From Gimesia maris (GTDB taxonomy: Bacteria > Planctomycetota > Planctomycetia > Planctomycetales > Planctomycetaceae), in contig NZ_CP042910.1 of NCBI RefSeq assembly GCF_008298035.1, positions 186,001 to 250,000 of the forward strand: 64,000 nt of DNA, read 5' to 3'. Below the pieces are notes generated by a model. The model was not told the origin of the DNA and made no database searches. It saw only the letters and a list, made by a program, of their open reading frames with translations. Shown here piece after piece: positions 1-64,000 of the stretch; positions within the stretch are counted from its first letter, which is position 1, and every line of letters begins with the position of its first letter. Position numbers and translations under genes: made by a program.

Positions 1-239
1 AGTTTTTGAGGCAGAAACCGTTGTTCGTAATTTTTCCGAATGACATCGAAGGACGCCCGTCCATCCAGCTGCTGCAGAATAAAATATTCTTCATCGCGCA
101 GCTGATAATACTGCAGAGAAATCGGGTCCTTAATACCCCAGTATTTTTTCCCGCCAAACTGCAGCGGTTGCACATGCAGGTCGGCCCGCATTCTCAGTCG
201 CAGTGGCTGGTTCGAAAAGTCTTGAGGACCGAACGACAT
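1..239 (-). CDS. M50-like peptide zinc metalloprotease, N-terminal part (partial)
   Basis: This reading frame runs off the left edge, so only about the first 80 residues are visible. They begin MSFGPQDFSNQPLRLRMR and continue through YWGIKDPISLQYYQLRDEE and a stretch about how many residues are bound (ILQQLDGRASFDVI). This pattern matches, from memory, the PqqD-like N-terminal region of planctomycete site-2-protease-like (M50) proteins that accompany HlyD adaptors. The zinc-binding HExxH and the membrane segments would lie outside the window. The ATG at 239 was chosen because it lies 33 bases after the stop of the HlyD gene on the same strand, which suggests one operon. Such proteins are thought to work with HlyD subunits in export or envelope processing; here that role is inferred. 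Confidence 0.6.
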   Translation of the reverse strand, partial: MSFGPQDFSNQPLRLRMRADLHVQPLQFGGKKYWGIKDPISLQYYQLRDEEYFILQQLDGRASFDVIRKNYEQRFLPQK

Positions 240-272
240 GGTGGCTGGAGTCGCTTTCTGAATCGATCGGGT

Positions 273-1169
273 TTATTTAATGATTAAGGAAGCCCGCATC
301 CCCGGTTTCAGTTTGAGGTCCGGGTTTTCAATCTCGGCCCAGACGCGCGTCTGATTATTGACCGGATTGATTTCGGGACTGACAAAGGAAATTTTTCCCT
401 GGAATTCCATGACCTGTTTCGTGCCGGGATTCACGACCAGTGTGACCGGGTGATTCATCAGATCCTGTTCCTGCAGACGCGAGGCGTTAATCAGTCCTTC
501 GGCCCGCAGTCGGTCGAGCCTTAAAATCCGCAGGACGGTATCACCGGGACGTACCCATTCACCATTGCGGATCATTATCTGCACGACCATGCCTTTGATC
601 GGGGAAACTACTTTTCGCCGCTGTACTGCCAGGTTCGCAATCTGTTCGGCGTTCCGTTTCAGGCTGGCTTCCAGTTGAGTCGTCTTGCGTTCTTCGGACG
701 CCTGTTCGATTTCCAGTTCCGATTTTTCCGCGGTCAGCTTCAGGCGATCCAGTTCGGTTTTGGAAATGCTCTTGGGATATTTTTTGATCGAATCTTCGGC
801 CCGCTGCAGTTCTGCGTTGGCGACTTCGTACGCTTTCCGCGCAAAGCGGAGATCGACATCATTGGCGGCTTTGAGTCGCGCCATTTCATATTCCAGTTTG
901 GCCTGCTGTAACAGAAGCATGGCCTCGGAATCTTCGATCTGGGCCAGTACCTCCCCTTTCTCGACCGTCATACCCTCTTTGACTTTGATTGTATTCAGCT
1001 GGCCGACTTCCCGTGCAGGGACTTCGACTTCTTCAATCAGACTGACCAGTACCGAATCAATCTTCAATTCGGATGTGCCCGTCGATTTGTCGTCATCGGC
1101 GATCAGAGTTTGCTGAAAAAACAGTGACACGATGGTGAACAAAACGGGAATCGTGCTGGTGGCATTCAT
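273..1169 (-). CDS. HlyD-family periplasmic adaptor (membrane fusion protein)
   Basis: This 298-residue protein has a signal peptide (about 1-24, ending before DDDKS), a lipoyl/biotinyl-like half motif around 45-80 (GQLNTIKVKEGMTVEKGEVLAQIED), a long charged alpha-helical hairpin at about 85-185, and a beta-barrel region with GEWVRPGDTVLRI and a C-terminal KPGMRASLIIK. That order is the normal one for HlyD/RND adaptor subunits that link an inner-membrane transporter to an outer-membrane channel. It is shorter than many family members. The next gene on the strand starts 33 bases downstream and looks like an M50 metalloprotease, a pairing common in planctomycetes. No transporter subunit is visible in the window, so the substrate is unknown. 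Confidence 0.85.
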   Translation of the reverse strand: MNATSTIPVLFTIVSLFFQQTLIADDDKSTGTSELKIDSVLVSLIEEVEVPAREVGQLNTIKVKEGMTVEKGEVLAQIEDSEAMLLLQQAKLEYEMARLKAANDVDLRFARKAYEVANAELQRAEDSIKKYPKSISKTELDRLKLTAEKSELEIEQASEERKTTQLEASLKRNAEQIANLAVQRRKVVSPIKGMVVQIMIRNGEWVRPGDTVLRILRLDRLRAEGLINASRLQEQDLMNHPVTLVVNPGTKQVMEFQGKISFVSPEINPVNNQTRVWAEIENPDLKLKPGMRASLIIK

Positions 1170-1491
1170 GGTATTCCCTTCCTTTTCAGAGGAAATCAGC
1201 AGGAATGGATGAAGTTAAAGTCAGTAACAGTCAGGGTAAACGTTTATTTAACGCTGTGAACCTCTCATACCACATCCGCGCAGGGATGACCATCTTAATT
1301 GGCGTGTCTCTGGGAGTTGTACGTGAAACGAGGCGGGGATCTACGGAGAACATTGTCAGAATACCCTATTTTTTGACATCCTCAATTGAGAAGCGGTCAA
1401 TGTGTGCGTTAAGATCGAACAGGAGAAGTCATTTCTCTCATGGTTAAAACAACAGATTTTCACGACTTATTGTTGCCAGGTACCCGTTTTT
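1170..1491. other. Divergent intergenic region with nested dyads
   Basis: These 322 bases separate the divergent HlyD and NHL-propeller genes and should hold both promoters. I see a perfect 10-base palindrome CTCAATTGAG at 1381-1390, flanked by TTGAC at 1373-1377 and its complement GTCAA at 1396-1400, which would suit a dimeric repressor site. A longer open frame reaches back to 1402, but its first 30 residues do not look like part of the protein. Confidence 0.35.
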
Positions 1492-2571
1492 ATGGATCAA
1501 CGCTCAGCTCTGAATTCACGCCAGACCGATTCCCGCCGTTCCTTCCTGAAGACCGCCAGTGCGGCTGTCGCAGGCAGTTTTTTTGCCCCCGCCATACTCG
1601 GCGCGGAAGACAAAGCGGGCAGTAAACCACCGGTCCTGGGTGAAGGCTCATTTCAGTACGAAGCGATGCATAACTGGGGTGAGGTTCCCAGACATATCCA
1701 ATGGGGCGAGACGCATGGCGTGTGCGTCGATTCCTCGGGCCTGGTTTATATCAAGCATCGTTCCAAAACCAAAACTCCCATGGATGCAATTGTGGTCTTC
1801 GACCCGGCTGGGAAATTCGTTCGCTCATTCGGGAAGGAATATCATGGCGGCGGACACGGGATTGATGTTCGTAAAGAAGGTAGCGACGAGTTTTTGTATC
1901 TCTCTGATACGAAGCATGGCGTTGTAGCGAAAACCAGTCTGTCCGGCGAAGTCGTCTGGACGATCGGACGACCTGCTGCTCCCGAACACTATACAGATAC
2001 AAAGCAGCGTTACAGCCCCACGAATATTGCCTTCGCTCCAGACGGAGGATTTTATGTCGGCGATGGTTATGGTTCTCACTTTATCCACAAGTACACGAAA
2101 GAGGGGAAACCCGAATTCTACTGGGGCGGAAGTGGAACCGAGCCTGGCAAAATGAAAACCCCGCACGGGATGTGGCTGGATGAACGGGATGGGACACCGA
2201 AAATTGCGGTGTGCGACCGGGCCAATCATCGTCTGCAGTATTTCTCGCTCGATGGAAAACATCTTGGTTTTGTCAATACGGTCAGCTTTCCGGCCGATAT
2301 TGATATCCAGGGAGACATCATGGTCGTCTCCGATCTGCACGCGCGTGTGACCTTGTTTGATAAGCAGAATCAGGTCATCACGCACCTGGGATATGACCAG
2401 GACTGGACGAATAAAGTCCTGGATGGCTTTAAAGTGCGTACACAGCCTGAAACCTGGCAGGCCGGTCGGTTCGTGCACCCGCACGATGCCTGTTTCGATC
2501 AGTCAGGGAACCTGTTTGTGACCGAATGGGTTTCTACCGGACGTGTCAGCAAGTTGAAGAAACTGAGTTAA
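1492..2571 (+). CDS. Tat-exported NHL-repeat six-bladed beta-propeller protein
   Basis: The protein has 359 residues from the ATG at 1492. This start is preferred over an upstream in-frame ATG at 1402 because it puts a twin-arginine signal (SRRSFLKTASAAVAGSFF) about 15 residues from the N-terminus. The mature part holds repeated NHL/6-bladed propeller blades, for example GVCVDSSGLVYIKHR, NIAFAPDGGFYVGDGYGSH, HGMWLDERD, VCDRANHRLQYFSLDGK and HDACFDQSGNLFVTEWV. The last segments resemble peptidyl-alpha-hydroxyglycine lyase-type propellers, which is a fold similarity only. It is probably a folded, periplasmic or secreted protein of unknown ligand. It stands alone between the divergent HlyD gene and an unknown gene. 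Confidence 0.8.
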   Translation: MDQRSALNSRQTDSRRSFLKTASAAVAGSFFAPAILGAEDKAGSKPPVLGEGSFQYEAMHNWGEVPRHIQWGETHGVCVDSSGLVYIKHRSKTKTPMDAIVVFDPAGKFVRSFGKEYHGGGHGIDVRKEGSDEFLYLSDTKHGVVAKTSLSGEVVWTIGRPAAPEHYTDTKQRYSPTNIAFAPDGGFYVGDGYGSHFIHKYTKEGKPEFYWGGSGTEPGKMKTPHGMWLDERDGTPKIAVCDRANHRLQYFSLDGKHLGFVNTVSFPADIDIQGDIMVVSDLHARVTLFDKQNQVITHLGYDQDWTNKVLDGFKVRTQPETWQAGRFVHPHDACFDQSGNLFVTEWVSTGRVSKLKKLS

Positions 2572-2632
2572 TCATCCCGCTGGACAGAATCGTTTTACTT
2601 GCCGTACTATTATTCAACCCGTTTGGAACCAG

Positions 2633-3166
2633 ATGAATTTTTCACACGAGTTCGATGAACAGCGCTTCTTCGAAATATGGACTGCGGTACGGATTGAGCG
2701 CCCCGTGAATTTCTCTTTATTTACATTCGGCGATCAGAAGCTGCCTTATTACCTGGTTTGTGGTGCCGCAGAGCGTGGTTCGACTGTCAAAATCCGTAAA
2801 GGGGAAGTCAGCGTTACCCGTCCGATGATCATTACCCCCGATCGCATGGAGCCGGAGTTCCGCAACTTTTTCGAAGAGCAGGAAGAAGCCGACCTGGCTG
2901 CTTTTCTGCTATCGCGGACCGCTGGATTTTCGAATCTGAAATTTGCCAATACCAGCGGCCCCGAGCGGATCGTGAGCGACAGCATCGAAGAGGCGGTCGC
3001 TAAACTGAATCGTCAACTGGACGACGAAGAGGAGGAACACGTGGCGATCCTCAGCGCACCGCCCGGCATGGGAGGTATTGCCGTGATGCGGTATGCCGCG
3101 GAGCGGGTCTGGGAAAGTGCACCCGGTAATATTCAGGAATTACGCGAACGCGGCTTTCTGAATTGA
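2633..3166 (+). CDS. Hypothetical protein of 177 residues
   Basis: I do not recognise this protein. It has no signal peptide or membrane segment, is rich in acidic residues (FFEEQEEADLAAFLL and RQLDDEEEEHVAIL) and ends with a more hydrophobic patch containing PPGMGGIAVMRYAAERVW. It follows the NHL propeller gene by about 60 bases on the same strand and ends 12 bases before the stop of the convergent dehydrogenase-like gene. Codon use looks like that of its neighbours and the frame is intact, so I take it as a real cytoplasmic protein of unknown role. Confidence 0.65.
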   Translation: MNFSHEFDEQRFFEIWTAVRIERPVNFSLFTFGDQKLPYYLVCGAAERGSTVKIRKGEVSVTRPMIITPDRMEPEFRNFFEEQEEADLAAFLLSRTAGFSNLKFANTSGPERIVSDSIEEAVAKLNRQLDDEEEEHVAILSAPPGMGGIAVMRYAAERVWESAPGNIQELRERGFLN

Positions 3167-3178
3167 AGACGCAGGTCT

Positions 3179-4753
3179 TTATTTTTTCGGAATGCGATTC
3201 AATGTGTAATAAGCATCGGGATGCAGCAGCGACTGACCCTCTTTGCTTTTCACCCCGTCTGCATTGAGTTCATGCACATACAGTTCGCGCAAGCCTTTCA
3301 CTTTGAGTTCCGCTTTCAAACCGTCGTCCGAAACAGTGATGTTTTCGATCTCCAGGTTACGAGGCAGAATTTCATCGCTGCCGTAGGAAGAGTGATAGGT
3401 GTAGGTGTAGCTCTGCAGCTTATAGGACTTCGGGTCTGAAGCTGTCTTACGGTCAACCGGTTTCGTGAAGACCAGTTCAAATCCCTCGGGTTGTGCCCGC
3501 ATCTCTTTGATTTCGAACGGCATTTTTTTCGTCCAGACCAGTCTCTGCAGGCCATAAGAGGCGGTGCCCAGGCTGCTCCAGCCCCGGTTGGTCAGGCCGA
3601 CAAACATGCTGCCGTCCGTTCCCTGATCCATGCGAAGTACTGCAGAAGCGAAACCGCTCCGAAAGGGGAAGCAGGCCCCCTGGTATTCGCCGTCCACTTT
3701 TTCCAGGAAGACGCGCTGGATGGAAGCCTGTGTAAACTCGCCGACAAAAAACTGACCATCGAAGGGACCGAATTTTCCGCCGCTGTCATCGAGCATAATA
3801 TCAGTTGCCGACTGGCCGGCTTTCTTATACGGGAACCAGACTGCCGGCGGTTTGAGTTGTGGCATGCGTTTGAGGGCTTCCGGGAAAGGCAGACCGTTGG
3901 GGATTTCTTTGATTCCCTTAACGGGAGAACCGGGAAGACTCATCGACGCGAGCGCTTCGACATGATGAAAGAACGCGCCTTCGCGCATATGATGCAGCGA
4001 GTTGGTGGCGACCCAGTTTCCCTGCTGATCGGTGTAGAATACATCGCCGGCACGATTTACTCCCAGACCGGCCGGAGACCGCATGCCCGCACAGACGGGA
4101 ATCAGCTCTCCGTCGGGAGTACACTTCATGCCCCAGCCGCGCCAGCGGCCTTGTGAAAAGCCCAGCGTCGGATCGGTGACCGCCCGCGATTTGTGCTCTT
4201 TTTTCAGTCCCAGTCCGATGTTTAATGTGAGCCACATGTTTCCATCGTGGTCGAGTACGGGGCCGTAGGCATATTCATGGTAATGACCGGTGACACCCCA
4301 GCCTTTGGCGACGGTCAGATATTCATCGGCGACGCCATCGCCGTCAGTATCGCGAATGCGCGTGAGTTCGCTGCGTTGTACAGTGTAGAAAGCGCCATCT
4401 TTATAGATCAGCCCCAGCGGTTCATGCAGGGCCGTTGCGAAGCGTTTGTAGGTGACGTTTTTGGGAGGCTCTTCATACACGCCATCCATGATCCAGATCT
4501 CCCCCTTGCGGATGGCGACGGCGATGCGATGATCATCGAGCACGGCGATACCGCTGACTTCCAGCACCAGATCACCAGGTGCCGGTTTCCAGTTGGCGGC
4601 CCGCGATTCGGTTTGCGCTTTGGGGGTCATGATTGAGTCGAGGCGGTAGTAGTCCGCTTCACTCTCTGCAAACACGGACTGAATGTCGCCAGCGCTGCCG
4701 GCCAATGTGATGCAAAGTAATGTCAATGTAAACAGGATCGTGCGTGTTACCAT
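3179..4753 (-). CDS. Secreted PQQ-dependent sugar dehydrogenase-like propeller protein
   Basis: This 524-residue protein has a signal peptide (VTRTILFTLTLLCITLAGSAG) and a propeller of the soluble glucose/sorbosone dehydrogenase type: VAIRKGEIWIMDG, RIRDTDGDGVADEY, YGPVLDHDGNMWLTLNIG, CAGMRSPAGLGVNRAGDVFYTDQQG and RMDQGTDGSMFVGLTNRGW are blade-like motifs. A C-terminal beta region of about 100 residues follows, with YVHELNADGVKS. It resembles the DUF7133 domain of planctomycete membrane-bound dehydrogenase proteins, but lacks their C-terminal CxxCH. Its start overlaps the end of the upstream multiheme cytochrome gene by 7 bases, so the two are co-translated, and the cytochrome may accept electrons from it. 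The substrate is unknown. Confidence 0.75.
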   Translation of the reverse strand: MVTRTILFTLTLLCITLAGSAGDIQSVFAESEADYYRLDSIMTPKAQTESRAANWKPAPGDLVLEVSGIAVLDDHRIAVAIRKGEIWIMDGVYEEPPKNVTYKRFATALHEPLGLIYKDGAFYTVQRSELTRIRDTDGDGVADEYLTVAKGWGVTGHYHEYAYGPVLDHDGNMWLTLNIGLGLKKEHKSRAVTDPTLGFSQGRWRGWGMKCTPDGELIPVCAGMRSPAGLGVNRAGDVFYTDQQGNWVATNSLHHMREGAFFHHVEALASMSLPGSPVKGIKEIPNGLPFPEALKRMPQLKPPAVWFPYKKAGQSATDIMLDDSGGKFGPFDGQFFVGEFTQASIQRVFLEKVDGEYQGACFPFRSGFASAVLRMDQGTDGSMFVGLTNRGWSSLGTASYGLQRLVWTKKMPFEIKEMRAQPEGFELVFTKPVDRKTASDPKSYKLQSYTYTYHSSYGSDEILPRNLEIENITVSDDGLKAELKVKGLRELYVHELNADGVKSKEGQSLLHPDAYYTLNRIPKK

Positions 4754-7164
4754 TGGTAGGTCACCTCGATTGTCGTGTTATATGTAGCAGGTACAGGGAT
4801 GATCCAGTCAGACTGGCTGTCGTGTTTGCGAAGAAGACCGGCTTTCGCCAGTACAGATGAGACCGAAACCTGGAGGCCCGCCTGGTTTTGCATGGTCGTG
4901 GGATTCAGTTGCTTCAGAGATTTACCGGTCAGGCCACGCAGCCAGAGTTTCTCTGAATCGCTCTGTTGTGGACTGCCTTTGATGGTCAGTCGTCTTTTAA
5001 GAGCCTGTTTTTCGGTCGCTTCGAAACGGTCTTCTATGTCGAATTTTCCACAGCGATACAGAAAGGTCGGAACGCCTGCTGCATCGACGCGGTATCCTCG
5101 GAATTGCAGCTCGTTCGCATCCGGTGAATAGACGGGCCAGGGCTGCTGCTGACTTTTCAGGAGTGCCACCGGTGCGCCGGCAGGCAACAGAACTGCATTA
5201 CCGCCCAGCGGGTCGGCGGGAGGAGCGAAGCGGATGAACCAGGTTCCCTGTGCATCCAGGAATCGACCTTTCCAGGCGAGCGAGGGGCGGACCTGTTCTG
5301 CATCAAAGGCGAAATGGACCTTCTCCGGCAGGCCGACCGCGATGGCATGGGTTCCGGCTTCCTGCATGAAGGTGCGCAGAACAATCGGACGTTTGTCGGG
5401 AACCAGTTCGTAGTTTTTGGATTTCGCTTCCAGAATTTTTTCAGGCAGTGGCTGTTTGGATCCCGCTTTCAGGTAGCCCCAGAGTGCTGCGATCTGCTGA
5501 TCCACGTTACCGTCGAGCAGACCCTTGTTCTGACTCTGTCCGCCTGGGAAAAACGTGGGCATGCGGGTGCGCGGTTTCAGGGAAGCGGGGTCGAGCAGAA
5601 ATTCGCGGAACCAGCTGGGATGCACGCGGTTGGTAACATCACCCAGATCGGTGCCGACTACGCCCGGCATGCTTTCACCTCGAATCGGATGACACTGGAT
5701 GCAGCCGGTCTCCAGCATAATGCGACCTGACGAAGCCAGTTTGTCATGATTGGGGAAAACTTTGCTGTCAGGCAGTTGCGCTTTGCCATCGACTTTTTCA
5801 AAAGCGGTAGGCAGTGCAGAGACCTGTTGTTTGGGAAAGACGGGCATGCGTGCCTGCATGTGAGAGCGGATGTCGCCAGAACCATTGAGGACTTTCGACA
5901 GCCATTTCTTCTGCAGTTTATAACCGATCCCGGTCAGTGTGGGAGGAATGCGGCCTTCATCACCCAGGTCGACGTGTGCAGCGGTTTCAAAGTAAGGTTT
6001 GCGGTTGAAGCCGACGCCCCCCCGTTTATCCCGTTCATGGCAGGCATAACAGTTGAGCTGCAGCACCTGAAAATCCAGCTGCTGTTTCGGGCTGGAAGTT
6101 TTCTGGTCGGGTAGACTTGCCAGGGTCTGCTCAATCGCCGTCTGTTGCTGCTGGTCCAGAGAGTACGCAGGCATGTTTTTCTGAGCGTCGTGCATGCAGC
6201 TGGTGGCAGCCGCAGGTTTCAATTTTGCCAGTGGTTGAGCAATCTCTGTTGGCTTCAGTTTTTTGGCATCGTGACAGTTCACACATTTCAGTTCGACGAA
6301 CAATTGCTCTCCCTCTGCCACTAAGTCTGTCGCGGTGGAGCTTTCCTCTGCAGTCTGTGACTCCGTCTGATTTCGCAGCAGGTAGGCAGCGATGTCGGCT
6401 GCTTCGACTGCTTTGAGTTTGAGTTGCGGCATCCTTCCCGCGGGGCGCGTCTGTTCGGGATTGAGCAGAAAAAAGGTCAATGATTTCGCTGTGTATTTCG
6501 CAGGCAGGTTTCCATGGGGAACCGAATTGACCGGGCGGCCGGCGGCCGCCAGTCCCAGTTCTTTGATATCTTCAGGATCAAGCTGCGCGAGCATTTTATC
6601 AGAGGGAGAAATTTTGGTTTCTCCGGGCTCATAGCTTTCATCGGGTTCGTGGCAGGCGACACAACCGATTTTGTGATACAGTTCCTGACCCTGTTCGACG
6701 TTGCCTTTCTTCCAGAATTCGTGAGGAACCGGGTTGGCACCGGTGGCTTTGATCTCGGGATAGGCAGACTGTTGCGCTGCGAGAAACGCGGTCAATGCGG
6801 TGATCGTCTGCTGCTTTTTTTCAGGCGGCAGACCGTGCAGTACATCAGGCATCGTGGTGCCTGCCTTGGTGATTTGCGGTGCGGCGAGGAATTCGCGAAT
6901 CCATTTCTGCTGCAGATGATTGCCGGCTCCCGTTAAGCGGGGACCCCGCTTGGGTTGCAGTTCAGAACGCTGTGAGGGATGACAGGCGACGCAACTCAGC
7001 TCACTGATCAGCAATTGGCCTCCCGCGTGCGGTTCCAGTTCGTCATGGCGGGCGAAACGATCGAAACCGGCAACAAACGGTACCGTTTCCGTTTCACTTT
7101 GAACCGGTTGTCCGACGATCAGGAAGATCAGCCCCAGGAATGTGAAAATCCGGCGTTGTCTCAT
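4747..7164 (-). CDS. Exported multiheme cytochrome c (five CxxCH)
   Basis: This 805-residue protein has a signal peptide (about 1-23) and five CxxCH heme-attachment motifs: CVACH near residue 58, CVACH near 168, CVNCH near 295, CYACH near 371 and CIQCH near 487. Each is followed by a cytochrome-c-like stretch with a candidate distal methionine (for example AGRMPQLKL, QARMPVFPK and PRTRMPTFFPGG). The last 250 residues are heme-free and beta-rich. It is probably a periplasmic electron carrier. Translation is coupled by overlap to the sugar dehydrogenase-like gene downstream, which supports an oxidation/electron-transfer pair. A perfect 12-base inverted repeat lies 53-85 bases upstream of the start. 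Confidence 0.8.
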   Translation of the reverse strand: MRQRRIFTFLGLIFLIVGQPVQSETETVPFVAGFDRFARHDELEPHAGGQLLISELSCVACHPSQRSELQPKRGPRLTGAGNHLQQKWIREFLAAPQITKAGTTMPDVLHGLPPEKKQQTITALTAFLAAQQSAYPEIKATGANPVPHEFWKKGNVEQGQELYHKIGCVACHEPDESYEPGETKISPSDKMLAQLDPEDIKELGLAAAGRPVNSVPHGNLPAKYTAKSLTFFLLNPEQTRPAGRMPQLKLKAVEAADIAAYLLRNQTESQTAEESSTATDLVAEGEQLFVELKCVNCHDAKKLKPTEIAQPLAKLKPAAATSCMHDAQKNMPAYSLDQQQQTAIEQTLASLPDQKTSSPKQQLDFQVLQLNCYACHERDKRGGVGFNRKPYFETAAHVDLGDEGRIPPTLTGIGYKLQKKWLSKVLNGSGDIRSHMQARMPVFPKQQVSALPTAFEKVDGKAQLPDSKVFPNHDKLASSGRIMLETGCIQCHPIRGESMPGVVGTDLGDVTNRVHPSWFREFLLDPASLKPRTRMPTFFPGGQSQNKGLLDGNVDQQIAALWGYLKAGSKQPLPEKILEAKSKNYELVPDKRPIVLRTFMQEAGTHAIAVGLPEKVHFAFDAEQVRPSLAWKGRFLDAQGTWFIRFAPPADPLGGNAVLLPAGAPVALLKSQQQPWPVYSPDANELQFRGYRVDAAGVPTFLYRCGKFDIEDRFEATEKQALKRRLTIKGSPQQSDSEKLWLRGLTGKSLKQLNPTTMQNQAGLQVSVSSVLAKAGLLRKHDSQSDWIIPVPATYNTTIEVTYQW

Positions 7165-7216
7165 CAGGTGTCTCTTTCATGTTGAGCGGCGTCACAGGTC
7201 AGATTCAGGGAATGAC

Positions 7217-7249
7217 AAGATCAACGTCATTTAAACAGACGTTGATCTT
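7217..7249. promoter_or_regulatory. Perfect 12-bp inverted repeat upstream of the cytochrome gene
   Basis: AAGATCAACGTC at 7217-7228 is perfectly complementary to GACGTTGATCTT at 7238-7249, with a 9-base AT-rich spacer. No T-run follows on either strand, so it is not a standard intrinsic terminator. Its place 53-85 bases before the multiheme cytochrome start fits an operator or an untranslated-leader hairpin. Confidence 0.45.
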
Positions 7250-7377
7250 CGATCATAGGGTAGCAGCCGACTCGAAGCAATCAGAGTATGCGTCAGATTT
7301 GTATCCTTTTTCCGCAATAATGAAACAGAATTCCTCAGCAGAAGCAGCGAGGCGTGCTGAGGTAAAGCCAGGCGTCC

Positions 7378-7815
7378 TTATTGCATATCGATATCAAATG
7401 TGTTCTCCCCATCTTTGATTTCGACGCTCAAACCGCTGGATTTGGGATAATGGTACTTTTGAGGTATGTTCGGCATTTCCTTCAGAACTTCGGAGGGAGG
7501 CGTATCGGGCCCAAACGATTTTTCAATCGTGGGGGGGACCACGCTGACCTGATAAGTACCGAGGACCAGACCGCCGGAATCGTTGGTTATGGTATATGTT
7601 CCATCTTCATTGATCACAGCCTGGCCGCCAAATCCTTTCTCCGGATTATTGAACTGCACCAGGCCTTCTTTGACCGGTTCGCCTTGGTAAGTCACTTTTC
7701 CCGATAACGCTCCGGTAGGACCAAAATCGTTCGTTGAATTCTGGCAGCCGGCAAGTAGTATCAATGCTCCTAAAGCGAAAAGGGTGCTGATGAAAGAAAG
7801 AGTAAACGGTTTCAT
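7378..7815 (-). CDS. Small lipoprotein, carboxypeptidase-regulatory-like beta domain
   Basis: This 145-residue protein has a lipoprotein signal with the lipobox LLAGC (Cys 24), then a short linker and one transthyretin-like/carboxypeptidase regulatory-type beta-sandwich: GALSGKVTYQGEPVKEGLVQF, INEDGTYTITND, GTYQVSVVPP and a terminal EIKDGENTFDIDMQ. Such proteins are very common in planctomycetes, usually next to DUF1559 genes, and probably sit on a membrane facing the periplasm. The gene lies 110 bases downstream of a DUF1559 gene, with an intrinsic terminator between them, so it may have its own promoter. The same gene pair recurs at 10944-12326 with the order conserved. Confidence 0.8.
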   Translation of the reverse strand: MKPFTLSFISTLFALGALILLAGCQNSTNDFGPTGALSGKVTYQGEPVKEGLVQFNNPEKGFGGQAVINEDGTYTITNDSGGLVLGTYQVSVVPPTIEKSFGPDTPPSEVLKEMPNIPQKYHYPKSSGLSVEIKDGENTFDIDMQ

Positions 7816-7845
7816 TGTTATGGTTCCCGGATGTTAGTTTTCACA

Positions 7846-7888
7846 CAAAAAAAGATGTGGTGTTCCCAATGATCGAGAACACCACATG
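7846..7888 (-). terminator. Intrinsic terminator after the first DUF1559 gene
   Basis: Read on the minus strand, an 11-bp perfect stem (ATGTGGTGTTC at 7877-7887 with its complement at 7855-7865, 11-base loop) is followed by C and seven T residues (7847-7853). This is a classical rho-independent terminator between the DUF1559 gene and the lipoprotein gene. Confidence 0.85.
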
Positions 7889-7925
7889 CGGTTTTACGAA
7901 TTCAGCTCAATGAGACAATGATCCA

Positions 7926-8888
7926 TTAAAATTCGCCGAGAACATTTCCGTCTGCACGACAGCAGAGGTAGCGAAGCGTGTTGAAGTCCGCATTGGCTGA
8001 GACAAACCGGACGGCACCATCTCCGAGCAGCATGTGCGCGCCGCCGGTGTGCTGAGACTGAATGGGATTGTTACAGGCGTCGTTACCGATTCCTGTTCCC
8101 GTGTTCTGATAGCCGATGGGATAACGGAGTGTCGTTGTGTTGTAACAGCGCGGATCGTGATCAATGGGGGTGTTGGGACTCATCCAGGCACCATTGGCAT
8201 AAGCGGAACGAATATCAGTCTGGGCTCCACTTGCGTTCTTTCCCCAGCCAGATTGTTCGCCCACCATTGCGACATTGGACGTTCCATCCAGGAAATCGCG
8301 AATGCGGAATGATTGACGGAAGGTAAAGGAACCGCCATTGGAACGAATTCCTTTATTACTGAATCCCCCTTTGGAATAGGTGTCGTCCTGAATCTCATTA
8401 ATACCGGTTGCTCCGGAGATCAGGATATAGGATGAGATGAATACATTCGTAGTGGTACTACCGGTGGTGGCGGCGTAGCTTTGTGACAGCGCGCTGGAAG
8501 GGCAAGCCATATAAGGTGGTTTCGTATTATTAATGGCGGGTGAATTGGGCACACTGGAAGCGCCACCGAACCAGAAATAAGTACCTTCAAAGACCAGCTG
8601 GTTATAGACGTTTGCCTGATCGGCAAAGGGCAGGATGTGAATCCAGGCGGTAGGACCGTGGGTACCAAGCCCTCCGGGGGGAAACACACTATGGGTCTCA
8701 TGGTAGTTGTGTAATGCGAGACCGACTTGCTTCAGGTTGTTTTTACAGGTGCTGCGTCGAGCTGCTTCCCGTGCCTACTGAACGGCGGGTAACAGTAATG
8801 CAATCAGGATCGCGATAATCGCAATCACGACCAGCAATTCAATCAGCGTAAAGCCTCTTCTGGTGGATAATGATGGTGCGCTTGTCAT
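7926..8888 (-). pseudogene. DUF1559 prepilin-like protein interrupted by an amber codon
   Basis: From the ATG at 8888 the frame reads [19 protein letters not shown], a type IV prepilin-like N-terminus, then LLLPAVQ, and then meets TAG at 8775-8777 (codon 38) before continuing [18 protein letters not shown]. In the intact paralogue at 11388-12326 the same codon is CAG, giving the conserved QQAREAARR. The remaining frame is open to 7926 with normal DUF1559 features: [14 protein letters not shown] and [26 protein letters not shown] at 8687 could start a C-terminal fragment, but it would lack the export helix. A recent nonsense mutation, a sequencing error or amber readthrough would each explain this. 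DUF1559 proteins are exported pseudopilin-like proteins of unknown role. Confidence 0.85.
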
Positions 8889-9230
8889 GGTTTTTTCCAA
8901 ATCAATTCACGAGGAAATAAGGAAGGAAGATCAGGAAGTGAATTCGAACGAAAGAGGTTAAATTTTCCTATACCCTCTAATTTGTTCTGGCGGGAACTCA
9001 CATTATTCTGTGAGAGAATCCTATGCATCTTAAGGCACGAGATCAAGCCTGTCAGTTATTACGGACCATGCTTAAGATGATGTCGTTTCACGAGTTGTAA
9101 GTGTGAGGAACGTAGTCTGTCCCCGTAAAGTGTTAATCGTATTCGGGTTGTTGTTTTTGAAATCAAAACGGCTTGCTAAGGTCCTTATTCTTATCGCTAA
9201 TTAATAAACAAGCCTAATGAAGAGGTGTGT
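8889..9230. other. Intergenic region with a 9-bp inverted repeat
   Basis: These 342 bases lie between the interrupted DUF1559 gene and the end of the SGNH hydrolase gene, both on the minus strand. The AT-rich part next to the DUF1559 start should hold its promoter and has a GAGGAAATAAGGAAGGA purine stretch close to the start. A perfect inverted repeat, CATCTTAAG at 9026-9034 and CTTAAGATG at 9071-9079, lies about 140-190 bases upstream of that start. No gene or RNA is recognised. Confidence 0.4.
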
Positions 9231-10811
9231 TTACTGGACTGTCGATTGATTCGAGTCAGGGGGGATTTTCTGACTGCGACCTCGGCTCCAGCCTTCGAGT
9301 CTTCTGCTGCGCAGCGCGCCGCGGAGGAAATATTCTTCGGGTAGCGAATTCAAATGTGCCTGACGGAGTTGATCCCGGTTTGACTGCCAGTGTGCTGGTT
9401 GGGGGAAAAATTGTATCGAGACGAGATTTTCAAAGAGCGCATCGGCTATCAGCTGGTGTCCCTCGATACTGGGATGAACATGATCAACGAGCCATTCACT
9501 GCCGGGAATTCCATCCGGCGTCTGCTGTTCTACCAGGCTGCGGATATCAACCAGGGGTACGTTAAATTCCTGTGACAGGTCAAACAGGGAGTCGTGCATG
9601 GGCTCCAGTATTCGCAGCGGGCAGATATCTTCTTCCTTGGCTTTTGTCAGCCAGCTTTTTGCTTCCGGGAAACGCTGCAGATGTTCGCAGGCTTTTCCCA
9701 CACTGTAGAGCAGTCCGGCGTGCTGATGATCAATGTGAACCGCTTCTTCCCACAGCTGCATTTTGCGGTCGGCTTCACTCCACTCACAATCATTGGCTGC
9801 GTTCCAGCAGGCAACCAGTTGGTCCTGTTGTTCCTGCGAAAGCCCGTTTTCAAATTCACATTTAAACGGCGGGCAGTTTTTGAGATTCGAAACCGGATTC
9901 GCTAATACAAGAGGTATATCCGCCTGCTTCGCAAGCAAAATCATCTGCCTGACGTTGTATTTAAAATGATCGATAATTCCGCGACGGGTTTTGGGATCGC
10001 GATGATATCCTTCCAGGCCCTTCTGGAAATCGAGCCGGGCATTCACGTCAGCAGGCAGTACGGTTTTATTTGAGTTCATGTGGTCCTCACGCGCGCCCGG
10101 CAGGATGCGTTGCATGAGAGATGCAATACGCAGCTCCCGCAGCGAATTTTGTACTGTCAGATAAATCGGTGTGCTCTGTTTGAGGTCGCCGTAGGAGCGT
10201 TCTTCCAGGAATTCATTATGGCCGGTATAGACGATGAACAGGTCTGGCTGATACTGCAGCGTTTCACGCAGGATGGGAACCAGGCGATAGCTGGCATACG
10301 AGACGCCGCCACAGTTGATGACTTCAAAGTTCCGCTCAGGCTGTGCAGCCTGCAGATTGATTTTCAGCCATGTGCTGAAAGACGTTTCGACGGCATAAGG
10401 GCGTCCTTGAACAGTCGAGCCACCCAGTACGAAGATGCGAAACGTATCGGCGGATTTGTGGACGGGAAACGATTGCGGGCGGAAGAAGTCGATGCGTTCC
10501 GGAGCGGTTTGGAAGCTGGTTCCCGAGGGATCTTTGTTAAACAGTGTGGCATCAGAACGGAAGGAAACGTAGGGGTCCTGTGAGTCGGGCAGGGGTTGAA
10601 CGCCACACAGTCGCAGCGCGAGTTCCAGCACCACCAGCAGAGACAGTCCCAGCAGAATCGCCGCACCGCGAAACAGCAGCGGATGGCGGGTTCGCCGTGT
10701 GTTGACTAGCGGATCGGATTTCGGATGACATGCAGGCGGCATCGCGAATATCTCAGTTTTACAGGAGAGCAGGGCAGGAGAACGAAGCACATTCATCCTA
10801 TCGGGGGGCAT
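9231..10811 (-). CDS. Membrane-anchored SGNH/GDSL-like hydrolase
   Basis: The protein has 526 residues from the ATG at 10811; later ATGs at residues 6 and 24 are also possible. A hydrophobic segment at about 47-68 (FRGAAILLGLSLLVVLELAL) is a signal anchor. The rest fits the SGNH fold: block I FRIFVLGGSTVQG with the nucleophile Ser, a Gly block (NCGGVSYASYR), the Asn block YTGHNEFLE, and a C-terminal catalytic D-x-x-H as DHVHPSIEGH. A helical insert around 330-410 has tetratricopeptide-like character (WNAANDCEWSEADRKMQLW, GKACEHLQRFPEAKSW). It probably de-esterifies an envelope or extracellular glycan or lipid. It lies between the two lipoprotein/DUF1559 cassettes, whose role it may not share. 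Confidence 0.75.
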   Translation of the reverse strand: MPPDRMNVLRSPALLSCKTEIFAMPPACHPKSDPLVNTRRTRHPLLFRGAAILLGLSLLVVLELALRLCGVQPLPDSQDPYVSFRSDATLFNKDPSGTSFQTAPERIDFFRPQSFPVHKSADTFRIFVLGGSTVQGRPYAVETSFSTWLKINLQAAQPERNFEVINCGGVSYASYRLVPILRETLQYQPDLFIVYTGHNEFLEERSYGDLKQSTPIYLTVQNSLRELRIASLMQRILPGAREDHMNSNKTVLPADVNARLDFQKGLEGYHRDPKTRRGIIDHFKYNVRQMILLAKQADIPLVLANPVSNLKNCPPFKCEFENGLSQEQQDQLVACWNAANDCEWSEADRKMQLWEEAVHIDHQHAGLLYSVGKACEHLQRFPEAKSWLTKAKEEDICPLRILEPMHDSLFDLSQEFNVPLVDIRSLVEQQTPDGIPGSEWLVDHVHPSIEGHQLIADALFENLVSIQFFPQPAHWQSNRDQLRQAHLNSLPEEYFLRGALRSRRLEGWSRGRSQKIPPDSNQSTVQ

Positions 10812-10857
10812 GACTCCGGTCCAGAAAGAATGTCTACCGGGATAGATCCAAGGGCGT

Positions 10858-10893
10858 AAAAAAACAGGTTCTACTTGTAAGAGCAGAACCTGT
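10858..10893 (-). terminator. Intrinsic terminator after the second lipoprotein gene
   Basis: On the minus strand ACAGGTTCT (10885-10893) pairs perfectly with AGAACCTGT (10864-10872) over a 12-base loop and runs directly into a stretch of T (10858-10864). It ends the transcript from the DUF1559 and lipoprotein genes at 10944-12326. Confidence 0.85.
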
Positions 10894-10943
10894 CGTGCTT
10901 GTTTTTGGTGAATATAGTAATTGCAAAATCAGGTTGTGATCGG

Positions 10944-11360
10944 TTATTTCGCTTTCGAATCCAGATCAAAATTCACGGTATTCTCACCCTCTTTGACCTC
11001 GGCAGTGAGCTTTGAATTTTGATTAAATTTCGCCGGGACCTGATCTTCAGTGTCATTGGGAGAGCCGGGCTCTCCCATCTTACTGATGCGTACCGCGTGC
11101 TGGCCTGGTATTGCTCCCTGTGTATCAGTGTTGTAAGCCAGTTCATAATGGCCGGTTTCATCAGTCATGCCCACCGAAGGGGCTCCCGTCTGAGGTTGAA
11201 ACGTCACGGAGGCCTGAGTCAGCGGTTGCCCATCTAAAGTGATCGTACCTGTGACCTGACCCAGATCGGGTGTATCAGCTCCTCCTCCTGAGCAGCCGGC
11301 AAGCAGGCTGGCTGTCATCAGGCAGAGTGCATGTAAAAACTTAAGTTGATTAATCCACAT
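10944..11360 (-). CDS. Small lipoprotein, carboxypeptidase-regulatory-like beta domain
   Basis: This 138-residue protein has a lipobox LLAGC (Cys 23), a glycine/serine linker, and one regulatory-like beta domain: GQVTGTITLDGQPLTQASVTF, MTDETGHYELAY, AIPGQHAVRISK and EVKEGENTVNFDLD. It is a diverged paralogue of the protein at 7378-7815 and ends with the same E-x-K-x-G-E-N-T motif. Its start lies only 27 bases after the stop of the DUF1559 gene, so the two should be one transcription unit, closed by the terminator at 10858-10893. A periplasm-facing lipid-anchored position is expected; the function is unknown. Confidence 0.8.
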   Translation of the reverse strand: MWINQLKFLHALCLMTASLLAGCSGGGADTPDLGQVTGTITLDGQPLTQASVTFQPQTGAPSVGMTDETGHYELAYNTDTQGAIPGQHAVRISKMGEPGSPNDTEDQVPAKFNQNSKLTAEVKEGENTVNFDLDSKAK

Positions 11361-11387
11361 TAATATTTCTCACAAATGATTGCTCTG

Positions 11388-12326
11388 TTAGAAGTCGCCG
11401 ACCACTTCGCCGCCGTTGATAGTCTGCACTGCTCTGAGTAGATTGATATCGATGTTTTCAGTAACGAACCGCACGGCACCATCACCCATGAGTGCATGAC
11501 AACCACCCACGTGTTCGCTACCTGGAGATCCCCAGTTTACCAGCTTATTCGTTGCGCTGGTTGGTTGGTTAATCTTTCGATATGGGGCTGCAATGATTGC
11601 GGCAGTGGCCACCCATGTTGCCCAGAATGGACCTCGAATCGCCGAGTCTTTTTGCATAGGGGTTTCCATCATTACCATGGTGTTACTGGTCCCATCGCTG
11701 AAGTCCCTCAATCTTGCTGCCCCGTTGTGTCCGAAGGCAGTTTTGATTCCTAAAATAGACTCGTACGAGACACCCGCTGAATAGGTAAGATAAATGAAAG
11801 TGTAACTCGTGCGATAATCCTTGTTCGTCGCGTAAGCCAGGTTTGAGGTATAGGTGTACGGTCCATGTGAGTAGGAATCACTGGGGCATTCAAACACAGC
11901 GATGGAGTGTGAGGTTGCTGCAGTCTGAATTCCTGCTGTGGGACCTGTGCAGACCCCATTCCCATCACCTAGTCCGGTTGCCATCGAGAAGTTGACCTGA
12001 TTGTAAATATTGGCCTGGTCAAGGAAAGGGAGCATATAGAGCTGGCCTGTGTGATTACGCGTCTCCTGGCTTCCCAGCCAGGCACAATCATATCCACCAC
12101 CATTCACATCTCCCGGGGGAAGGATTCTGTGAGAATCGTGGTAATTGTGCAAAGCCAGCCCCTGCTGTTTCAGATTATTCTTGCAGGTAGACCGCCGGGC
12201 AGCTTCGCGTGCCTGCTGAACGGCTGGCAATAACAGGGCAATCAGAATGGCGATGATCGCGATCACCACCAGTAGCTCAATAAGGGTAAAACCCTGCTTT
12301 GATCGGCGTTGGAACTTGAGTGCCAT
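11388..12326 (-). CDS. DUF1559 prepilin-like exported protein
   Basis: This 312-residue protein begins with a type IV prepilin signal ([19 protein letters not shown], cleavage expected after the Gly before FTLIE), followed by [18 protein letters not shown], the hallmark of planctomycete DUF1559 proteins. The C-terminal half has [16 protein letters not shown] and the H-x9-DG motif ([22 protein letters not shown]). It is intact, unlike the copy at 7926-8888, and serves as the reference for that gene's amber codon. Type II-like secretion machinery probably processes it; its role at the cell surface is unknown. It is probably co-transcribed with the lipoprotein gene 27 bases downstream. The AT-rich 12327-12597 interval upstream should hold its promoter. 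Confidence 0.9.
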
Positions 12327-12597
12327 TAGTCCATTTTCCTTGTAGAAGAGGATGAGAGGATAAGTAAAATTAAATTACGAAAAAGAGAATTTGAAGTGAA
12401 ACTACTATTTTAGACATATTAAAATGACGGAAGCAAGAATATTTTAAAATCAATATTAAATAACAAACGATTTGTTAATCATTATAAGTAAATGTATGTG
12501 CGCTATTGTTTTGGAGTTTACTGAAGTCTGTTGGCAGGTTCGGGGAGAGAGTCAGGACTGCAAATTCGAATAGCAGAGTCCAGTACGAAGGGTCAGT

Positions 12598-14259
12598 TTA
12601 TGGGTGGGACTGCAGGCTCAACGCGCGTTCGTTGAGGGCTTTCTGCAGGCTCGCCGAGTATTCCCGGTACTGGCGATCCAGATCGGTATAGGAGAGACCT
12701 GTTAATTCTTCGATCGACTGCGGGTTATTTCTCACCCGGGAATTGACGCTGTAGAGCTGCGTTAGCTGGTTGATGAATGCATCCCGGTATTCGCCGCGTG
12801 AAGCATGCATAAAGAAATGTGACAGCCCGGATGCCTGACTGTAATTGGGACTGATGTTGGGGCTGGTCTGAAAGGCATTGCGACCCATCGCAGCGAACGT
12901 TTCCAGGGGGATGTAGTATTCATCTTTCAGCAGTCGATAGCGGGCGGCGTTGAAGCGGATGTGATTGGGATTACCGGCGCGGAGCTTTTTATTCTGCTTT
13001 TCAAAGGACTCCATGTAGCAGGCGATCCCTTCAATGGCCCAGAAGTGATTCTTCTCGCCTACCTGACGGTTCCTGCCTTGAAAGCTGCTTTCATAAAACA
13101 GCTGATGGGTGGCCTCATGGTACAGTGTTCCCAGATCGCCTTCTGCATCGGGACGATGATAGAAGTGGGAGATCCGATCGCCGAACAGATAGATGCCATG
13201 CGTGAGGCTGATCTGGGGAATGTCTTTCTGGAGTCGCTGCAGATATTCCTCGCGTGTGCTGTAGTAATGCATCACATGCTGATCGTTTTTATTACGACGT
13301 TGAAAGGGATTGCGGGCGCCTTCAAACAGTTTCTGCATTTGTTCGGGTGTATTGAAGAAGGCGGCGAAAGTCTGGTGGAAATAGCGGTGAAAGTCTTCCA
13401 TTTCCGTGGCCAGCTTCACGCCCATTTCCAGGCTGTGATTGGTTTTGATCAGAAAATGTTCGGTTTTAATTTCCCAGGCATTCCGGAAATCGCGGCGGAT
13501 TTCTGCTTCCTGTGCCGCCGATTTCCAGCGTCCGTTGACATACCGTTCGCCTTGTTCGTAACGGGCGATATGCGTGGCGGGTAACCAGCCGTACTGCGGA
13601 TGCCATTGCTGTTTACGGTCGTGCATTTCTTTTTCGAAAGGGGTTACCCATTCATCGCCGTTTCGCACGTAGCCCAGGATCTGTCGTACGGAGCGATGAT
13701 CGGGGTTGTGGTATGCGGTCTCCAGAATCAGATCGTAGGCATAACTGGGGAAGTCGGCATGCAGCACTTTGCGGGAGAAGACAAACAGATCGTTGGCCTG
13801 TTCCTCCTGCAGATTTCTCAGCTTTAATCGCCAGCTGCGTTCGCTGGCAGGTAGACTGACTGGCAGGTCCGGACGAACTTCGCGCGGTAGTGGATTGGCC
13901 TGCGGATCGAACTCCTGCAGCTCTTTGATGATTTCAGTGATGGTTTCCACGCCCGTCTGCTGTTGTTCCCGCTGGCAGTCCTGAGCCAGCTGGATCAGTT
14001 TGTTCCGGAAGTCAGCTTGCAGAATCTGGTACTGTTTCTGATACGTTTCCAGGGCACGCGGGTTTTGTGCCTGCACACGTTCGGAGTGCGAAAACAGAAT
14101 TACAACCAGGGTCAGCAGACAGAAGCCGCGATACAACCTGCAGTGCCAGGCTGACCACTCCGCCGGTTCCTGATGCGGGGAGCCGGGAAGCAAAGAATTT
14201 CGGAGATGTTGCTGCTGCGTGACAGGCATGTTCACTGTTGTTCCTTGTTTGAAATTCAT
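12598..14259 (-). CDS. DUF1570 putative metallopeptidase (gluzincin-like)
   Basis: This 553-residue protein has an N-terminal hydrophobic signal or anchor at about 45-63 (LYRGFCLLTLVVILFSH), a charged helical region, a WVTPFEKEMHDRKQQW-like segment, and a C-terminal domain with the zinc-binding HEATH at about 380-384. A downstream WAIEGIACYMESFE provides the likely third glutamate ligand. This matches DUF1570, a planctomycete family in the gluzincin (MA) clan. It is probably an exported peptidase with unknown substrate. The start at 14259 is uncertain: an ATG at residue 11 (MPVTQQQ) is also possible. It lies downstream of the large LptA-like gene, with a 95-base gap. Confidence 0.75.
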   Translation of the reverse strand: MNFKQGTTVNMPVTQQQHLRNSLLPGSPHQEPAEWSAWHCRLYRGFCLLTLVVILFSHSERVQAQNPRALETYQKQYQILQADFRNKLIQLAQDCQREQQQTGVETITEIIKELQEFDPQANPLPREVRPDLPVSLPASERSWRLKLRNLQEEQANDLFVFSRKVLHADFPSYAYDLILETAYHNPDHRSVRQILGYVRNGDEWVTPFEKEMHDRKQQWHPQYGWLPATHIARYEQGERYVNGRWKSAAQEAEIRRDFRNAWEIKTEHFLIKTNHSLEMGVKLATEMEDFHRYFHQTFAAFFNTPEQMQKLFEGARNPFQRRNKNDQHVMHYYSTREEYLQRLQKDIPQISLTHGIYLFGDRISHFYHRPDAEGDLGTLYHEATHQLFYESSFQGRNRQVGEKNHFWAIEGIACYMESFEKQNKKLRAGNPNHIRFNAARYRLLKDEYYIPLETFAAMGRNAFQTSPNISPNYSQASGLSHFFMHASRGEYRDAFINQLTQLYSVNSRVRNNPQSIEELTGLSYTDLDRQYREYSASLQKALNERALSLQSHP

Positions 14260-14354
14260 CAGAGACGGAATTCGCAGGCAAAAATTCTTATTCGATTGTA
14301 GGGGAGTTTGTGGGGGGAAAAAAGAAATAATCTCCCATTTCGAGCGGAATCGGC

Positions 14355-17300
14355 TTAAGGCAGCCCCTGTATTTCGGTTACCCCGTGTAATGTGACCCGG
14401 TCATGGGACGGAGAGAACTCAATCTGTTGTGAAACGCTTCTGGTGGGAGATTGCCTGAAAGGGGAATATCGGCGGAGTGTTGCTTTGCGATTTCCAAAGG
14501 AGCGGAGCGTGTACTGGTCCTTTGACTCATCAAAGCTGATGGTGTCTGCGCTGGCGCTGAATTCCTGGCTGGTGGGCGTCTGTTTGTTTTTGATCAGGGT
14601 ATTGCCTTCCACTTCGGCATTGCCTTTGGCCAGCATGGAAATGAATTTCTTTTTCTGTCCGTCAATATCATGTTGAATCAGTTTCAGGCTGTTACTGCGC
14701 ATCGAACCCGCACCGGGGGGCATTCTGTCCGGGTCGATCGTATCCAGCGGTCGCTTCACTCCGCCGTAGGTGATCTGCACGCGATCGTCAAAGGTTGTGC
14801 TCCGTTGTGAAACATTGCCGGCCATTTTTCCATTGAAGTCGATGCGGGTATAATTCCAGCTGTCGCTTTCGGTTTTTTGAGGCAGGTTGGCCTGGGATAC
14901 TTTGGACTCTGAAGTGGTTTTTTCAGGATTTTCCCGTCGCCACAAAACCAGCCAGCCGGGACCACGGGCTTCGGCGTTTCCGGTTTTCTGATCCACGTTC
15001 ATTTGCCAGAAACTGGCGCGACGAATCCCCACCAGCCGATTGTCCAGGTACTCATTACTTTCCACTTCGACTCCATCACGACAGGTAATGAAGTGCACGT
15101 CCGGTTTCTGATCGCTGGGATTTTTTTCTGTAAAGGAGACCCGGTCAGACAGAATGACTTCCATCTCCTGGCAGCGCAGCCGGTTGTCACCCAGATTGGT
15201 TCTGACTTTTCCGAAGAAGTTTGCCGTCAACCCGTCAAAAATCATTTCCTGGTCCCAGTGAATTTCCAGCAGGTTGTCCTGGGCATCTGCGTCTGAGGTC
15301 ATGGTAGACGCCAGGCTGTTTTCTTTTGTGATCCCTTCTGCTCCGGAGAGTAATCCGCCGGCCGCCTTCTGTCCCCCGCGGACCGGAAGCAGCAGTAAAC
15401 CTTTTCCCTGGACTTCCGCCCGATTGGCCAGACGATACAGGTAGATGTGTTCGCCTTCAATCTGCGAACCCTGCGCGTTGATTTTGGCGGGACTGCCTAT
15501 CACATGCAGGATCTGATCATTGCTGCCTTTGTTCTGGATATGTAACTGGTTGCCTGTGATGTGCAGTGGCTGATCCTGCTTCTCATTGAACTGGTCGACG
15601 GTCACGTTTCCTTCCGTCCAGACCTCTGTGACTTCCTCTTTCCCGAGGTCATTTTTTCGGAGGCGAATTTTCATCAGTTCTGCGACCACCATGATCGGCT
15701 CTGCTGTCGCATCCTGTTTTGCAGGAATTCGAGTGTTTCCGTTTTGAGCAATTTTAACGCGACCTGTCGGGCTGCCAGCAGCTTGCTGTTGCTGTGCAGG
15801 CAGAGAATCTTCCACAGCAAACGCAGCGTGTTTCACAGGAGAAAGGGACCGGGGTGCCATGACGCCAATCGGCGCATTCGGTGCCGACTGCGGTTTTGTT
15901 TCTTCATCGAACCAGACTTCGAGTCGTCTGGTTTTCCCTCGGAGTTGCGGGCTGTAAATCGCCACGTCCTGTTCAGCGATCATTTTGTGTGGATCGATTT
16001 TGTTCTGCATCTTCTGTGAGTCTTTGCTGTCAGGTTGACTTCCAGGCAGCTTCACTTTCTGTGACTGTTTCACGGAAGGGAGTTCTCCCTTGAGCCACAA
16101 GCGAATTTTATGCGCGGCGAGTGCAAATTCCGCGTCGGGTTTTCGGACGATGCAATCTTTCTCCAGCTCCACCATTTCCAGTCCGGATTCCGGGTCAGTC
16201 GATTTTTTCATATGTTCAACCCATTGCGCTGCCATCAGCAGTTGCCCGCTAGCTGGATCACGATGCTTGATGAAGCCGACACCTTTACAGAATACCGTTT
16301 GCAGTCGCCCTTCCTGATCCTGGTTGATCGTGATTTCGGGACATTGCAGTTCTGATGACTGCTGGAAAATTCGCACGGCCTGCTGGTCCTGCATTACGAT
16401 GGTCTTTGTCGCTTCGTTATATAACAGACGGGTCATCGTACCAGTAAACTGATTTTCTTCCGAAATCAGGGTGACAGTACTGCCTGTCGCGATGAGTTCC
16501 TCGAAGGTCAGTTTACCACTGGAGTGGCCAGTTTGAGGCGTGGCGTCGCTGATGGTGTTACCCGTTTCATCTTTCCGGACGAATTGCAGCTCGAGGGTAT
16601 CACATTGCAGGGTGTCTGCATGTTGGGGACTGGTTGGATGATAGACTCGTACATCGTCCTTAAATGTGCCCTGGTTTGTCTCCAGATTAAAGGTAAAGCT
16701 ACCGCTTTTTACCGTAGCGAACCGGGAAGGTCCGGTCTCGGAGGGCTCGGGGTTTTTCTTGATCGCCAGTTTCATGTGCACGTTGTGGCGTAACACGATT
16801 TCTCGAATCCCCTCCACAGCGGGTTTGAGTTCCTTGGGTTTTGCTGCTGCAGGGATCAGCTTCATTTCGATGCCACGCGCCTGTCCGCGATGATCTTCAT
16901 AGGCAAACTGGACTTCGTGGTCACTATAGATATTCATCGACGCTTCATCGTACCAGAAATTTTTGCCCCAGATGATCAGTCCATTCGGGCCTGTAATTTT
17001 TACACGACCTTCCAGAGAACCGGCTACCATGCGACCCGGATCGGTGTGTTTGATGCCGAAGGGATATTCAAACCGGACCAGGGCTTCTTCGCTGACCAGG
17101 GCGATGGGGTCTTCAGTTTCCCCTTTTTTCCGGTCGAACATCAACATGGCAAAAGGTTTGAGACGCGCGGCTTTATCGTCTTCTTCCTGCTCCCACTGCT
17201 CCGTGTAGACGTAGACATTCTCATCTTTGAACTGGTACCGGGCATCGGCGGCCCATTCATGTTCGGGTAGAAACGTTTTTGCTTTCTCATTATTCCCCGA

Positions 17301-17498
17301 GGCATAAGCAGGAGACGTAAAGACTTCTTCGGGGAATTCCTGACGGATGACCTGTTCTTTAATCACAGTCCGCATGGCCTGCGCGTACACCAGGTAGGCA
17401 CCGGACAACGCAGCTGTTGTGAACCAGGTCAGCAACAGGCGGTTGGCTATCAGGCGATCGAAAAATCCATTCCTGTCAGGACGAATGGTTCCGGTCAT
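14355..17498 (-). CDS. Giant LptC/LptA (OstA-like) envelope protein
   Basis: This 1047-residue protein has one N-terminal transmembrane helix (about 16-42, LIANRLLLTWFTTAALSGAY) and then a long series of beta-rich segments of the organic-solvent-tolerance type. Typical pieces are EGRVKITGPNGLIIWGKNFW, TLQCDTLELQFVRKDE, FTGTMTRLLYNEATKTIVM, IEGEHIYLYRLANRAEVQG and DNRLRCQEMEVILSD. LptC is normally about 190 residues and LptA about 180, so this is a greatly extended, probably fused or repeated, version. It would form a periplasmic beta-jellyroll bridge for lipopolysaccharide transport. Its position next to kdsD mirrors the kdsD-kdsC-lptC-lptA-lptB order of proteobacteria and supports this. No signal of an outer-membrane barrel was seen. 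Confidence 0.6.
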   Translation of the reverse strand: MTGTIRPDRNGFFDRLIANRLLLTWFTTAALSGAYLVYAQAMRTVIKEQVIRQEFPEEVFTSPAYASGNNEKAKTFLPEHEWAADARYQFKDENVYVYTEQWEQEEDDKAARLKPFAMLMFDRKKGETEDPIALVSEEALVRFEYPFGIKHTDPGRMVAGSLEGRVKITGPNGLIIWGKNFWYDEASMNIYSDHEVQFAYEDHRGQARGIEMKLIPAAAKPKELKPAVEGIREIVLRHNVHMKLAIKKNPEPSETGPSRFATVKSGSFTFNLETNQGTFKDDVRVYHPTSPQHADTLQCDTLELQFVRKDETGNTISDATPQTGHSSGKLTFEELIATGSTVTLISEENQFTGTMTRLLYNEATKTIVMQDQQAVRIFQQSSELQCPEITINQDQEGRLQTVFCKGVGFIKHRDPASGQLLMAAQWVEHMKKSTDPESGLEMVELEKDCIVRKPDAEFALAAHKIRLWLKGELPSVKQSQKVKLPGSQPDSKDSQKMQNKIDPHKMIAEQDVAIYSPQLRGKTRRLEVWFDEETKPQSAPNAPIGVMAPRSLSPVKHAAFAVEDSLPAQQQQAAGSPTGRVKIAQNGNTRIPAKQDATAEPIMVVAELMKIRLRKNDLGKEEVTEVWTEGNVTVDQFNEKQDQPLHITGNQLHIQNKGSNDQILHVIGSPAKINAQGSQIEGEHIYLYRLANRAEVQGKGLLLLPVRGGQKAAGGLLSGAEGITKENSLASTMTSDADAQDNLLEIHWDQEMIFDGLTANFFGKVRTNLGDNRLRCQEMEVILSDRVSFTEKNPSDQKPDVHFITCRDGVEVESNEYLDNRLVGIRRASFWQMNVDQKTGNAEARGPGWLVLWRRENPEKTTSESKVSQANLPQKTESDSWNYTRIDFNGKMAGNVSQRSTTFDDRVQITYGGVKRPLDTIDPDRMPPGAGSMRSNSLKLIQHDIDGQKKKFISMLAKGNAEVEGNTLIKNKQTPTSQEFSASADTISFDESKDQYTLRSFGNRKATLRRYSPFRQSPTRSVSQQIEFSPSHDRVTLHGVTEIQGLP

Positions 17499-17563
17499 GC
17501 GAATTGAAAACGTTTCTAATAGTGGAAGTGAAATGTCGGTCAGAAATGAAAAGGGAAATCTGC

Positions 17564-18610
17564 TTAACCAGCCTGGCTGCCGGCGCTGGCAGATTCCAGT
17601 CCGGGCTGCCAGCCAATGACGTCTGTAATATCAATCAGCCCGACCAGATGCTGTCCTCGATCTACGACGGGCAGCTCACTCAATTTGCGGGCTTTCAATA
17701 AATCGATGGCTGCTTCCAGGGAAGCATCATCGTGAATGGTAGTGGGTTTCCTGGTCATCACCTGGGAAATGGGTTGATCCAGTTGTTCGTCCCGGCGCTC
17801 TTCCAGCAGTCGGGCCAGGTCACTGTCTGTAAAAATGCCTGTGACGCGGCTGGCGTCGTCAATGATGATCACTGCCCCGCTGCGTCGTCCCGGCAGGCTC
17901 AGTCGTACAAAGGCTTCGCGGATCGAAGTCGTCTCTCCGGTGACGCGCACTTCATTCCGGGGTCGCATGACTTCATTGATTTTGGTTAAACGCCGCCCCA
18001 GGCTGCCACCCGGATGAAATGTGGCAAACTGTAATGGCGAAAAACCACGTGCTTTGCTGATGACCAGCGACAACGCATCACCCATCGCCAGCATGGCGGT
18101 GGTAGTGGTTGACGGTGCCAGTTGATGCGGGCCCGCTTCTTTCAGGTCCCCCAGGCATAATACCACCTGGCAGGCAGCGCCCAATGTGCTCGTCGTCCGT
18201 GCTGTAATTCCGATGATGGGCAGATTCATTTTCTGTATCAGTGGCAGCAGGCGTCGCAACTCTTCCGTTTCTCCACTGTTGGATAACGCAAGAATGGTGT
18301 CTTCGGCGTGCAGGCAACCCAGATCGCCGTGAATGGCTTCCGCGGGATGCAGAAAATGCGAACGGGTTCCCGTTGAAGAGAGCGTGGCACAGATCTTCTG
18401 GCCGATCAGTCCCGCTTTCCCCATGCCCGTTAAAATGACCGCGCCTTTGCGCGACATGATTAAGTCTACCGCGTCGCAAAGTTCGGTTCCCAGTGCGCGT
18501 CCCATCTGGCGCAAGGCGTCTGCCTCGCTGAAGATAATCTCGCGCGCGTCTCGTAATTGATCAAACTGAGAAAACTCTATAACCGACCTTGCAGGCAGGG
18601 AACTCATCAC
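17564..18610 (-). CDS. kdsD: Arabinose-5-phosphate isomerase (KpsF/GutQ family)
   Basis: This enzyme converts ribulose 5-phosphate to arabinose 5-phosphate, the first step towards KDO of lipopolysaccharide. The 348 residues include a SIS domain at about 35-190 with ILTGMGKAGLIGQKICATLSS, FLHPAEAIHGDLGC and LALSNSGETEE, the linker FHPGGSLGRRL, and two CBS domains (about 215-335, with VMRPRNEVRVT, TGIFTDSDLARLLE and VMTRKPTTIHDDASLE). Length and order match the full SIS-CBS-CBS enzyme rather than the shorter forms. It lies 65 bases upstream of the LptC/LptA-like gene on the same strand, which suggests an operon for lipopolysaccharide precursor supply and transport. Confidence 0.9.
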   Translation of the reverse strand: MMSSLPARSVIEFSQFDQLRDAREIIFSEADALRQMGRALGTELCDAVDLIMSRKGAVILTGMGKAGLIGQKICATLSSTGTRSHFLHPAEAIHGDLGCLHAEDTILALSNSGETEELRRLLPLIQKMNLPIIGITARTTSTLGAACQVVLCLGDLKEAGPHQLAPSTTTTAMLAMGDALSLVISKARGFSPLQFATFHPGGSLGRRLTKINEVMRPRNEVRVTGETTSIREAFVRLSLPGRRSGAVIIIDDASRVTGIFTDSDLARLLEERRDEQLDQPISQVMTRKPTTIHDDASLEAAIDLLKARKLSELPVVDRGQHLVGLIDITDVIGWQPGLESASAGSQAG

Positions 18611-19150
18611 GCCAGTCCTTTATCGCATCCATGCGGGCATGTTCAGGGTGCGGGAGTATAAAGAGAACCCTCAGGCAGGTCAATGCGAATCTGATATCAG
18701 TTCTGTGTTGTAAGGTGTTGAAAACAATGGGTTTATGGTTGAGCTGGTGTGCGCGCTGACTTGTAAATCAATCAGAGAATCCGGTCTGTGAAGTGATGAA
18801 GCAGGGGTTTGTCCAAGAATGAATCCAAGGGCACTCGTATTTTCATCACAAGAATCTACAATAAGAGGATCGGCGGCAAAGGGGCCGCTGGTCGTCTCAT
18901 CGGGACTCACTGCCATTTTCCAGTAAAAACAGCAGGAAAATATTTCTACCAGCCGTAGCGTACGTGCCGTAGAGTCAACGCAGAATCAAAGTTCTGGATT
19001 TCACAACATACTGATACCAAACGGGATGCAGGCGATACTGCAGGTCAGTATCAGGGTTGAATTAACAGGGTTCCTGTGTTTTGAGGATTGCATCCCCCGC
19101 AGGAACCGAGTCGTCACACTTAGCAGAGTAGAAACAGTAGTCGGAATATC
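18611..19150. other. Long intergenic region between kdsD and obg
   Basis: These 540 bases separate the divergent kdsD and obg genes and should carry both promoters. No convincing gene is visible; a 78-codon minus-strand frame at 18680-18916 lacks recognisable features. The segment 19011-19107 has several inverted repeats, described separately. Confidence 0.5.
19011..19107 (+). promoter_or_regulatory. Candidate structured leader ahead of obg with alternative pairings
   Basis: Four perfect inverted pairs lie in 97 bases ending 43 bases before the obg ATG: CTGATAC 19011-19017 with 19048-19054; GATACTG 19034-19040 with 19046-19052 (5-base loop); GGGATGCA 19023-19030 with 19089-19096; and GGTTCCTG 19069-19076 with 19100-19107. 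The first two compete for the same partner, and the third crosses the first and the fourth, as in a pseudoknot. Whether this is RNA structure or a binding site is unknown. Confidence 0.35.
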
Positions 19151-20152
19151 ATGTTTGTAGATCGCGTCGATATCTATTGTAAAGCCGGTGACGGCGGAGA
19201 TGGTTGTGCCAGCTTCCGCAGGGAAGCGCACGTACCCCGGGGCGGTCCGAATGGCGGTGATGGCGGCAAGGGGGGTGACGTGATCGTGCTCGCCGATGAA
19301 AACGTCAGCAGTCTGGGAAATATTATCGGGCACAAACACTGGAATGCCGAACGCGGCGGCCACGGGTCGAGCAGCTTGAAGACCGGGAAGTGCGGCGAAG
19401 ATGCCATCATCATGGTGCCACCGGGCACACTGGTCATCGACAGTAAACGCGGAAATCTGCTACGTGATATGAAACAGAGTGGCGACAGGGTCGTGGTCGC
19501 CAAAGGAGGAAAAGGGGGGCGTGGCAACCGTCATTTTGCAACAGCCACTCATCAGACGCCTCGCGAATTCGAAAAAGGGGGCGTAGGCGAACTGAGAGAC
19601 ATTTCGCTGGAGCTCAAACTGATCGCTGATGTTGGACTGGTCGGTAAGCCCAATGCCGGTAAATCGACTTTGCTCAGTCGGCTTTCGAAAGCCCATCCGG
19701 AAATTGCAGCTTACCCGTTTACGACCAAGTATCCCAATCTGGGTCTGGTCCGGGTCGGCTTTGACCATCAGTTTGTCATGGCGGATATTCCCGGTCTGAT
19801 TGAAGGAGCACATGCGGGCGTGGGGCTGGGGCACGAATTTCTCAGGCATGTGGAACGCACACGGGTCCTGGTGCATCTGGTTGAACCTTCGCCTATGGAT
19901 CAGACCGATCCGATACAGAACTACCGACAGATCCGGGAAGAGATGCGCCTGTATGATGCCAGCCTGATGGACCGTCCGGAAATCATTGTTGTGACCAAAA
20001 GCGAACTTCCCGATGCAGAACCAGTCGCCGAACTGCTGGGAGAAGAACTGGGCAGACCCGTCATGCAGATTTCTTCTGCCACCGGTTCGAATCTCGATAA
20101 ACTGGTGCGCATGATTATTGACGAACTTGAAGAACTGGAAGTCGAGGCGTAA
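19151..20152 (+). CDS. obg: Obg/CgtA GTPase, ribosome assembly
   Basis: This 333-residue protein shows the full Obg layout: a glycine-rich Obg fold at 1-158 (AGDGGDGCASFRREAHVPRG and KGGKGGRGNRHFATAT) and a G domain with P-loop GLVGKPNAGKSTLLS, switch PFTTKYPNLG and G3 DIPGLIEGAH. The G4 element reads VTKSELPDAE, with glutamate where N/TKxD normally has aspartate. G5 is ISSATGSNLDKL. No C-terminal OCT domain is present, so it is of the short type. Obg binds GTP, acts in 50S subunit assembly and stress response, and is cytoplasmic. A small membrane protein gene starts 2 bases after the stop with GTG. Confidence 0.95.
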   Translation: MFVDRVDIYCKAGDGGDGCASFRREAHVPRGGPNGGDGGKGGDVIVLADENVSSLGNIIGHKHWNAERGGHGSSSLKTGKCGEDAIIMVPPGTLVIDSKRGNLLRDMKQSGDRVVVAKGGKGGRGNRHFATATHQTPREFEKGGVGELRDISLELKLIADVGLVGKPNAGKSTLLSRLSKAHPEIAAYPFTTKYPNLGLVRVGFDHQFVMADIPGLIEGAHAGVGLGHEFLRHVERTRVLVHLVEPSPMDQTDPIQNYRQIREEMRLYDASLMDRPEIIVVTKSELPDAEPVAELLGEELGRPVMQISSATGSNLDKLVRMIIDELEELEVEA

Positions 20153-20154
20153 GC

Positions 20155-20424
20155 GTGGAGTCGGAGCCCCCTGCTGAAACAGAAGAAAACCGCCAGCAGC
20201 CAGCCGCTCCTGTTCCCCAAGTGCCGGGCGAACGGGAAAGTACGCCCGGTGAAGTCCGCGTGCGGTTTGGTCTGTACGGGGCAGGTGTGATGATGGTGCT
20301 CTGCTTCCTGGTCCAGGCCGTTTTCAATCTCACACCCGATCAGACCCAGCGGATTACCGAACTGGGTATCCTGATGGGAATCGGCTATGTACTGGGCTGG
20401 GGTTTTGCCCGAATACGCTTTTGA
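20155..20424 (+). CDS. Small two-helix membrane protein
   Basis: I do not recognise a family. The 89 residues start with GTG 2 bases after the obg stop and so are probably co-translated with it. The N-terminal 40 residues are hydrophilic, rich in Glu, Pro and Gln (ETEENRQQPAAPVPQVP), and are followed by two predicted transmembrane helices: GLYGAGVMMVLCFLVQAVF and LGILMGIGYVLGWGFARI. A cytoplasmic, disordered N-terminal tail with a membrane hairpin is likely. The tight coupling to obg is the main reason to take it as a gene. Confidence 0.7.
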   Translation: MESEPPAETEENRQQPAAPVPQVPGERESTPGEVRVRFGLYGAGVMMVLCFLVQAVFNLTPDQTQRITELGILMGIGYVLGWGFARIRF

Positions 20425-20836
20425 GGCCGATGCGGCTTGAGCGAAGTCGAATTGTAATTATTGCATCTCGTCACTTTTTCCGGCCGAATTTGCAATATCT
20501 ACAACCGTTTTCCAGCTCGACCTGAGAAAAAAATTACAGGAAATTGATATTCTAAGTCTCTGTCTTAAAACAGTTTAGGGCCAGGTTCTGCCAATGTTCA
20601 CATAGGGGGCCCCAAAAAAACTCTTCTCATTGGTCCTCTGTTTGCAATAAACTTTCCCTGCTTGAAACGACCTCTGTGTTTGAATGGAATTCGCCAAAGA
20701 TCGTTTCAGGTTCAATCCAGATCATATCTCAAACCCCAATTCGAGTGATCGACCCAAACTATCCCGTAACTACTAATGCTGAGATTGTCAGACACAGACC
20801 CGCATCTGTGTCTGCAAACAAAAGGATCCCGAGGGC
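20425..20836. other. Leader and intergenic region ahead of the gluzincin gene
   Basis: This 412-base stretch between the small membrane protein and the gluzincin gene has a long overlapping open frame (from 20676) that is out of frame with the real gene and looks spurious. It contains GGGGCCCC followed by seven A residues near 20608-20620, and a strong hairpin at 20789-20814 described separately. Confidence 0.4.
20789..20814 (+). promoter_or_regulatory. 10-bp perfect hairpin just before a start codon
   Basis: CAGACACAGA (20789-20798) and TCTGTGTCTG (20805-20814) pair perfectly over the 6-base loop CCCGCA. The ATG at 20837 follows 22 bases later, with AAAGGATCCCGAGG between. There is no T-run, so a role in initiation, mRNA stability or protein binding is more likely than termination. 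Confidence 0.5.
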
Positions 20837-22039
20837 ATGGAAGCTCAAATCAGTCGCTGTCTCGTATTATTCCTGGCGTCATTCATCTCGCTGGGCGCTT
20901 CTTACAAAACTCCCAACTTCGTCACACATGCCCCGACCGCGGAAGTCGCGAAACAGGTGGGTGATGCTGCTGAGATCTATCGTAAGGAACTGGCTATCAC
21001 CTGGCTGGGCCACGAACTTCCCAAATGGTTCTCCCCCTGTCCGATCAAAGTCAAAGTTGGAAACTATGGTGCCGGCGGTGCGACCACGTTCTCTTTTGAC
21101 GGTGGCGAAGTGTTCGGCTGGAACATGGAGATCCAGGGTTCCCTGGAACGCATCCTTGATTCCGTCTTGCCGCACGAAGTTAATCATACGATCTTTGCCT
21201 GCCACTTTCGTCGACCGCTGCCTCGCTGGGCCGATGAAGGGGCAGCAACGATTGTGGAACACGAATCAGAAAAACGACGTCAACGCCTGCTGAATCGCCA
21301 GGTGATGGGAACCAATAAACGGATCCCGCTGCGAAACCTGCTTTCGATGACCGAATATCCGTCCGAGATGCAACAGGTTCTGACATTGTACGCCGAAGGC
21401 TATTCACTCGCAGATTATCTGCTGCAGACCGGTGGCAAAAAGCGTTACCTGATGTTTCTGGAAGATGCTCATAAAAATGGCTGGGACGAAGCGATTGCGA
21501 AAATGTACAAAATCAAGAACGTCGAAGCTCTGGAACAACGCTGGGGCAGCTGGATTATGGCAGGCAGCCCGGCTTTGAATCTGCCGGCCGGTCAACAGCT
21601 GGCAGCAGTAGAACCAAAGCAGCCATCAGCGGTTGATAACAAAGAATTTGTGATTCGCTCACAGAGTCCCGATCAGGTGGAAGCAGACTTTGCCACTGAA
21701 ATGCCTGAGCAGACCCAACTGGCCAGTGCCGAACCAACAGAAGAAATGCAGCGCGAATCTCGGCCTCTGCCGATCGAATCACGTATTCCTTTCAGCGGCA
21801 GGCCAGCAGAAAAAAGACACGTGCAGGAGTCGGTTGCCTTTGTGCCGGATGCGAAACGTCTGCCTCGCACCTCACTGCATCAGGATTCAACATCTGCTCC
21901 CCAGTCACGACCTCAACCAGCGGGCCGGTTTGCACAACCAAAGCGTTCTCCACAGCGACCAGCGAACCGTTACAACCGCGGAGCGAGTCCTGCCCGGGGC
22001 GGAATTGATCTGGGTCAGTCTGCCGAGATCGACTTCTAA
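20837..22039 (+). CDS. Exported gluzincin-like protease with a disordered tail
   Basis: This 400-residue protein has an N-terminal signal-like hydrophobic segment (CLVLFLASFISLGASY) and a catalytic-type region near residues 110-140: SVLPHEVNHTIFACHF with HEVNH as HExxH, then RWADEGAATIVEHESE supplying the probable third glutamate ligand. This resembles the MA-clan peptidase fold of DUF1570-type proteins. The last 150 residues are rich in Gln, Pro, Arg and Ser (PQSRPQPAGRFAQPKRSP), look disordered and end IDLGQSAEIDF. It is probably an extracytoplasmic peptidase of unknown substrate. The ATG at 20837 is preferred because the longer frame from 20676 is a different reading frame. Confidence 0.65.
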   Translation: MEAQISRCLVLFLASFISLGASYKTPNFVTHAPTAEVAKQVGDAAEIYRKELAITWLGHELPKWFSPCPIKVKVGNYGAGGATTFSFDGGEVFGWNMEIQGSLERILDSVLPHEVNHTIFACHFRRPLPRWADEGAATIVEHESEKRRQRLLNRQVMGTNKRIPLRNLLSMTEYPSEMQQVLTLYAEGYSLADYLLQTGGKKRYLMFLEDAHKNGWDEAIAKMYKIKNVEALEQRWGSWIMAGSPALNLPAGQQLAAVEPKQPSAVDNKEFVIRSQSPDQVEADFATEMPEQTQLASAEPTEEMQRESRPLPIESRIPFSGRPAEKRHVQESVAFVPDAKRLPRTSLHQDSTSAPQSRPQPAGRFAQPKRSPQRPANRYNRGASPARGGIDLGQSAEIDF

Positions 22040-22058
22040 ACGGTGTCCCGTATTACTG

Positions 22059-22168
22059 TAGCGTCTCCAGGGCCATTTTGGCTCGAGTCGAATCGATCGG
22101 GAGACGCTATGGTTGAACGTGATACGCTCTTAACACCTGGAAGATCGGGATTCAATTCACCCCAGGTG
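22059..22168. repeat. Two perfect inverted repeats between convergent genes
   Basis: TAGCGTCTCC (22059-22068) pairs with GGAGACGCTA (22100-22109), and CACCTGG (22134-22140) pairs with CCAGGTG (22162-22168). They lie between the gluzincin stop (22039) and the stop of the convergent alcohol dehydrogenase (22176). No T-run follows, so they may be bidirectional termination or mRNA-end structures; I reject a tRNA here. Confidence 0.4.
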
Positions 22169-22175
22169 CTGAATT

Positions 22176-23279
22176 TCAGGAAGTTGAGTCAGGCCGAACA
22201 GCGACACGATACGAGCGACGGTTGGCCGATTCTGCAAATGCAGCCTTGAAATCACTCAGTAGAAACGTCTGCTCGCAGAGCCTGGAAAAGGGATACTGGT
22301 TCTGAAACCGTTCCAGGAAATTCAGGGCGTTGGCCAGATCCAGATCCACATAATTATGAATGCCTTCGATACGCAGTAATCTCCGGACAATTGTCTCTGC
22401 AGAAAGCTGAACCGGGCGAGCCGGATAAACAGATCCGACAAGTATCATGGCTCCCCCAATGGCCATCGCTTTCAGACCACTCTCGATCACTTCGGGGACT
22501 CCCGTCATATCGAACACAAGATCCACTCCACGCCCTTCTGTCAGATGCATAATTTCCTGATGCAGTGGCTGTTCTTTTTTGACCAGCAAAGCGTGTCGCG
22601 CACCGAACTCCAGGCTGCGCCTGACACGATCCGGATCAATATCTGACACCAAAACCTTCCCGGCGTTTTTCGAATGGGCGACCGCTGATGCAGTGACTCC
22701 CAGCATACCCGCCCCGAGTATTAAGACGGTTTTATCCTGGACGTCACCTGCCAGACGAAAAGCTGCCATGACGGTTGCGGTGGCGCAATTCGCCGGGCTG
22801 GCAATCTGATCGGGCAGTGATTCGGGAACTTTAAAAATAGTCGTGCCTTTGACCAGGTGGCAATGACTGGCCAGTCCGCCACTCAGATAATTCTGCTCGT
22901 TCAACCGCTGGTGACCGTATTTAAACAGACGCGTACATTTCTGCGTCAGCCCGCGTTGACAGAATTCGCAATTTTTGCAGGAGACTGCAACCGACCAGGT
23001 GATCCGGTCACCACGTTGAACGGGACGCTCCAGAAAATCTTTGACTGTATATTCGGGATGCAGATCGACTACGCGTCCGACCATCTCGTGCCCCAGAATC
23101 GTCGGGCAGGGGGTAGTGCGTGTCCCTTCAAAAGTATGCAGGTCGCTTCCACAGATGGTGCAACACAATATTTCAACCAGTACTTCACCCGGTTTCAGAT
23201 GAGGCCGGTCGACTCTGGCATATTCCAACTTTCGATCATCGTCTTGCAGGATGATAGAGGTACATTGATCGTTTATCAT
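22176..23279 (-). CDS. Zinc-dependent alcohol dehydrogenase linked to phosphonate catabolism
   Basis: This 367-residue MDR-family dehydrogenase has the catalytic zinc motif with CTICGSDLHTFEG and GHEMVGRV, four structural zinc cysteines in SCKNCEFCQRGLTQKC, and a Rossmann motif VLILGAGMLGVTASAVA followed by VSDIDPDRV for NAD(P). It matches from memory the family placed beside phosphonate-degradation genes (proposed name HpnZ). It follows phnW by about 160 bases on the same strand, so it may be part of the same regulon with its own promoter. Its substrate is not known; an aldehyde or alcohol from phosphonate side-chain breakdown is an inference. Confidence 0.75.
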   Translation of the reverse strand: MINDQCTSIILQDDDRKLEYARVDRPHLKPGEVLVEILCCTICGSDLHTFEGTRTTPCPTILGHEMVGRVVDLHPEYTVKDFLERPVQRGDRITWSVAVSCKNCEFCQRGLTQKCTRLFKYGHQRLNEQNYLSGGLASHCHLVKGTTIFKVPESLPDQIASPANCATATVMAAFRLAGDVQDKTVLILGAGMLGVTASAVAHSKNAGKVLVSDIDPDRVRRSLEFGARHALLVKKEQPLHQEIMHLTEGRGVDLVFDMTGVPEVIESGLKAMAIGGAMILVGSVYPARPVQLSAETIVRRLLRIEGIHNYVDLDLANALNFLERFQNQYPFSRLCEQTFLLSDFKAAFAESANRRSYRVAVRPDSTS

Positions 23280-23307
23280 AAAACACTAAAACTGCTGGCA
23301 GAGAACA

Positions 23308-23387
23308 CTATCTGATAGAACTGCTTTTCAGATAGATGAATTATGAGACAATGACATTTGTCATGTGACGGGGCAGATTAATGTCAT
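23308..23387 (-). promoter_or_regulatory. Operator-like region upstream of the alcohol dehydrogenase
   Basis: Within the 164 bases between phnW and the dehydrogenase start, CTATCTGA (23308-23315) pairs with TCAGATAG (23328-23335). ATGACA-TT-TGTCAT (23351-23364) is a perfect 14-base dyad, and TGTCAT recurs at 23382-23387. Repeated half-sites suggest a transcription-factor target controlling this gene separately from the upstream cluster. Confidence 0.4.
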
Positions 23388-23443
23388 TTTTTATAAACGG
23401 CTTTCTGGTAAACGGAAAGTGTACGATATATATTTTTTCAGAC

Positions 23444-24574
23444 TTACTGAATTGTTGGATTCACCAGACGCACGCCCAGCTTGTTGAGCGTCTGTTCAAT
23501 CTGTACTGTCAGGTCCATGATGTCTGCCGGGAAGACATGGCCTATATTACCGATCCGGAAAGTCTCCGCCTGACTGATTTTACCGGGGTAAATTACGTAA
23601 CGCCGCTGTTTCAATTCATCATAAAACTGGTTGAACTGGAATGAAGGGGACTCGGGATAATAAAATGAGGTAATGATCGGCGACTGCAGTTCCCGAAGCA
23701 GCAGAGTCTGCAGGCCTCGTTTCTGCATTTCTGTTACCAGTGTGGACTGGTTTTCCTGGTACCGCGCATGCCTGGCAGCAATTCCCCCTTCCGCGTCCAG
23801 TTCATCCAGCGCCTGCAGAAAAGCATTCACAACATGCGTGGGTGACGTGTAACGCCATTTGCCTCCCTTGTGTTCCATTTCTTTCCACTGGTCGTACAGA
23901 TCCAGGCTCAGAGAACGCGCCAGGCCTTTTGTCTGCTCCAGTTTCTGCCGATTCGCAATGACAAATCCGAAACCGGGCACACCCTGAATGCATTTGTTGG
24001 CCGATGAGATCAGGTAGTCGACGTGAAATTCTTCCATGGAAAGCGGAATGCCTCCAAAGGAAGACATCGCATCCAGGATATAGTCTTTCCCGGCGGCGTG
24101 TACCAGTTTGCCGACTTTCTGAGCGGGGTTGATCATACCGGTCGTGGTTTCGCAGTGCACCATGGCGACATGCGTGATGTCAGAATCAGCCGTCAGCGTG
24201 GCGCGGATCTGTGCCAGGTCGGGAGGTTCTGTTTCTGAATAAGACAGTTCCTGCAGGGGGATCTTCAGGCAACGGGCGATCTGCGCAATGCGACTGCCAT
24301 ATGCACCGTTGGAAATGACCAGCAGTTTTCCGTCCGAAGGGATCACCGATCCGATGGTCGCTTCCACAGAAAAGGTGCCGCTGCCCTGCATCAGGACGGA
24401 TGTGTAATCGCTGGAGTCCGTTGCCAGGCGTACCAGTCGCTCCCGGATTTCCATCACGCGCTGGTTATAATCCACGTCCCAGGTCGAATAGTCGGCCAGC
24501 ATGGCTTCGCGCACACTGCGGGTCGTGGTCAAAGGGCCGGGAGTCAATAACAGGTAGGGAATATCCGCGTCCAT
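23444..24574 (-). CDS. phnW: 2-aminoethylphosphonate-pyruvate transaminase
   Basis: This PLP enzyme moves the amino group of 2-aminoethylphosphonate to pyruvate, giving phosphonoacetaldehyde and alanine. The start chosen is the ATG at 24574 (376 residues), one base after the phnX stop; a longer frame begins at 24604 inside phnX. Motifs are [11 protein letters not shown] at the N-terminus, [23 protein letters not shown], the PLP aspartate region [11 protein letters not shown] and the Schiff-base lysine in [15 protein letters not shown] (Lys 194 from this start). The length matches the usual PhnW. It is tightly coupled to phnX, which removes the phosphorus from the product. Confidence 0.93.
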
Positions 24575-24575
24575 T

Positions 24576-25382
24576 TCAATTCTCTTTTGCGTTAAGTTGT
24601 TCAATGATATCAGGAAGTCCCTGCAGCGTGGGAATCACAAAGTGGGCCCCGGCATTTTTGAGTTTGGTCTCGGCAATTGCTAATCGATCCGCTTTCTGTT
24701 CATCGCTTAAGGCTGCAAACTCAGCGACTGTCAGGCCGACTTCACTACCTGTCTGTGTCAGGCCGACAGTCCACGTGCCCGCATTCAACCCGGCTTCAAT
24801 GTCGGGAACCGTATCACCCACCTTGACGACGGCTGACGGGGGAAAGACGCCCAGCGCTTCCATGTTGCGATAGATCATCCAGGGAGCAGGACGTCCCGCG
24901 GGAACTTCGTCTGCACACATGCTGAAGTCGGGGGCATAGCCTTGTGCCCGTGCTGCCTCCAGCACGGGATCTGCCACAATCCGCGGGTAACCGGTGGTGG
25001 AACCGATTTTGATTCCCTGGTCTCTTAAGATCGAAATGGTTTCACACAGGTCAGGTACCAGGTCGGTAAACAGTTTTGCTTCTTCGATCTGCAGAGGCAT
25101 GAAAGTTTCGTAGATGTGTTTGACATCCGCTTCGGTCCAGTCACGCTGATGGAGCGATTTCCATTGGGCGGCGATCTCATCCAGTTGAAACAGACTGCGA
25201 ATGTGATCCTGCTTATGCAGGCCCATCGGGCCGCGTGCCTGCTGTGGTGTCAGGTCCACACCACACGCTTTGAACGCTTTGATAAAGGCAGAGATCGGTG
25301 CAAAGCAGCCGTGGTCAATCGTGGTGCCGGCCCAGTCGAAAATCACAAGTTTGATCGTTTCAGGTTTCATAATTTCTTTCAT
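24576..25382 (-). CDS. phnX: Phosphonoacetaldehyde hydrolase
   Basis: This enzyme cleaves phosphonoacetaldehyde to acetaldehyde and phosphate. The 268 residues show the HAD motif [12 protein letters not shown] (nucleophile Asp 16) and the family-specific Schiff-base lysine in [14 protein letters not shown] (Lys 57). Later come [24 protein letters not shown] and the HAD acidic motif [16 protein letters not shown]. Length is the family norm. Its start overlaps the HD gene stop by 4 bases (ATGA) and its stop lies one base before the phnW ATG, so it is in the middle of an operon. Confidence 0.95.
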
Positions 25383-25963
25383 TCACCAGGATCCGGAGTC
25401 TGCTGCTGCAGGACTCTCTGGACATAAGTTAAAAAATATTCGAGTTCGGGGGTTTCAAAATCCGGAACTTTTGCGGCTTCATCCCAGTTGCGCAGACGAA
25501 GCGCCTCCTGCGACCAGGGATTGTGTTCGAACTCCATCTGTTCTGCGGAGTCAAAGGGGCCTCCCTGCAACTGCAGGCTGAGTACCGATGCAGGAGAAAG
25601 CCGGGACACATATTCCGCATCGGTGGCACAGCGGTAGCGTTTGGCAGCGACGTGCAATCGAATAGGTTCGGTTACATCTTTCGGGAAATAACGATTCAGC
25701 CATTGGGCACCGATGCGTTCATGCAGATCGTCAATGCCCTGGGTCGCACAGTCTTCATCGTGTTTGTGGAGCAGATGACCGATATCATGCAGTAAGGCAG
25801 CCACGATCAGTTCCGCAGATTCACCCGCCTGTTCGGCAGCGAATGCTGCCTGCAAGGCATGCTCTGTCTGTGAGATCGCTTCGCCGGCATACATGTTGGC
25901 CCCTTTTTCCTGAAAACGCAGTCGTATTTCCGCGATGATCTCAGCCGGATTATTGAGGGACAT
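25379..25963 (-). CDS. PhnZ-like HD-domain phosphonate oxygenase
   Basis: This 194-residue HD-superfamily protein has the metal motifs TEHALQAAFAAEQAG (His 35), LLHDIGHLLHK (His 59, Asp 60, His 63) and HVAAKRY with a conserved lysine. It also has the N-terminal YAGEAIS segment whose Tyr and Glu positions resemble the induced-fit pair described for PhnZ. PhnZ uses a mixed-valent di-iron centre to cleave the C-P bond of hydroxylated 2-aminoethylphosphonate. No PhnY-like 2-oxoglutarate oxygenase gene is visible in the window, so the true substrate may be a ready-made hydroxyphosphonate, or the protein may be a regulator or salvage enzyme. It matches the phosphonate-associated HD family (TIGR03276, from memory). 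Confidence 0.7.
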   Translation of the reverse strand: MSLNNPAEIIAEIRLRFQEKGANMYAGEAISQTEHALQAAFAAEQAGESAELIVAALLHDIGHLLHKHDEDCATQGIDDLHERIGAQWLNRYFPKDVTEPIRLHVAAKRYRCATDAEYVSRLSPASVLSLQLQGGPFDSAEQMEFEHNPWSQEALRLRNWDEAAKVPDFETPELEYFLTYVQRVLQQQTPDPGE

Positions 25964-27305
25964 GGGGGGCCTCCGGTTCAGGTTCTGTGGGTAAGAGTTG
26001 CGCCAGATTCATCTGTCTCTCCTGAATGCGCCAGTAGATCAGTCCGGCAATGACGGCGGTGCAGCAGATTCCCGCCAGCCCGCCAAATGCCATTCTCCAG
26101 CCGTAGTATTCGGCGATCATCCCGACAGTGTGACCGGAAAGTATCGCTCCCAGGTAGCCCGCGGAATCGACGAGCCCGGCGACGGTCGAACAGCCCCGCT
26201 TTCCGCCGAGGTCAATCGCCATCACACCCGACAGAAATGAGTATGGGGCCATCAGAAAAAAGGCGACCAGTGAAATCAGCGTGAGTGCCAGGTACGGTTT
26301 GCCTGAAACGTCAATTGTAGTCAGTAAGATCAGTGACAGGACCAGCAGGATCAGGCTCGGCAGTATCACTCGGCCGTGTCTGCCCTTAAGGCGATCCGAG
26401 GTGATTCCAGCCAGCAAAGCCGAACAGCCTCCGACCAGCGGAAACAGCATGCTGCCCACAGCGGCCTGGCCGATCTCAAACTTTGCAACTTCATTCAGGA
26501 AAGTGGGGGTCCAGAAGTTAAAAGTTTCGCGGACCAAAGTCAGACTGAAATTCATAATACAGATCAGCCAGAATAACGGGCTGGCAAACAGCGGTTTGAG
26601 TACCTCTGCAATGGAAATTCGCTGTGCATGATTTCCTTCCGCGCCATACACGTTCAGCGGATTCGCTTCCGGTTCTTCCAGGCCGACATCGATGGGGCTG
26701 GACTTCAAACTGAAATAAACAAAGACTGTAATCAGGCCCAGTGTGCCGGCAGAGATAAAAAAGATCGTACGCCAGTCGATCAGAAAACTGAGCGAGGAAT
26801 CACTTTCTCCCAGCATGATCAGGCGGCCGAGGTAGACGCGGGCAAACGCATCGCCGAACAGAAATGACAGTGAGAGAACAGCCATCACGGTTGCATGCCA
26901 TTGCACGGGAAACCAGCGCGAGGCGGTTTTCACCAGCGCCACCCAGCCCATCGACTGAAAAAAACGATTGCCGGCCCAGATGATCACGAACAGGGTCAGC
27001 CCACCGGCCAAACCGAACCAGATCGAAAACAGGACGGACGCGATCATGCCGGTCAGGAACATCAGCCGACCGCCGAGAAAATCAGCCAGGTAGCCGTTAA
27101 TGATTTTTCCGAGGGCATACAACATGACACCTACGGAGGCGACGGTACCGATGTCGGTTTTGGTGATCCCGGCTTCCGCGTACTCTTTGAGCAGCAGCGG
27201 CGTTGCGACGGCCAGGTTCGAGCGGCAGATGTAATAGCCGACATAACCCAGAAACAGACTCAACAGAGTCATGATTTGCCAGTTTCGATTCGGATGCTTC
27301 GACAT
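25950..27305 (-). CDS. Organophosphate:phosphate antiporter-like MFS transporter
   Basis: This 451-residue protein has about 12 transmembrane helices and resembles the GlpT/UhpT/PgtP antiporter family: LGYVGYYICRSNLAVATPLL with the conserved Arg, GKIINGYLADFLGGRLMFL, SMGWVALVKTASRWFP and a C-terminal repeat with GITSDRLKGRHGRV. That family exchanges inorganic phosphate for organic phosphates. In this cluster it most likely imports 2-aminoethylphosphonate or a derivative instead of the usual ABC transporter. It overlaps the HD gene by 14 bases and the FAD oxidoreductase stop by one base, so it belongs to the same operon. Confidence 0.75.
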   Translation of the reverse strand: MSKHPNRNWQIMTLLSLFLGYVGYYICRSNLAVATPLLLKEYAEAGITKTDIGTVASVGVMLYALGKIINGYLADFLGGRLMFLTGMIASVLFSIWFGLAGGLTLFVIIWAGNRFFQSMGWVALVKTASRWFPVQWHATVMAVLSLSFLFGDAFARVYLGRLIMLGESDSSLSFLIDWRTIFFISAGTLGLITVFVYFSLKSSPIDVGLEEPEANPLNVYGAEGNHAQRISIAEVLKPLFASPLFWLICIMNFSLTLVRETFNFWTPTFLNEVAKFEIGQAAVGSMLFPLVGGCSALLAGITSDRLKGRHGRVILPSLILLVLSLILLTTIDVSGKPYLALTLISLVAFFLMAPYSFLSGVMAIDLGGKRGCSTVAGLVDSAGYLGAILSGHTVGMIAEYYGWRMAFGGLAGICCTAVIAGLIYWRIQERQMNLAQLLPTEPEPEAPHVPQ

Positions 27306-28477
27306 TATACGCGACTTTTTGAAAGAGAGAGCTGGCTGATATTTTCTCTGGCGAGTCCCGGGCCGGTGGTCATTCCCTTGCCGCCGATCCCTGTGATTAA
27401 ATGAATGCGGTCATCCAGCGTCTGCTGAAACAGCCCTGCGGACTGTTCTTCAGTATAAATGCCACACCAGCGGTCAATCACCTGAAAGTCGAGTTTGACG
27501 AACATCTTTTTCGCATAATCAATAATCTGCGATTCCACCTCCGCTGAGAGAAACTCGTTAGGCGGATCGGCCGAGTATGCGTGTGAATCGCCGAGAATGA
27601 ATTCGTTGTTCTGATTTTGTGTCATCCAGATCTGAATGCCCAGCTCCTGCAGAATCGGGTCGGGTGCAGGCAGGGAAATCCCCTGTAGAAATTGCGCATT
27701 CAGAAATGCAGGATAACGTGTGAGTGCAATGGGAGAGGCGAGACTTGTTCCCAACGTACGGTTTTCAGGATTGGAGAGCTTCAGCATCTGCAGTTTGCAG
27801 TACTGCAGGTTCCGCGTCACATAGACATCGGGAAACAGTGTCTGCAGGTCCACACCAGAACAGACAAAAACATGATTCGCCTCAAATTCTCTACCAGCGG
27901 AGGTTCTGACGCGGCTGAGCCCCCCCTGTGGTTCGGCAGAGATCGCCGTGGTGTTCGGCAGATAATCACAGTCAGAAGTGCACGCGATCCAGTTGATGAA
28001 CGCACGAAAAAACTGGTCGGGGTCCAGCTGCAGGTCATCAGGGAAAAACAGACTTCCCTGACAGAATTCCGGATTCAGGCAGCAACTGGTACGAACAGTT
28101 TCTTCAGCAGTATAGAATTCCGCCGGGCATAAGGAGTCTTCAGAGGAGAGCACCATCTGTTTGAGGAAGTCGGCTTCAGCTTCCGTGTGGGCCAGATACT
28201 GGGTCCCTGTTCGTCGCAGGGGAACGTCGAGTAACTCAGAAAGCTCAGAATAAATCTCACAGGAAGCAATCGCCCGATCGCGCCAGCGGCCTGCGGGCAT
28301 GGCACTGGGTATGATCAAACCGAAGTTTCGTACCGAGGCCTGCTGAGGAAACACATTCCGTTCGATCAGTAATGTCTTGAAACCCTGACACATGGCGAAA
28401 TAGGCATGAAAGGCACCCAGGACGCCGCCGCCAATCACTATAACATCGTATTCACGCTGGTAATTCTGGGTCGACAT
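27305..28477 (-). CDS. FAD-dependent amine oxidoreductase of phosphonate catabolism
   Basis: This 390-residue DAO-family flavoprotein has the Rossmann FAD motif IVIGGGVLGAFHAYFAMCQG followed by LIERN, a substrate region, and the C-terminal FAD motif LITGIGGKGMTTGPGLAREN. It corresponds, from memory, to the phosphonate-linked family TIGR03364 (proposed HpnW). Such flavin oxidases can deaminate or demethylate substituted amino acids and amines, so a substrate such as N-methyl-2-aminoethylphosphonate fits the cluster. It is the first gene of the operon and lies divergent to the AraC-type regulator. Confidence 0.75.
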   Translation of the reverse strand: MSTQNYQREYDVIVIGGGVLGAFHAYFAMCQGFKTLLIERNVFPQQASVRNFGLIIPSAMPAGRWRDRAIASCEIYSELSELLDVPLRRTGTQYLAHTEAEADFLKQMVLSSEDSLCPAEFYTAEETVRTSCCLNPEFCQGSLFFPDDLQLDPDQFFRAFINWIACTSDCDYLPNTTAISAEPQGGLSRVRTSAGREFEANHVFVCSGVDLQTLFPDVYVTRNLQYCKLQMLKLSNPENRTLGTSLASPIALTRYPAFLNAQFLQGISLPAPDPILQELGIQIWMTQNQNNEFILGDSHAYSADPPNEFLSAEVESQIIDYAKKMFVKLDFQVIDRWCGIYTEEQSAGLFQQTLDDRIHLITGIGGKGMTTGPGLARENISQLSLSKSRV

Positions 28478-28790
28478 GATTTCAGGTGCAGCTTGAGTGT
28501 ATAGAAAACGGGGCAGGGCCGACCCGCGGTCGCCTGGATACAGAAGTCAATCCTGCTGACGGTCTGGCGGGATAACAGGAGGAACTTCCCGCCAGACCAG
28601 TCGCAAGCTTCATTGTACAAGGAAAAGTATCGAAGAATTCTTTTAAAATACAATGACAAAATACGCAGTATAATTGATAATATTTACATCGTCTTCATCG
28701 CATCTTTAACATCCGCAAGCCGGCGGAGATTATGATGCAGGCGTTGAAAGACAGGCCGTAAATTGATTCTTTATGCAGAAATGAACTCTC
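28478..28790. other. Divergent regulatory region of the phosphonate cluster
   Basis: This 313-base region separates the FAD oxidoreductase (-) from the regulator gene (+) and should hold both promoters. It contains GGTCTGGCGGG (28561-28571) perfectly paired with CCCGCCAGACC (28588-28598), and an AT-rich stretch at about 28635-28690. The hairpin is 84-121 bases upstream of the catabolic operon start and lacks a T-run, so an operator or leader hairpin is more likely than a terminator. Confidence 0.55.
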
Positions 28791-29957
28791 GTGAGATTTC
28801 CCGAACGTCGCAAAATAGCCTTACTCGTACAGACTTCCAGCGACTGGAGTCGTCAGATCATTCAGGGCATCGCCGATTATGCGCTCGAGCAGGGGGGCTG
28901 GGATTTCTGGATTGAGTTCCGTGGACTGCAGGAGCAGCTGCGACTTCCCGCTTCGTGGAACGGGCATGGTACGGTCTGCCGTCTGACTGATGCCCGCATT
29001 CAGCAATCGATCCTGCGAAGGAAGTTGCCCGCAGTCAATGTGTCCTGGCTGGGTAAGCATTCCGCGAAGATTCCCAAAGTGGTTTCAGACGAACGGGCCT
29101 GTGCCAGACTCGCCGCGGATTTCTTCCTGCGAAAGGGGTTCCGTTCCTGCGGCTATATCGGCCCTGACCCCACGTTGAAATATCAGCCGATCATCGAGAA
29201 TGAGTTTCAGAAAAGGATTGTGCAGGGGGAAGGGGTCTGTTATCAGTTTCCTTATTATGAACTCACGAAAGAAGACGACTATCAAAAACAGCAGAAACGT
29301 TTGAAGGAGTGGTTGTGGGAACTGCCCAAGCCGGTGGCGCTGCTGGTCTGGTCGAGCAAGGTCGGTCGTGAAGTCGCGACGGTCTGTGTGAACCATCATC
29401 TGGAAATTCCCGATCAGGTGGCGATCCTGAGTATCGAACATGATCCGCTGATGTCGGCGCTCTCCCCCGTGCCTCTCTCTTGTATCAATCAATCGCCTCA
29501 TGTCGTCGGTTATGAAGCAGCGCAATTGCTGGACCAGTTGATTCAGGGAGCACCACCGCCTGCGGAACCGATCCTGATTCCTCCGCTGTTGATCGAAGAA
29601 CGCGCTTCGACCGATACACTGTTTGCCGACGATGGTCTGGTCCGCGAAGCCATTCAGTTTATTCGTCAACACGCACAGGAACCATTGCAGGTCTCAGATT
29701 TGACCGATCATCTGAATGTATCGCGGCGGATTCTGGAACATCGTTTTCAGAAAGCCCTGCATCGTTCCCCGGCAGCAGAGATTCGCCAGGAAAAATTGAA
29801 GCGGATTATCAAACTGTTGCAGGAAACGAAGCTGACCATCTCACAAATTGCCGCCCGCTGTGGATTCCAGCATCAGGAAGCCATGATCCGCATGTTCGGT
29901 CGTGTGACAGGCATGTCCCCCCGTGAATATCGACAGCAGAATCACAGCCGCCCATGA
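28791..29957 (+). CDS. XylR/AraC-type transcriptional regulator
   Basis: This 388-residue protein starts with GTG at 28791 (RFPERRKIALLVQTSSDWSR). The N-terminal 270 residues form a LacI/periplasmic-binding-like sensor domain (IIQGIADYALEQGGWDFWIE, VVSDERACARLAADFFLRKGF, GYIGPDPTLKY, SIEHDPLMSAL). The C-terminal 100 residues are an AraC HTH with two helix-turn-helix units: VSDLTDHLNVSRRILEHRF and TISQIAARCGFQHQEAMIR, ending GMSPREYRQQ. This layout is the planctomycete/Bacteroidetes XylR type. Divergent placement next to the phosphonate operon suggests it senses a phosphonate, although the family normally senses sugars. Confidence 0.85.
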   Translation: MRFPERRKIALLVQTSSDWSRQIIQGIADYALEQGGWDFWIEFRGLQEQLRLPASWNGHGTVCRLTDARIQQSILRRKLPAVNVSWLGKHSAKIPKVVSDERACARLAADFFLRKGFRSCGYIGPDPTLKYQPIIENEFQKRIVQGEGVCYQFPYYELTKEDDYQKQQKRLKEWLWELPKPVALLVWSSKVGREVATVCVNHHLEIPDQVAILSIEHDPLMSALSPVPLSCINQSPHVVGYEAAQLLDQLIQGAPPPAEPILIPPLLIEERASTDTLFADDGLVREAIQFIRQHAQEPLQVSDLTDHLNVSRRILEHRFQKALHRSPAAEIRQEKLKRIIKLLQETKLTISQIAARCGFQHQEAMIRMFGRVTGMSPREYRQQNHSRP

Positions 29958-30090
29958 TTCTGAACGTCCGCTCCCTCGCTCGCCCGTAATTTCTTTGCGC
30001 TGGAATAGAAAGCATTTCCCGGTCTTGTTAGGATCGACGGAACCGAAACAACTGATTTGCAACCGGCTCAATCGACTGAGGAAAACGACG

Positions 30091-31518
30091 ATGATTTCAT
30101 CCTGCTTGAGACTCTATCTGATATTGCTGTTCGCTGGCATGTTGACTGTTCCACTCGCTGCAGCCGACGATGATGCCGGCTCAATTTTTATCGAAGGTTA
30201 TACAAATCAGCTGAGTTATCAGCCTGGAGAGAAGGTTGCCTTACATCTTTCCAGCTCAGAGCCACAGTACACTGTCGAAATCACTCGACGGGGACCAGAG
30301 AACAAAACGGTTTTCAAAGAAACCCGCAAGAATGGCGCTGCTTATCCTGTCCCGGAGAATGCGTCTTCCCATGGTTGTCAGTGGCCGGCCGCGTTTGAGT
30401 TGACCATCCCCGATTCCTGGCAGAGCGGATATTACAATGTCCGGCTGTCAGTCGCCGACCGGGGCGGGAAGTTCATTCAGCGAAATTCGCGTTCTGCAGA
30501 ATCGAACCTGTTTTTCATTGTCAGAGCGAAACAGCCGGGCAGCCAGACGAAGATTCTGATTCAGCTGAGCACGAATACTTACAATGCTTATAACAACTGG
30601 GGCGGCTCCAGTCTTTACAGCTATCACGGCCGCGCGAATCTGCAGGGGCATCGCGTTTCCTTCAACCGTCCCCTGGCGGGACAGTTTGCCAACTGGGAAC
30701 TGCCGTTTATTATCTGGGCAGAAAGTAACGGATATCAACTTGATTACGCTGCCAACAGCGATCTGGAATTTCATCCGGAACTCTTGAAACATTATCGCCT
30801 GGTATTGAGTGTCGGCCATGATGAATACTGGTCGGCTCCGATGCGTGATCACCTGGAACAGTTTATCAGCGAAGGAGGCAACGTGGCGTTCTTCAGTGGC
30901 AACTCGGTCTGCTGGCAGGTGCGCAGTGAAGACGACGGGCGGGCACTGACCTGCTGGAAACAATGGTATAATCAGGACCCGCTGTTTCCGGACGGCGATC
31001 ATCGTCTGCTGTCGACGCTGTGGAGTCATCACCTGGTGAACCGTCCGGAAAATCAGCTGACGGGTGTCGGCTTTCTGTACGGCGGTTATCATAAGAGTCA
31101 CGGGCAGTTTATGGATGGTTCCGGCGCTTATCAGGTCCATCGTCCTGCACACTGGGTGTTTGAAAAGACCGGCATCAAGCAGGGTGACGAATTTGGCGGC
31201 AAAGACAGCATCGTCGGGTATGAGTGTGATGGCTGTCAGTTTGAGATGAAAGAGGGGCTGCCTGTACCGACCTTCAAGGATGGGACGCCCCGTACATTTG
31301 AAATCCTGGCTACCTGTCCCGCGAAATGGGCACCCGGCGACAGTCTGTGGTATGACCGGTTTGAAAAAGATCGCGTTGGAGCTGCCGTTCTGGGAATGTA
31401 TACCAGCGGGGGCACGGTCTTCACGGTTGGCAGCACTGACTGGGCTCATGGATTGCGCGGGAAAGACCCTGTTGTACAGCAGGTGACAAAAAATATTCTG
31501 GACCGTCTGTCGAAATAA
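30091..31518 (+). CDS. N,N-dimethylformamidase beta subunit-like secreted protein
   Basis: The 475-residue protein starts at ATG 30091; the longer frame from 29923 overlaps the regulator gene and adds a hydrophilic segment with no function. The signal peptide is about 1-24 (LRLYLILLFAGMLTVPLAAAD). After a beta-sandwich region (QLSYQPGEKVALHLSS), the protein carries DMFase-beta-like motifs: NTYNAYNNWGGSSLYSY, LSVGHDEYWSAPMRDHLEQF, GNVAFFSGNSVCWQVR and GWAHGL-like TVGSTDWAHGLRG. The family was named for N,N-dimethylformamidase, but most exported planctomycete members have no known substrate. It stands alone, convergent with the GNAT gene (4-base gap). Confidence 0.7.
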   Translation: MISSCLRLYLILLFAGMLTVPLAAADDDAGSIFIEGYTNQLSYQPGEKVALHLSSSEPQYTVEITRRGPENKTVFKETRKNGAAYPVPENASSHGCQWPAAFELTIPDSWQSGYYNVRLSVADRGGKFIQRNSRSAESNLFFIVRAKQPGSQTKILIQLSTNTYNAYNNWGGSSLYSYHGRANLQGHRVSFNRPLAGQFANWELPFIIWAESNGYQLDYAANSDLEFHPELLKHYRLVLSVGHDEYWSAPMRDHLEQFISEGGNVAFFSGNSVCWQVRSEDDGRALTCWKQWYNQDPLFPDGDHRLLSTLWSHHLVNRPENQLTGVGFLYGGYHKSHGQFMDGSGAYQVHRPAHWVFEKTGIKQGDEFGGKDSIVGYECDGCQFEMKEGLPVPTFKDGTPRTFEILATCPAKWAPGDSLWYDRFEKDRVGAAVLGMYTSGGTVFTVGSTDWAHGLRGKDPVVQQVTKNILDRLSK

Positions 31519-31521
31519 AGG

Positions 31522-32094
31522 TCAACCTGCCTTAAACGCGTCCCGTTCTGCTTTGGTAATCCGATACAGGACATGACGCGAGAGCGGGGCATCGCTTGGT
31601 ATCGCAGGGTGATCAAAGTTATCGATATAGCTCATACCGATTTTTTCCATCACCCGTCGCGAAGCCACATTCGCCGGGACTGTAAAGCCCACGACCTCTT
31701 TAAGATTGCAGTGATTGAATCCAAAGTCCAGTGTTGCCTGTGCTCCCTCTGTGGCAATGCCCTGGTTCCAGTAGGGTGCTGCCAGCCGCCAGCAAATCTC
31801 GACACAGGGTGTAAAATAAGCGGTAAATTGAGGCACCGCCAGTCCAATAAAACCGACGAACTCTGCCTGGTCTTTAACCTCAACCGCCCAGAGACCAAAG
31901 CCGTACTCATCAAAATGCTGTTGATAGCGTTCAACCAGGTGAGTACTTTCTTCGTGTGAAAGCGTCTCTGGAAAATATTGCATGACCTTCCGGTCGGCAT
32001 TCATCTCTGCGAAGGGAGCGACATCAGATTCGCGCCACTGTCTCAGAATTAGTCGAGGAGTTTCCAAGGTTTGTTTCTCCAAGGTGTTTCGCAT
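31522..32094 (-). CDS. GNAT N-acetyltransferase (RimJ/RimL type)
   Basis: This 190-residue protein has the RimJ-like start ETPRLILRQWRESDVAPFAEMNAD, the beta-strand region WAVEVKDQAEFVGFIGLAVP, EICWRLAAPYWNQGIATEGAQ with the acetyl-CoA loop (N-Q-G-I-A-T-E), and the C-terminal VVGFTVPANVASRRVMEKIG. Such enzymes acetylate an amino group on small molecules or protein N-termini with acetyl-CoA in the cytoplasm. The substrate cannot be told from the sequence. Confidence 0.9.
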   Translation of the reverse strand: MRNTLEKQTLETPRLILRQWRESDVAPFAEMNADRKVMQYFPETLSHEESTHLVERYQQHFDEYGFGLWAVEVKDQAEFVGFIGLAVPQFTAYFTPCVEICWRLAAPYWNQGIATEGAQATLDFGFNHCNLKEVVGFTVPANVASRRVMEKIGMSYIDNFDHPAIPSDAPLSRHVLYRITKAERDAFKAG

Positions 32095-32406
32095 CGCTTT
32101 GGTTCTCTGTTTTTCTATTGTTGGGTTTCACTACGAACCTAACGTAAAATTGCTGAGAATATTTCAAGGAAAATTAATCTATTCCCAATTCAGCCGGTGA
32201 GGCACTGCTTATACTCCGCATAATCCGTATGCCTGTCACTAAATCAACTCCCTGGAAATTTCCTGAAACCAGCTGAAATCAACGGTATTTCTCAGGAAAC
32301 ATTGTTGAATTCCGGTGCCTGCTCTGGTCAAATATATTAAGAATCCTAATTATCTTAAGTCTTGCTATAACAACGTCCTCACTGAGTGTTCCCTGGAGAT
32401 TTCTAG
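32095..32406. other. Intergenic region upstream of a CxxCH dehydrogenase
   Basis: These 312 bases separate the divergent GNAT and dehydrogenase genes. TTTCCTGA (32259-32266) is a perfect complement of TCAGGAAA (32292-32299). AT-rich sequence at 32325-32375 may be the promoter of the downstream gene, and GGAG lies about ten bases before its start. No gene is seen. Confidence 0.35.
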
Positions 32407-35400
32407 ATGAAAGTCTGTCGGTTTGCAGTCCTGCTTCTCATGTTTTGTGTGAATTTCCCCGGACATCTAACTGCTGTGGAACCTGATTCTCCGGCTGAAC
32501 TGATACAGGTCCCCGGTGACTGGGAGCAGCAGCTGGATGGCAAGTACGCTGACTATGACGGCTTCGCATGGTATCGCTGTTACGTCAAGGTTCCGGATAA
32601 CTGGGCAGACATGAATGCACGTCCCCTCTGGCGGGATTCGGTGACGTTGTCGATTGAAAAGCTGGCGGACGCGCATGAGCTGTATATTAATGGAACCCGC
32701 ATCGGGCAGATTGGCCGCTTCCCTCCGCAATTTGAAAGCGGATTCGAGAAGTATCAGCGTTACAAAGTTCCGCCGGGAACTCTGAAACTGGGAAAGTACA
32801 ACACCATCGCCGTTCGCGTTTTTAATGCAGAGGGGCCAGGTGGTTTTCGGGGCGTACCTCCGATTCTGGCGGGCTACTTTCTGGAATGCGTCTTGAAAGG
32901 GGAGTGGGAATTCCTGGTGGGGGACAACCCGAAGTGGGCGCTCGCCGCGGTGGCAGACAAACCGAAACATGCCGCCTATGATCAGTTCACCCCCGCAACA
33001 TCGACACTCAAGCGTTCCAGTCAACTCTCCCCGGGACGCAGACTACCTCCAGAAAAGTCGATAGAGCTGTTTGAAGTAGCCGCGGGCATGCATGTGGAAC
33101 AGTTACTCACTGAACCGCTGATCGGGCAGCCGCTGTTTATGAGCTTCGATGAACGGGGGCGCATGTGGGTTGTGCAGTACCGTCAGTATCCCTACCCGGC
33201 GGGGCTGAAGGTATTGAGTCGCAACAAATATTATCGCATGGAATTTGATCAGGTTCCGCCGCCCCCTCCGCATCATTTTCCCGGTAATGACCGGATTACG
33301 ATTCACGAAGATACCAACGGCGACGGTAAATATGACGACCACAAGGTTTTCGCCGGTGATCTGAATATCGCGACATCTGTTGTCAAAGGGCGGGGCGGTG
33401 TCTGGGTACTCAACCCGCCTTACCTGATGTTTTATCCCGATAAAAATAACGATGACATTCCCGACGCCGACCCTGAGGTCCATCTGCGGGGCTTTGGAAT
33501 TTCCGATACCCATTCTGCTCCCAACAGCCTGCAGTGGGGACCGGATGGCTGGTTGTATATGGTGCAGGGAAGCAATGTAGTATCACATTTGAAAAACAGC
33601 GCTAAAGCCGATGCGCCGGCAATTTACTGTGAAGGCCCCGCAGTCTGGCGTTATCATCCGGAAACAAAACGCTACGAACTGTTTGCCGAAGGGGGCGGTA
33701 ATGCTTTTGGCCTGGAAGTGGATGGCGACGGTCGCGTCTATTCCGGTCATAACGGGGGAGGCACGCGTGGTTTCTATTATGTGCAGGGAGGGTATTACGA
33801 AAAAGGAACGGAGCGCAAGTACGGCGATGTCAGTAACCCTTATGCCTTCGGTCTGCTGCCGTTCATGAAACATGCCGCGACGCCCCGCTTCAGCCATGCC
33901 CTGGTGAAATACGAGGGGGATACGCTGCCGGAAAAATATCGAGGCCATCTGCTGTCGGTGGATCCCCTGCATCAGTACCTGGTCTTTTCTGAAATCAAGC
34001 CGCTGGGTTCCACGTTTGAGACAGAAGATCTCAGCTTTCCGCTTCGCAGTACCGACCTGGGATTTCGTCCGATTGAAATCAAAGTCGGTCCGGACGGGGG
34101 CGTGTATGTGGCCGACTTCTATGAAGAGTTCATCGCCCACGGTCAACACTACCAGGGCCAGGTCGATCCCAATTCCGGTCGCATCTACCGCTTCCAGGCA
34201 AATGATGCGCCGTCGCGTAAAATTGAGGATCTCAGCAAAAAAACGACGCCCGAGTTACTGGAGCTGCTCAAACATCCCAATGAGTGGCAGCGACGGACCG
34301 CGTTGAGGCTGCTCGGCGATCGGAAAGATGCTTCCGCCATCCCCACGCTGAAACAGTGGATCAAGGAGAATGACGGACATCTGGCGCTGGAAGCCTTCTG
34401 GGCGTTGAATCTCTGTCAGGGTTTCGATGAGACAGTTGCAGAGCAGACGCTGAAACATCCTCATCCCATGGTTCGTTTCTGGACCGTACGTCTGCTGGGG
34501 GATGACAGGGTGGTCTCCACTCATCTGGGCCAGGCTCTGATTGCGCTGGCACAAGCGGAACCGAACGCCGAAGTGCGTGGTCAGCTGGCGGCGACGGCGC
34601 GACGTCTGCCCGCGGACGTCTGTCTGCCGATCGTGGCGGCCCTTGCGAACCATGCAGAAGATGTCGACGACCGACATCAGCCGTTGATGGTCTGGTGGGC
34701 GCTGGAATCCAAAGTGGATTCCGATCGCGAACAGGTGCTCGCGCTGTTCAAAGAATCGGAACTGTGGAATCAGCCGTTGATTAAAACAGCGATCCTGGAA
34801 CGACTGATGCGCCGCTATGCGACCGCAGGCAGCCGTACCGATCTGATCTCCTGTGCCAGGCTTTTCGAGCTGGCTCCGGATGACATCTCAAAGAAAACGC
34901 TGATGGCGGGTTTTGAGAATTCATTCAAAGGCCGTTCACTGGCTGGTCTGCCGGAAGTACTGGTGAAAGCCCTCGCGGATGCGGGGGGTGGATCCACGAC
35001 GTTACAGATGCGGTTGGGAAATCCGCGTGCAATTCAGATCGCGCTGGATGCGATCAAGTCGCCGGGGAAGAATCAGGCACAGCTGGTCGAATACATCCAG
35101 GTTCTGGGTGAGTTACAGGAGCCACAGGCTCTGCTTGCACTGCAAAAGCTGTTGAGCACGACCAAAGTGCCCGACATACAGACCGGCCTGCTGGTCGCAT
35201 TGCAGAAATATAACGAGCCGCAAATCGCGGGTACTATTTTGAAACGCTACTCCGATTTCAGCGAACCGGTGCGCGAAGTGGCGTTATCGACGCTGGTCAG
35301 TCGCAAAGAGTGGACCCGCCAGTTGCTGGCAGACATTGATACCGGTCAGATCGCAGCCGCTACGATTCCCGAAGATCTGGTTCGCAAAATGACCATTCAC

Positions 35401-35934
35401 CCGGATCAACAGATCGCTGATCTGGTCAGTAAACACTGGAAGACAATCAAGGGGGCATCGAACCAGCAGATGCAGGATCAGATTGCCCGCGTCTCGAAAT
35501 TGCTGGGAACGGGGTCCAGTGACGTGTATCATGGCAAAGAACTCTACCAGCAGAATTGTGCCAAATGTCACATTCTGTTTGGAGAGGGAAAACGTGTGGG
35601 CCCGGAACTGACACAATATAAACGGGATGATTCACTGCGGATGCTGATGCACATCGTCAATCCCAGTGCGGAAATCAGGGAAGGTTATGAAACGTACCTG
35701 GTGATCACCGCGGATGGTCTGGTGGTATCCGGGTTCCTGTTTGACCAGGATCAGCAGATTGTGGTCATCCGGGGTGCAGACGGACAGAACGTGACAATCA
35801 AACGTGAAAACATCGATGAAATGGTCAAGCAGCCCAAGTCACTGATGCCGGAAGGATTGCTTGATAAACTGAGCGAACAGGATCTGCGCGATCTGTTCGG
35901 GTTCCTGCGGAGCAGTCAGCCCGTATTCAAATAA
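32407..35934 (+). CDS. PVC-type dehydrogenase/HEAT/heme-binding CxxCH protein
   Basis: This 1175-residue exported protein has a signal peptide (about 1-24) and a beta-galactosidase-like jelly-roll part (DSVTLSIEKLADAHELYINGTRIGQIG, about 60-165). Next is a sugar-dehydrogenase-type propeller (MSFDERGRMWVVQYRQYP, RITIHEDTNGDGKYDD, about 220-600), then an alpha-helical HEAT-like repeat region (about 610-1000). The C-terminal monoheme cytochrome has CAKCH near residue 1056 (YQQNCAKCHILFGEGKRVGPEL) and ends LRDLFGFLRS. This is the TIGR02604 plus TIGR02603 architecture (from memory) that is characteristic of planctomycetes. It probably oxidises a sugar-like compound outside the cytoplasm and passes electrons to its heme. 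Confidence 0.9.
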   Translation: MKVCRFAVLLLMFCVNFPGHLTAVEPDSPAELIQVPGDWEQQLDGKYADYDGFAWYRCYVKVPDNWADMNARPLWRDSVTLSIEKLADAHELYINGTRIGQIGRFPPQFESGFEKYQRYKVPPGTLKLGKYNTIAVRVFNAEGPGGFRGVPPILAGYFLECVLKGEWEFLVGDNPKWALAAVADKPKHAAYDQFTPATSTLKRSSQLSPGRRLPPEKSIELFEVAAGMHVEQLLTEPLIGQPLFMSFDERGRMWVVQYRQYPYPAGLKVLSRNKYYRMEFDQVPPPPPHHFPGNDRITIHEDTNGDGKYDDHKVFAGDLNIATSVVKGRGGVWVLNPPYLMFYPDKNNDDIPDADPEVHLRGFGISDTHSAPNSLQWGPDGWLYMVQGSNVVSHLKNSAKADAPAIYCEGPAVWRYHPETKRYELFAEGGGNAFGLEVDGDGRVYSGHNGGGTRGFYYVQGGYYEKGTERKYGDVSNPYAFGLLPFMKHAATPRFSHALVKYEGDTLPEKYRGHLLSVDPLHQYLVFSEIKPLGSTFETEDLSFPLRSTDLGFRPIEIKVGPDGGVYVADFYEEFIAHGQHYQGQVDPNSGRIYRFQANDAPSRKIEDLSKKTTPELLELLKHPNEWQRRTALRLLGDRKDASAIPTLKQWIKENDGHLALEAFWALNLCQGFDETVAEQTLKHPHPMVRFWTVRLLGDDRVVSTHLGQALIALAQAEPNAEVRGQLAATARRLPADVCLPIVAALANHAEDVDDRHQPLMVWWALESKVDSDREQVLALFKESELWNQPLIKTAILERLMRRYATAGSRTDLISCARLFELAPDDISKKTLMAGFENSFKGRSLAGLPEVLVKALADAGGGSTTLQMRLGNPRAIQIALDAIKSPGKNQAQLVEYIQVLGELQEPQALLALQKLLSTTKVPDIQTGLLVALQKYNEPQIAGTILKRYSDFSEPVREVALSTLVSRKEWTRQLLADIDTGQIAAATIPEDLVRKMTIHPDQQIADLVSKHWKTIKGASNQQMQDQIARVSKLLGTGSSDVYHGKELYQQNCAKCHILFGEGKRVGPELTQYKRDDSLRMLMHIVNPSAEIREGYETYLVITADGLVVSGFLFDQDQQIVVIRGADGQNVTIKRENIDEMVKQPKSLMPEGLLDKLSEQDLRDLFGFLRSSQPVFK

Positions 35935-35997
35935 CAGAGATTGCAGGCAGTCCGGGTTTCATCAGTTCCGATACTCTGTGCAGGGGACACCAGGATC

Positions 35998-37503
35998 ATG
36001 AATTACCGCATCGCTGCCCGTGTTTTTTTCAGCTGCCTGATGACGTTCGTGTCAGCGCTTGCTGTCGAAGGTCAATCCCGCAGTCTGCCTGCAGAGCCAG
36101 TCGTGATCGGCGCGACGCCACAATTTGTTTTTGATAATTACATTGTCGATAACCACTACGCGTTGAAATATAAACAGCAGACAGTCGAACGCGTCTTTCA
36201 TGCTCCACAGAAGCATCCATCCAATCCCCTGATAGCCGGAGAAGGTGGCTATGTCTCTGTACGCCGTGATCCCGAAACCGGGACGTTTCGGATGTGGTAT
36301 CAGACGCATACGCCCCGGCTGGATTCGCAAGGAAAACAGAAAGGCTCGAATTATGCGATTGCCTATGCGGAATCGACAGACGGCTTGAAGTGGAACCGCC
36401 CGCAACTGGATCTGTATGAGTGGAAGGGAAGCCGCCAGAATAATATTGTCTGGAAGGGCATCACCGATGCTCGTGCCAGTGGTCCCTGTCTGCTGGATGT
36501 TCCGGAAGCAGAGCGAAAAGGATATCGCTATCTGATGTCCTATCACACCGGGGGTGCGGGTAAGGGAAAAAATGGTATCCGGGTGGTTGGTTCCCAGGAT
36601 GGTATCCACTGGGACAAGTCCAGCGATTCGCTGCTGGCGGAACTTCACAGCGATACCTTAAACAGTATCGTCTATGATCCGGTCGCTGCGCAGTATGTGA
36701 TGTACTGCCGGGCCAAGCACATTTATCGTACATTTTCAGGTGCGATACTCGATACCGGTGCCTCGCGCCGAGTCGCACGGATGACCGGCGATTCGCTCTG
36801 GGGCGAATGGACTTCCGAACCGCAGAACATTCTGATACCCGATCAACTGGATGCGGAGCAGCAGTTTCATTTTTTCTATGGCATGCCGGTTCGCTATCAT
36901 GCAGGGATTTTCTGGGGCGCATTGTGGCCGTTCAAGATGAATACGGATATCGTGACCGAGCTCGCGTTCAGTCGTGATGGAATTCAGTTTGAACGATTGT
37001 CGAGCCGACCGCAGTTGATTGCTTTGGGAGAAGCAGACCGCTGGGATGACGGCATGGTGTTTGGAACCGGCTGGGTCGATGTGGGAGATGAATGGTGGTT
37101 TTATTACTCTGGTTATGATGGTCCCCACGGCGATCCTGCCAGTCGTCAACCGGGCATTGGTCTGGCGACCATCAAAAAAGAGCGGTTGATTTCGCTGCAT
37201 GGTCCGCGTGATGGAGGCGTGGTCATCACCCGCAAACTCCGCTGGCAGGGAGAGCGTCTGTTTCTGAATGCAGATGCCAGCCAGGGAGAAATCAAGGTCC
37301 GCATCTCCGATGGGAAACGCAAGGTGCTGGAAGGCTTTGATTACGAGGACTGTGTCCCGCTGCATGCAGACAGCCTGCATCACGAAGTGAAATGGAACAA
37401 CAAATCGATGACAGCGCTGCAGGGCGAGATCATCCGCCTGGAAATTTATCTGCGGAATGCCGACCTGTTTACGTTTCAGGCAGGAACAGAAACAGCAGAG
37501 TAA
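35998..37503 (+). CDS. Secreted GH32/GH43-like five-bladed propeller hydrolase
   Basis: The 501-residue protein starts at ATG 35998; a longer frame begins at 35941. It has a signal peptide (about 1-26, FFSCLMTFVSALAVEGQS). The propeller shows VRRDPETGTFRMWYQTHTP, IAYAESTDGLKWNRPQLDL, SQDGIHWDKSSDSL, NSIVYDPVAAQYVMYCRAK and DVGDEWWFYYSGYDGPHGD, typical of the glycosyl hydrolase family 32/43/68-like fold found widely in planctomycetes. Clear nucleophile motifs such as NDPNG of classic invertases are missing. The substrate is unknown. It lies 63 bases after the CxxCH dehydrogenase gene and ends 5 bases before the convergent GH3-type gene. Confidence 0.75.
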   Translation: MNYRIAARVFFSCLMTFVSALAVEGQSRSLPAEPVVIGATPQFVFDNYIVDNHYALKYKQQTVERVFHAPQKHPSNPLIAGEGGYVSVRRDPETGTFRMWYQTHTPRLDSQGKQKGSNYAIAYAESTDGLKWNRPQLDLYEWKGSRQNNIVWKGITDARASGPCLLDVPEAERKGYRYLMSYHTGGAGKGKNGIRVVGSQDGIHWDKSSDSLLAELHSDTLNSIVYDPVAAQYVMYCRAKHIYRTFSGAILDTGASRRVARMTGDSLWGEWTSEPQNILIPDQLDAEQQFHFFYGMPVRYHAGIFWGALWPFKMNTDIVTELAFSRDGIQFERLSSRPQLIALGEADRWDDGMVFGTGWVDVGDEWWFYYSGYDGPHGDPASRQPGIGLATIKKERLISLHGPRDGGVVITRKLRWQGERLFLNADASQGEIKVRISDGKRKVLEGFDYEDCVPLHADSLHHEVKWNNKSMTALQGEIIRLEIYLRNADLFTFQAGTETAE

Positions 37504-37508
37504 CGTTT

Positions 37509-39194
37509 TCAGGAAAAGCGTTGCAGAATCTGTTGAGCATAATCGAGTTCGGGGATCAGGCAGGGATGCTTGTACTGTTCGATGCTGCCGCCCAGTTTCT
37601 GCTGTCGTTCTGCGGCAAAGCGGCGCCAGGTGCCTGATGTCAGTTCGCAGGCGACGGGCATTGCCAGGCGACCGGACTGGCGTTTCTCTGCGTATTCACA
37701 ATTGGTCTCCTGCAAACTTCGGTCGAGGTGTTCCAGTAGAGTCGGAAGTTGATCGGTTGACGGCAGAGCGGATGCTTCCAGCAGCAGTTGATAGCGGGGA
37801 GGCTCTCCCCATTGCGGGATCAGGGTGTACTGACCGATTTCCAGCGAAGTGTGTGCGACGGCATCGCGAACTGCGGCAACGACCTGTGATTCGGTAATCT
37901 TTTCGCCGGTCAGATTGGAGATATGCGCGCCCTTATGCAGAAACTCCAGTAAAGGAGTCTGGCTGTAAAACCCGGTGCAGCGGACAACGTCACAGATATG
38001 GTAGCGGTACAATCCTGAAGGCGTAGTCAGCAGGATGAAATAATTCTGTCCCACTTCCAGTTGATCGGCAGTGAGAATATTTGTGGAGGTCAACGGGTCT
38101 TCGTCTTCGGGAACAAACTCAAAGAAGTGAGATGTGATATCCAGGACGCCGGTGGACGTGCCCGATTCGAGGGGAATTGTCATGCGCCCTTCGCTGGCGG
38201 AGAGCCCGTGATCGCGGACAGGTGGGGTGCCATAAAAGGGAGCCAGTTGCGACAGGTACGCCCCCGCGGATCCCCCCATCCAGACTGCCAGCAGAGACAG
38301 TCCCGGCCAGAAGTCGCGGGGATAGAGGTGCCCCGTGCGTGCAACGATGTGTTCCAGTTCGCGGGCCCGGGCGCGGTTTTTTCGTTTGAGTTTCGACTGC
38401 AGGATTCTGAGAATGGCCGGTTCCAGTTGTGCGGCGCCCGTCAGTCGGCCATCAGCGATATCGCGGATCAGCGATTCGCGCTGCTGATCTGCAAACTGTG
38501 CCAGATGCAGGAGCGTGCTCGGGTTGGCGGTGGTGATCATGCCGACTTCCCGATCCGCAATTGCCAGTCGCAAGGCGGTATAGTATTTGAGGTGCGGGTC
38601 TTCAATCTGTGAGACTTCGCCGGGAACGGTATACAGGAGTTTGACGACCGGGCTCTGCATGGCTGCGACGAGGCCGCTGATATTGCCACAGGGTGTGCCA
38701 CCTGGCGTGCGGAACTTGTCGAAGTTACTCGACAGCTGCACGATGTTCTGATACTTGAGACGGGGAAAATCGTCGTAGGTCAGAATGCCCCAGTTCTGCC
38801 AGCCCTGTCGATAGTCTTTCAGAAAGGGCTCGGTGATGGGAATGAATTTGGAATCCGCGGTGGTGCCACTGCTGAGGGTAAACATCAGCAGTCGATTGGC
38901 GGCTCCCAGCAGCGCGGTTGTCTCACCAGTTTTGACACGATCAATCCAGGGACGAAAGCGTTCGTAATCGGAGACGGGAAAGCGGGTCTGGAAATCTTCG
39001 ATTGTGCAGGAACCATCCAGCTGCCACTTGCGGCTGAAATCGCTGTCTGCATTTAAATGCAGAATGCGCTGCAGAGTCTGTTGCTGAACTTCGCGGCAGC
39101 GTGAGGTATGGGCAAGAAACGAATGGGCGGCGCGACGATAACGTCGTCGTGTGAAAGTGCCGCCGGCAGCCCGTAGCAGATTCAGGGCACGCAT
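37509..39194 (-). CDS. GH3-type acyl-acid amido synthetase-like enzyme
   Basis: This 561-residue protein belongs to the ANL adenylating superfamily and the GH3 auxin-responsive family known from plants. Motifs are FPVSDYERFRPWIDRVKTGE, LLMFTLSSGTTADSKFIPIT for nucleotide binding, YGTPPVRDHGLSASEGRMTIP, GQNYFILLTTPSGLYRYHICDVVR and FLHKGAHISNLTGEKITE. Plant GH3 enzymes adenylate a carboxylic acid and then conjugate it to an amino acid. Bacterial members occur in planctomycetes and cyanobacteria but have no established substrate. It is cytoplasmic and stands alone on its strand. Confidence 0.85.
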   Translation of the reverse strand: MRALNLLRAAGGTFTRRRYRRAAHSFLAHTSRCREVQQQTLQRILHLNADSDFSRKWQLDGSCTIEDFQTRFPVSDYERFRPWIDRVKTGETTALLGAANRLLMFTLSSGTTADSKFIPITEPFLKDYRQGWQNWGILTYDDFPRLKYQNIVQLSSNFDKFRTPGGTPCGNISGLVAAMQSPVVKLLYTVPGEVSQIEDPHLKYYTALRLAIADREVGMITTANPSTLLHLAQFADQQRESLIRDIADGRLTGAAQLEPAILRILQSKLKRKNRARARELEHIVARTGHLYPRDFWPGLSLLAVWMGGSAGAYLSQLAPFYGTPPVRDHGLSASEGRMTIPLESGTSTGVLDITSHFFEFVPEDEDPLTSTNILTADQLEVGQNYFILLTTPSGLYRYHICDVVRCTGFYSQTPLLEFLHKGAHISNLTGEKITESQVVAAVRDAVAHTSLEIGQYTLIPQWGEPPRYQLLLEASALPSTDQLPTLLEHLDRSLQETNCEYAEKRQSGRLAMPVACELTSGTWRRFAAERQQKLGGSIEQYKHPCLIPELDYAQQILQRFS

Positions 39195-39243
39195 TCCTTG
39201 CTCCCCGGTCGATGATTGCTGCGCTTAAGAACAGGGGAACTGT

Positions 39244-39278
39244 GGAGGAGAGTCTGAAAAAACCATGAGCTCTCCTCC
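39244..39278. repeat. 9-bp inverted repeat after the small basic protein gene
   Basis: GGAGGAGAG (39244-39252) pairs with CTCTCCTCC (39270-39278) about 20 bases after the stop of the small basic protein gene on the minus strand. There is no strong T-run, so it might be a weak or factor-dependent terminator. Confidence 0.35.
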
Positions 39279-39297
39279 CCCCTACAGAGACAGACGA

Positions 39298-39543
39298 TTA
39301 ATCTTCGTCGTCGTCTTTCTTCTTTTTCTTCTTCTTACCAATCGAAATCTTTTCGACGCGTACTTTGGGTAAACCGAGGGCACCCTGGCCTTCGACCCAG
39401 CGGTCTTCGAATTTCAACTTTTCAATACGTTCCGCCCGCTTTAACACGTTACGTGCACGGACCAGCGTACTCTTGCTCTTTAAACTTTTGTCGAGTGACA
39501 CGGTGTCATCCCCTTTGTTAGATGTTATTTCGAAGACAGCCAT
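39298..39543 (-). CDS. PVC-type small basic protein
   Basis: This 81-residue protein starts MAVFEITSNKGDDTVSLDKS and has a basic middle (SKSTLVRARNVLKRAERIEKL) and a KISIGKKKKKKKDDDED tail. It matches, from memory, a small basic protein family conserved across Planctomycetes, Verrucomicrobia and Chlamydiae (I recall TIGR04137, ribosome-associated by name). A nucleic-acid-binding or ribosome-linked role is plausible, but it has not been shown to my knowledge. It is a monocistronic gene in the space between GH3 and the sodium symporter. Confidence 0.75.
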   Translation of the reverse strand: MAVFEITSNKGDDTVSLDKSLKSKSTLVRARNVLKRAERIEKLKFEDRWVEGQGALGLPKVRVEKISIGKKKKKKKDDDED

Positions 39544-39800
39544 TTACTATGGAAATTGACTGTCAAAACTGGCATAGTGGTGTATCTTTCGCAAGAGGCG
39601 CTGTAGCCAGCGGGCTGGTCAAACGGATTCTGGACCCGTGACGATTTGCGAAGCGACATATGGTAAATGGAATGGTCATTGATTGCAACCGCTGGTAAAT
39701 GATTCCTTTCCGCTGTTTTTCGTGAAATTCCGATTTTCGTCGCTCAAACGAGAATCGAGGGGGCTCCATTATTTCACTTTACGATACAAATTTCACCCTG

Positions 39801-41336
39801 TTGGACTGGTCGATCGTCGTCTGCTACCTGTTGTCATCGATCGTAATTGGTTTGTGGGCCAATCGTTACGTCGGAAATCTGTCTGATTACCTCGTCGCAG
39901 GCCGCAAACTTCGCATTCGACTGGCTTTGGCGACCATGACGGGGACCGAACTCGGGCTGGTGACTGTCATGTACATGGCAGAGCTTGGGTTTATTCAGCA
40001 GTATGCGTCCCTCTACCTGGCGTTTCTGGAAGCGGGGGCGGTCCTGGTGATCGGGCTGACCGGTTTTGTCGTTTATCGCCTGCGGGATTCCTCGATCATG
40101 ACGATTCCCGAATATTACGAAAAACGCTATTCACAGTCTGTTCGCGTGGTGGGGGCCAGCGTAATGGTGGTTTCCGGCGTCCTCAATATGGGGCTGTTCC
40201 TGAAAGCGGGGTCCCAGTTTCTGACCGCGATATCCGGCCTGCAGGATGAGATGTATCTCAAACTGATCATGACCGGACTGTTATTGCTGGTACTGTTTTA
40301 TACGGTGCTGGGGGGAATGGTTTCCGTGGTCATTACGGACCTGATCCAGTTTCTGATCCTGGGAACCGGCATGGTCATCGTGACGTGCGTGATCTTCTGG
40401 TCGATCGGCTGGGAGGGATTTTCAGCCATCGTCACGGAGCAAAACGGCTATTTTGATCCCACCAACCCTGAGAACCCGTCCGGAAAAGGAGGCGGGATTG
40501 GCTGGCTGCAAATTATCCAGATGACGGTGGTGATTGGTTCCGCCGCCATGTTGTGGCCTACCAGCGCAGCACGAACGCTCTCCTGCCAGAGTGCGGCGGT
40601 CGCGAAGAGACTCTATACACTAAGTTCGATCTCTTTTCTGGCGCGGCGGGCACTCCCGGTGTTCTGGGGGATTGGCACTTTTGCCTTTTTCGCGTCTCAA
40701 CCCGAACTGTTCGCTGAATTTGAAGAGGCAGTGAAAACCAACAGCTCGATCACTTCTCTGTCTGCGATGCCTCTGTTTCTGGCGAAAGTCGTGCCGACTG
40801 GATTGCTGGGGCTGGTGACCGCAGGCATGATCGCCGCGTTCATGTCGACCCATGACAGCTACCTGCTCTGCTGGAGTGGTGTGATTACACAGGATATCGT
40901 TGCCCCACTGGCGGGACCGATGAGTCAGCGTTCACGGATTTTAGTGACCCGCATTGCCATTTTCGTGATTGGGGCAATGCTGCTGATCTGGGGCCTGTGG
41001 TATGAAGTCAGCAGTGATCTCTGGGGTTATCTGGCGGTGACAGGTACGGTGTATTTAGCGGGAGCGATCCCCACGGTGGTCGGCGGGTTGTACTGGTCAC
41101 GAGGCAGTCAGGCCGGAGCACTGGCGGCGATTCTGGGCGGACTGCTGGGGCTGTCCGCCATGGGGCCGTGTGTCGAGCAACTCAATGACTGGTTTTCATC
41201 AGACCTCAATGGAACCCATCTGACGTTGATTACGTTTGCCTTTTCCGCAGTCGTGTATGTGTTGGGGTCACTGCTTTTACCGGATCAGCCTCGTGCAACG
41301 AATACTGACTCTGTCGAACCTGTCGCAGAAGTGTGA
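39801..41336 (+). CDS. Sodium:solute symporter family protein
   Basis: The 511-residue frame starting with TTG at 39801 has about 13 transmembrane helices of the SSS (LeuT-fold) family: CYLLSSIVIGLWANRYVGNL, DYLVAGRKLRIRLALATM, LYTVLGGMVSVVITDLIQF, TAGMIAAFMSTHDSYLLCWS with a sodium-site Ser region, and AGAIPTVVGGLYW. The start is uncertain: the frame stays open upstream, and an ATT at 39768 or 39771 follows a strong GAGGGGG site and would give ISLYDTNFTLLDWSIVV, which looks like the normal N-terminus of this family. The solute is unknown. A small membrane protein gene starts 3 bases after its stop, probably as a partner. Confidence 0.9.
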   Translation: MDWSIVVCYLLSSIVIGLWANRYVGNLSDYLVAGRKLRIRLALATMTGTELGLVTVMYMAELGFIQQYASLYLAFLEAGAVLVIGLTGFVVYRLRDSSIMTIPEYYEKRYSQSVRVVGASVMVVSGVLNMGLFLKAGSQFLTAISGLQDEMYLKLIMTGLLLLVLFYTVLGGMVSVVITDLIQFLILGTGMVIVTCVIFWSIGWEGFSAIVTEQNGYFDPTNPENPSGKGGGIGWLQIIQMTVVIGSAAMLWPTSAARTLSCQSAAVAKRLYTLSSISFLARRALPVFWGIGTFAFFASQPELFAEFEEAVKTNSSITSLSAMPLFLAKVVPTGLLGLVTAGMIAAFMSTHDSYLLCWSGVITQDIVAPLAGPMSQRSRILVTRIAIFVIGAMLLIWGLWYEVSSDLWGYLAVTGTVYLAGAIPTVVGGLYWSRGSQAGALAAILGGLLGLSAMGPCVEQLNDWFSSDLNGTHLTLITFAFSAVVYVLGSLLLPDQPRATNTDSVEPVAEV

Positions 41337-41339
41337 GAG

Positions 41340-41528
41340 ATGAATATGTATATATGGATGACAATCTGGACGTTGCTGTTGCTGATCAGTGGGGTGGCCT
41401 TTCTGGTGGTGCTCACTTTTGTTTCCTTTGGCGTCAAAGCTGAACTGCGGGACACGCTCAATGATCTGAAAGCCGACGTGAACGAATCACAGGCGCACGA
41501 GGAAATTCTGGATCGTCCTGTGGAATAA
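41340..41528 (+). CDS. Small single-pass membrane protein next to the symporter
   Basis: This 62-residue protein starts 3 bases after the symporter stop and is surely co-translated with it. One transmembrane helix at about 5-32 (WMTIWTLLLLISGVAFLVVL) is followed by a charged C-terminal tail (RDTLNDLKADVNESQAHEEI). Small companion subunits of this kind are found next to many sodium:solute symporter genes. A stabilising or regulatory role is inferred only from position. Confidence 0.75.
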   Translation: MNMYIWMTIWTLLLLISGVAFLVVLTFVSFGVKAELRDTLNDLKADVNESQAHEEILDRPVE

Positions 41529-41710
41529 TTGTCGCATCGATGATGTTCACGTTATCAGACCACGTGTCGTAAACCCGTAAAAATTGCGGATTTCGGAACA
41601 ATAGACTGGTGCCGCAGTTTCGATCATGCTATTTTTAAATATCAGTCTGCAGAAAATCTCTGAATGTGAAGAGATCCCTCTGCTGGTTCAGTACAGGAGT
41701 CGCGTCGTTC

Positions 41711-42166
41711 ATGATGTGCCCTTTTTGTCGTGATGGTGAGACGAAAGTAATTGATTCGCGTTTGAGTCAACCTTTCAGTGTGCGCCGACGACGAGAATGC
41801 CTGGCCTGCGGAAAGCGCTATACGACTTACGAAAAAATCGAAGAGTCGCCTCTCAAAGTCATCAAAAAGGATGGTGCGCGGGTTCCCTTTGATCGTATGA
41901 AGATGGTCACCGGGATTGAAACTGCCTGCTACAAACGCCCGGTCAGCCCCGATCAGATTGAATCCATCGTCGCGCAGATTGAAGCGGAAATCTACGAGAA
42001 TTTCGATCGTGAAGTCCCTTCGCGTTTTATCGGCGAACGGGTTTCCACGGTTTTGAAAGACGTCGATCAGGTTGCTTTCGTGCGGTTCGCGTCGGTCTAT
42101 CGTAATTTTACCGATGCGAATGATTTCGTGACCGAAATTCAGCCGATGCTGCGAACCGACGACTGA
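41711..42166 (+). CDS. nrdR: Transcriptional repressor NrdR
   Basis: The 151-residue form starting at ATG 41711 is the standard length; a second ATG follows at 41714 and a longer frame at 41666. The zinc ribbon MCPFC and [15 protein letters not shown] gives Cys-x2-Cys pairs, and an ATP-cone domain follows ([21 protein letters not shown], then [23 protein letters not shown]). NrdR binds ATP/dATP and represses ribonucleotide reductase genes. No reductase gene is in the window, so it acts in trans. Confidence 0.95.
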
Positions 42167-42181
42167 CCGAATGCTTCTGTC

Positions 42182-43606
42182 TCAGGCAATGATATCAGGC
42201 ACCACATTGCCGGCAACTCCCGTGACCCGCATGTCGAGCCCCTGGAATTTGAACGTGAGCCGTTCGTGGTCCATGCCTAACAGATGCAGCAGCGTGGCGT
42301 GAAAATCATTGACGTGCATCGGATTTTCGGCGACATTGAAACCGATGTCATCGGTTTTGCCATACGCGAAGCCGCGTTTCACGCCGCCACCCGCCATCCA
42401 GACCGTGTAGGCGTCTTTGTGGTGATCGCGTCCGGGGGCTTTGCGATCTCCCTGCACCATGGGTGTCCGACCGAACTCCGCGCCCCAGACGACCAGTGTA
42501 TCATCCAGCAGGCCGCGCTGTCTGAGGTCCTTAATGAGCGCGGCGATCGGTTGATCGACCTGCCGACATTTGTTCTTCAGACTTTTGACGATACTGCCAT
42601 GATGGTCCCAGCCCTGGTCGAAGAGTTGCACGAACCGCACGCCCCGTTCCACGAGTCGTCGTGCCAAGAGGCAGTTGTTGGCAAAGCTGGCTTTGCCCGG
42701 CTGTGTGCCATACTGCTCGTGGATGTGTTTTGGTTCGTTGGAAATATCCATCAGCTCGGGAACGGCGGACTGCATGCGATAGGCCATCTCGTACTGATTG
42801 ATGCGTGTGGCGATTTCCGGATCTCCTACATCCGCCAGTTGAACTTTGTTGAGATGGTTCACACTGTCGATAATCCGCTTGCGGTCTTCGCCCGTCATTC
42901 CCTTGGGATTGGACAGAAACAGAACCGGGTCTCCCGACGAGCGGAATTCGACGCCTTGATAAATACTGGGCAGAAAGCCGCTGCCCCACAGGCTGTTTCC
43001 GGCGCCCGCGACGTTGCCGGTAATTAATACTACGAAGCCGGGCAGGTTACTGTTTTCGGAACCCAGGCCATAGTTGACCCACGAACCCAGGGAAGGGCGT
43101 CCGAAACGCGAGAAGCCGGTCTGGAAAAAGAGCTGGGCGGGCGCGTGATTGAAGTGATCGGTTTTCAGGGAGTGAATCATGCAGAGTTCATCGGAAACTG
43201 ATCCGAGGTGAGGCATGAGTTCCGAGATGGGGAGGCCGGCTTCGCCCTGCTGCTGAAAGGCGAAGGGGCTGCCCATCAGTTTGGGCTGTTCGCGAATGAA
43301 CGCCAGCCGCAGTCCTTCCCAGAGTTTGTCGGGTACGAGCTCGCCGTCCAGTTCCTGCAGTTTGGGTTTGGCGTCATATAAGTCGAGGTGCGACGGTGCA
43401 CCGACCATGTGCAGGAAGATCACGTTTTTGGCTTTGGGCGTGAAATGTGATTGGCGGGCCGCCATCGGGTTGGCAGCTGTGGGGAGTGCCGCCTGCAAGT
43501 CGTTGGCCAGCAGCGTGGTGAGCGCAGCGCCTCCGATCCCCATGCCGGCCCGCTGAAAGAATTCACGTCGGGTATAATTCAGCAGTTGTTGCAGATGCGC
43601 GTTCAT
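42182..43606 (-). CDS. DUF1501 sulfatase-fold Tat protein
   Basis: This 474-residue protein has a twin-arginine signal ([21 protein letters not shown]) and the DUF1501 hallmarks: [50 protein letters not shown]-like [28 protein letters not shown] and [12 protein letters not shown]. The family has an alkaline-phosphatase/sulfatase-type fold but lacks the classic FGly site, and its role in planctomycetes is unknown. It starts 2 bases after the stop of the upstream DUF1549/DUF1553 gene, the usual planctomycete pair, so the two are co-transcribed. Confidence 0.9.
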
Positions 43607-43608
43607 GA

Positions 43609-46218
43609 TTATCCCTTCGTGATGGTTTCATCTAGATTCAACAGGATGTTCGCGACATACAGCCAGGCCGCCATACGTGACGCACCGACGCCTTCCGGCC
43701 GGTCGTCTGCCGCAATCAGCTTCTGGGCTGCCTGGGGATGATCCTGGAAATATTTCAGTTCCTGCTCAAAGACTTTGGTTAAATGATTCACTTCCACGGG
43801 CTTTGCTTCGCGGGCGACACAGAGCCGGAACGCATACGCGATGCGTTCGCGGTCGGTCATGTCGGAATTCAGGCCTTTCGTCGCCAGGCGTTTCGCCAGA
43901 CCGACGCCGATTTCCACGTACGCGGGATCGTTGAGCAGTGTCAGAGCCTGCAGTGGTGTGTTGGTGCGCGAACGATTGATCACACAGGCACCCCGGTCGG
44001 GCGCATCGAAATTCGTAAAGCTCGGATAGGGGGCACTGCGTCGCCAGATCACATAGACGCCACGACGGTAACGGTCTTCGGAAGTGGAAGTCAGATACTT
44101 GGGCGCGTTGCGGCCCACGTGTCTCCAGAGTCCCTTTGGTTGGGGTGGATAAACGGGCGGGCCTCCCATTTTTGTGGAGAGCAGACCACTGATGGTCAGT
44201 GCGTTATCGCGAATCGTTTCCGCCGAAAGTCGCAGTCGCGGACCACGGGTGTAGAGTTTGTTATAAGGGTCCGCTGCGAGCAGTTCAGGCGTGATGCGGG
44301 CTGACTGCTGATAGGTGGCCGACATGACGATCAGTTTGTGTACGTGTTTCATCGACCAGTTGTGGTCCATGAATTCTACTGCCAGCCAGTCGAGCAATTC
44401 AGGATGCGTGGGGGCATCACCCTGGCTGCCGAAATCTTCCTGGGTGGCGACGATGCCCTGCCCGAAGAACTGGGCCCACCAGCGATTCACGGTGACTCGC
44501 GCCACCAGTGGATTCTCACGCGCGACGAGCCAGCGGGCAAATTCGAGTCGGCTGGGCTGGTCTTTTGTTTTGATCGGATGCAGTGCGTCTGGTGTGTGAG
44601 GTGTGACTTCGGCCCCTTTGCTGAGGAAATCGCCGCGCTTGAAGATATTGTTCATACGCGGCTCCGGCATTTCCACCATCACCAGAGTGGAATCGGGTTC
44701 CAGTGCCGTCAGTTCTTTGCGGACACGGCTCAATTTCTTATCCAGTTCCGCGTACTCCGCATCCTGCTGCTGTTGATATTGCGTTAATGCATTGTTCTGT
44801 TTTTTGGTTCGTTTTTCCGTTTCCGTCTGCAATGCTTTACGAACGGCGGTGGGGATTTTGCCGGCTTCTTCGCTGTTCTCCAGCAGTGCCAGGGTGGTCT
44901 CTTCCCATTCGGACCAGGCGGTTTTGAGATCTTTCTGCCGCTGGTTCAACTGCTTCTGTAGTGCCAGGCGTTCGGTCGTCAGTTGCTCTTTTGTTTTCAG
45001 CTCTTCTTTGGCCAGCGGGACCGCCAGTTTGGGGCCGGTGACTTCGAACGTCACGCTCTTACCCACCTGCTTGACCTCCAGTGGGGTATTATTGAAGAAG
45101 GCAAAGATCTGGTAGTAGTCCTGCTGCGAGAAGGGATCGTATTTGTGATTGTGACACTGGGCACATTCGAAAGTGGAACCGAGCCAGACGAGGCCGGTGG
45201 TATTGACGCGGTCGAAGATCTGGTTGACGCGATTCTCTTCGGGGTCGACACCCGCTTCAACATTACAGGTGGTGCAGCGATGAAAGCCGGTGGCGATTTT
45301 CTGTTCCAGGGTGGCCTGGGGGATCAGGTCGCCGGCAATCTGTTGAATGGTAAACTGATCAAAGGGCAGATCCTTATTCAAGGCATTGATGACCCAGTCA
45401 CGATAGAGCCACATCTCGCGCAGCTGATCCGCCTGAAACCCGTTGGAGTCGGCATAGCGGGCCAGATCGAGCCACTGCCGCGCCCATTTTTCACCGTAGC
45501 GGGGTGACTTGAGCAGCTTGTCGACATATTTCTCATAAGCAGCGGGGGAAGGATCTTTTTCAAACGCGATGACATCTTCAGGAGAAGGGGGCAGTCCAAT
45601 CAGATCGAGGGAAACGCGTCGCAGCAGTCGCGCGGGGCTGGACGGCGGAGACTGAGCGAGTGGCGGTTGTTGTTGAGATAATTTCTCTGCGACAAACGCG
45701 TCGATGGCATTGTTGATTCGAAAAGAGTTGTTTACTTCCGGCAGCGGACTTTTGACGGGTGGGATGTAGGCCCAGTGTTTCGGTTCTTCCGAAGCGGTCG
45801 GCCAGTCTGCGCCAGCGTCGATCCATTGTTTGAGCGTCTGAATTTCCTGTTCGGTCAGTCGAGTGCCGGCATCCGCGGGAGGCATCTGCTCGCTCTCGTC
45901 TTTTGTGGAGACGCGATGCAGGAGCAGGCTCTCTTTACTGTTTCCGGGAATGATGGCCGGTTCACCCGAATCGTTGCGAAGCAGAATATTTTTGCGGCTG
46001 GTTAATCGCAGACCCCCTTCGCGGGCATCCGGACCATGACAGTCCTGGCAGTGTTTGACAAACAGCGGGCGGACCGATTTCTCAAAGTCGATTTTGTGAG
46101 CCGCCGGTTTTTCAGCTGACACAGGTGCACCGTAAGAAGTGACCGGAGTGCTCAACACAAGCGAGGTGAAAACCGCGAGACAGCTACAGACAGTTCGTGG
46201 AACTTGAGAACCATACAT
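43609..46218 (-). CDS. PSCyt1/DUF1549/DUF1553 planctomycete cytochrome protein
   Basis: This 869-residue exported protein starts with a signal peptide. Next comes a planctomycete cytochrome C domain with heme motif CQDCH ([19 protein letters not shown], then SEQMPPAD), followed by DUF1549 ([30 protein letters not shown]) with a second CxxCH ([13 protein letters not shown]). A helical linker leads to DUF1553 ([58 protein letters not shown]). Together with the DUF1501 gene downstream it forms the standard planctomycete pair, thought to act in complex carbohydrate handling at the cell surface, but with no proven reaction. Confidence 0.92.
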
Positions 46219-46533
46219 ACGCGTTCAATCCCTGTCAGGCCACCCGTAAGACTTTAAGAATCTCAAGAGGGAACCTGGTGAGATAATTGAAAGTAATGCC
46301 GGTCCGTCAGAACCGCCGAATTCGGGGGACGGTAGTCAGACACCATTGCCTGACGGGCTGAACTCATTTTGGGGAGAGTCGATTGACGTTGTTCTTTTCC
46401 TATTGGAATAATTCAATACGTTAGAATAACGGACGAGTCGAGAAAATTCAAGTTTTTTCATCTGCACACAAGGCATTCGCATAACCGGTAATTCTGGAAT
46501 CACCGGTTTACTAAAGCTCGATTACAGTATGAC
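46219..46533. other. Intergenic region between cytochrome and sulfatase genes
   Basis: These 315 bases lie downstream of the sulfatase gene and upstream of the DUF1549 gene, both on the minus strand. Inverted repeats CCGTCAG...CTGACGG (near 46305 and 46350) and AACCGGT...ACCGGTT (near 46485 and 46503) are present but have no T-run. No gene or RNA is recognised. Confidence 0.35.
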
Positions 46534-48198
46534 TTAGGATTTCTTCTTCGTGTTTTTCTTCGCGGGCTTTTTCATGCTCTGTGCTGATTTTCCCGCTTTG
46601 AAGATATCCACTTCGCCGGTATTCGGCTGTGGTTTGCCCGGAGTGGAGCGTCCGCGATCGGCATAGCTCTGCAGTAAAGTGGTCAATTCTTTGACGACTT
46701 CGGGATGTTCCGCCTGCACGTTTTTCTGTTCGCCTGCATCGTGGTTGAGGTCATACAGCTGGATGGCAGGGAGTTCACTCAGATTGTCTTTGCCTGGTTT
46801 GGGGAAGCTCCAGCCACCCGAGCCCGGACAGAGCTCGAGCTTCCAGTGATCCTTGCGAATGGAGAACGCACCGCGAATCGAATGATGGACGGCGGCTTCT
46901 CTGAGAGGCGTATGGGCTGTGCCTTCCATCGCCGGGAGAATGCTCACGCTGTCTTCGCCCGCGTCATCGGGAACTTTGGCTCCCACGATGTCGGCGGCGG
47001 TCGCGAACAGATCGGTCAGGCAGGTAAGCTGGTCCGAATGCGTGCCCGCTTTAATCCGCGCAGGCCAGTTGGCGATGAACGGGACGCGATGGCCGCCTTC
47101 ATAGATGTCGGCCTTGTGTCCGCGAAACTGGTAGCTGGGCTGATGATCTTTGTCGGTCATCTCTTTGAAGTTGGCAGCGGGTGAGCAGCCATTGTCGGCG
47201 GTGAAAATGACCAGTGTGTTTTCATGGATACCCTGTTTCTTGAGCGCCTGCATCACCTGGCCGACGGTGTCATCCACTTGCATGACGAAATCGCAGTAGG
47301 CGTTGATGCCGCTTTTGCCCTGCCATTCGGGTGTCGGCAGAATCGGCGTATGTGGTGCATTGAGAGGGAAGTAAATGAAGAACGGCTTACCTTCTTTGGA
47401 AGCGGCCGCATGTTCGTCGATGATCTGGACTGTTTTGTCGGTGATGCGGGGCAGCACGTCGATGGCTTCGAAATCTTTATGTGCGGGTCCATCGCGGAAG
47501 AATGCTTTGGTGACCGTGGGGATACCCTGGCTGCGATCGTTTTCAATATAAACGTAGGGGGGCATGTCGAGTGAAGCGCTGATACCAAAGAAGTAATCGA
47601 AGCCGACGCTGTTCGGTCCGTTCTGGATCGGTTTGGAATAGTCGACGTCCCAGCCCGGATTGGTTTTTTTGTTATAAGACTGTTCTGTCGCGAAGCCGCC
47701 CTGCTTGAGTGACCAGTCCATTCCCAGATGCCATTTACCGACACAGGCGGTATAGTAACCATGTTCTTTGAGCATGGAGGGGACGGTTTCCCGATCCGGT
47801 TCAATCAGACGTCGCGATAATCCCCAGAGCACGCCGCTCTTGAGCCGCGAGCGCCAGTTGTAACGACCGGTGAGCACGCCGTAACGGGTCGGCGTACAGA
47901 CGGAGGAACTGGAATGAGCGTCCGTAAAAATCATGCCGCCATGCGCGAGTTGATCCAGGTGTGGCGTCGCAATTTTACATTCCGGATTGAGTGCCCGAAT
48001 GTCGCCGTAACCCATGTCGTCGGCCAAAATGTAGATGATGTTGGGATCGTTTGCTTTTTCTGAGGCGTGCGCTGTGTTTTGAGAGAACAGGAACAGTGGC
48101 AGAAAAGCAGCAGTCATTATCAGCGACAATACGCTCGGGATCGAAAAAGTCGTTCGTGGTTTGAGTTCAAACTGGTAACGCGCTATTACAGTTTGCAT
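46534..48198 (-). CDS. Exported arylsulfatase
   Basis: This 554-residue protein has a signal sequence (hydrophobic at about 22-40) and the type I sulfatase core. IIYILADDMGYGDIRA supplies metal-binding aspartates. The formylglycine site SSSVCTPTRYGVLTGRY has the C-x-P-x-R motif with Cys 101, and YYTACVGKWHLG, NAPHTPILPTPEW, VIFTADNGCSP and RGHKADIYEGGHRVPFI follow. It hydrolyses sulfate esters, probably of sulfated polysaccharides, outside the cytoplasm. The C-terminal tail is lysine-rich (MKKPAKKNTKKKS). A separate maturase is needed for formylglycine formation and is not in the window. Confidence 0.95.
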   Translation of the reverse strand: MQTVIARYQFELKPRTTFSIPSVLSLIMTAAFLPLFLFSQNTAHASEKANDPNIIYILADDMGYGDIRALNPECKIATPHLDQLAHGGMIFTDAHSSSSVCTPTRYGVLTGRYNWRSRLKSGVLWGLSRRLIEPDRETVPSMLKEHGYYTACVGKWHLGMDWSLKQGGFATEQSYNKKTNPGWDVDYSKPIQNGPNSVGFDYFFGISASLDMPPYVYIENDRSQGIPTVTKAFFRDGPAHKDFEAIDVLPRITDKTVQIIDEHAAASKEGKPFFIYFPLNAPHTPILPTPEWQGKSGINAYCDFVMQVDDTVGQVMQALKKQGIHENTLVIFTADNGCSPAANFKEMTDKDHQPSYQFRGHKADIYEGGHRVPFIANWPARIKAGTHSDQLTCLTDLFATAADIVGAKVPDDAGEDSVSILPAMEGTAHTPLREAAVHHSIRGAFSIRKDHWKLELCPGSGGWSFPKPGKDNLSELPAIQLYDLNHDAGEQKNVQAEHPEVVKELTTLLQSYADRGRSTPGKPQPNTGEVDIFKAGKSAQSMKKPAKKNTKKKS

Positions 48199-48573
48199 GA
48201 TGAGTCCTCTATGTGAGTCTGTTTCGGCGATCTGTGGTGTACTGTCTGCAGTCTCTTAGTATCAGAGACGTATTGCGGCGGGTCAAGCAAGGCATGATTG
48301 ATTTCGATCGTGCAGCATTGAATCATCACGCGTTTCTACATCGCAAATTCGTGAATCTCGTTCTCGAAGGAAAGTTAAGAAAAAGTTCGATCTAGAAAAT
48401 AAAGTTAAGATCCATGTTGATCTGTCGTTCACATCTGACCATTATGGATGTTCAGTTTCTCTATTCATTAACTGACTCTTTGTTATTCATAAGCATACTC
48501 ACTGAATTACTGATTTTATTTCCTCATCGCTTTTCATTTTATCATTCCCTTTCAAAATCAAAGGAGATGCGGA
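48199..48573. other. Intergenic region upstream of the paralogue array
   Basis: This 375-base region separates the divergent sulfatase and the first array gene. It is AT-rich towards the array and includes an exact 10-base direct repeat AAAGTTAAGA at 48371-48380 and 48401-48410, about 30 bases apart (near three helical turns), which could be an activator or repressor site. AAGGAG at 48561-48566 is a good ribosome-binding site for the ATG at 48574. Confidence 0.45.
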
Positions 48574-51500
48574 ATGCGAATCAGCATCCTGTGGATCTCT
48601 CTATCGATATTGTATAGTTGCATGTTCTGTGTACTTGCAAGCGGGCAGGAAACAGATACCCAATCAGCCGCTCAGAGTGAGTTTAGCCCAGGCGAAGCCC
48701 ATTTAATTCCTGTCACTCTGCCTCCTGTCACACCGACAAACCTGGCCAGTGATCAAGCGAAGATAAAACTACCTGGTGTGTTCAGTCAAGTTGTTGTCGG
48801 CGGGAACGGCCGGTATCTGATTTTTTATCTGAAGAAGCAGAAGCAGCTGGCCGTATTCGATGTATCCGCAGCGAAGATCATTCAGCAGATTCCCATATTG
48901 TTTGACGATATCAGTGTTGCAGCAGGAGCAGACAAGCTCGTCGTTATATCCAGAGATCAGTTTCTCATCGCGCGCTATAGTCTGAAAACATTTGAAAAAG
49001 AGTTGACGCGTCCGTTTACCGTGGAAGGAAAGGGGCCTCAGTTGACCATGGGGTCTGCGTCCAACGGGCCGATTCTGGTTACGTTCGAAGGGGGTAGTAG
49101 AGGCGGTAATTTATTTCTGGATCTCAACACTCTGGAGAAAAGTCGTATTGATTTACCTTCCGACTGGGGCCGCACTCTCCATGATCATTCCATCGTACAT
49201 GCTGCTCCCGGCGGTCAGGTTTTTAGTATTTGTCGGAAAGGTACTTCTCCTCCCGGTTTGACTACAATCCGGATCCAGGGCAACACCGCTGAAGTAGCCT
49301 ACCGGCATGATACGTCAGGCGTGGCCGTTCCCAGTCGTAATGGGAGCCTGATGTTTAACGCGATGGGAATCTATGACCCGTTGCTCCGAGAGGTTGCGGA
49401 TGAAGCCTGTTTGAACTCCGGGATTCCTCCTGTCTACAGCGATTTTTATTTCGTGCGTGGAGCGAATGGTAAAACGTTCCAGTTGCATCGGGGAGGACAA
49501 TCGCGTCCCATCGCGACGATCGCTGCACCCGGTCCTGAGATTCTGCCTGTCGTCAAAGACAGATACGGTCGCACGACAGGGGGTGTCTCAAAGGATGCAG
49601 AATCTTTCCTGCGTTATTATTATATTGAGCAGGCGCAGGTGCTGATATATCTGCCTGACTCGAATGACGAAGTCGTACTGCAGCATTTCGATCTGGAACA
49701 GACGTTAGCGCAGACGGAACAGGACTATCTGTTTGTCAGCAGAGGCCCGAGCGGGCAGGCGACGCGAGACAAACGCTATGCCAGTCCCATTCAGGTGAGA
49801 ACCAGGCAGGGAAACGCCCGGTTTCAGCTGTCAGCGGGACCGGACGGGATGACGATTTCCTCCCGGGGCGTACTCGAATGGAAGGTGCCTCCTGATTTCC
49901 CGGACAGCCAGGTGAATGTCATTGTGAATATCAGTGATGCCACCGGCTATGAGCTGTTTCATGCGTTTTCAATTGCAGTCAACGGCGATCGGGCAATGCT
50001 GGCAGAAATTCCGAACGTTCCGCCGAAACCAGTTGTGAATCAGCCAGCGCGTGAAAACAGGAATCTCTTCACTCACGGTGGCAAAGGTGCGCTCGCGTTT
50101 CTCAAGTCTGCCAGCCAGTCTAAACCGGTATCGCCTGTGCAAGCGGAATCGAAACCGAATGACACACTCAAACCAGGGCAGAGCAAGATAGATCTGCCTG
50201 CTCCCCTGACAGACATGGTGGTGGGACGCAGCGGCCAGTATCTGATTATGTATTTTCAAAGCCTGAAAGAACTGAAAGTATTTGATGTTTCGAGTCTGAA
50301 ATTTATCAAAACTCTACCGGTGGAATCAGAAGACATTCTGTTTACAGCCGGCGCGGAGCATCTGATGGTCGTCCTGCGTGATCAGCAGAAAATCGAGCGC
50401 TGGAAACTGGATGATTTCCAACGCGACCTGGTCGTCGCTTCGCCGGTAGACAATCCGATTCACGCGGCGGTGATGGGGCATTCCTCCCGGGATCTGCTGG
50501 TTCTGTTTCATGGTCCGAATGATCGCACGCAGAATTTTGACTATGTCGACGTCCGCACGATGAAAGTGCTGGAAGTGGAGCGCAAAGGAGCGGGTTATCT
50601 CAGTTCCAGACCCCTGCTGTTAAAGTGTGTCACCGCGTCTGCAGACGGGCGTGTGGTGACGCTGGCAAACAATACGCTGATCTATCTGGAGTCGAAGGTA
50701 GAGCATCGCCAGAGCCCGCGTGACTATGGTTCTCTGATTCTGTCTGGCGGTGATGGTACTTTTCTGTACTCAGAACGGGGAATCATCACCAACCAGATGG
50801 AAGAAATCATTATGGCTGCAAAAGTGGGGGAGCCCGCACGGCCCATTCAGACAGGCATGCTGATTCCTGCGGTACAGCCCGGTTACGTTCTCGACCTCTT
50901 GTTGAAGACGCCACGAAATGCCAGGACGTCTGATGTACTGGCCGTTCATTTAGAAGGAGAACTGGAACCACTGCTGACGCTGAATCAGGTCGATACATCA
51001 CTCAACAAGTTCGAATGGAAAAATCCGCCGGGGATGTCGCATTATAAACGCTTCTTGTTTTTTCCGGATCGGGATCTTCTGATCCAGGTTCCTGATACCA
51101 ATGACAGGTTGGTTCTGCATCAGGTCCCGCTGCGCGAGCTGATGAACGAGACCGGAATCGATTATTTCTATACGACATCCCGGCCTGAGACGAAAACGGA
51201 ACCTGGTAAGCTCTGGAAATATCAGATTAAGACGGCTTCCCGCAAAGGGGGAGTAAAATATGAACTTCAATCCGGTCCCCAGGGAATGGAAATTTCGGAT
51301 ACCGGGCTGCTGACCTGGCAGGTTCCCGCCGACATTGTGGAACCTGAATTGAATGTCATAGTGCAATTGAAAGATGATTCTACACAACAACTGTCGCATC
51401 GCTTTACGCTGTTTGTTCCTGATGCAATTCGGAGTGCGCAGGAACAACTTCGAAAGGAGCAGGAACGGGCAGAAGCTGAAAAGAAAATGGCGGCAGCCCG

Positions 51501-52509
51501 CGAGGCAGCGGCGCGCGAAGCAGAACGGCTTGCGGCTCGCGAGGAACAGAACCGAAACAAGTTAAAACGGTTAACTGAGAGTGGTGAAGCAGCCCGAACG
51601 CAGGTGGAACAATACCTGACAGATCGATTGCAAAGTTATGAAAAAGAACAGTCAGTACGCAAATTGCAGGGATACCGGATCCCCGGGCAGGAAACAAATC
51701 CGTACCGTGCCTGGACAGATACCAGCGAGAACGAAATCGACGCACGACTGATCAAGTACTTTGCTGATACAGTGATTCTGTATTCCCGGTCAAACCAGAT
51801 CCTGACGATTCCGGAGGAGAGTTTGAGCAAGGTTGACCGGGATTACCTCGATCAAATTTCAAAAGCGGAAATTGCGGAACGGAAGCAGCGTGAAAAGGAA
51901 TTATCGGATCGCAGTTTGCCGAAGCAGCGGATGATACAACTCTGGCTGGCAACACAGGAAACTCCCAGCCGCTTCGGTAAAAAAAATCTGCTGGGAAACA
52001 TTCAGGACAAGCAGGGCAAGCCGCTGTTGAGCTGGCGGGTACAGTTGCTGAAGCATGTCAGGGGAGGCAGTGACCTGTATTCCCTGTTCCGTCATGATGA
52101 GCCCTGGGACAGTGAGTACAATAAAAAACTGATTCCCCTCATGCCCGCTTTTTACGGATCTTCCCGGTCCAAAGCAGGTCCAGGGAAAACCAACCTGCTG
52201 GCGATTCAGGCGCAGCGTCCGCTGTTTTCCGGTCCCGGAGGAGCCAGCCTGTTTCACAAAGGAGAGCTGCCGGGCCAAACGGCCATCATAGTGGAAGCAC
52301 CTGATGCTCTAGCCGTCGAATGGACGAAGCCCGATGACTGGGAGTATGAATCAGACAAATCCATCGAGCAACTGTTCGGATTTCATCCGGACGGTTTTTA
52401 CGCGTTATTTGCAGATGGAAAAGTCGAGTTGATTTCCGAGAAGAAGCCTCTGAACGAGATCAGCACGCTGCTGAATCTCAAAAATGAACCCGCGAAAGAT
52501 TCCCCATGA
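48574..52509 (+). CDS. Array paralogue A: two propeller/Ig modules, SHD1, DUF1559-C
   Basis: This 1311-residue exported protein has a signal peptide (about 1-24, ending near ASGQ). Module one (about 38-470) starts GEAHLIPVTLPPV and has VVVGGNGRYLIFYLKKQKQL, VFDVSAAKIIQQ, ISRDQFLIARYSL and MGSASNGPILV, and closes with an Ig-like domain (DGMTISSRGVLEWKVPPDF). Module two (about 535-948) has MVVGRSGQYLIMYF, IERWKLDDF and another Ig-like domain (GMEISDTGLLTWQVPADI). Then come a charged helix (about 948-1010), an SHD1 domain (AWTDTSENEIDARLIKYF, about 1044-1100) and a DUF1559-type C-terminal domain (LLSWRVQLL, HDEPWDSEYNKKLIPLMPAF, GKTNLL, DGFYALFADGKVELIS). The function is unknown. It begins the array. 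Confidence 0.8.
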   Translation: MRISILWISLSILYSCMFCVLASGQETDTQSAAQSEFSPGEAHLIPVTLPPVTPTNLASDQAKIKLPGVFSQVVVGGNGRYLIFYLKKQKQLAVFDVSAAKIIQQIPILFDDISVAAGADKLVVISRDQFLIARYSLKTFEKELTRPFTVEGKGPQLTMGSASNGPILVTFEGGSRGGNLFLDLNTLEKSRIDLPSDWGRTLHDHSIVHAAPGGQVFSICRKGTSPPGLTTIRIQGNTAEVAYRHDTSGVAVPSRNGSLMFNAMGIYDPLLREVADEACLNSGIPPVYSDFYFVRGANGKTFQLHRGGQSRPIATIAAPGPEILPVVKDRYGRTTGGVSKDAESFLRYYYIEQAQVLIYLPDSNDEVVLQHFDLEQTLAQTEQDYLFVSRGPSGQATRDKRYASPIQVRTRQGNARFQLSAGPDGMTISSRGVLEWKVPPDFPDSQVNVIVNISDATGYELFHAFSIAVNGDRAMLAEIPNVPPKPVVNQPARENRNLFTHGGKGALAFLKSASQSKPVSPVQAESKPNDTLKPGQSKIDLPAPLTDMVVGRSGQYLIMYFQSLKELKVFDVSSLKFIKTLPVESEDILFTAGAEHLMVVLRDQQKIERWKLDDFQRDLVVASPVDNPIHAAVMGHSSRDLLVLFHGPNDRTQNFDYVDVRTMKVLEVERKGAGYLSSRPLLLKCVTASADGRVVTLANNTLIYLESKVEHRQSPRDYGSLILSGGDGTFLYSERGIITNQMEEIIMAAKVGEPARPIQTGMLIPAVQPGYVLDLLLKTPRNARTSDVLAVHLEGELEPLLTLNQVDTSLNKFEWKNPPGMSHYKRFLFFPDRDLLIQVPDTNDRLVLHQVPLRELMNETGIDYFYTTSRPETKTEPGKLWKYQIKTASRKGGVKYELQSGPQGMEISDTGLLTWQVPADIVEPELNVIVQLKDDSTQQLSHRFTLFVPDAIRSAQEQLRKEQERAEAEKKMAAAREAAAREAERLAAREEQNRNKLKRLTESGEAARTQVEQYLTDRLQSYEKEQSVRKLQGYRIPGQETNPYRAWTDTSENEIDARLIKYFADTVILYSRSNQILTIPEESLSKVDRDYLDQISKAEIAERKQREKELSDRSLPKQRMIQLWLATQETPSRFGKKNLLGNIQDKQGKPLLSWRVQLLKHVRGGSDLYSLFRHDEPWDSEYNKKLIPLMPAFYGSSRSKAGPGKTNLLAIQAQRPLFSGPGGASLFHKGELPGQTAIIVEAPDALAVEWTKPDDWEYESDKSIEQLFGFHPDGFYALFADGKVELISEKKPLNEISTLLNLKNEPAKDSP

Positions 52510-52534
52510 TCCGAAATAATCGGACTGTTTTTTT
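52510..52534 (+). terminator. Weak intrinsic terminator or attenuator after paralogue A
   Basis: TCCGA (52510-52514) and TCGGA (52520-52524) form a 5-bp stem right after the stop, followed by a T-run (52528-52534). The stem is short, so partial termination between paralogues A and B is more likely than a full stop. Confidence 0.5.
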
Positions 52535-52587
52535 ATCCGTTATCAGTATTCATATAAATTGAGTTTCCAGATCAAAGGAACAGCCAC

Positions 52588-55500
52588 GTGAATTCCACTT
52601 TGCTGCGAATGTCACTACTGATTGCCTTCAGTGCGCTCATCTGCTGTGAAGTGGCAGCACAGAAAACGACGAAGCCGGGCGAAGCTCATCTGGCTCCGGT
52701 GAATCTGCCTGAAATTACAGTTCCCAAGATCGAGCCGGACCAGGTGAATGTCAAACTGCCAGGTGCCTGCACTGAGCTCGCCATTGGCGGTGGTGGGCGC
52801 TATTTTGTATTTCACGTTCCAGGTAAACGACAGTTGATTGTGTTCGATGTTTCCCAACTCGAAGTTGTGAATACATTGAGAATGAGTTCCGATAATTTCT
52901 GTTACACCGCGGGTGCCGACAAGCTGGTTATCGTGTATCGCGATCAAAACAAGATCCAGAGCTATCAACTGCCTGGTCTGAAAGAGGAGCAGTCGCAAAC
53001 TCTGCCCGCCGATTTGAAAGTCGCCCATATCACCATGGGAGCCGCATCTAACGGTCCCATTTTACTGGGTTCTGATAAAGCGCAAGGGGCGTGGCAGTTT
53101 CTGGATCTGGAGACACTCGGTCCTTCATCAGTTCAGATTTCGTCCGAGTGGGAACTGAATCATGCTGACCGGTGTGATGTTGAGGCTTCAGCCGATGGTC
53201 GCGTTTTTGGTATCTGCAAGAGGCATGCCTCACCATCGGGGTTGTTGCGGGTGGCGATCATAGGGAACACGGTAGAGACACGTTACCTGGATCAAACCTG
53301 GGGAACGGTATTTCCCAATAAAGATGGCAGCAAGCTGTGTAACCTGACGGGGATTTACGATCAGGAGCTTGAAAAAATCGATGAATTTAAAAACCTGATC
53401 GGCGGGTATCTGCCTTGTTTCAGTGATTTTTATTTGTATCCACATGGCGGTAGAGGAAATCCCTATTCGGTTCTTCTGCCAGGATTGAATAAACCATTAC
53501 TCACTGTGACGGGACCTGGACCTGAAATATCCCCGGCGGTCCGGCATGTTGTCCTGCCCCAAGGGTACCGCGCTGATGTCAATACGCCCGGCTACCCGCG
53601 GCGATTTTACATCGAGCAGGCGCAACTGATGATGTTTGTTGCAGAGACGAATGATTCGATTGACGTACGTCCTCTGAATATTGTCGAGAGACTGAAAAAA
53701 AACGGAAGAGTTCACTTCTATGTTTCGCGTTCCCCTGCGGATGTCGCATATCGGGGCGAATTATACGAGTCTGAAATCGAAGTGAAGTCCGTTGATGGTG
53801 AAGTCAAGGTGGAACAGATTCTGCCTCCCCCTGGGATGACGGTTACCCCGGAAGGCAAGATTCGCTGGCAGGTACCTGAGGATTACGGCGTCGACTTGTC
53901 TCACATCACTGAGCAGATCGAACTCAAGTTTAAGGTCTCTGATCCTTATGGAAGAGAGTCAGTCATTCAAACGAAGCTGAATATCAGGGAGAAACCTGTC
54001 CATTTTGAGATTCTGCCTTTGACGGCAGCTGGTCAGGCAGGAGAAACGCATCTGAGGCCAGCCATTTTACCTGAAATCAGCGCGTCTGCTTTTCAAGGCG
54101 ATCGTGCTGTTATCAAACTGCCGCGCCCCTTCAGTCGTGTCATCTCAGGGGGCGGCGGTCGCTATCTTGTCTTTTATCTACCGGATATTCGTCAGCTGGC
54201 GCTGTTTGATGTTTCCCGGGCCCGCGTTGTGAATTACATGACCGTGAAGTCCGGTATTGTCTCCTTTGCCGCCGGTGCTACCAAACTGGTCGTGCTCAAT
54301 CACAGTCAGCGAATCATCACGCGTTATGAACTTTCGACATTTAAGAAAGAGTTCGCGCGGCGGATCCCGGTGGAGGGGAGCGTTGTGCAACTGGCGCTGG
54401 GGGCCGCTTCCAATGGTCCCGTTTATGTCGGCTCCGTGAAGACCGGGGACCGGCGTCGCCGCGTTATGCTCAACAGTTTTCTGGACCTGGAATCTCTGGA
54501 ATTGATTGAACTGGAATCAGAGCGTCCTCCAGTCATCCCACTGGGAGATACCAAAGGCTTTTATGTACATGCTTCAGCCAACGGGAAGGTCTTTGGAGTC
54601 AGTCTGCGGGAGAAGGATGGTTGGGAAGGAGTGACTTACGAAGTTGACGGGAAACAGTTGAAAACAGTGCCCCTGAAAAAATCTTACGGGCCGATGATTC
54701 CCGGTCCTGACGGCAATCATATATTTGCCAGTGGCGTGGTCATGAACAGGGTTTTGATGCCCGTCTATCAGGACCTGAAAAGCATGTATCCTTCTTCAGA
54801 TCCAAACCTGCTGGTGCAGCGGGTAAGAACTACGAAACGCGATGTCAAGATTTACGTGACTGGCGAAACAGAGCCGATAGCCACCATCCCTGATGTGTGG
54901 GAGAAAGGGTATGGGTCATACCAGTCGATGATGGGTTCCGACGCGAGATACATGAATGCGTATTATATTCCCCAGGCAGAAACTCTGGCCTATCTACCTG
55001 AAACGAAAAGTCGAATTCATCTGCATCGAGTCAAACTGGATCAGTTATTAAAGAATCGCAAGGATGATTACTTTTTCACTCAGAGCCAGCCTGTCAAGAC
55101 TGCTGCGCGCGGCGAGAAGTATGAATACAAGCTCGAAGCCAAATCTAATCAGACCCCGTTAACGTACCAGATCGATTCCGGACCCGAAGGTATGTCGGTT
55201 TCCCCCGCCGGAGTGGTGAGCTGGGCTGTTCCGCACGATTTTAAGAACGATCAGACGTCAGTGATTGTTTCGGTATCCAATTCGACAGGCAAGTCTCTGT
55301 ATCATTCCTACCTGCTCTCCCTTACCGGGAAAATACCAGCAGGGTCCACTGCGCCGAAACCGCAGCCGCTTGCGAAAATGGATTCCAAATCTGTCTGGGA
55401 ACGCCTTAATGGTTCGACCCAGGTGACCCTGCCGAAGCTGAAGGCAGTTCAGTTTGAGGGAAAACAGAAAGAGCTCACACTGCCTGCTGAAATCACAGAT

Positions 55501-57840
55501 CTCGTGGTGGGGGGAGGCGGCCGCTATCTCATCTTGTATTTTAAAACACTGCATCAGCTGGGAATCTTTGATACGTCCCGGGCAGAAATCGTCAAATTTC
55601 TACCGGTTAATTCTGAGAAGGTAATGTTTGCAGCGGGCGCAGAACACCTGCTGATTGTTGATCCCGAGAAAAAAATTCTGGAACGCTGGAGCCTGAAGAC
55701 GTTTCAGCGCGAAGCGACTGCTTTGCTTCCCATTCAGGATCCGCTGGAAGGAATCGCAATCGGGAATGCTTCTCGGGGGCCATTGGTTGTATTTGTGCAC
55801 AGTCATGACCCGTTCTACTTTGTCGATCCCGTTTCGATGCAGGAAGTGGATCTGGTCACCTTACATGAACTGTTAACTCCTGATGTGAATCTCGAATCAT
55901 CGGCAGACCGTATACAGAGGAGATTACGGGAGCGAAAGCTGAATCGGAGGCATGTCACTGATCATTTTAACGGAACGGATACGATTTCGGCAGATGGTCG
56001 TCTGGTTGGTATCAGATTCGGAGCGCTGGATGTGACTGGTCCCGTATACGATTGGCGTTCACTTAAAAGCCTGGGCTGGAAGTTATTACCGAATGCCTCT
56101 GGCTCACGGTTTTATACAGAGGCTGGAATCTTCGATACCGAGATGAAGCAAATCGGAAAGCAGAATCGCATCAGGCATATCCCGGCGGTTCAACCTGGTT
56201 ATTATCTGACGGTTCAAATTCACAATCACGGAAGTCGAAAACCACCTCAGGATCTGACGCTGCAGATTGAAGATGGGCAGAATCCCCAATTTCCGTTACC
56301 TGATATAGATGTGACCCAGTGTTTTGGCACGTTGCCCGATTTGGTTCCGTCATTTGAAAAGCGCTATACCTACATTCCAACTGCTGATCTGCTCGTGCAA
56401 ATTCCGATTACAAATGACAGATTGATCCTGCATCAAGTTGAAATCGACAGTCTGCTGGAAGAATCAGGCGAAGATTATCTCTACGTGACCTCGTTTGCTC
56501 CGGCAACAGGAAAGATCGGTACGCGCTGGGAGTGTCAATTTTCCGCGAAATCAAAACAGCAGGTCTCCTATCACCTGGAAACGGGACCTGAGGCTATGAC
56601 TGTTTCTCCAACCGGATTGATGACATGGGATATTCGCCCTGGTATTACCATTTCGAAAGTTCCGGTCCTGGTACGGTTGCAAAGTCAGTCCGGTAAGGAA
56701 TTGTACCACAGCTTCACAATCACGATTCCCGAAGCCTATAAAAATGCCCGCGAGCAGGCAGAGCTGGCGGCGAAGCAGAAGGCAGCAGAAGCGAAAGCGA
56801 AGCGGGAACAGGAGATTGCGCTGGCGGCAAAAGCAGTTGAGGCATCGCATGCCACCGAAAACCGAATGAGGCTGATCAAGTTGAAAAGAGAAGGGTCGAC
56901 CGCGAAGGATAAATTAGAAACAGAAGCAAAACTGTGGTTGAAACGCCAGCAGGAAAAACAGGGATTGCAGACGATTCCGTATCGTCTCTGGTCTGACGCG
57001 GACGGTAATCAAATCGAGGCACAACTGGTGCAGGTGTTTGGCGGAATTGTGAAAGTACGTCTTAAAAGTGATCCGCAAAACAGTTTGCGTTCGCGAAATA
57101 CGAACCCAAAACCGGAACTGATGAGCTTTACTCTGAGTGAACTCTCTTCAACCGATCAGAAGTATGTGCGAAATTATTCCGCTGCTCAAAGAGAGAAACG
57201 CGAACGTCCGGAGACGGCCGCAGAGCGACAGGAAAAATTCAGACGACAGTTACAACTGGTGGCAGCTTCAATCCGATCGCAGTCTCAGCGGTCGATTGGT
57301 TTTCCGCCTGCTTACTCCGTGGACCGGTTTGCAAGTGGCGTGCTGAAGGACAGGCCGATGCTGAGCTGGCGCGTGCATCTGCTGCCGTACCTGGGAGGGG
57401 CCGACCTCTATAATCTCTTCCGCCAGGACGAACCCTGGAACAGTGACTACAACAGGCGGCTGATTGCCCTGATGCCGTCTTTCTACCAGGCTCCCGGTTC
57501 CACCGCCGGAGAGGGAAAGACGAATCTGCTGGGCGTGAAAGGCAAGGATTGCATTTTTGTCGGGAAAAATGAAGTGCGGTCTCACTATGTCAGCGACGGA
57601 CTGGCTAATACGGCGATGGTGGTTGTTGTGCCGGATGAGCTGGCAATCGAGTGGACCAGGCCCGATGACTGGGAATATGCGGCGGAAAAAAAGATCAAAG
57701 ATCTGTTCAGCGCGGGATCGGATGTGTTCTGGTCTATCTTTGCTGACGGAAGTGTCAGGTCGATCTCGAATCAGAATTCTCTGAGTGATATTTCTCGAAT
57801 ATTTACCATCCGTGACGGGCAGCCTGTCAAGCTGAAATGA
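52588..57840 (+). CDS. Array paralogue B: three propeller/Ig modules, SHD1, DUF1559-C
   Basis: This 1750-residue protein starts with GTG, placed 8 bases after AAAGGA, and has a signal peptide (LLIAFSALICCEVAAQ). It is the longest complete member. Modules one (about 30-467) and two (about 484-912) open with GEAHLAPVNLPEI and GETHLRPAILPEI and contain GAASNGP. Module three (about 940-1380) is of the other type (DLVVGGGGRYLILYF, ERWSLKTFQREA). The Ig-like ends read MTVTPEGKIRWQVP, MSVSPAGVVSWAVP and MTVSPTGLMTWDI. A helix of alternating charge (about 1381-1460) follows, then SHD1 (YRLWSDADGNQIEAQLVQVF) with an insert, then the C-terminal domain (MLSWRVHLLPYLGGADLYNL, DEPWNSDYNRRL, GKTNLLGV). The stop overlaps the next ATG. 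Confidence 0.8.
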   Translation: MNSTLLRMSLLIAFSALICCEVAAQKTTKPGEAHLAPVNLPEITVPKIEPDQVNVKLPGACTELAIGGGGRYFVFHVPGKRQLIVFDVSQLEVVNTLRMSSDNFCYTAGADKLVIVYRDQNKIQSYQLPGLKEEQSQTLPADLKVAHITMGAASNGPILLGSDKAQGAWQFLDLETLGPSSVQISSEWELNHADRCDVEASADGRVFGICKRHASPSGLLRVAIIGNTVETRYLDQTWGTVFPNKDGSKLCNLTGIYDQELEKIDEFKNLIGGYLPCFSDFYLYPHGGRGNPYSVLLPGLNKPLLTVTGPGPEISPAVRHVVLPQGYRADVNTPGYPRRFYIEQAQLMMFVAETNDSIDVRPLNIVERLKKNGRVHFYVSRSPADVAYRGELYESEIEVKSVDGEVKVEQILPPPGMTVTPEGKIRWQVPEDYGVDLSHITEQIELKFKVSDPYGRESVIQTKLNIREKPVHFEILPLTAAGQAGETHLRPAILPEISASAFQGDRAVIKLPRPFSRVISGGGGRYLVFYLPDIRQLALFDVSRARVVNYMTVKSGIVSFAAGATKLVVLNHSQRIITRYELSTFKKEFARRIPVEGSVVQLALGAASNGPVYVGSVKTGDRRRRVMLNSFLDLESLELIELESERPPVIPLGDTKGFYVHASANGKVFGVSLREKDGWEGVTYEVDGKQLKTVPLKKSYGPMIPGPDGNHIFASGVVMNRVLMPVYQDLKSMYPSSDPNLLVQRVRTTKRDVKIYVTGETEPIATIPDVWEKGYGSYQSMMGSDARYMNAYYIPQAETLAYLPETKSRIHLHRVKLDQLLKNRKDDYFFTQSQPVKTAARGEKYEYKLEAKSNQTPLTYQIDSGPEGMSVSPAGVVSWAVPHDFKNDQTSVIVSVSNSTGKSLYHSYLLSLTGKIPAGSTAPKPQPLAKMDSKSVWERLNGSTQVTLPKLKAVQFEGKQKELTLPAEITDLVVGGGGRYLILYFKTLHQLGIFDTSRAEIVKFLPVNSEKVMFAAGAEHLLIVDPEKKILERWSLKTFQREATALLPIQDPLEGIAIGNASRGPLVVFVHSHDPFYFVDPVSMQEVDLVTLHELLTPDVNLESSADRIQRRLRERKLNRRHVTDHFNGTDTISADGRLVGIRFGALDVTGPVYDWRSLKSLGWKLLPNASGSRFYTEAGIFDTEMKQIGKQNRIRHIPAVQPGYYLTVQIHNHGSRKPPQDLTLQIEDGQNPQFPLPDIDVTQCFGTLPDLVPSFEKRYTYIPTADLLVQIPITNDRLILHQVEIDSLLEESGEDYLYVTSFAPATGKIGTRWECQFSAKSKQQVSYHLETGPEAMTVSPTGLMTWDIRPGITISKVPVLVRLQSQSGKELYHSFTITIPEAYKNAREQAELAAKQKAAEAKAKREQEIALAAKAVEASHATENRMRLIKLKREGSTAKDKLETEAKLWLKRQQEKQGLQTIPYRLWSDADGNQIEAQLVQVFGGIVKVRLKSDPQNSLRSRNTNPKPELMSFTLSELSSTDQKYVRNYSAAQREKRERPETAAERQEKFRRQLQLVAASIRSQSQRSIGFPPAYSVDRFASGVLKDRPMLSWRVHLLPYLGGADLYNLFRQDEPWNSDYNRRLIALMPSFYQAPGSTAGEGKTNLLGVKGKDCIFVGKNEVRSHYVSDGLANTAMVVVVPDELAIEWTRPDDWEYAAEKKIKDLFSAGSDVFWSIFADGSVRSISNQNSLSDISRIFTIRDGQPVKLK

Positions 57841-59270
57841 ATGATAGAAAGATTTCAGGTATGCGATTACCAGTGATATTCCTGACCCTGACGATCATGA
57901 TTCTTTGCGGGAGCAGTGCCGTTCCCGGTGTGAAGGGTGAGGCCTGGGCGGCTGAAGACACGGCGTCCCTGTTTCAAAAGTACAAGGGCGAACAGCAGGA
58001 GATCAAGCTGCCGGAGAAGGTGACCGATGTTGTGCTGGCGGGGAGCGGACGCTACCTGCTGATTCAGATGGGAGCGGCGAAACAGCTGGCCGTGTTTGAT
58101 GTGAACCAGGCAAAGATTATCAAGACGTTGCCGCTGATTTCCGACAAAGTGAAGATTGCCGCGGGGGCCGAGAAATTTATCGTCATCGACTCGGACCAGC
58201 ACATCATCGAACGCTGGTCGCTGACGACATTTGAACGCGAAAAAGTCAGCCAGACGCCATTTTCCGGAATCCTGAAAGCAGTGGGGATGGGTTATGCATC
58301 TCAGGGACCTTTCGTGGTGCGCTTTGCAGAGGAGGAAGATTATGACGCCAAGACCGGATGTCTGCTGGTTGATTTAGAGACGCTGGCGCCCGTGCCCGAC
58401 CTCACGTTTCGCCAGAGAATGGGTTTTCCGCGGAACAGGGAAACCATGAGAATCCGCGCTTCGGCAGGGGGAGAGCTGTTTGGGATTTCCACAGTCAGAA
58501 GGGATCGTGAAAGCCATCTCTGGGTTCTGGATGGTAAGAAAGTGAATAATTACCGTTCCTACAACTTGGAATTTATACGACCGCTGCCTGATGCGTCTTA
58601 TGTTTTAACCCGGTACGGTCTCTTTACGCGAGAACTGTTTTATCGAGGCAATGAACGTGGCAAAGAGGCGCAATATGTCACGACACTGCATCCAGCCTTC
58701 TATCTTGAGGTTCCTTATTTTAGTCGGGATAAAACGGGAACGTCATCAGGTTCCGATTATTTCGGCATTCTGTATTTAACGGAGACCGGACAGCGTATCG
58801 CCAATCTGCCTTTGAGTCCCCTGAATCTGGAGCAGGATGAGAGCAAGTACGGAGAACCCGAATTCGCCCCTGAATTCAGTCTTGATAAACGGTTGGTTTA
58901 TATTCCCCAGGCCGATCTGTTGCTGACATTTCCCTACACAAATGATCGAATGCTGATGACTCCCATTCAACTGCAAGCTGAACTGAAGAAGCGGGGAACG
59001 GACTATCTGTTTATTTCATCGCTGCCGCCAAGTCATTGTCAAAAAGGCAAAACGCTTGAGTATTCACTGCAAGTAGAATCCAGCTCCAGTCAGTTTGAGG
59101 TCGAACTCAGCGCGGCTCCGGAAGGGATGAAACTGATTGACAGTAAAAAACTCCGCTGGGAGGTTCCGGAATCTTTTGATGATGATGAGGTGTTTGTGGT
59201 CATCACAGTAAAAGCAAAAGGTGATCAGACGGAGTTCCAGACATTTCGTCTGGAGGTCCAGGATCGCTGA
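57837..59270 (+). CDS. Array paralogue C: single propeller/Ig module without tail
   Basis: This 477-residue protein overlaps paralogue B by 4 bases (ATGA), so translation is coupled. It has a signal peptide (LPVIFLTLTIMILCGSSAVP) and one module of the second type: VVLAGSGRYLLIQMG, QLAVFDVNQAKIIK, IIERWSLTTFEREKV and GMGYASQGPFVV. It ends with the Ig-like domain (PEGMKLIDSKKLRWEVPESF) and stops at the point where other members continue into the helix, SHD1 and C-terminal domain. It may be a free version of the module or a decayed full-length paralogue; the frame is intact. An ATG at 57861 is a possible alternative start. Confidence 0.75.
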   Translation: MNDRKISGMRLPVIFLTLTIMILCGSSAVPGVKGEAWAAEDTASLFQKYKGEQQEIKLPEKVTDVVLAGSGRYLLIQMGAAKQLAVFDVNQAKIIKTLPLISDKVKIAAGAEKFIVIDSDQHIIERWSLTTFEREKVSQTPFSGILKAVGMGYASQGPFVVRFAEEEDYDAKTGCLLVDLETLAPVPDLTFRQRMGFPRNRETMRIRASAGGELFGISTVRRDRESHLWVLDGKKVNNYRSYNLEFIRPLPDASYVLTRYGLFTRELFYRGNERGKEAQYVTTLHPAFYLEVPYFSRDKTGTSSGSDYFGILYLTETGQRIANLPLSPLNLEQDESKYGEPEFAPEFSLDKRLVYIPQADLLLTFPYTNDRMLMTPIQLQAELKKRGTDYLFISSLPPSHCQKGKTLEYSLQVESSSSQFEVELSAAPEGMKLIDSKKLRWEVPESFDDDEVFVVITVKAKGDQTEFQTFRLEVQDR

Positions 59271-59329
59271 CGGTCAGGTCAACCTGGTATGAACAACGTG
59301 AAACATTTTCTGAATCGATAATCAGTGCT

Positions 59330-61774
59330 ATGAGTAAAACGCGATTTCTTCCATTGATAAAAGGAACGGCCAGTATGCATTGCTTGAGGAGATGGGGCGG
59401 GCTGATGGTTCTGCTGGCTTCGCTATTCAGTGGGCTGGCAGCAGCACGGGCGCAGGTGGAGTTGCCTGAGCTGACACCCGTTCGCTTTTCTGGTGACCAG
59501 AAAGAAGTCCGGCTGCCGGCTGACGTGGATGATCTGGTTGTCGCTGCTGGGGGACGCTACCTGATTCTGAAACTGGAAGCGATCCGGCACCTGATCGTGT
59601 TCGATACGGTCAAAGCGGAGATCATCAAGTATCTGCCCCTGCCTTCCAGGGGGTGCTTTTTCGCGGCCGGTGCCCGCTGTCTGGTGGTATTGTCGCCTGA
59701 GAAAAAGACGATCGAACGCTGGGACCTCACTACATTCAAGCGGGAGCAAGTGGTCCCCGTTCCCTTTCCTGAGAAAGTGGTCCAGATGGCGATGGGACAT
59801 GCATCACCGGGACCGCTTGTATTTCTGGTTTCGGCGGGGACCAATAACCAGAGTTGCAAATTCATGGACCCGAATACGCTGCAGTTACTGGAGCTGCAGC
59901 AGTTCATTGAGCCTGAAAAAGCGGTTGAGGAGACAGATTCGCGTCGCAGTCGACTCATGTCACGACGGAGGGAAGAGCAGAGCATCCCGAAATATCTGAA
60001 ATCGATTCACCCCTCTGCGAATGGCCAGCTTGTCGCGACCGATTACTGCATGATGATGGTGACCGGGACGAGTGTCGGTTATCGTTTAAATCGCAATTCC
60101 GGTCTGCCTGATGCAGCGGGCAATCTGTTATATGCACCCAAGTCTGTTTATTCTGTTGGTCAGGATCAGTCGAGCGTGTTAAGCGAGTGGGGAATTCCCT
60201 ATCCCGCAGTTCAGCCGGGCCTGTTCTTTGTGTTACATACGCGCAACAGAAATATGAACGCGCCGCAGTCCGGGATCGTACTGCGGATCGCCAATTATCC
60301 CAAGTTGCTGTTTCCCCTCGGGAAGGTCAATACCGAATTAAGTATCAAAAGAGACGATTTTAAAGTACCGGAGGAAAAACGGTTTACATTTATTCCTGAT
60401 GCGAAACTGCTGATCCAGGTTCCCAATGTTGCTGACAAGCTGATTCTTCACAAAGCGGATTTGGAAGCGATGCTGAAAAATTCGCAGGACGATTATGCTT
60501 ATGTCACCTCGATCCCTCCCAATACGGCTGCCTTGGGACAAACCTACCAGCATCAGTTGACAGTGAATTCGAGCAGGAAAGTCAAGTTCGAGTTGACGAA
60601 TGCTCCTGAGCAGATGACGATTTCCGATTCCGGCCTGATCTCGTGGAAGGTGCCGAATGAATTTTCCAGTCCGGTTGTACCGGTAGAGGTTCAGCTGGAG
60701 ATGGAGTCGGCATTGAAAACGAAGTATGCGTTTTTAATTAACATCTCAAAGATCGTTGTAGATATGGCTCAGAACAAAGAGCTGGCAGCCGCAATGAGGG
60801 ACAAAGCACGCCAGGAACGGATGCAGGAGTCGAATGACAAACGGCTTCAGTTGATGCTTGCGAAATTAAAAGAATCCGGTCCCCGGGCAAAACAGCTGGC
60901 AGAAAACAATGCACTTGGCTATCTGAGACGGCTGGAGGCAGACGAAAATCGAAAACAGAGTGCTCCTGTATTACGGACCTGGAGAGATGTCTCAGGCAAT
61001 GAACTGGATGCGCAAATGCTTGAAGTCTTTGCAGGTAGAGTGAAACTGAAAAGTAATTCGTCGGGTGAGTATGATATCCCCCTGAATGAACTGAGTGCCG
61101 TTGATCAGAAATACATTCGGGAAATCACAGCGGCTGCACGCGAAGCACAGAAAAAAACGAAAGCTGCTGAGTCGCTGGCCTTTTCTCCCCATTTGCAGAT
61201 GCGTCAGGTTTATGCCGGGCTGCAGAGAAGTTTGCAAGAGCTGCGAGGAAGATTTATCAGTGCCCGTTCGCGTTCCAGAGAAGGAGAGCCACTGTTGAGC
61301 TGGCGCGTCCAACTGCTGCGGTATAACGGGGGCGGCGACCTGTATAAACTCTTTCGTCACGATGAACCCTGGGACAGCGAATACAATAAACGCCTGATTC
61401 CGCTGATGCCCGCCTATTACCGCACGCCGAACTCCAAAGTGGACGAGGGGAAAACCAACCTGCAGGTTGTCAGCGGAGAACATTGCCTGTTTAAAGACAG
61501 TGGCTCGGTTGGACTGACCGAGGTCACAGATGAGCTGGGACAGACGGTAATGCTGGTAGAAGTACCCGATAAACTGGCGGTCGAGTGGACCAGGCCGGAT
61601 GACTGGGAATTCACATCCGAGGCGGCAATCAAAGACCTGTTCGGGTTTCATCCGGACGGATTTTTTGCCTTGTTTGCGGATGGGGCTGTGAATTTCATCT
61701 CCAGCGAAAATTCATTGAGCGATATTTCCCGGGCGTTCAAACGCGATGACGGCGGAAAGGTAGAGTTGAAATGA
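59330..61774 (+). CDS. Array paralogue D: one propeller/Ig module, SHD1, DUF1559-C
   Basis: This 814-residue protein carries the minimal complete architecture. The first ATG is 59330, but an ATG at 59375, 9 bases after AAGGAAC, gives 799 residues and a neater signal peptide (GGLMVLLASLFSGLAAARAQ). The single module is of the second type (DLVVAAGGRYLILKLE, IERWDLTTFKREQVV, MAMGHASPGPLVF) with an Ig-like end (QMTISDSGLISWKVPNEF). Next come a charged helix, SHD1 (RTWRDVSGNELDAQMLEVF, then YDIPLNELSAVDQKYI) and the C-terminal DUF1559-type domain (LLSWRVQLLRYNGGGDLYKL, HDEPWDSEYNKRLIPLMPAY, DGFFALFADGAVNFIS). The last is very close to paralogue A. The function is unknown. Confidence 0.8.
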   Translation: MSKTRFLPLIKGTASMHCLRRWGGLMVLLASLFSGLAAARAQVELPELTPVRFSGDQKEVRLPADVDDLVVAAGGRYLILKLEAIRHLIVFDTVKAEIIKYLPLPSRGCFFAAGARCLVVLSPEKKTIERWDLTTFKREQVVPVPFPEKVVQMAMGHASPGPLVFLVSAGTNNQSCKFMDPNTLQLLELQQFIEPEKAVEETDSRRSRLMSRRREEQSIPKYLKSIHPSANGQLVATDYCMMMVTGTSVGYRLNRNSGLPDAAGNLLYAPKSVYSVGQDQSSVLSEWGIPYPAVQPGLFFVLHTRNRNMNAPQSGIVLRIANYPKLLFPLGKVNTELSIKRDDFKVPEEKRFTFIPDAKLLIQVPNVADKLILHKADLEAMLKNSQDDYAYVTSIPPNTAALGQTYQHQLTVNSSRKVKFELTNAPEQMTISDSGLISWKVPNEFSSPVVPVEVQLEMESALKTKYAFLINISKIVVDMAQNKELAAAMRDKARQERMQESNDKRLQLMLAKLKESGPRAKQLAENNALGYLRRLEADENRKQSAPVLRTWRDVSGNELDAQMLEVFAGRVKLKSNSSGEYDIPLNELSAVDQKYIREITAAAREAQKKTKAAESLAFSPHLQMRQVYAGLQRSLQELRGRFISARSRSREGEPLLSWRVQLLRYNGGGDLYKLFRHDEPWDSEYNKRLIPLMPAYYRTPNSKVDEGKTNLQVVSGEHCLFKDSGSVGLTEVTDELGQTVMLVEVPDKLAVEWTRPDDWEFTSEAAIKDLFGFHPDGFFALFADGAVNFISSENSLSDISRAFKRDDGGKVELK

Positions 61775-61862
61775 ACGTGCTTGATCAATCCAACGAAGAG
61801 CGGGCTGTTTCGAAGAGGGACTCTGGTTCCCTGGCTCTGATGAGATTTGACGGGGTGATGTC

Positions 61863-64000
61863 ATGCGGTTGATTCCAATACGGTTATTCTGTTTTGTAAC
61901 GGGCCTGGTCTGCTGCCTCGGTTCATCAGGGGGACAGGAGAAAGAGACGCCGTCGAAAACACGGATTCATGCCAGCCGCATTCAGGAAAATGTCGCGCGG
62001 ATCTACCGCGAGATGCCCGGCCTGGAGCCATCAGCGTCGCGCAGCAGAATCACGGACGGAGAACCGGGGAAAGCGCACCTGGTGCCGGTGACACTGCCTT
62101 CGATTCTGCCCGCCCGCTTAAAGGAAGCGAAAACGACGGTGCAGCTGCCTTCCGAATTCAGTGATGTTGCCGAAGGGGGCGGCGGGCGGTTTCTGATTTT
62201 CTATCTGAAAAAACTCAATCAGCTGGCCGTATTTGATGTGTCCGCGGCCCGGATTATCAAATATCTGCCTCTCGATGCGGAAGATGTAGCGATTGCCGCC
62301 AGCGCGGACAAGCTGCTGGTTGTGGCGCGCGATAAAGGTTTTATCCGACGCTATGACCTGTTGACTTTCGAGCAGGAACTGACAAAGCCGTTACCGGAAC
62401 CGGACATGTTCTACAGAATCGCAATGGGCTCTGCGTCGAATGGTCCCTTTCTGCTGTGTAGCGGAGAACAACTCCCTAAACAATGGGTGCTCTATGATCT
62501 GGCAACGCTGGAGCCCAATGGAATGCAGGTTGAAGCAGATCGCTTCGATGTCCGCGGGGGCCGCGAACTGCTGCTCCGTGCTTCAGCCAACGGGCGTCTG
62601 TTTACACTGCATGATCTGCATCATGCAGCAAGTATCGTGGTGGGCCAGAAATCGATCACGAAGCATTTCAATACCCATTCCGGCGGCTATCCCTTTCCCA
62701 GCGCGGACGGTAAAACCATTTATCTGAATGGGAAAGTTTACAACCGCGAAATGAAACCCCAGGCTTCGCCTTTCAAGTTACCAGGTATTCCAAGCAGTAC
62801 CGGCGATTTCTTTCTGACGCGTGGCGATGACGCGAAGAGTTCTACTTTGCAGATCATGCAGCCAGGTAATCCCGAGCCTCTGGTATCCGTTCCTGACATT
62901 GGTGAGCCGACACAGGGGCCTTATTACGCGCTATGGAGAGGGCGTGAAAATGGTTACCGGTTGTATTTCGTGCCCGATGCTAAAATGCTGATCTTTCTGC
63001 CCCTTGATAATCGCCAGATTGAGCTCCACCGGTTCGATTTTGAACAGGCCTTGAAGAAGTCTGGTAAGGATTATCTGTTCCTGGCCAGTCGTCCTCCTTT
63101 AACCGTTGCGCGGGGAGCCACTTATACTTACCAGGTCAACGTGAACAGCAGTCCGGCAAAGGTGAAATACACAATGACTATCGGCCCGGAGGGGATGACC
63201 GTGAGCCCCGAAGGACTGGTGAAGTGGCAGGTCCCCCACGACTTTGCCGGAAAACAGACCGAAGTTGTGCTGACCATTTCCAATGAGGCAGGCAAGGAAG
63301 TTCTGCAGACCTGCAAATTAGGAATCGAGGGAGAGAATACTGCTCCCGAAACCGCGTCTAAAGAAGCAGTGACCTCTCCCGATGCAGATATCAGCACAGC
63401 GACGAACTCTACGGAAATGCCTGTTATTAAACCGGTTTCATTCAAGGAAGATCAGAAGCAGATCCAACTGCCGGCACCGATGACCGACCTGGTGGTGGGC
63501 GGGGGCGGACGCTATCTGATCATGTATTTAAAAAATCTGAAGCGGCTGGCAGTCTTTGACTGTTCCCAGGCAGCCATCGTGAAGTACCTCCCTGTCGATT
63601 CAGAAGATGTTCTGATCGCGGCCAGCGGATATCATCTGATCGTCCTGCTTCGCGATAAGATGTTAATCCAGCGCTGGAATTTAAAGACACTGCAGCGCGA
63701 ATTGATGATCCCCGCGCCCACCACGGTTCCGGTGGGAGGGATGGTAATGGGCAGCGCTTCACAAGGACCTCTGGTGCTGATCTGTGATACGGGGCCGTCG
63801 TTCCTGTTTCTTGATCCGAATACCATGCAGCCGATCGAGCTGGAATTGATGCGCGGATCGGACAGGAACCGTGGTACCTATCGTGGCGTCGAGTCGCGTT
63901 ATTTGAAATACGCGCATGCGTCGGCAAATGGTCGGGTGATTGCTGTCGGAGAGACGATTCTATTACTGAATGACATGACTTATGAGAGACGTCTCAGTCC
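61863..64000 (+). CDS. Array paralogue E: first two propeller/Ig modules (partial)
   Basis: The frame is open from ATG 61863 to the window end (712 codons so far) with no stop. It begins MRLIPIRLFCFVTGLVCC, a signal peptide. Module one opens with GKAHLVPVTLPSI and has GGGGRFLIFYLKKLNQLAVF, VARDKGFIRRYDLLTF and MGSASNGPFLL, ending with an Ig-like domain (GMTVSPEGLVKWQVPHDF). Module two, of the second type, starts near 63460 with LVVGGGGRYLIMYLKNLKRL, IQRWNLKTLQRELM and MGSASQGPLVL, and is cut by the edge. The tail with SHD1 and the DUF1559-type domain should lie beyond the window. It is closest to paralogue A in module one. Confidence 0.8.
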   Translation, partial: MRLIPIRLFCFVTGLVCCLGSSGGQEKETPSKTRIHASRIQENVARIYREMPGLEPSASRSRITDGEPGKAHLVPVTLPSILPARLKEAKTTVQLPSEFSDVAEGGGGRFLIFYLKKLNQLAVFDVSAARIIKYLPLDAEDVAIAASADKLLVVARDKGFIRRYDLLTFEQELTKPLPEPDMFYRIAMGSASNGPFLLCSGEQLPKQWVLYDLATLEPNGMQVEADRFDVRGGRELLLRASANGRLFTLHDLHHAASIVVGQKSITKHFNTHSGGYPFPSADGKTIYLNGKVYNREMKPQASPFKLPGIPSSTGDFFLTRGDDAKSSTLQIMQPGNPEPLVSVPDIGEPTQGPYYALWRGRENGYRLYFVPDAKMLIFLPLDNRQIELHRFDFEQALKKSGKDYLFLASRPPLTVARGATYTYQVNVNSSPAKVKYTMTIGPEGMTVSPEGLVKWQVPHDFAGKQTEVVLTISNEAGKEVLQTCKLGIEGENTAPETASKEAVTSPDADISTATNSTEMPVIKPVSFKEDQKQIQLPAPMTDLVVGGGGRYLIMYLKNLKRLAVFDCSQAAIVKYLPVDSEDVLIAASGYHLIVLLRDKMLIQRWNLKTLQRELMIPAPTTVPVGGMVMGSASQGPLVLICDTGPSFLFLDPNTMQPIELELMRGSDRNRGTYRGVESRYLKYAHASANGRVIAVGETILLLNDMTYERRLS

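Follow-up and report, generated by a model that had tools for sequence, protein, structure and literature searches.

Gene content of the array

The window, that is, the whole 64,000-nucleotide stretch of Gimesia maris DNA that was analysed, ends in a series of large same-strand genes built from one or more copies of a module (Table 1). The preliminary description counted five giant genes here. All five open reading frames are confirmed, but the array is cut by the window edge, and genes F, G, H and I carry it on to window-equivalent base 72572. In full, it comprises eight module genes (A-H, with 12 modules) and gene I, all on one strand; the products encoded beyond the window have 394 (F), 493 (G, a type I module protein), 599 (H) and 681 aa (I). 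Genes B and C overlap by 4 bases. Promoter-like sites were fewer than in shuffled sequences, and terminator-like sites were above the shuffles (34 vs 15.6; 17 vs 11.1) and lay mostly inside genes, with a single weak terminator-like site directly after gene A.

Table 1. Features of the array. Coordinates are window positions, except those prefixed L002; bit scores are from Pfam.
Feature	Position	Strand	Content	Score
Gene A	48574-52509	+	1311 aa: putative signal peptide, type I, type IIa, helix, SHD1-like, DUF1559 head	
Module A1	48697-49998	+	type I (propeller and Ig-like), modelled	
Module A2	50131-51438	+	type IIa	
Gene A tail	51697-52473	+	SHD1-like, then DUF1559 head without prepilin helix	18.0 bits (cut-off 23.7); 23.7 bits (cut-off 23.3)
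Gene B	52588-57840	+	1750 aa: I, I, IIa, helix, SHD1-like, DUF1559 head	
Module B1	52681-54009	+	type I	
Module B2	54043-55353	+	type I	
Module B3	55405-56748	+	type IIa	
Gene B tail	56968-57807	+	SHD1-like (by alignment only), DUF1559 head	DUF1559 32.7 bits (cut-off 23.3)
Gene C	57837-59270	+	477 aa: putative signal peptide, single type IIb module (57954-59267)	
Gene D	59330-61774	+	814 aa: type IIa module (59453-60763), helix, SHD1, DUF1559 head	
Gene D helices	60746-60958	+	long helices linking module to SHD1 (model residues 473-543)	pLDDT about 53-77
Gene D SHD1	60959-61135	+	strand-rich in model	28.2 bits (cut-off 23.7)
Gene D DUF1559 head	61217-61738	+	poorly modelled	31.7 bits (cut-off 23.3)
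Gene E, window part	61863-64000	+	start of gene	
Gene E, whole	L002:2863-6837		1324 aa, 1837 bases beyond the window: I, IIa, helix, SHD1-like, DUF1559 head	
Module E1	62070-63344	+	type I	
Module E2, first part	63399-64000	+	type IIa	
Genes F, G, H, I	L002:6856-13572		outside the window	

By hydropathy, no membrane-like stretch was found after residue 45 in A-G. The products of H and I each start with a zinc-ribbon-like end and one such stretch and have two CxxC pairs, and gene I matches MJ0042 over the cut-off. The combination of CxxC pairs, membrane stretch and module is also seen in L062_10, L069_9 and L112_1, which belong to another taxonomic family. For these three and for H the zinc-ribbon call was made from the CxxC pairs, with no Pfam or NCBIfam match to a zinc ribbon over the cut-off. 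We infer that the array proteins are exported. Gene H also weakly resembles GltJ (NCBIfam E 0.005, 16 bits vs a 450-bit cut-off), a lead only, for which a literature search in open-licence PMC was without result.

Module types and their order

All 12 modules are homologous, with 66 of 66 pairs matching by blastp (weakest E 1.6e-18) and 55 of the 56 long pairs at 24-38% identity; as judged from these sequences, the modules are old. The separation of type I from type II that had been proposed is borne out in the module tree, where type I holds A1, B1, B2 and E1 as first assigned and, newly, G1. Type II, by contrast, does not stand as a single class. It splits into IIa (A2, B3, D1 and E2) and IIb (C1, F1 and H1), with support of 0.991 and 1.000 in the first tree, and both groups are kept in later trees. 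In the array, each IIa module is followed by helices, an SHD1-like stretch and a DUF1559 head, and the IIb modules are without this tail. The rule that type I repeats always precede one type II module applies to A, B and E, but not to C, D, F, G and H, which are single-module genes. Likewise, the tail was correctly seen in A, B and D but is also present in E, and so belongs to four of the eight module genes rather than three of five.

In Pfam and NCBIfam no family reaches its cut-off over the propeller part (gene C was absent from the NCBIfam scan), and a sequence search of the PDB gave the module no relative at a useful E-value (best 0.045). A WD40-type signature was seen only through the COPA/B, Aladin and WDR35 propeller models, each under its Pfam cut-off. 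The module ends match the putative Ig domain He_PIG (PF05345), over the cut-off in the relatives L056_3, L062_10, L112_1 and L126_1 and just under it in gene E (22.4 vs 24); the array version differs in being joined to a propeller.

Predicted structure of the modules

Structure prediction for one type I module (A1; pLDDT 83.3, pTM 0.82) and for gene D, with its type IIa module, gave the same fold order in both models, a propeller and then an Ig-like domain, in agreement with the preliminary description. Scores in the D model are good for the first blades and for the Ig domain; the middle blades of the models are incomplete and less sure. The best structural matches of the propeller, with Z 16-18.6 across some 250-290 residues, are WD40 propellers, taken to be seven-bladed, and the module propeller is probably seven-bladed as well. 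For type IIb, a propeller and Ig fold would follow from homology to the modelled types.

Statements on the Foldseek and VIA results refer to the matches listed. The first Foldseek match for both models is 1L0Q, an archaeal surface-layer YVTN-propeller/PKD protein (E 9.1e-11 and 6.2e-13) that likewise has a propeller and then an Ig-like (PKD) domain. This match favours a surface-layer or adhesive fibre, in which tandem propeller-Ig beads would project and bind neighbours, surfaces or polysaccharide like the archaeal protein. The one to three modules per chain also suit such a fibre, as do the patchy distribution in the genus and a selection somewhat looser than in three neighbouring genes, as in surface proteins. 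However, TM to 1L0Q is low (0.19-0.37, with rmsd >20 and 10% identity; for A1, TM 0.34-0.37 and rmsd 21), no surface-sorting domain was found by Pfam or by NCBIfam (the latter scanned without C), pairwise dN/dS is well below 1, and a protease is present in many of the relatives outside the genus. Further, 1L0Q is archaeal, and the SHD1, DUF1559 and zinc-ribbon parts of the array are features not known in it. We consider the fibre possible but rather unlikely. The top Foldseek matches are propellers of many kinds, including enzymes (hydrazine synthase, galactose oxidase), and fold likeness alone is no proof of function.

A kinship with the membrane-coat-like proteins of the PVC group, which would bend or line internal membranes, is hinted at by the COPA/B matches below the Pfam cut-off and by IFT-A and COPI chains among the Foldseek matches. 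The planctomycete coat-like proteins described in PMC2799638 are likewise propeller proteins, and the N-terminal beta-propeller is common to both; theirs is completed by a C-terminal helix-pair stack, whereas in the array the propeller leads into an Ig domain, as both models and the 12-module alignment show. After the Ig domain, the D model continues with two long helices, the SHD1 stretch and the DUF1559 head, without a helix-pair stack, and Pfam found no HEAT/TPR family in A-I. As the defining helix stack is missing, we reject membership of this group and hold a coat-like role to be highly improbable.

SHD1 and DUF1559 tails

The DUF1559-like tails first recognised in A, B and D are all over the Pfam cut-off, in A barely; the head of E also passes (31.0 bits), and gene I carries two heads (113.8 bits). 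The SHD1 domain claimed for the same three genes is over the Pfam cut-off in D, but A falls below it and B gave no match at E <=1. Gene E is also below the 23.7-bit cut-off (16.0 bits), and in a genome-frame search gene A scored 23.6-24 against that same cut-off. The tails of A, B, D and E can nonetheless be aligned, the D row starting within the SHD1 stretch. A tail profile matches the SHD1 domain of yeast SLA1 (PF03983; PDB 2HBP) weakly (E 0.023), the array version being bacterial. The ligand motif of yeast SLA1 is NPFX(1,2)D, which was not found in the A-I sequences.

DUF1559/SBP_bac_10 (PF07596) is a very large family of planctomycete pilin-like paralogues, with 152 matches in this genome, and its cut-off is passed by the heads of A, B, D, E and I. 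In A, B, D and E the heads differ in ending large chains without an adjoining prepilin signal and helix, neither of which was found in the 80 residues preceding them, in contrast to the canonical P0001. Compared with the related genome G006, the heads are the best-kept part of A, D and E (85, 77 and 80% vs 64-76% for the propellers), with a small margin in D (77% vs 75%). A second related genome, G009, has a tail-less gene B, whose IIa module is more diverged (50% vs 71 and 72%). As tail-less IIa modules exist (G009 gene B, L060_7 and L061_12), the tail is not needed.

PMC10632474 reports 68 DUF1559 paralogues in Planctopirus limnophila, two of them essential, and PMC2754498 names DUF1559 a solute-binding family linked to salt and cold shock. 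Docking through the DUF1559 head is a conjecture, because the head is modelled without confidence and because of this solute-binding reading.

Protease-fused relatives

The array proteins had been described as having no known function, which holds in that Pfam and NCBIfam give the modules no name over cut-off, but in many other planctomycetes the module lies behind an HtrA-like protease. Outside the genus, 24 of the 39 module proteins examined have it behind an HtrA-like (trypsin-like) protease domain, recognised by shared sequence or a home-made profile; the 39 are from the loci of best-scoring matches, which biases the protease share, and they include neither L107 nor L064, in which no module ORF was called (the matched frame of L064 holds a stop). 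In two of the searches only four candidates per genome were scored, and the genome counts there may be low. Trypsin_2 of Pfam was over the cut-off in all six fused relatives scanned, and DegP/HtrA was the best NCBIfam match in both of the two scanned, below the full-length cut-offs of those models. The H-D-S residues are kept in 19 of the 24 protease-domain relatives. HtrA usually has PDZ domains after the protease. In the six fused relatives scanned no PDZ domain was found at E <=0.1, and the propeller-Ig arm stands in the PDZ place. The array itself differs in being without the protease: Pfam found no trypsin-like domain in A-I. Because relatives bear the module behind an HtrA-like protease, in the PDZ place, its most likely binding partners are proteins or peptides.

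The HtrA-like partner domain would also suit a sensor or regulator, in which the modules would detect peptides or damage to the envelope and H and I would signal to the cytoplasm, the HtrA-fused cousins answering the same signal by proteolysis. The combination of CxxC pairs, membrane stretch and module in H and in the three proteins of another family points the same way. Against this, Pfam and NCBIfam found no kinase, sigma/anti-sigma or other output domain in the array, and a linker and a ribbon some 40 residues long would be all that lies in the cytoplasm. We regard a signalling role as unlikely.

In the trees, read without a root, the nearest neighbours of IIb are a protease-fused module and a mid-domain protein (tr_L120 and L108; support 99/94), and the AU test does not reject the 14 array-type modules as one clade (p-AU 0.175). 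We therefore claim neither that the array modules form one clade nor that the array descended from a protease fusion, although such a descent may have occurred. Class-search matches shorter than 350 residues were left out of the second tree. A scan for viral occurrence with A4 gave no relative.

Evolution and distribution

The proposal that modules are shuffled is not supported by a 51-module tree, in which the closest partner of every array module is the one at the corresponding position in G006 and/or G009 (100/99 or 100/100), and shuffling is rejected at the depth tested. Because the modules group by position, the module order predates the split of these genomes; the shorter module set of G009 may be a loss or an older state. 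The array is patchy, being found in 3 of 17 genomes of the genus. Selection on it is purifying, with pairwise dN/dS of 0.19-0.30 vs 0.11-0.16 in three neighbours.

Could the array be only a gene-dosage artefact, that is, tandem-duplicated paralogues with no special joint role? Its patchiness, the smaller set in G009 and the variable locus would all agree with this. Old modules held in the same positions in relatives, under purifying selection, speak against it, and we find this origin quite improbable.

As for recent horizontal gain, the composition of A-I (GC 0.505-0.539, GC3 0.536-0.633) overlaps or lies slightly under that of eight neighbours (0.52-0.568 and 0.58-0.64); this does not favour such a gain but is not decisive. 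In relatives, the same variable locus is filled by a large HEAT/thioredoxin protein. A functional swap between the two was rejected, since none of five such proteins matches the module or tail profiles, and the shared place is attributed to coincidence at a variable locus.

A possible role in the envelope

An envelope or surface role is plausible. We tentatively favour the view that the array encodes envelope proteins for recognition or scaffolding that lack the protease, with H and I as tethers and the DUF1559 heads as docking parts. Non-catalytic envelope proteins would cross the inner membrane, each module gene supplying between one and three recognition modules, each a WD40/YVTN-like propeller with a He_PIG-type Ig domain. 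Without the protease, these modules would be the beads in a complex for scaffolding or capture, located in the periplasm or at the surface. The product of H and its neighbour I would sit in the inner membrane with their zinc-ribbon-like ends in the cytoplasm and may tether the set. The SHD1 stretches and DUF1559 heads of A, B, D and E might then link the soluble members with one another, with the two heads of I, or with the many DUF1559 pilin-like proteins of the cell.

The fold parts are known. Among titles and abstract beginnings in open-licence PMC, no literature was found on the array or on HtrA-propeller fusions in planctomycetes. A bolder version of the scaffold proposal, which we consider decidedly doubtful, is a previously undescribed envelope machine, in which propeller-Ig arms freed from an HtrA-like protease form strings that the zinc-ribbon proteins fasten to the inner membrane, with DUF1559 heads that have lost their helix as plug-in connectors to the huge DUF1559 protein set of planctomycetes. 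If true, this would give soluble DUF1559 heads a concrete role.

The array joins two planctomycete puzzles on one chain, the function of DUF1559 and that of exported propeller proteins. As the DUF1559 chains adjoin a membrane partner with the same head (gene I), the role of each becomes testable. HtrA-like proteases that carry a propeller-Ig arm in the expected PDZ place occur in several families of the class and offer a further subject that can be tested.

Organisation of the array

The array is real, old, under selection and patchily distributed, and its propeller-Ig family is unnamed in the libraries searched. Its parts are known and their combination is new; the role proposed below is a prediction. 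The Gimesia maris genome (G000) is a single contig of 7.82 Mb, of which the window covers bases 186001-250000. The five open reading frames claimed in the preliminary description are present at their places, and the array is truncated by the window edge, with the remainder in the adjoining stretch (L002). Intergenic gaps from gene A to gene I are, in order, 78, -4, 59, 88, 18, 4, 93 and 107 bases, so transcription as one or a few transcripts is likely; a weak terminator-like site lies immediately 3' of gene A. The neighbour labels katG-like, sulfatase-like and SGNH-like were read by eye from open reading frames.

Twelve modules were cut (A1, A2, B1, B2, B3, C1, D1, E1, E2, F1, G1 and H1). In blastp, every one of the 66 module pairs gives a match of E 1.6e-18 or lower, and 55 of the 56 pairs aligned over at least 350 residues have 24-38% identity. 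One quick tree and two careful trees give the same three groups, namely I (A1, B1, B2, E1, G1), IIa (A2, B3, D1, E2) and IIb (C1, F1, H1); in the module alignment, part of the propeller middle is missing from F1. Each of the four array IIa modules leads into a tail (helices, then an SHD1-like stretch, then a DUF1559 head) that all three IIb modules lack. Read by eye from a list, the invariant module columns look structural (glycines, and the P-x-x-M and W of the Ig end), and no enzyme-like residue set is conspicuous among them.

Coordinates of array genes and related features
Feature	Location	Strand	Remarks
Gene E, whole	L002	+	1324 aa
Gene F	L002, after E	+	394 aa
Gene G	L002, after F	+	493 aa
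Gene H	L002, after G	+	599 aa
Gene I	After H; ends at window-equivalent base 72572	+	681 aa
Interrupted DUF1559 match	Window 7983-8780	-	One TAG; ORF 7926-8687 spans only part
Clusters of membrane/lipobox proteins	L101:3163-6964, L102:4416-7160, L098:1966-4942		DUF1559-like heads, zinc-ribbon/GYF-like starts; by eye
Two-module lipobox protein	L061:9246-12251 (G000), L060:9451-12456 (G014)		1001 aa; one type I and one IIa module, tail-less
Proteins of 1333-1377 aa	L090:7422-11474, L091:3927-8048, L092:5432-9433, L095:11125-15228, L096:11050-15183		At array locus of relatives
HtrA-like + propeller-Ig proteins	L110-L131		18 of 24 called module proteins; unnamed middle domain in 17 of 18
Tandem trypsin-like + module genes	L057:4619-14649 (G067)		Four genes; H-D-S lost in three
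Giant repeat-protein frames	G000:C1:2508274-2518002 and 3331311-3341924		~12,618 and 12,114 codons

Structure models

The preliminary description had named unrelated predicted folds as the outcome that would count against a shared modular build. The models of A1 and D instead agree in fold, both placing an Ig-like domain after a propeller, and a common fold is thus predicted for types I and IIa, each represented by one model; a probable blade number of seven is taken from the matched structures. The A1 model has a pLDDT of 83.3 and a pTM of 0.82. The AlphaFold model of D, built from 13 alignment rows drawn only from the window and the stretch L070, has a mean pLDDT of 66.7; residues 51-150 score 89-95, the Ig domain ~79-93 and the SHD1 stretch ~78-85, and most of the DUF1559 head falls below 50. 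The top Foldseek match for both models is 1L0Q (E 9.1e-11 and 6.2e-13; TM-scores low, 0.19-0.37), an archaeal surface-layer protein with a YVTN propeller and a PKD domain, which has the same order of propeller and Ig-like domain. The matches ranked next span a wide range of propellers, WD40 proteins for the most part, with hydrazine synthase and galactose oxidase also among them. By VIA-align, WD40 propellers match with Z 16-18.6 across ~250-290 residues.

Tails, export and membrane neighbours

DUF1559 exceeds its Pfam cut-off of 23.3 bits in A (barely, 23.7), B (32.7), D (31.7), E (31.0) and I (113.8), and SHD1 exceeds its own only in D among the array proteins. Genome-wide there are 152 DUF1559 matches and four SHD1 matches, two of the latter inside the array. 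On the minus strand near the start of the window, a DUF1559 match is interrupted by a stop codon. Hydropathy reveals no membrane-like stretch past residue 45 in A-G, so the DUF1559 heads of A, B, D and E lack a prepilin helix; from hydropathy and sequence, we infer that A-G probably carry signal peptides. Two CxxC pairs open both H and I, and each has a single membrane stretch starting near residues 80-97. The ribbon of gene I is of the MJ0042 zinc-ribbon type and over the cut-off, and that of gene H is a weak match. Inspection by eye and motif elsewhere in G000 showed other membrane or lipobox proteins that combine a DUF1559-like head with a zinc-ribbon or GYF-like start, making gene I one of a recurring kind.

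Relatives fused to proteases and a putative role

The module proteins examined outside the genus were 15 from 11 of 12 loci in a first set and 24 from 24 of 25 new loci in a second set, from the class-wide search. An N-terminal trypsin-like domain with one module is found in 24 of the 39 (six and 18, respectively), although the loci are the best-scoring ones and such domain shares are not population shares. The assignment was made by sequence or a home-made profile, and Pfam confirms it in all six proteins scanned. H-D-S is kept in 19 of the 24; a tandem set of four such genes was seen in genome G067. The top NCBIfam match of the protease part is DegP/HtrA in both proteins scanned, under full-length cut-offs, and scans of six fused relatives reported no PDZ. 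SHD1 occurs in four of the 39 (L056_3, L059_6, L059_7 and L128_1), over the Pfam cut-off in all except L059_6 (23.0 vs 23.7). In three others (L062_10, L069_9 and L112_1), the module is preceded by two CxxC pairs and a membrane stretch. The best ribbon match among them is MJ0042 in L069_9 (15.2 vs 20.9); Pfam and NCBIfam leave the ribbons of L062_10 and L112_1 unconfirmed, as does NCBIfam, the one library run, that of L069_9. The remaining eight have another partner or nothing known.

In HtrA proteases, C-terminal PDZ parts choose or sense the substrate. As the propeller-Ig arm stands where HtrA has PDZ, the simplest view is that it would be a recognition arm. In the array, such arms would then occur in multiple copies and free of the protease; they are most likely exported, and the two membrane proteins next to them (H and I) have zinc-ribbon-like ends. 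We tentatively suggest, at somewhat less than even confidence, that the array proteins form an envelope complex for capture or scaffolding; this confidence is tempered by the relative weakness of one SHD1 call and of the zinc-ribbon calls other than that of gene I. From shared domains and conservation, our guess is that either gene I or pilin-like DUF1559 proteins might be docking partners of the DUF1559 heads; an older paper instead interprets the DUF1559 family as solute-binding (PMC2754498).

Distribution, descent and selection

The module occurs in four of 17 genus genomes including G000 (E 1e-20), and in 13 of 392 genomes sampled from the phylum and 63 of 397 sampled from the class, with G000 in both of these tallies and only four candidates per genome scored. 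The array itself is found in G000, G006 and G009; G014 has only a two-module gene (L060_7), which is also present in G000 outside the array (L061_12). This gene has similar neighbours in the two genomes. G009 retains B (tail-less), G, H and I only, and the G006 array is spread over two contigs that both end within it, leaving H and I out of view there.

Orthologues of the SGNH-like neighbour at 77% or above occur in nine of 17 genomes including G000. In all seven such genomes other than G000 and G009, the 20-kb stretch read lacks the array, and five of them (G014, G012, G013, G008 and G005) have a protein of 1333-1377 aa there instead; the array locus is therefore a variable one. None of these five proteins matches module or tail profiles, and the two that were scanned contain thioredoxin and many HEAT repeats. 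In G009 the array adjoins the SGNH gene, but on the opposite side.

Module shuffling, as proposed in the preliminary description, is not supported at the depth covered by a tree of 51 modules (two G006 rows partial), in which each array module pairs with the same-position module of G006 and/or G009 at 100/99 or 100/100. IIb modules group with a protease-fused module (99/94). With the root unplaced and a topology with one array clade not rejected, the array may or may not descend from a protease-fused form.

NG86 dN/dS is 0.185-0.300 for array genes (11 comparisons) vs 0.108-0.155 for three neighbours, these being rough figures with dS near 1 in several comparisons. Relative to G006, identity is 85, 77 and 80% in the DUF1559 heads of A, D and E, and 64-76% in their propellers (D 75). 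For B, F and G the propeller identity is 67-82%, apart from 93% over a stretch of 74 residues in B3. SHD1 stretches show 59-76% and helices 45-63%. In the tail-less gene B of G009, propeller identity is 71-72% in the first two modules and 50% in the IIa module, as if, in this single case, constraint on IIa had been lost along with the tail. Counter to such a link, tail-less IIa modules persist in the two-module gene. Two giant repeat-protein frames elsewhere in G000 also contain stretches matching the module Ig end.
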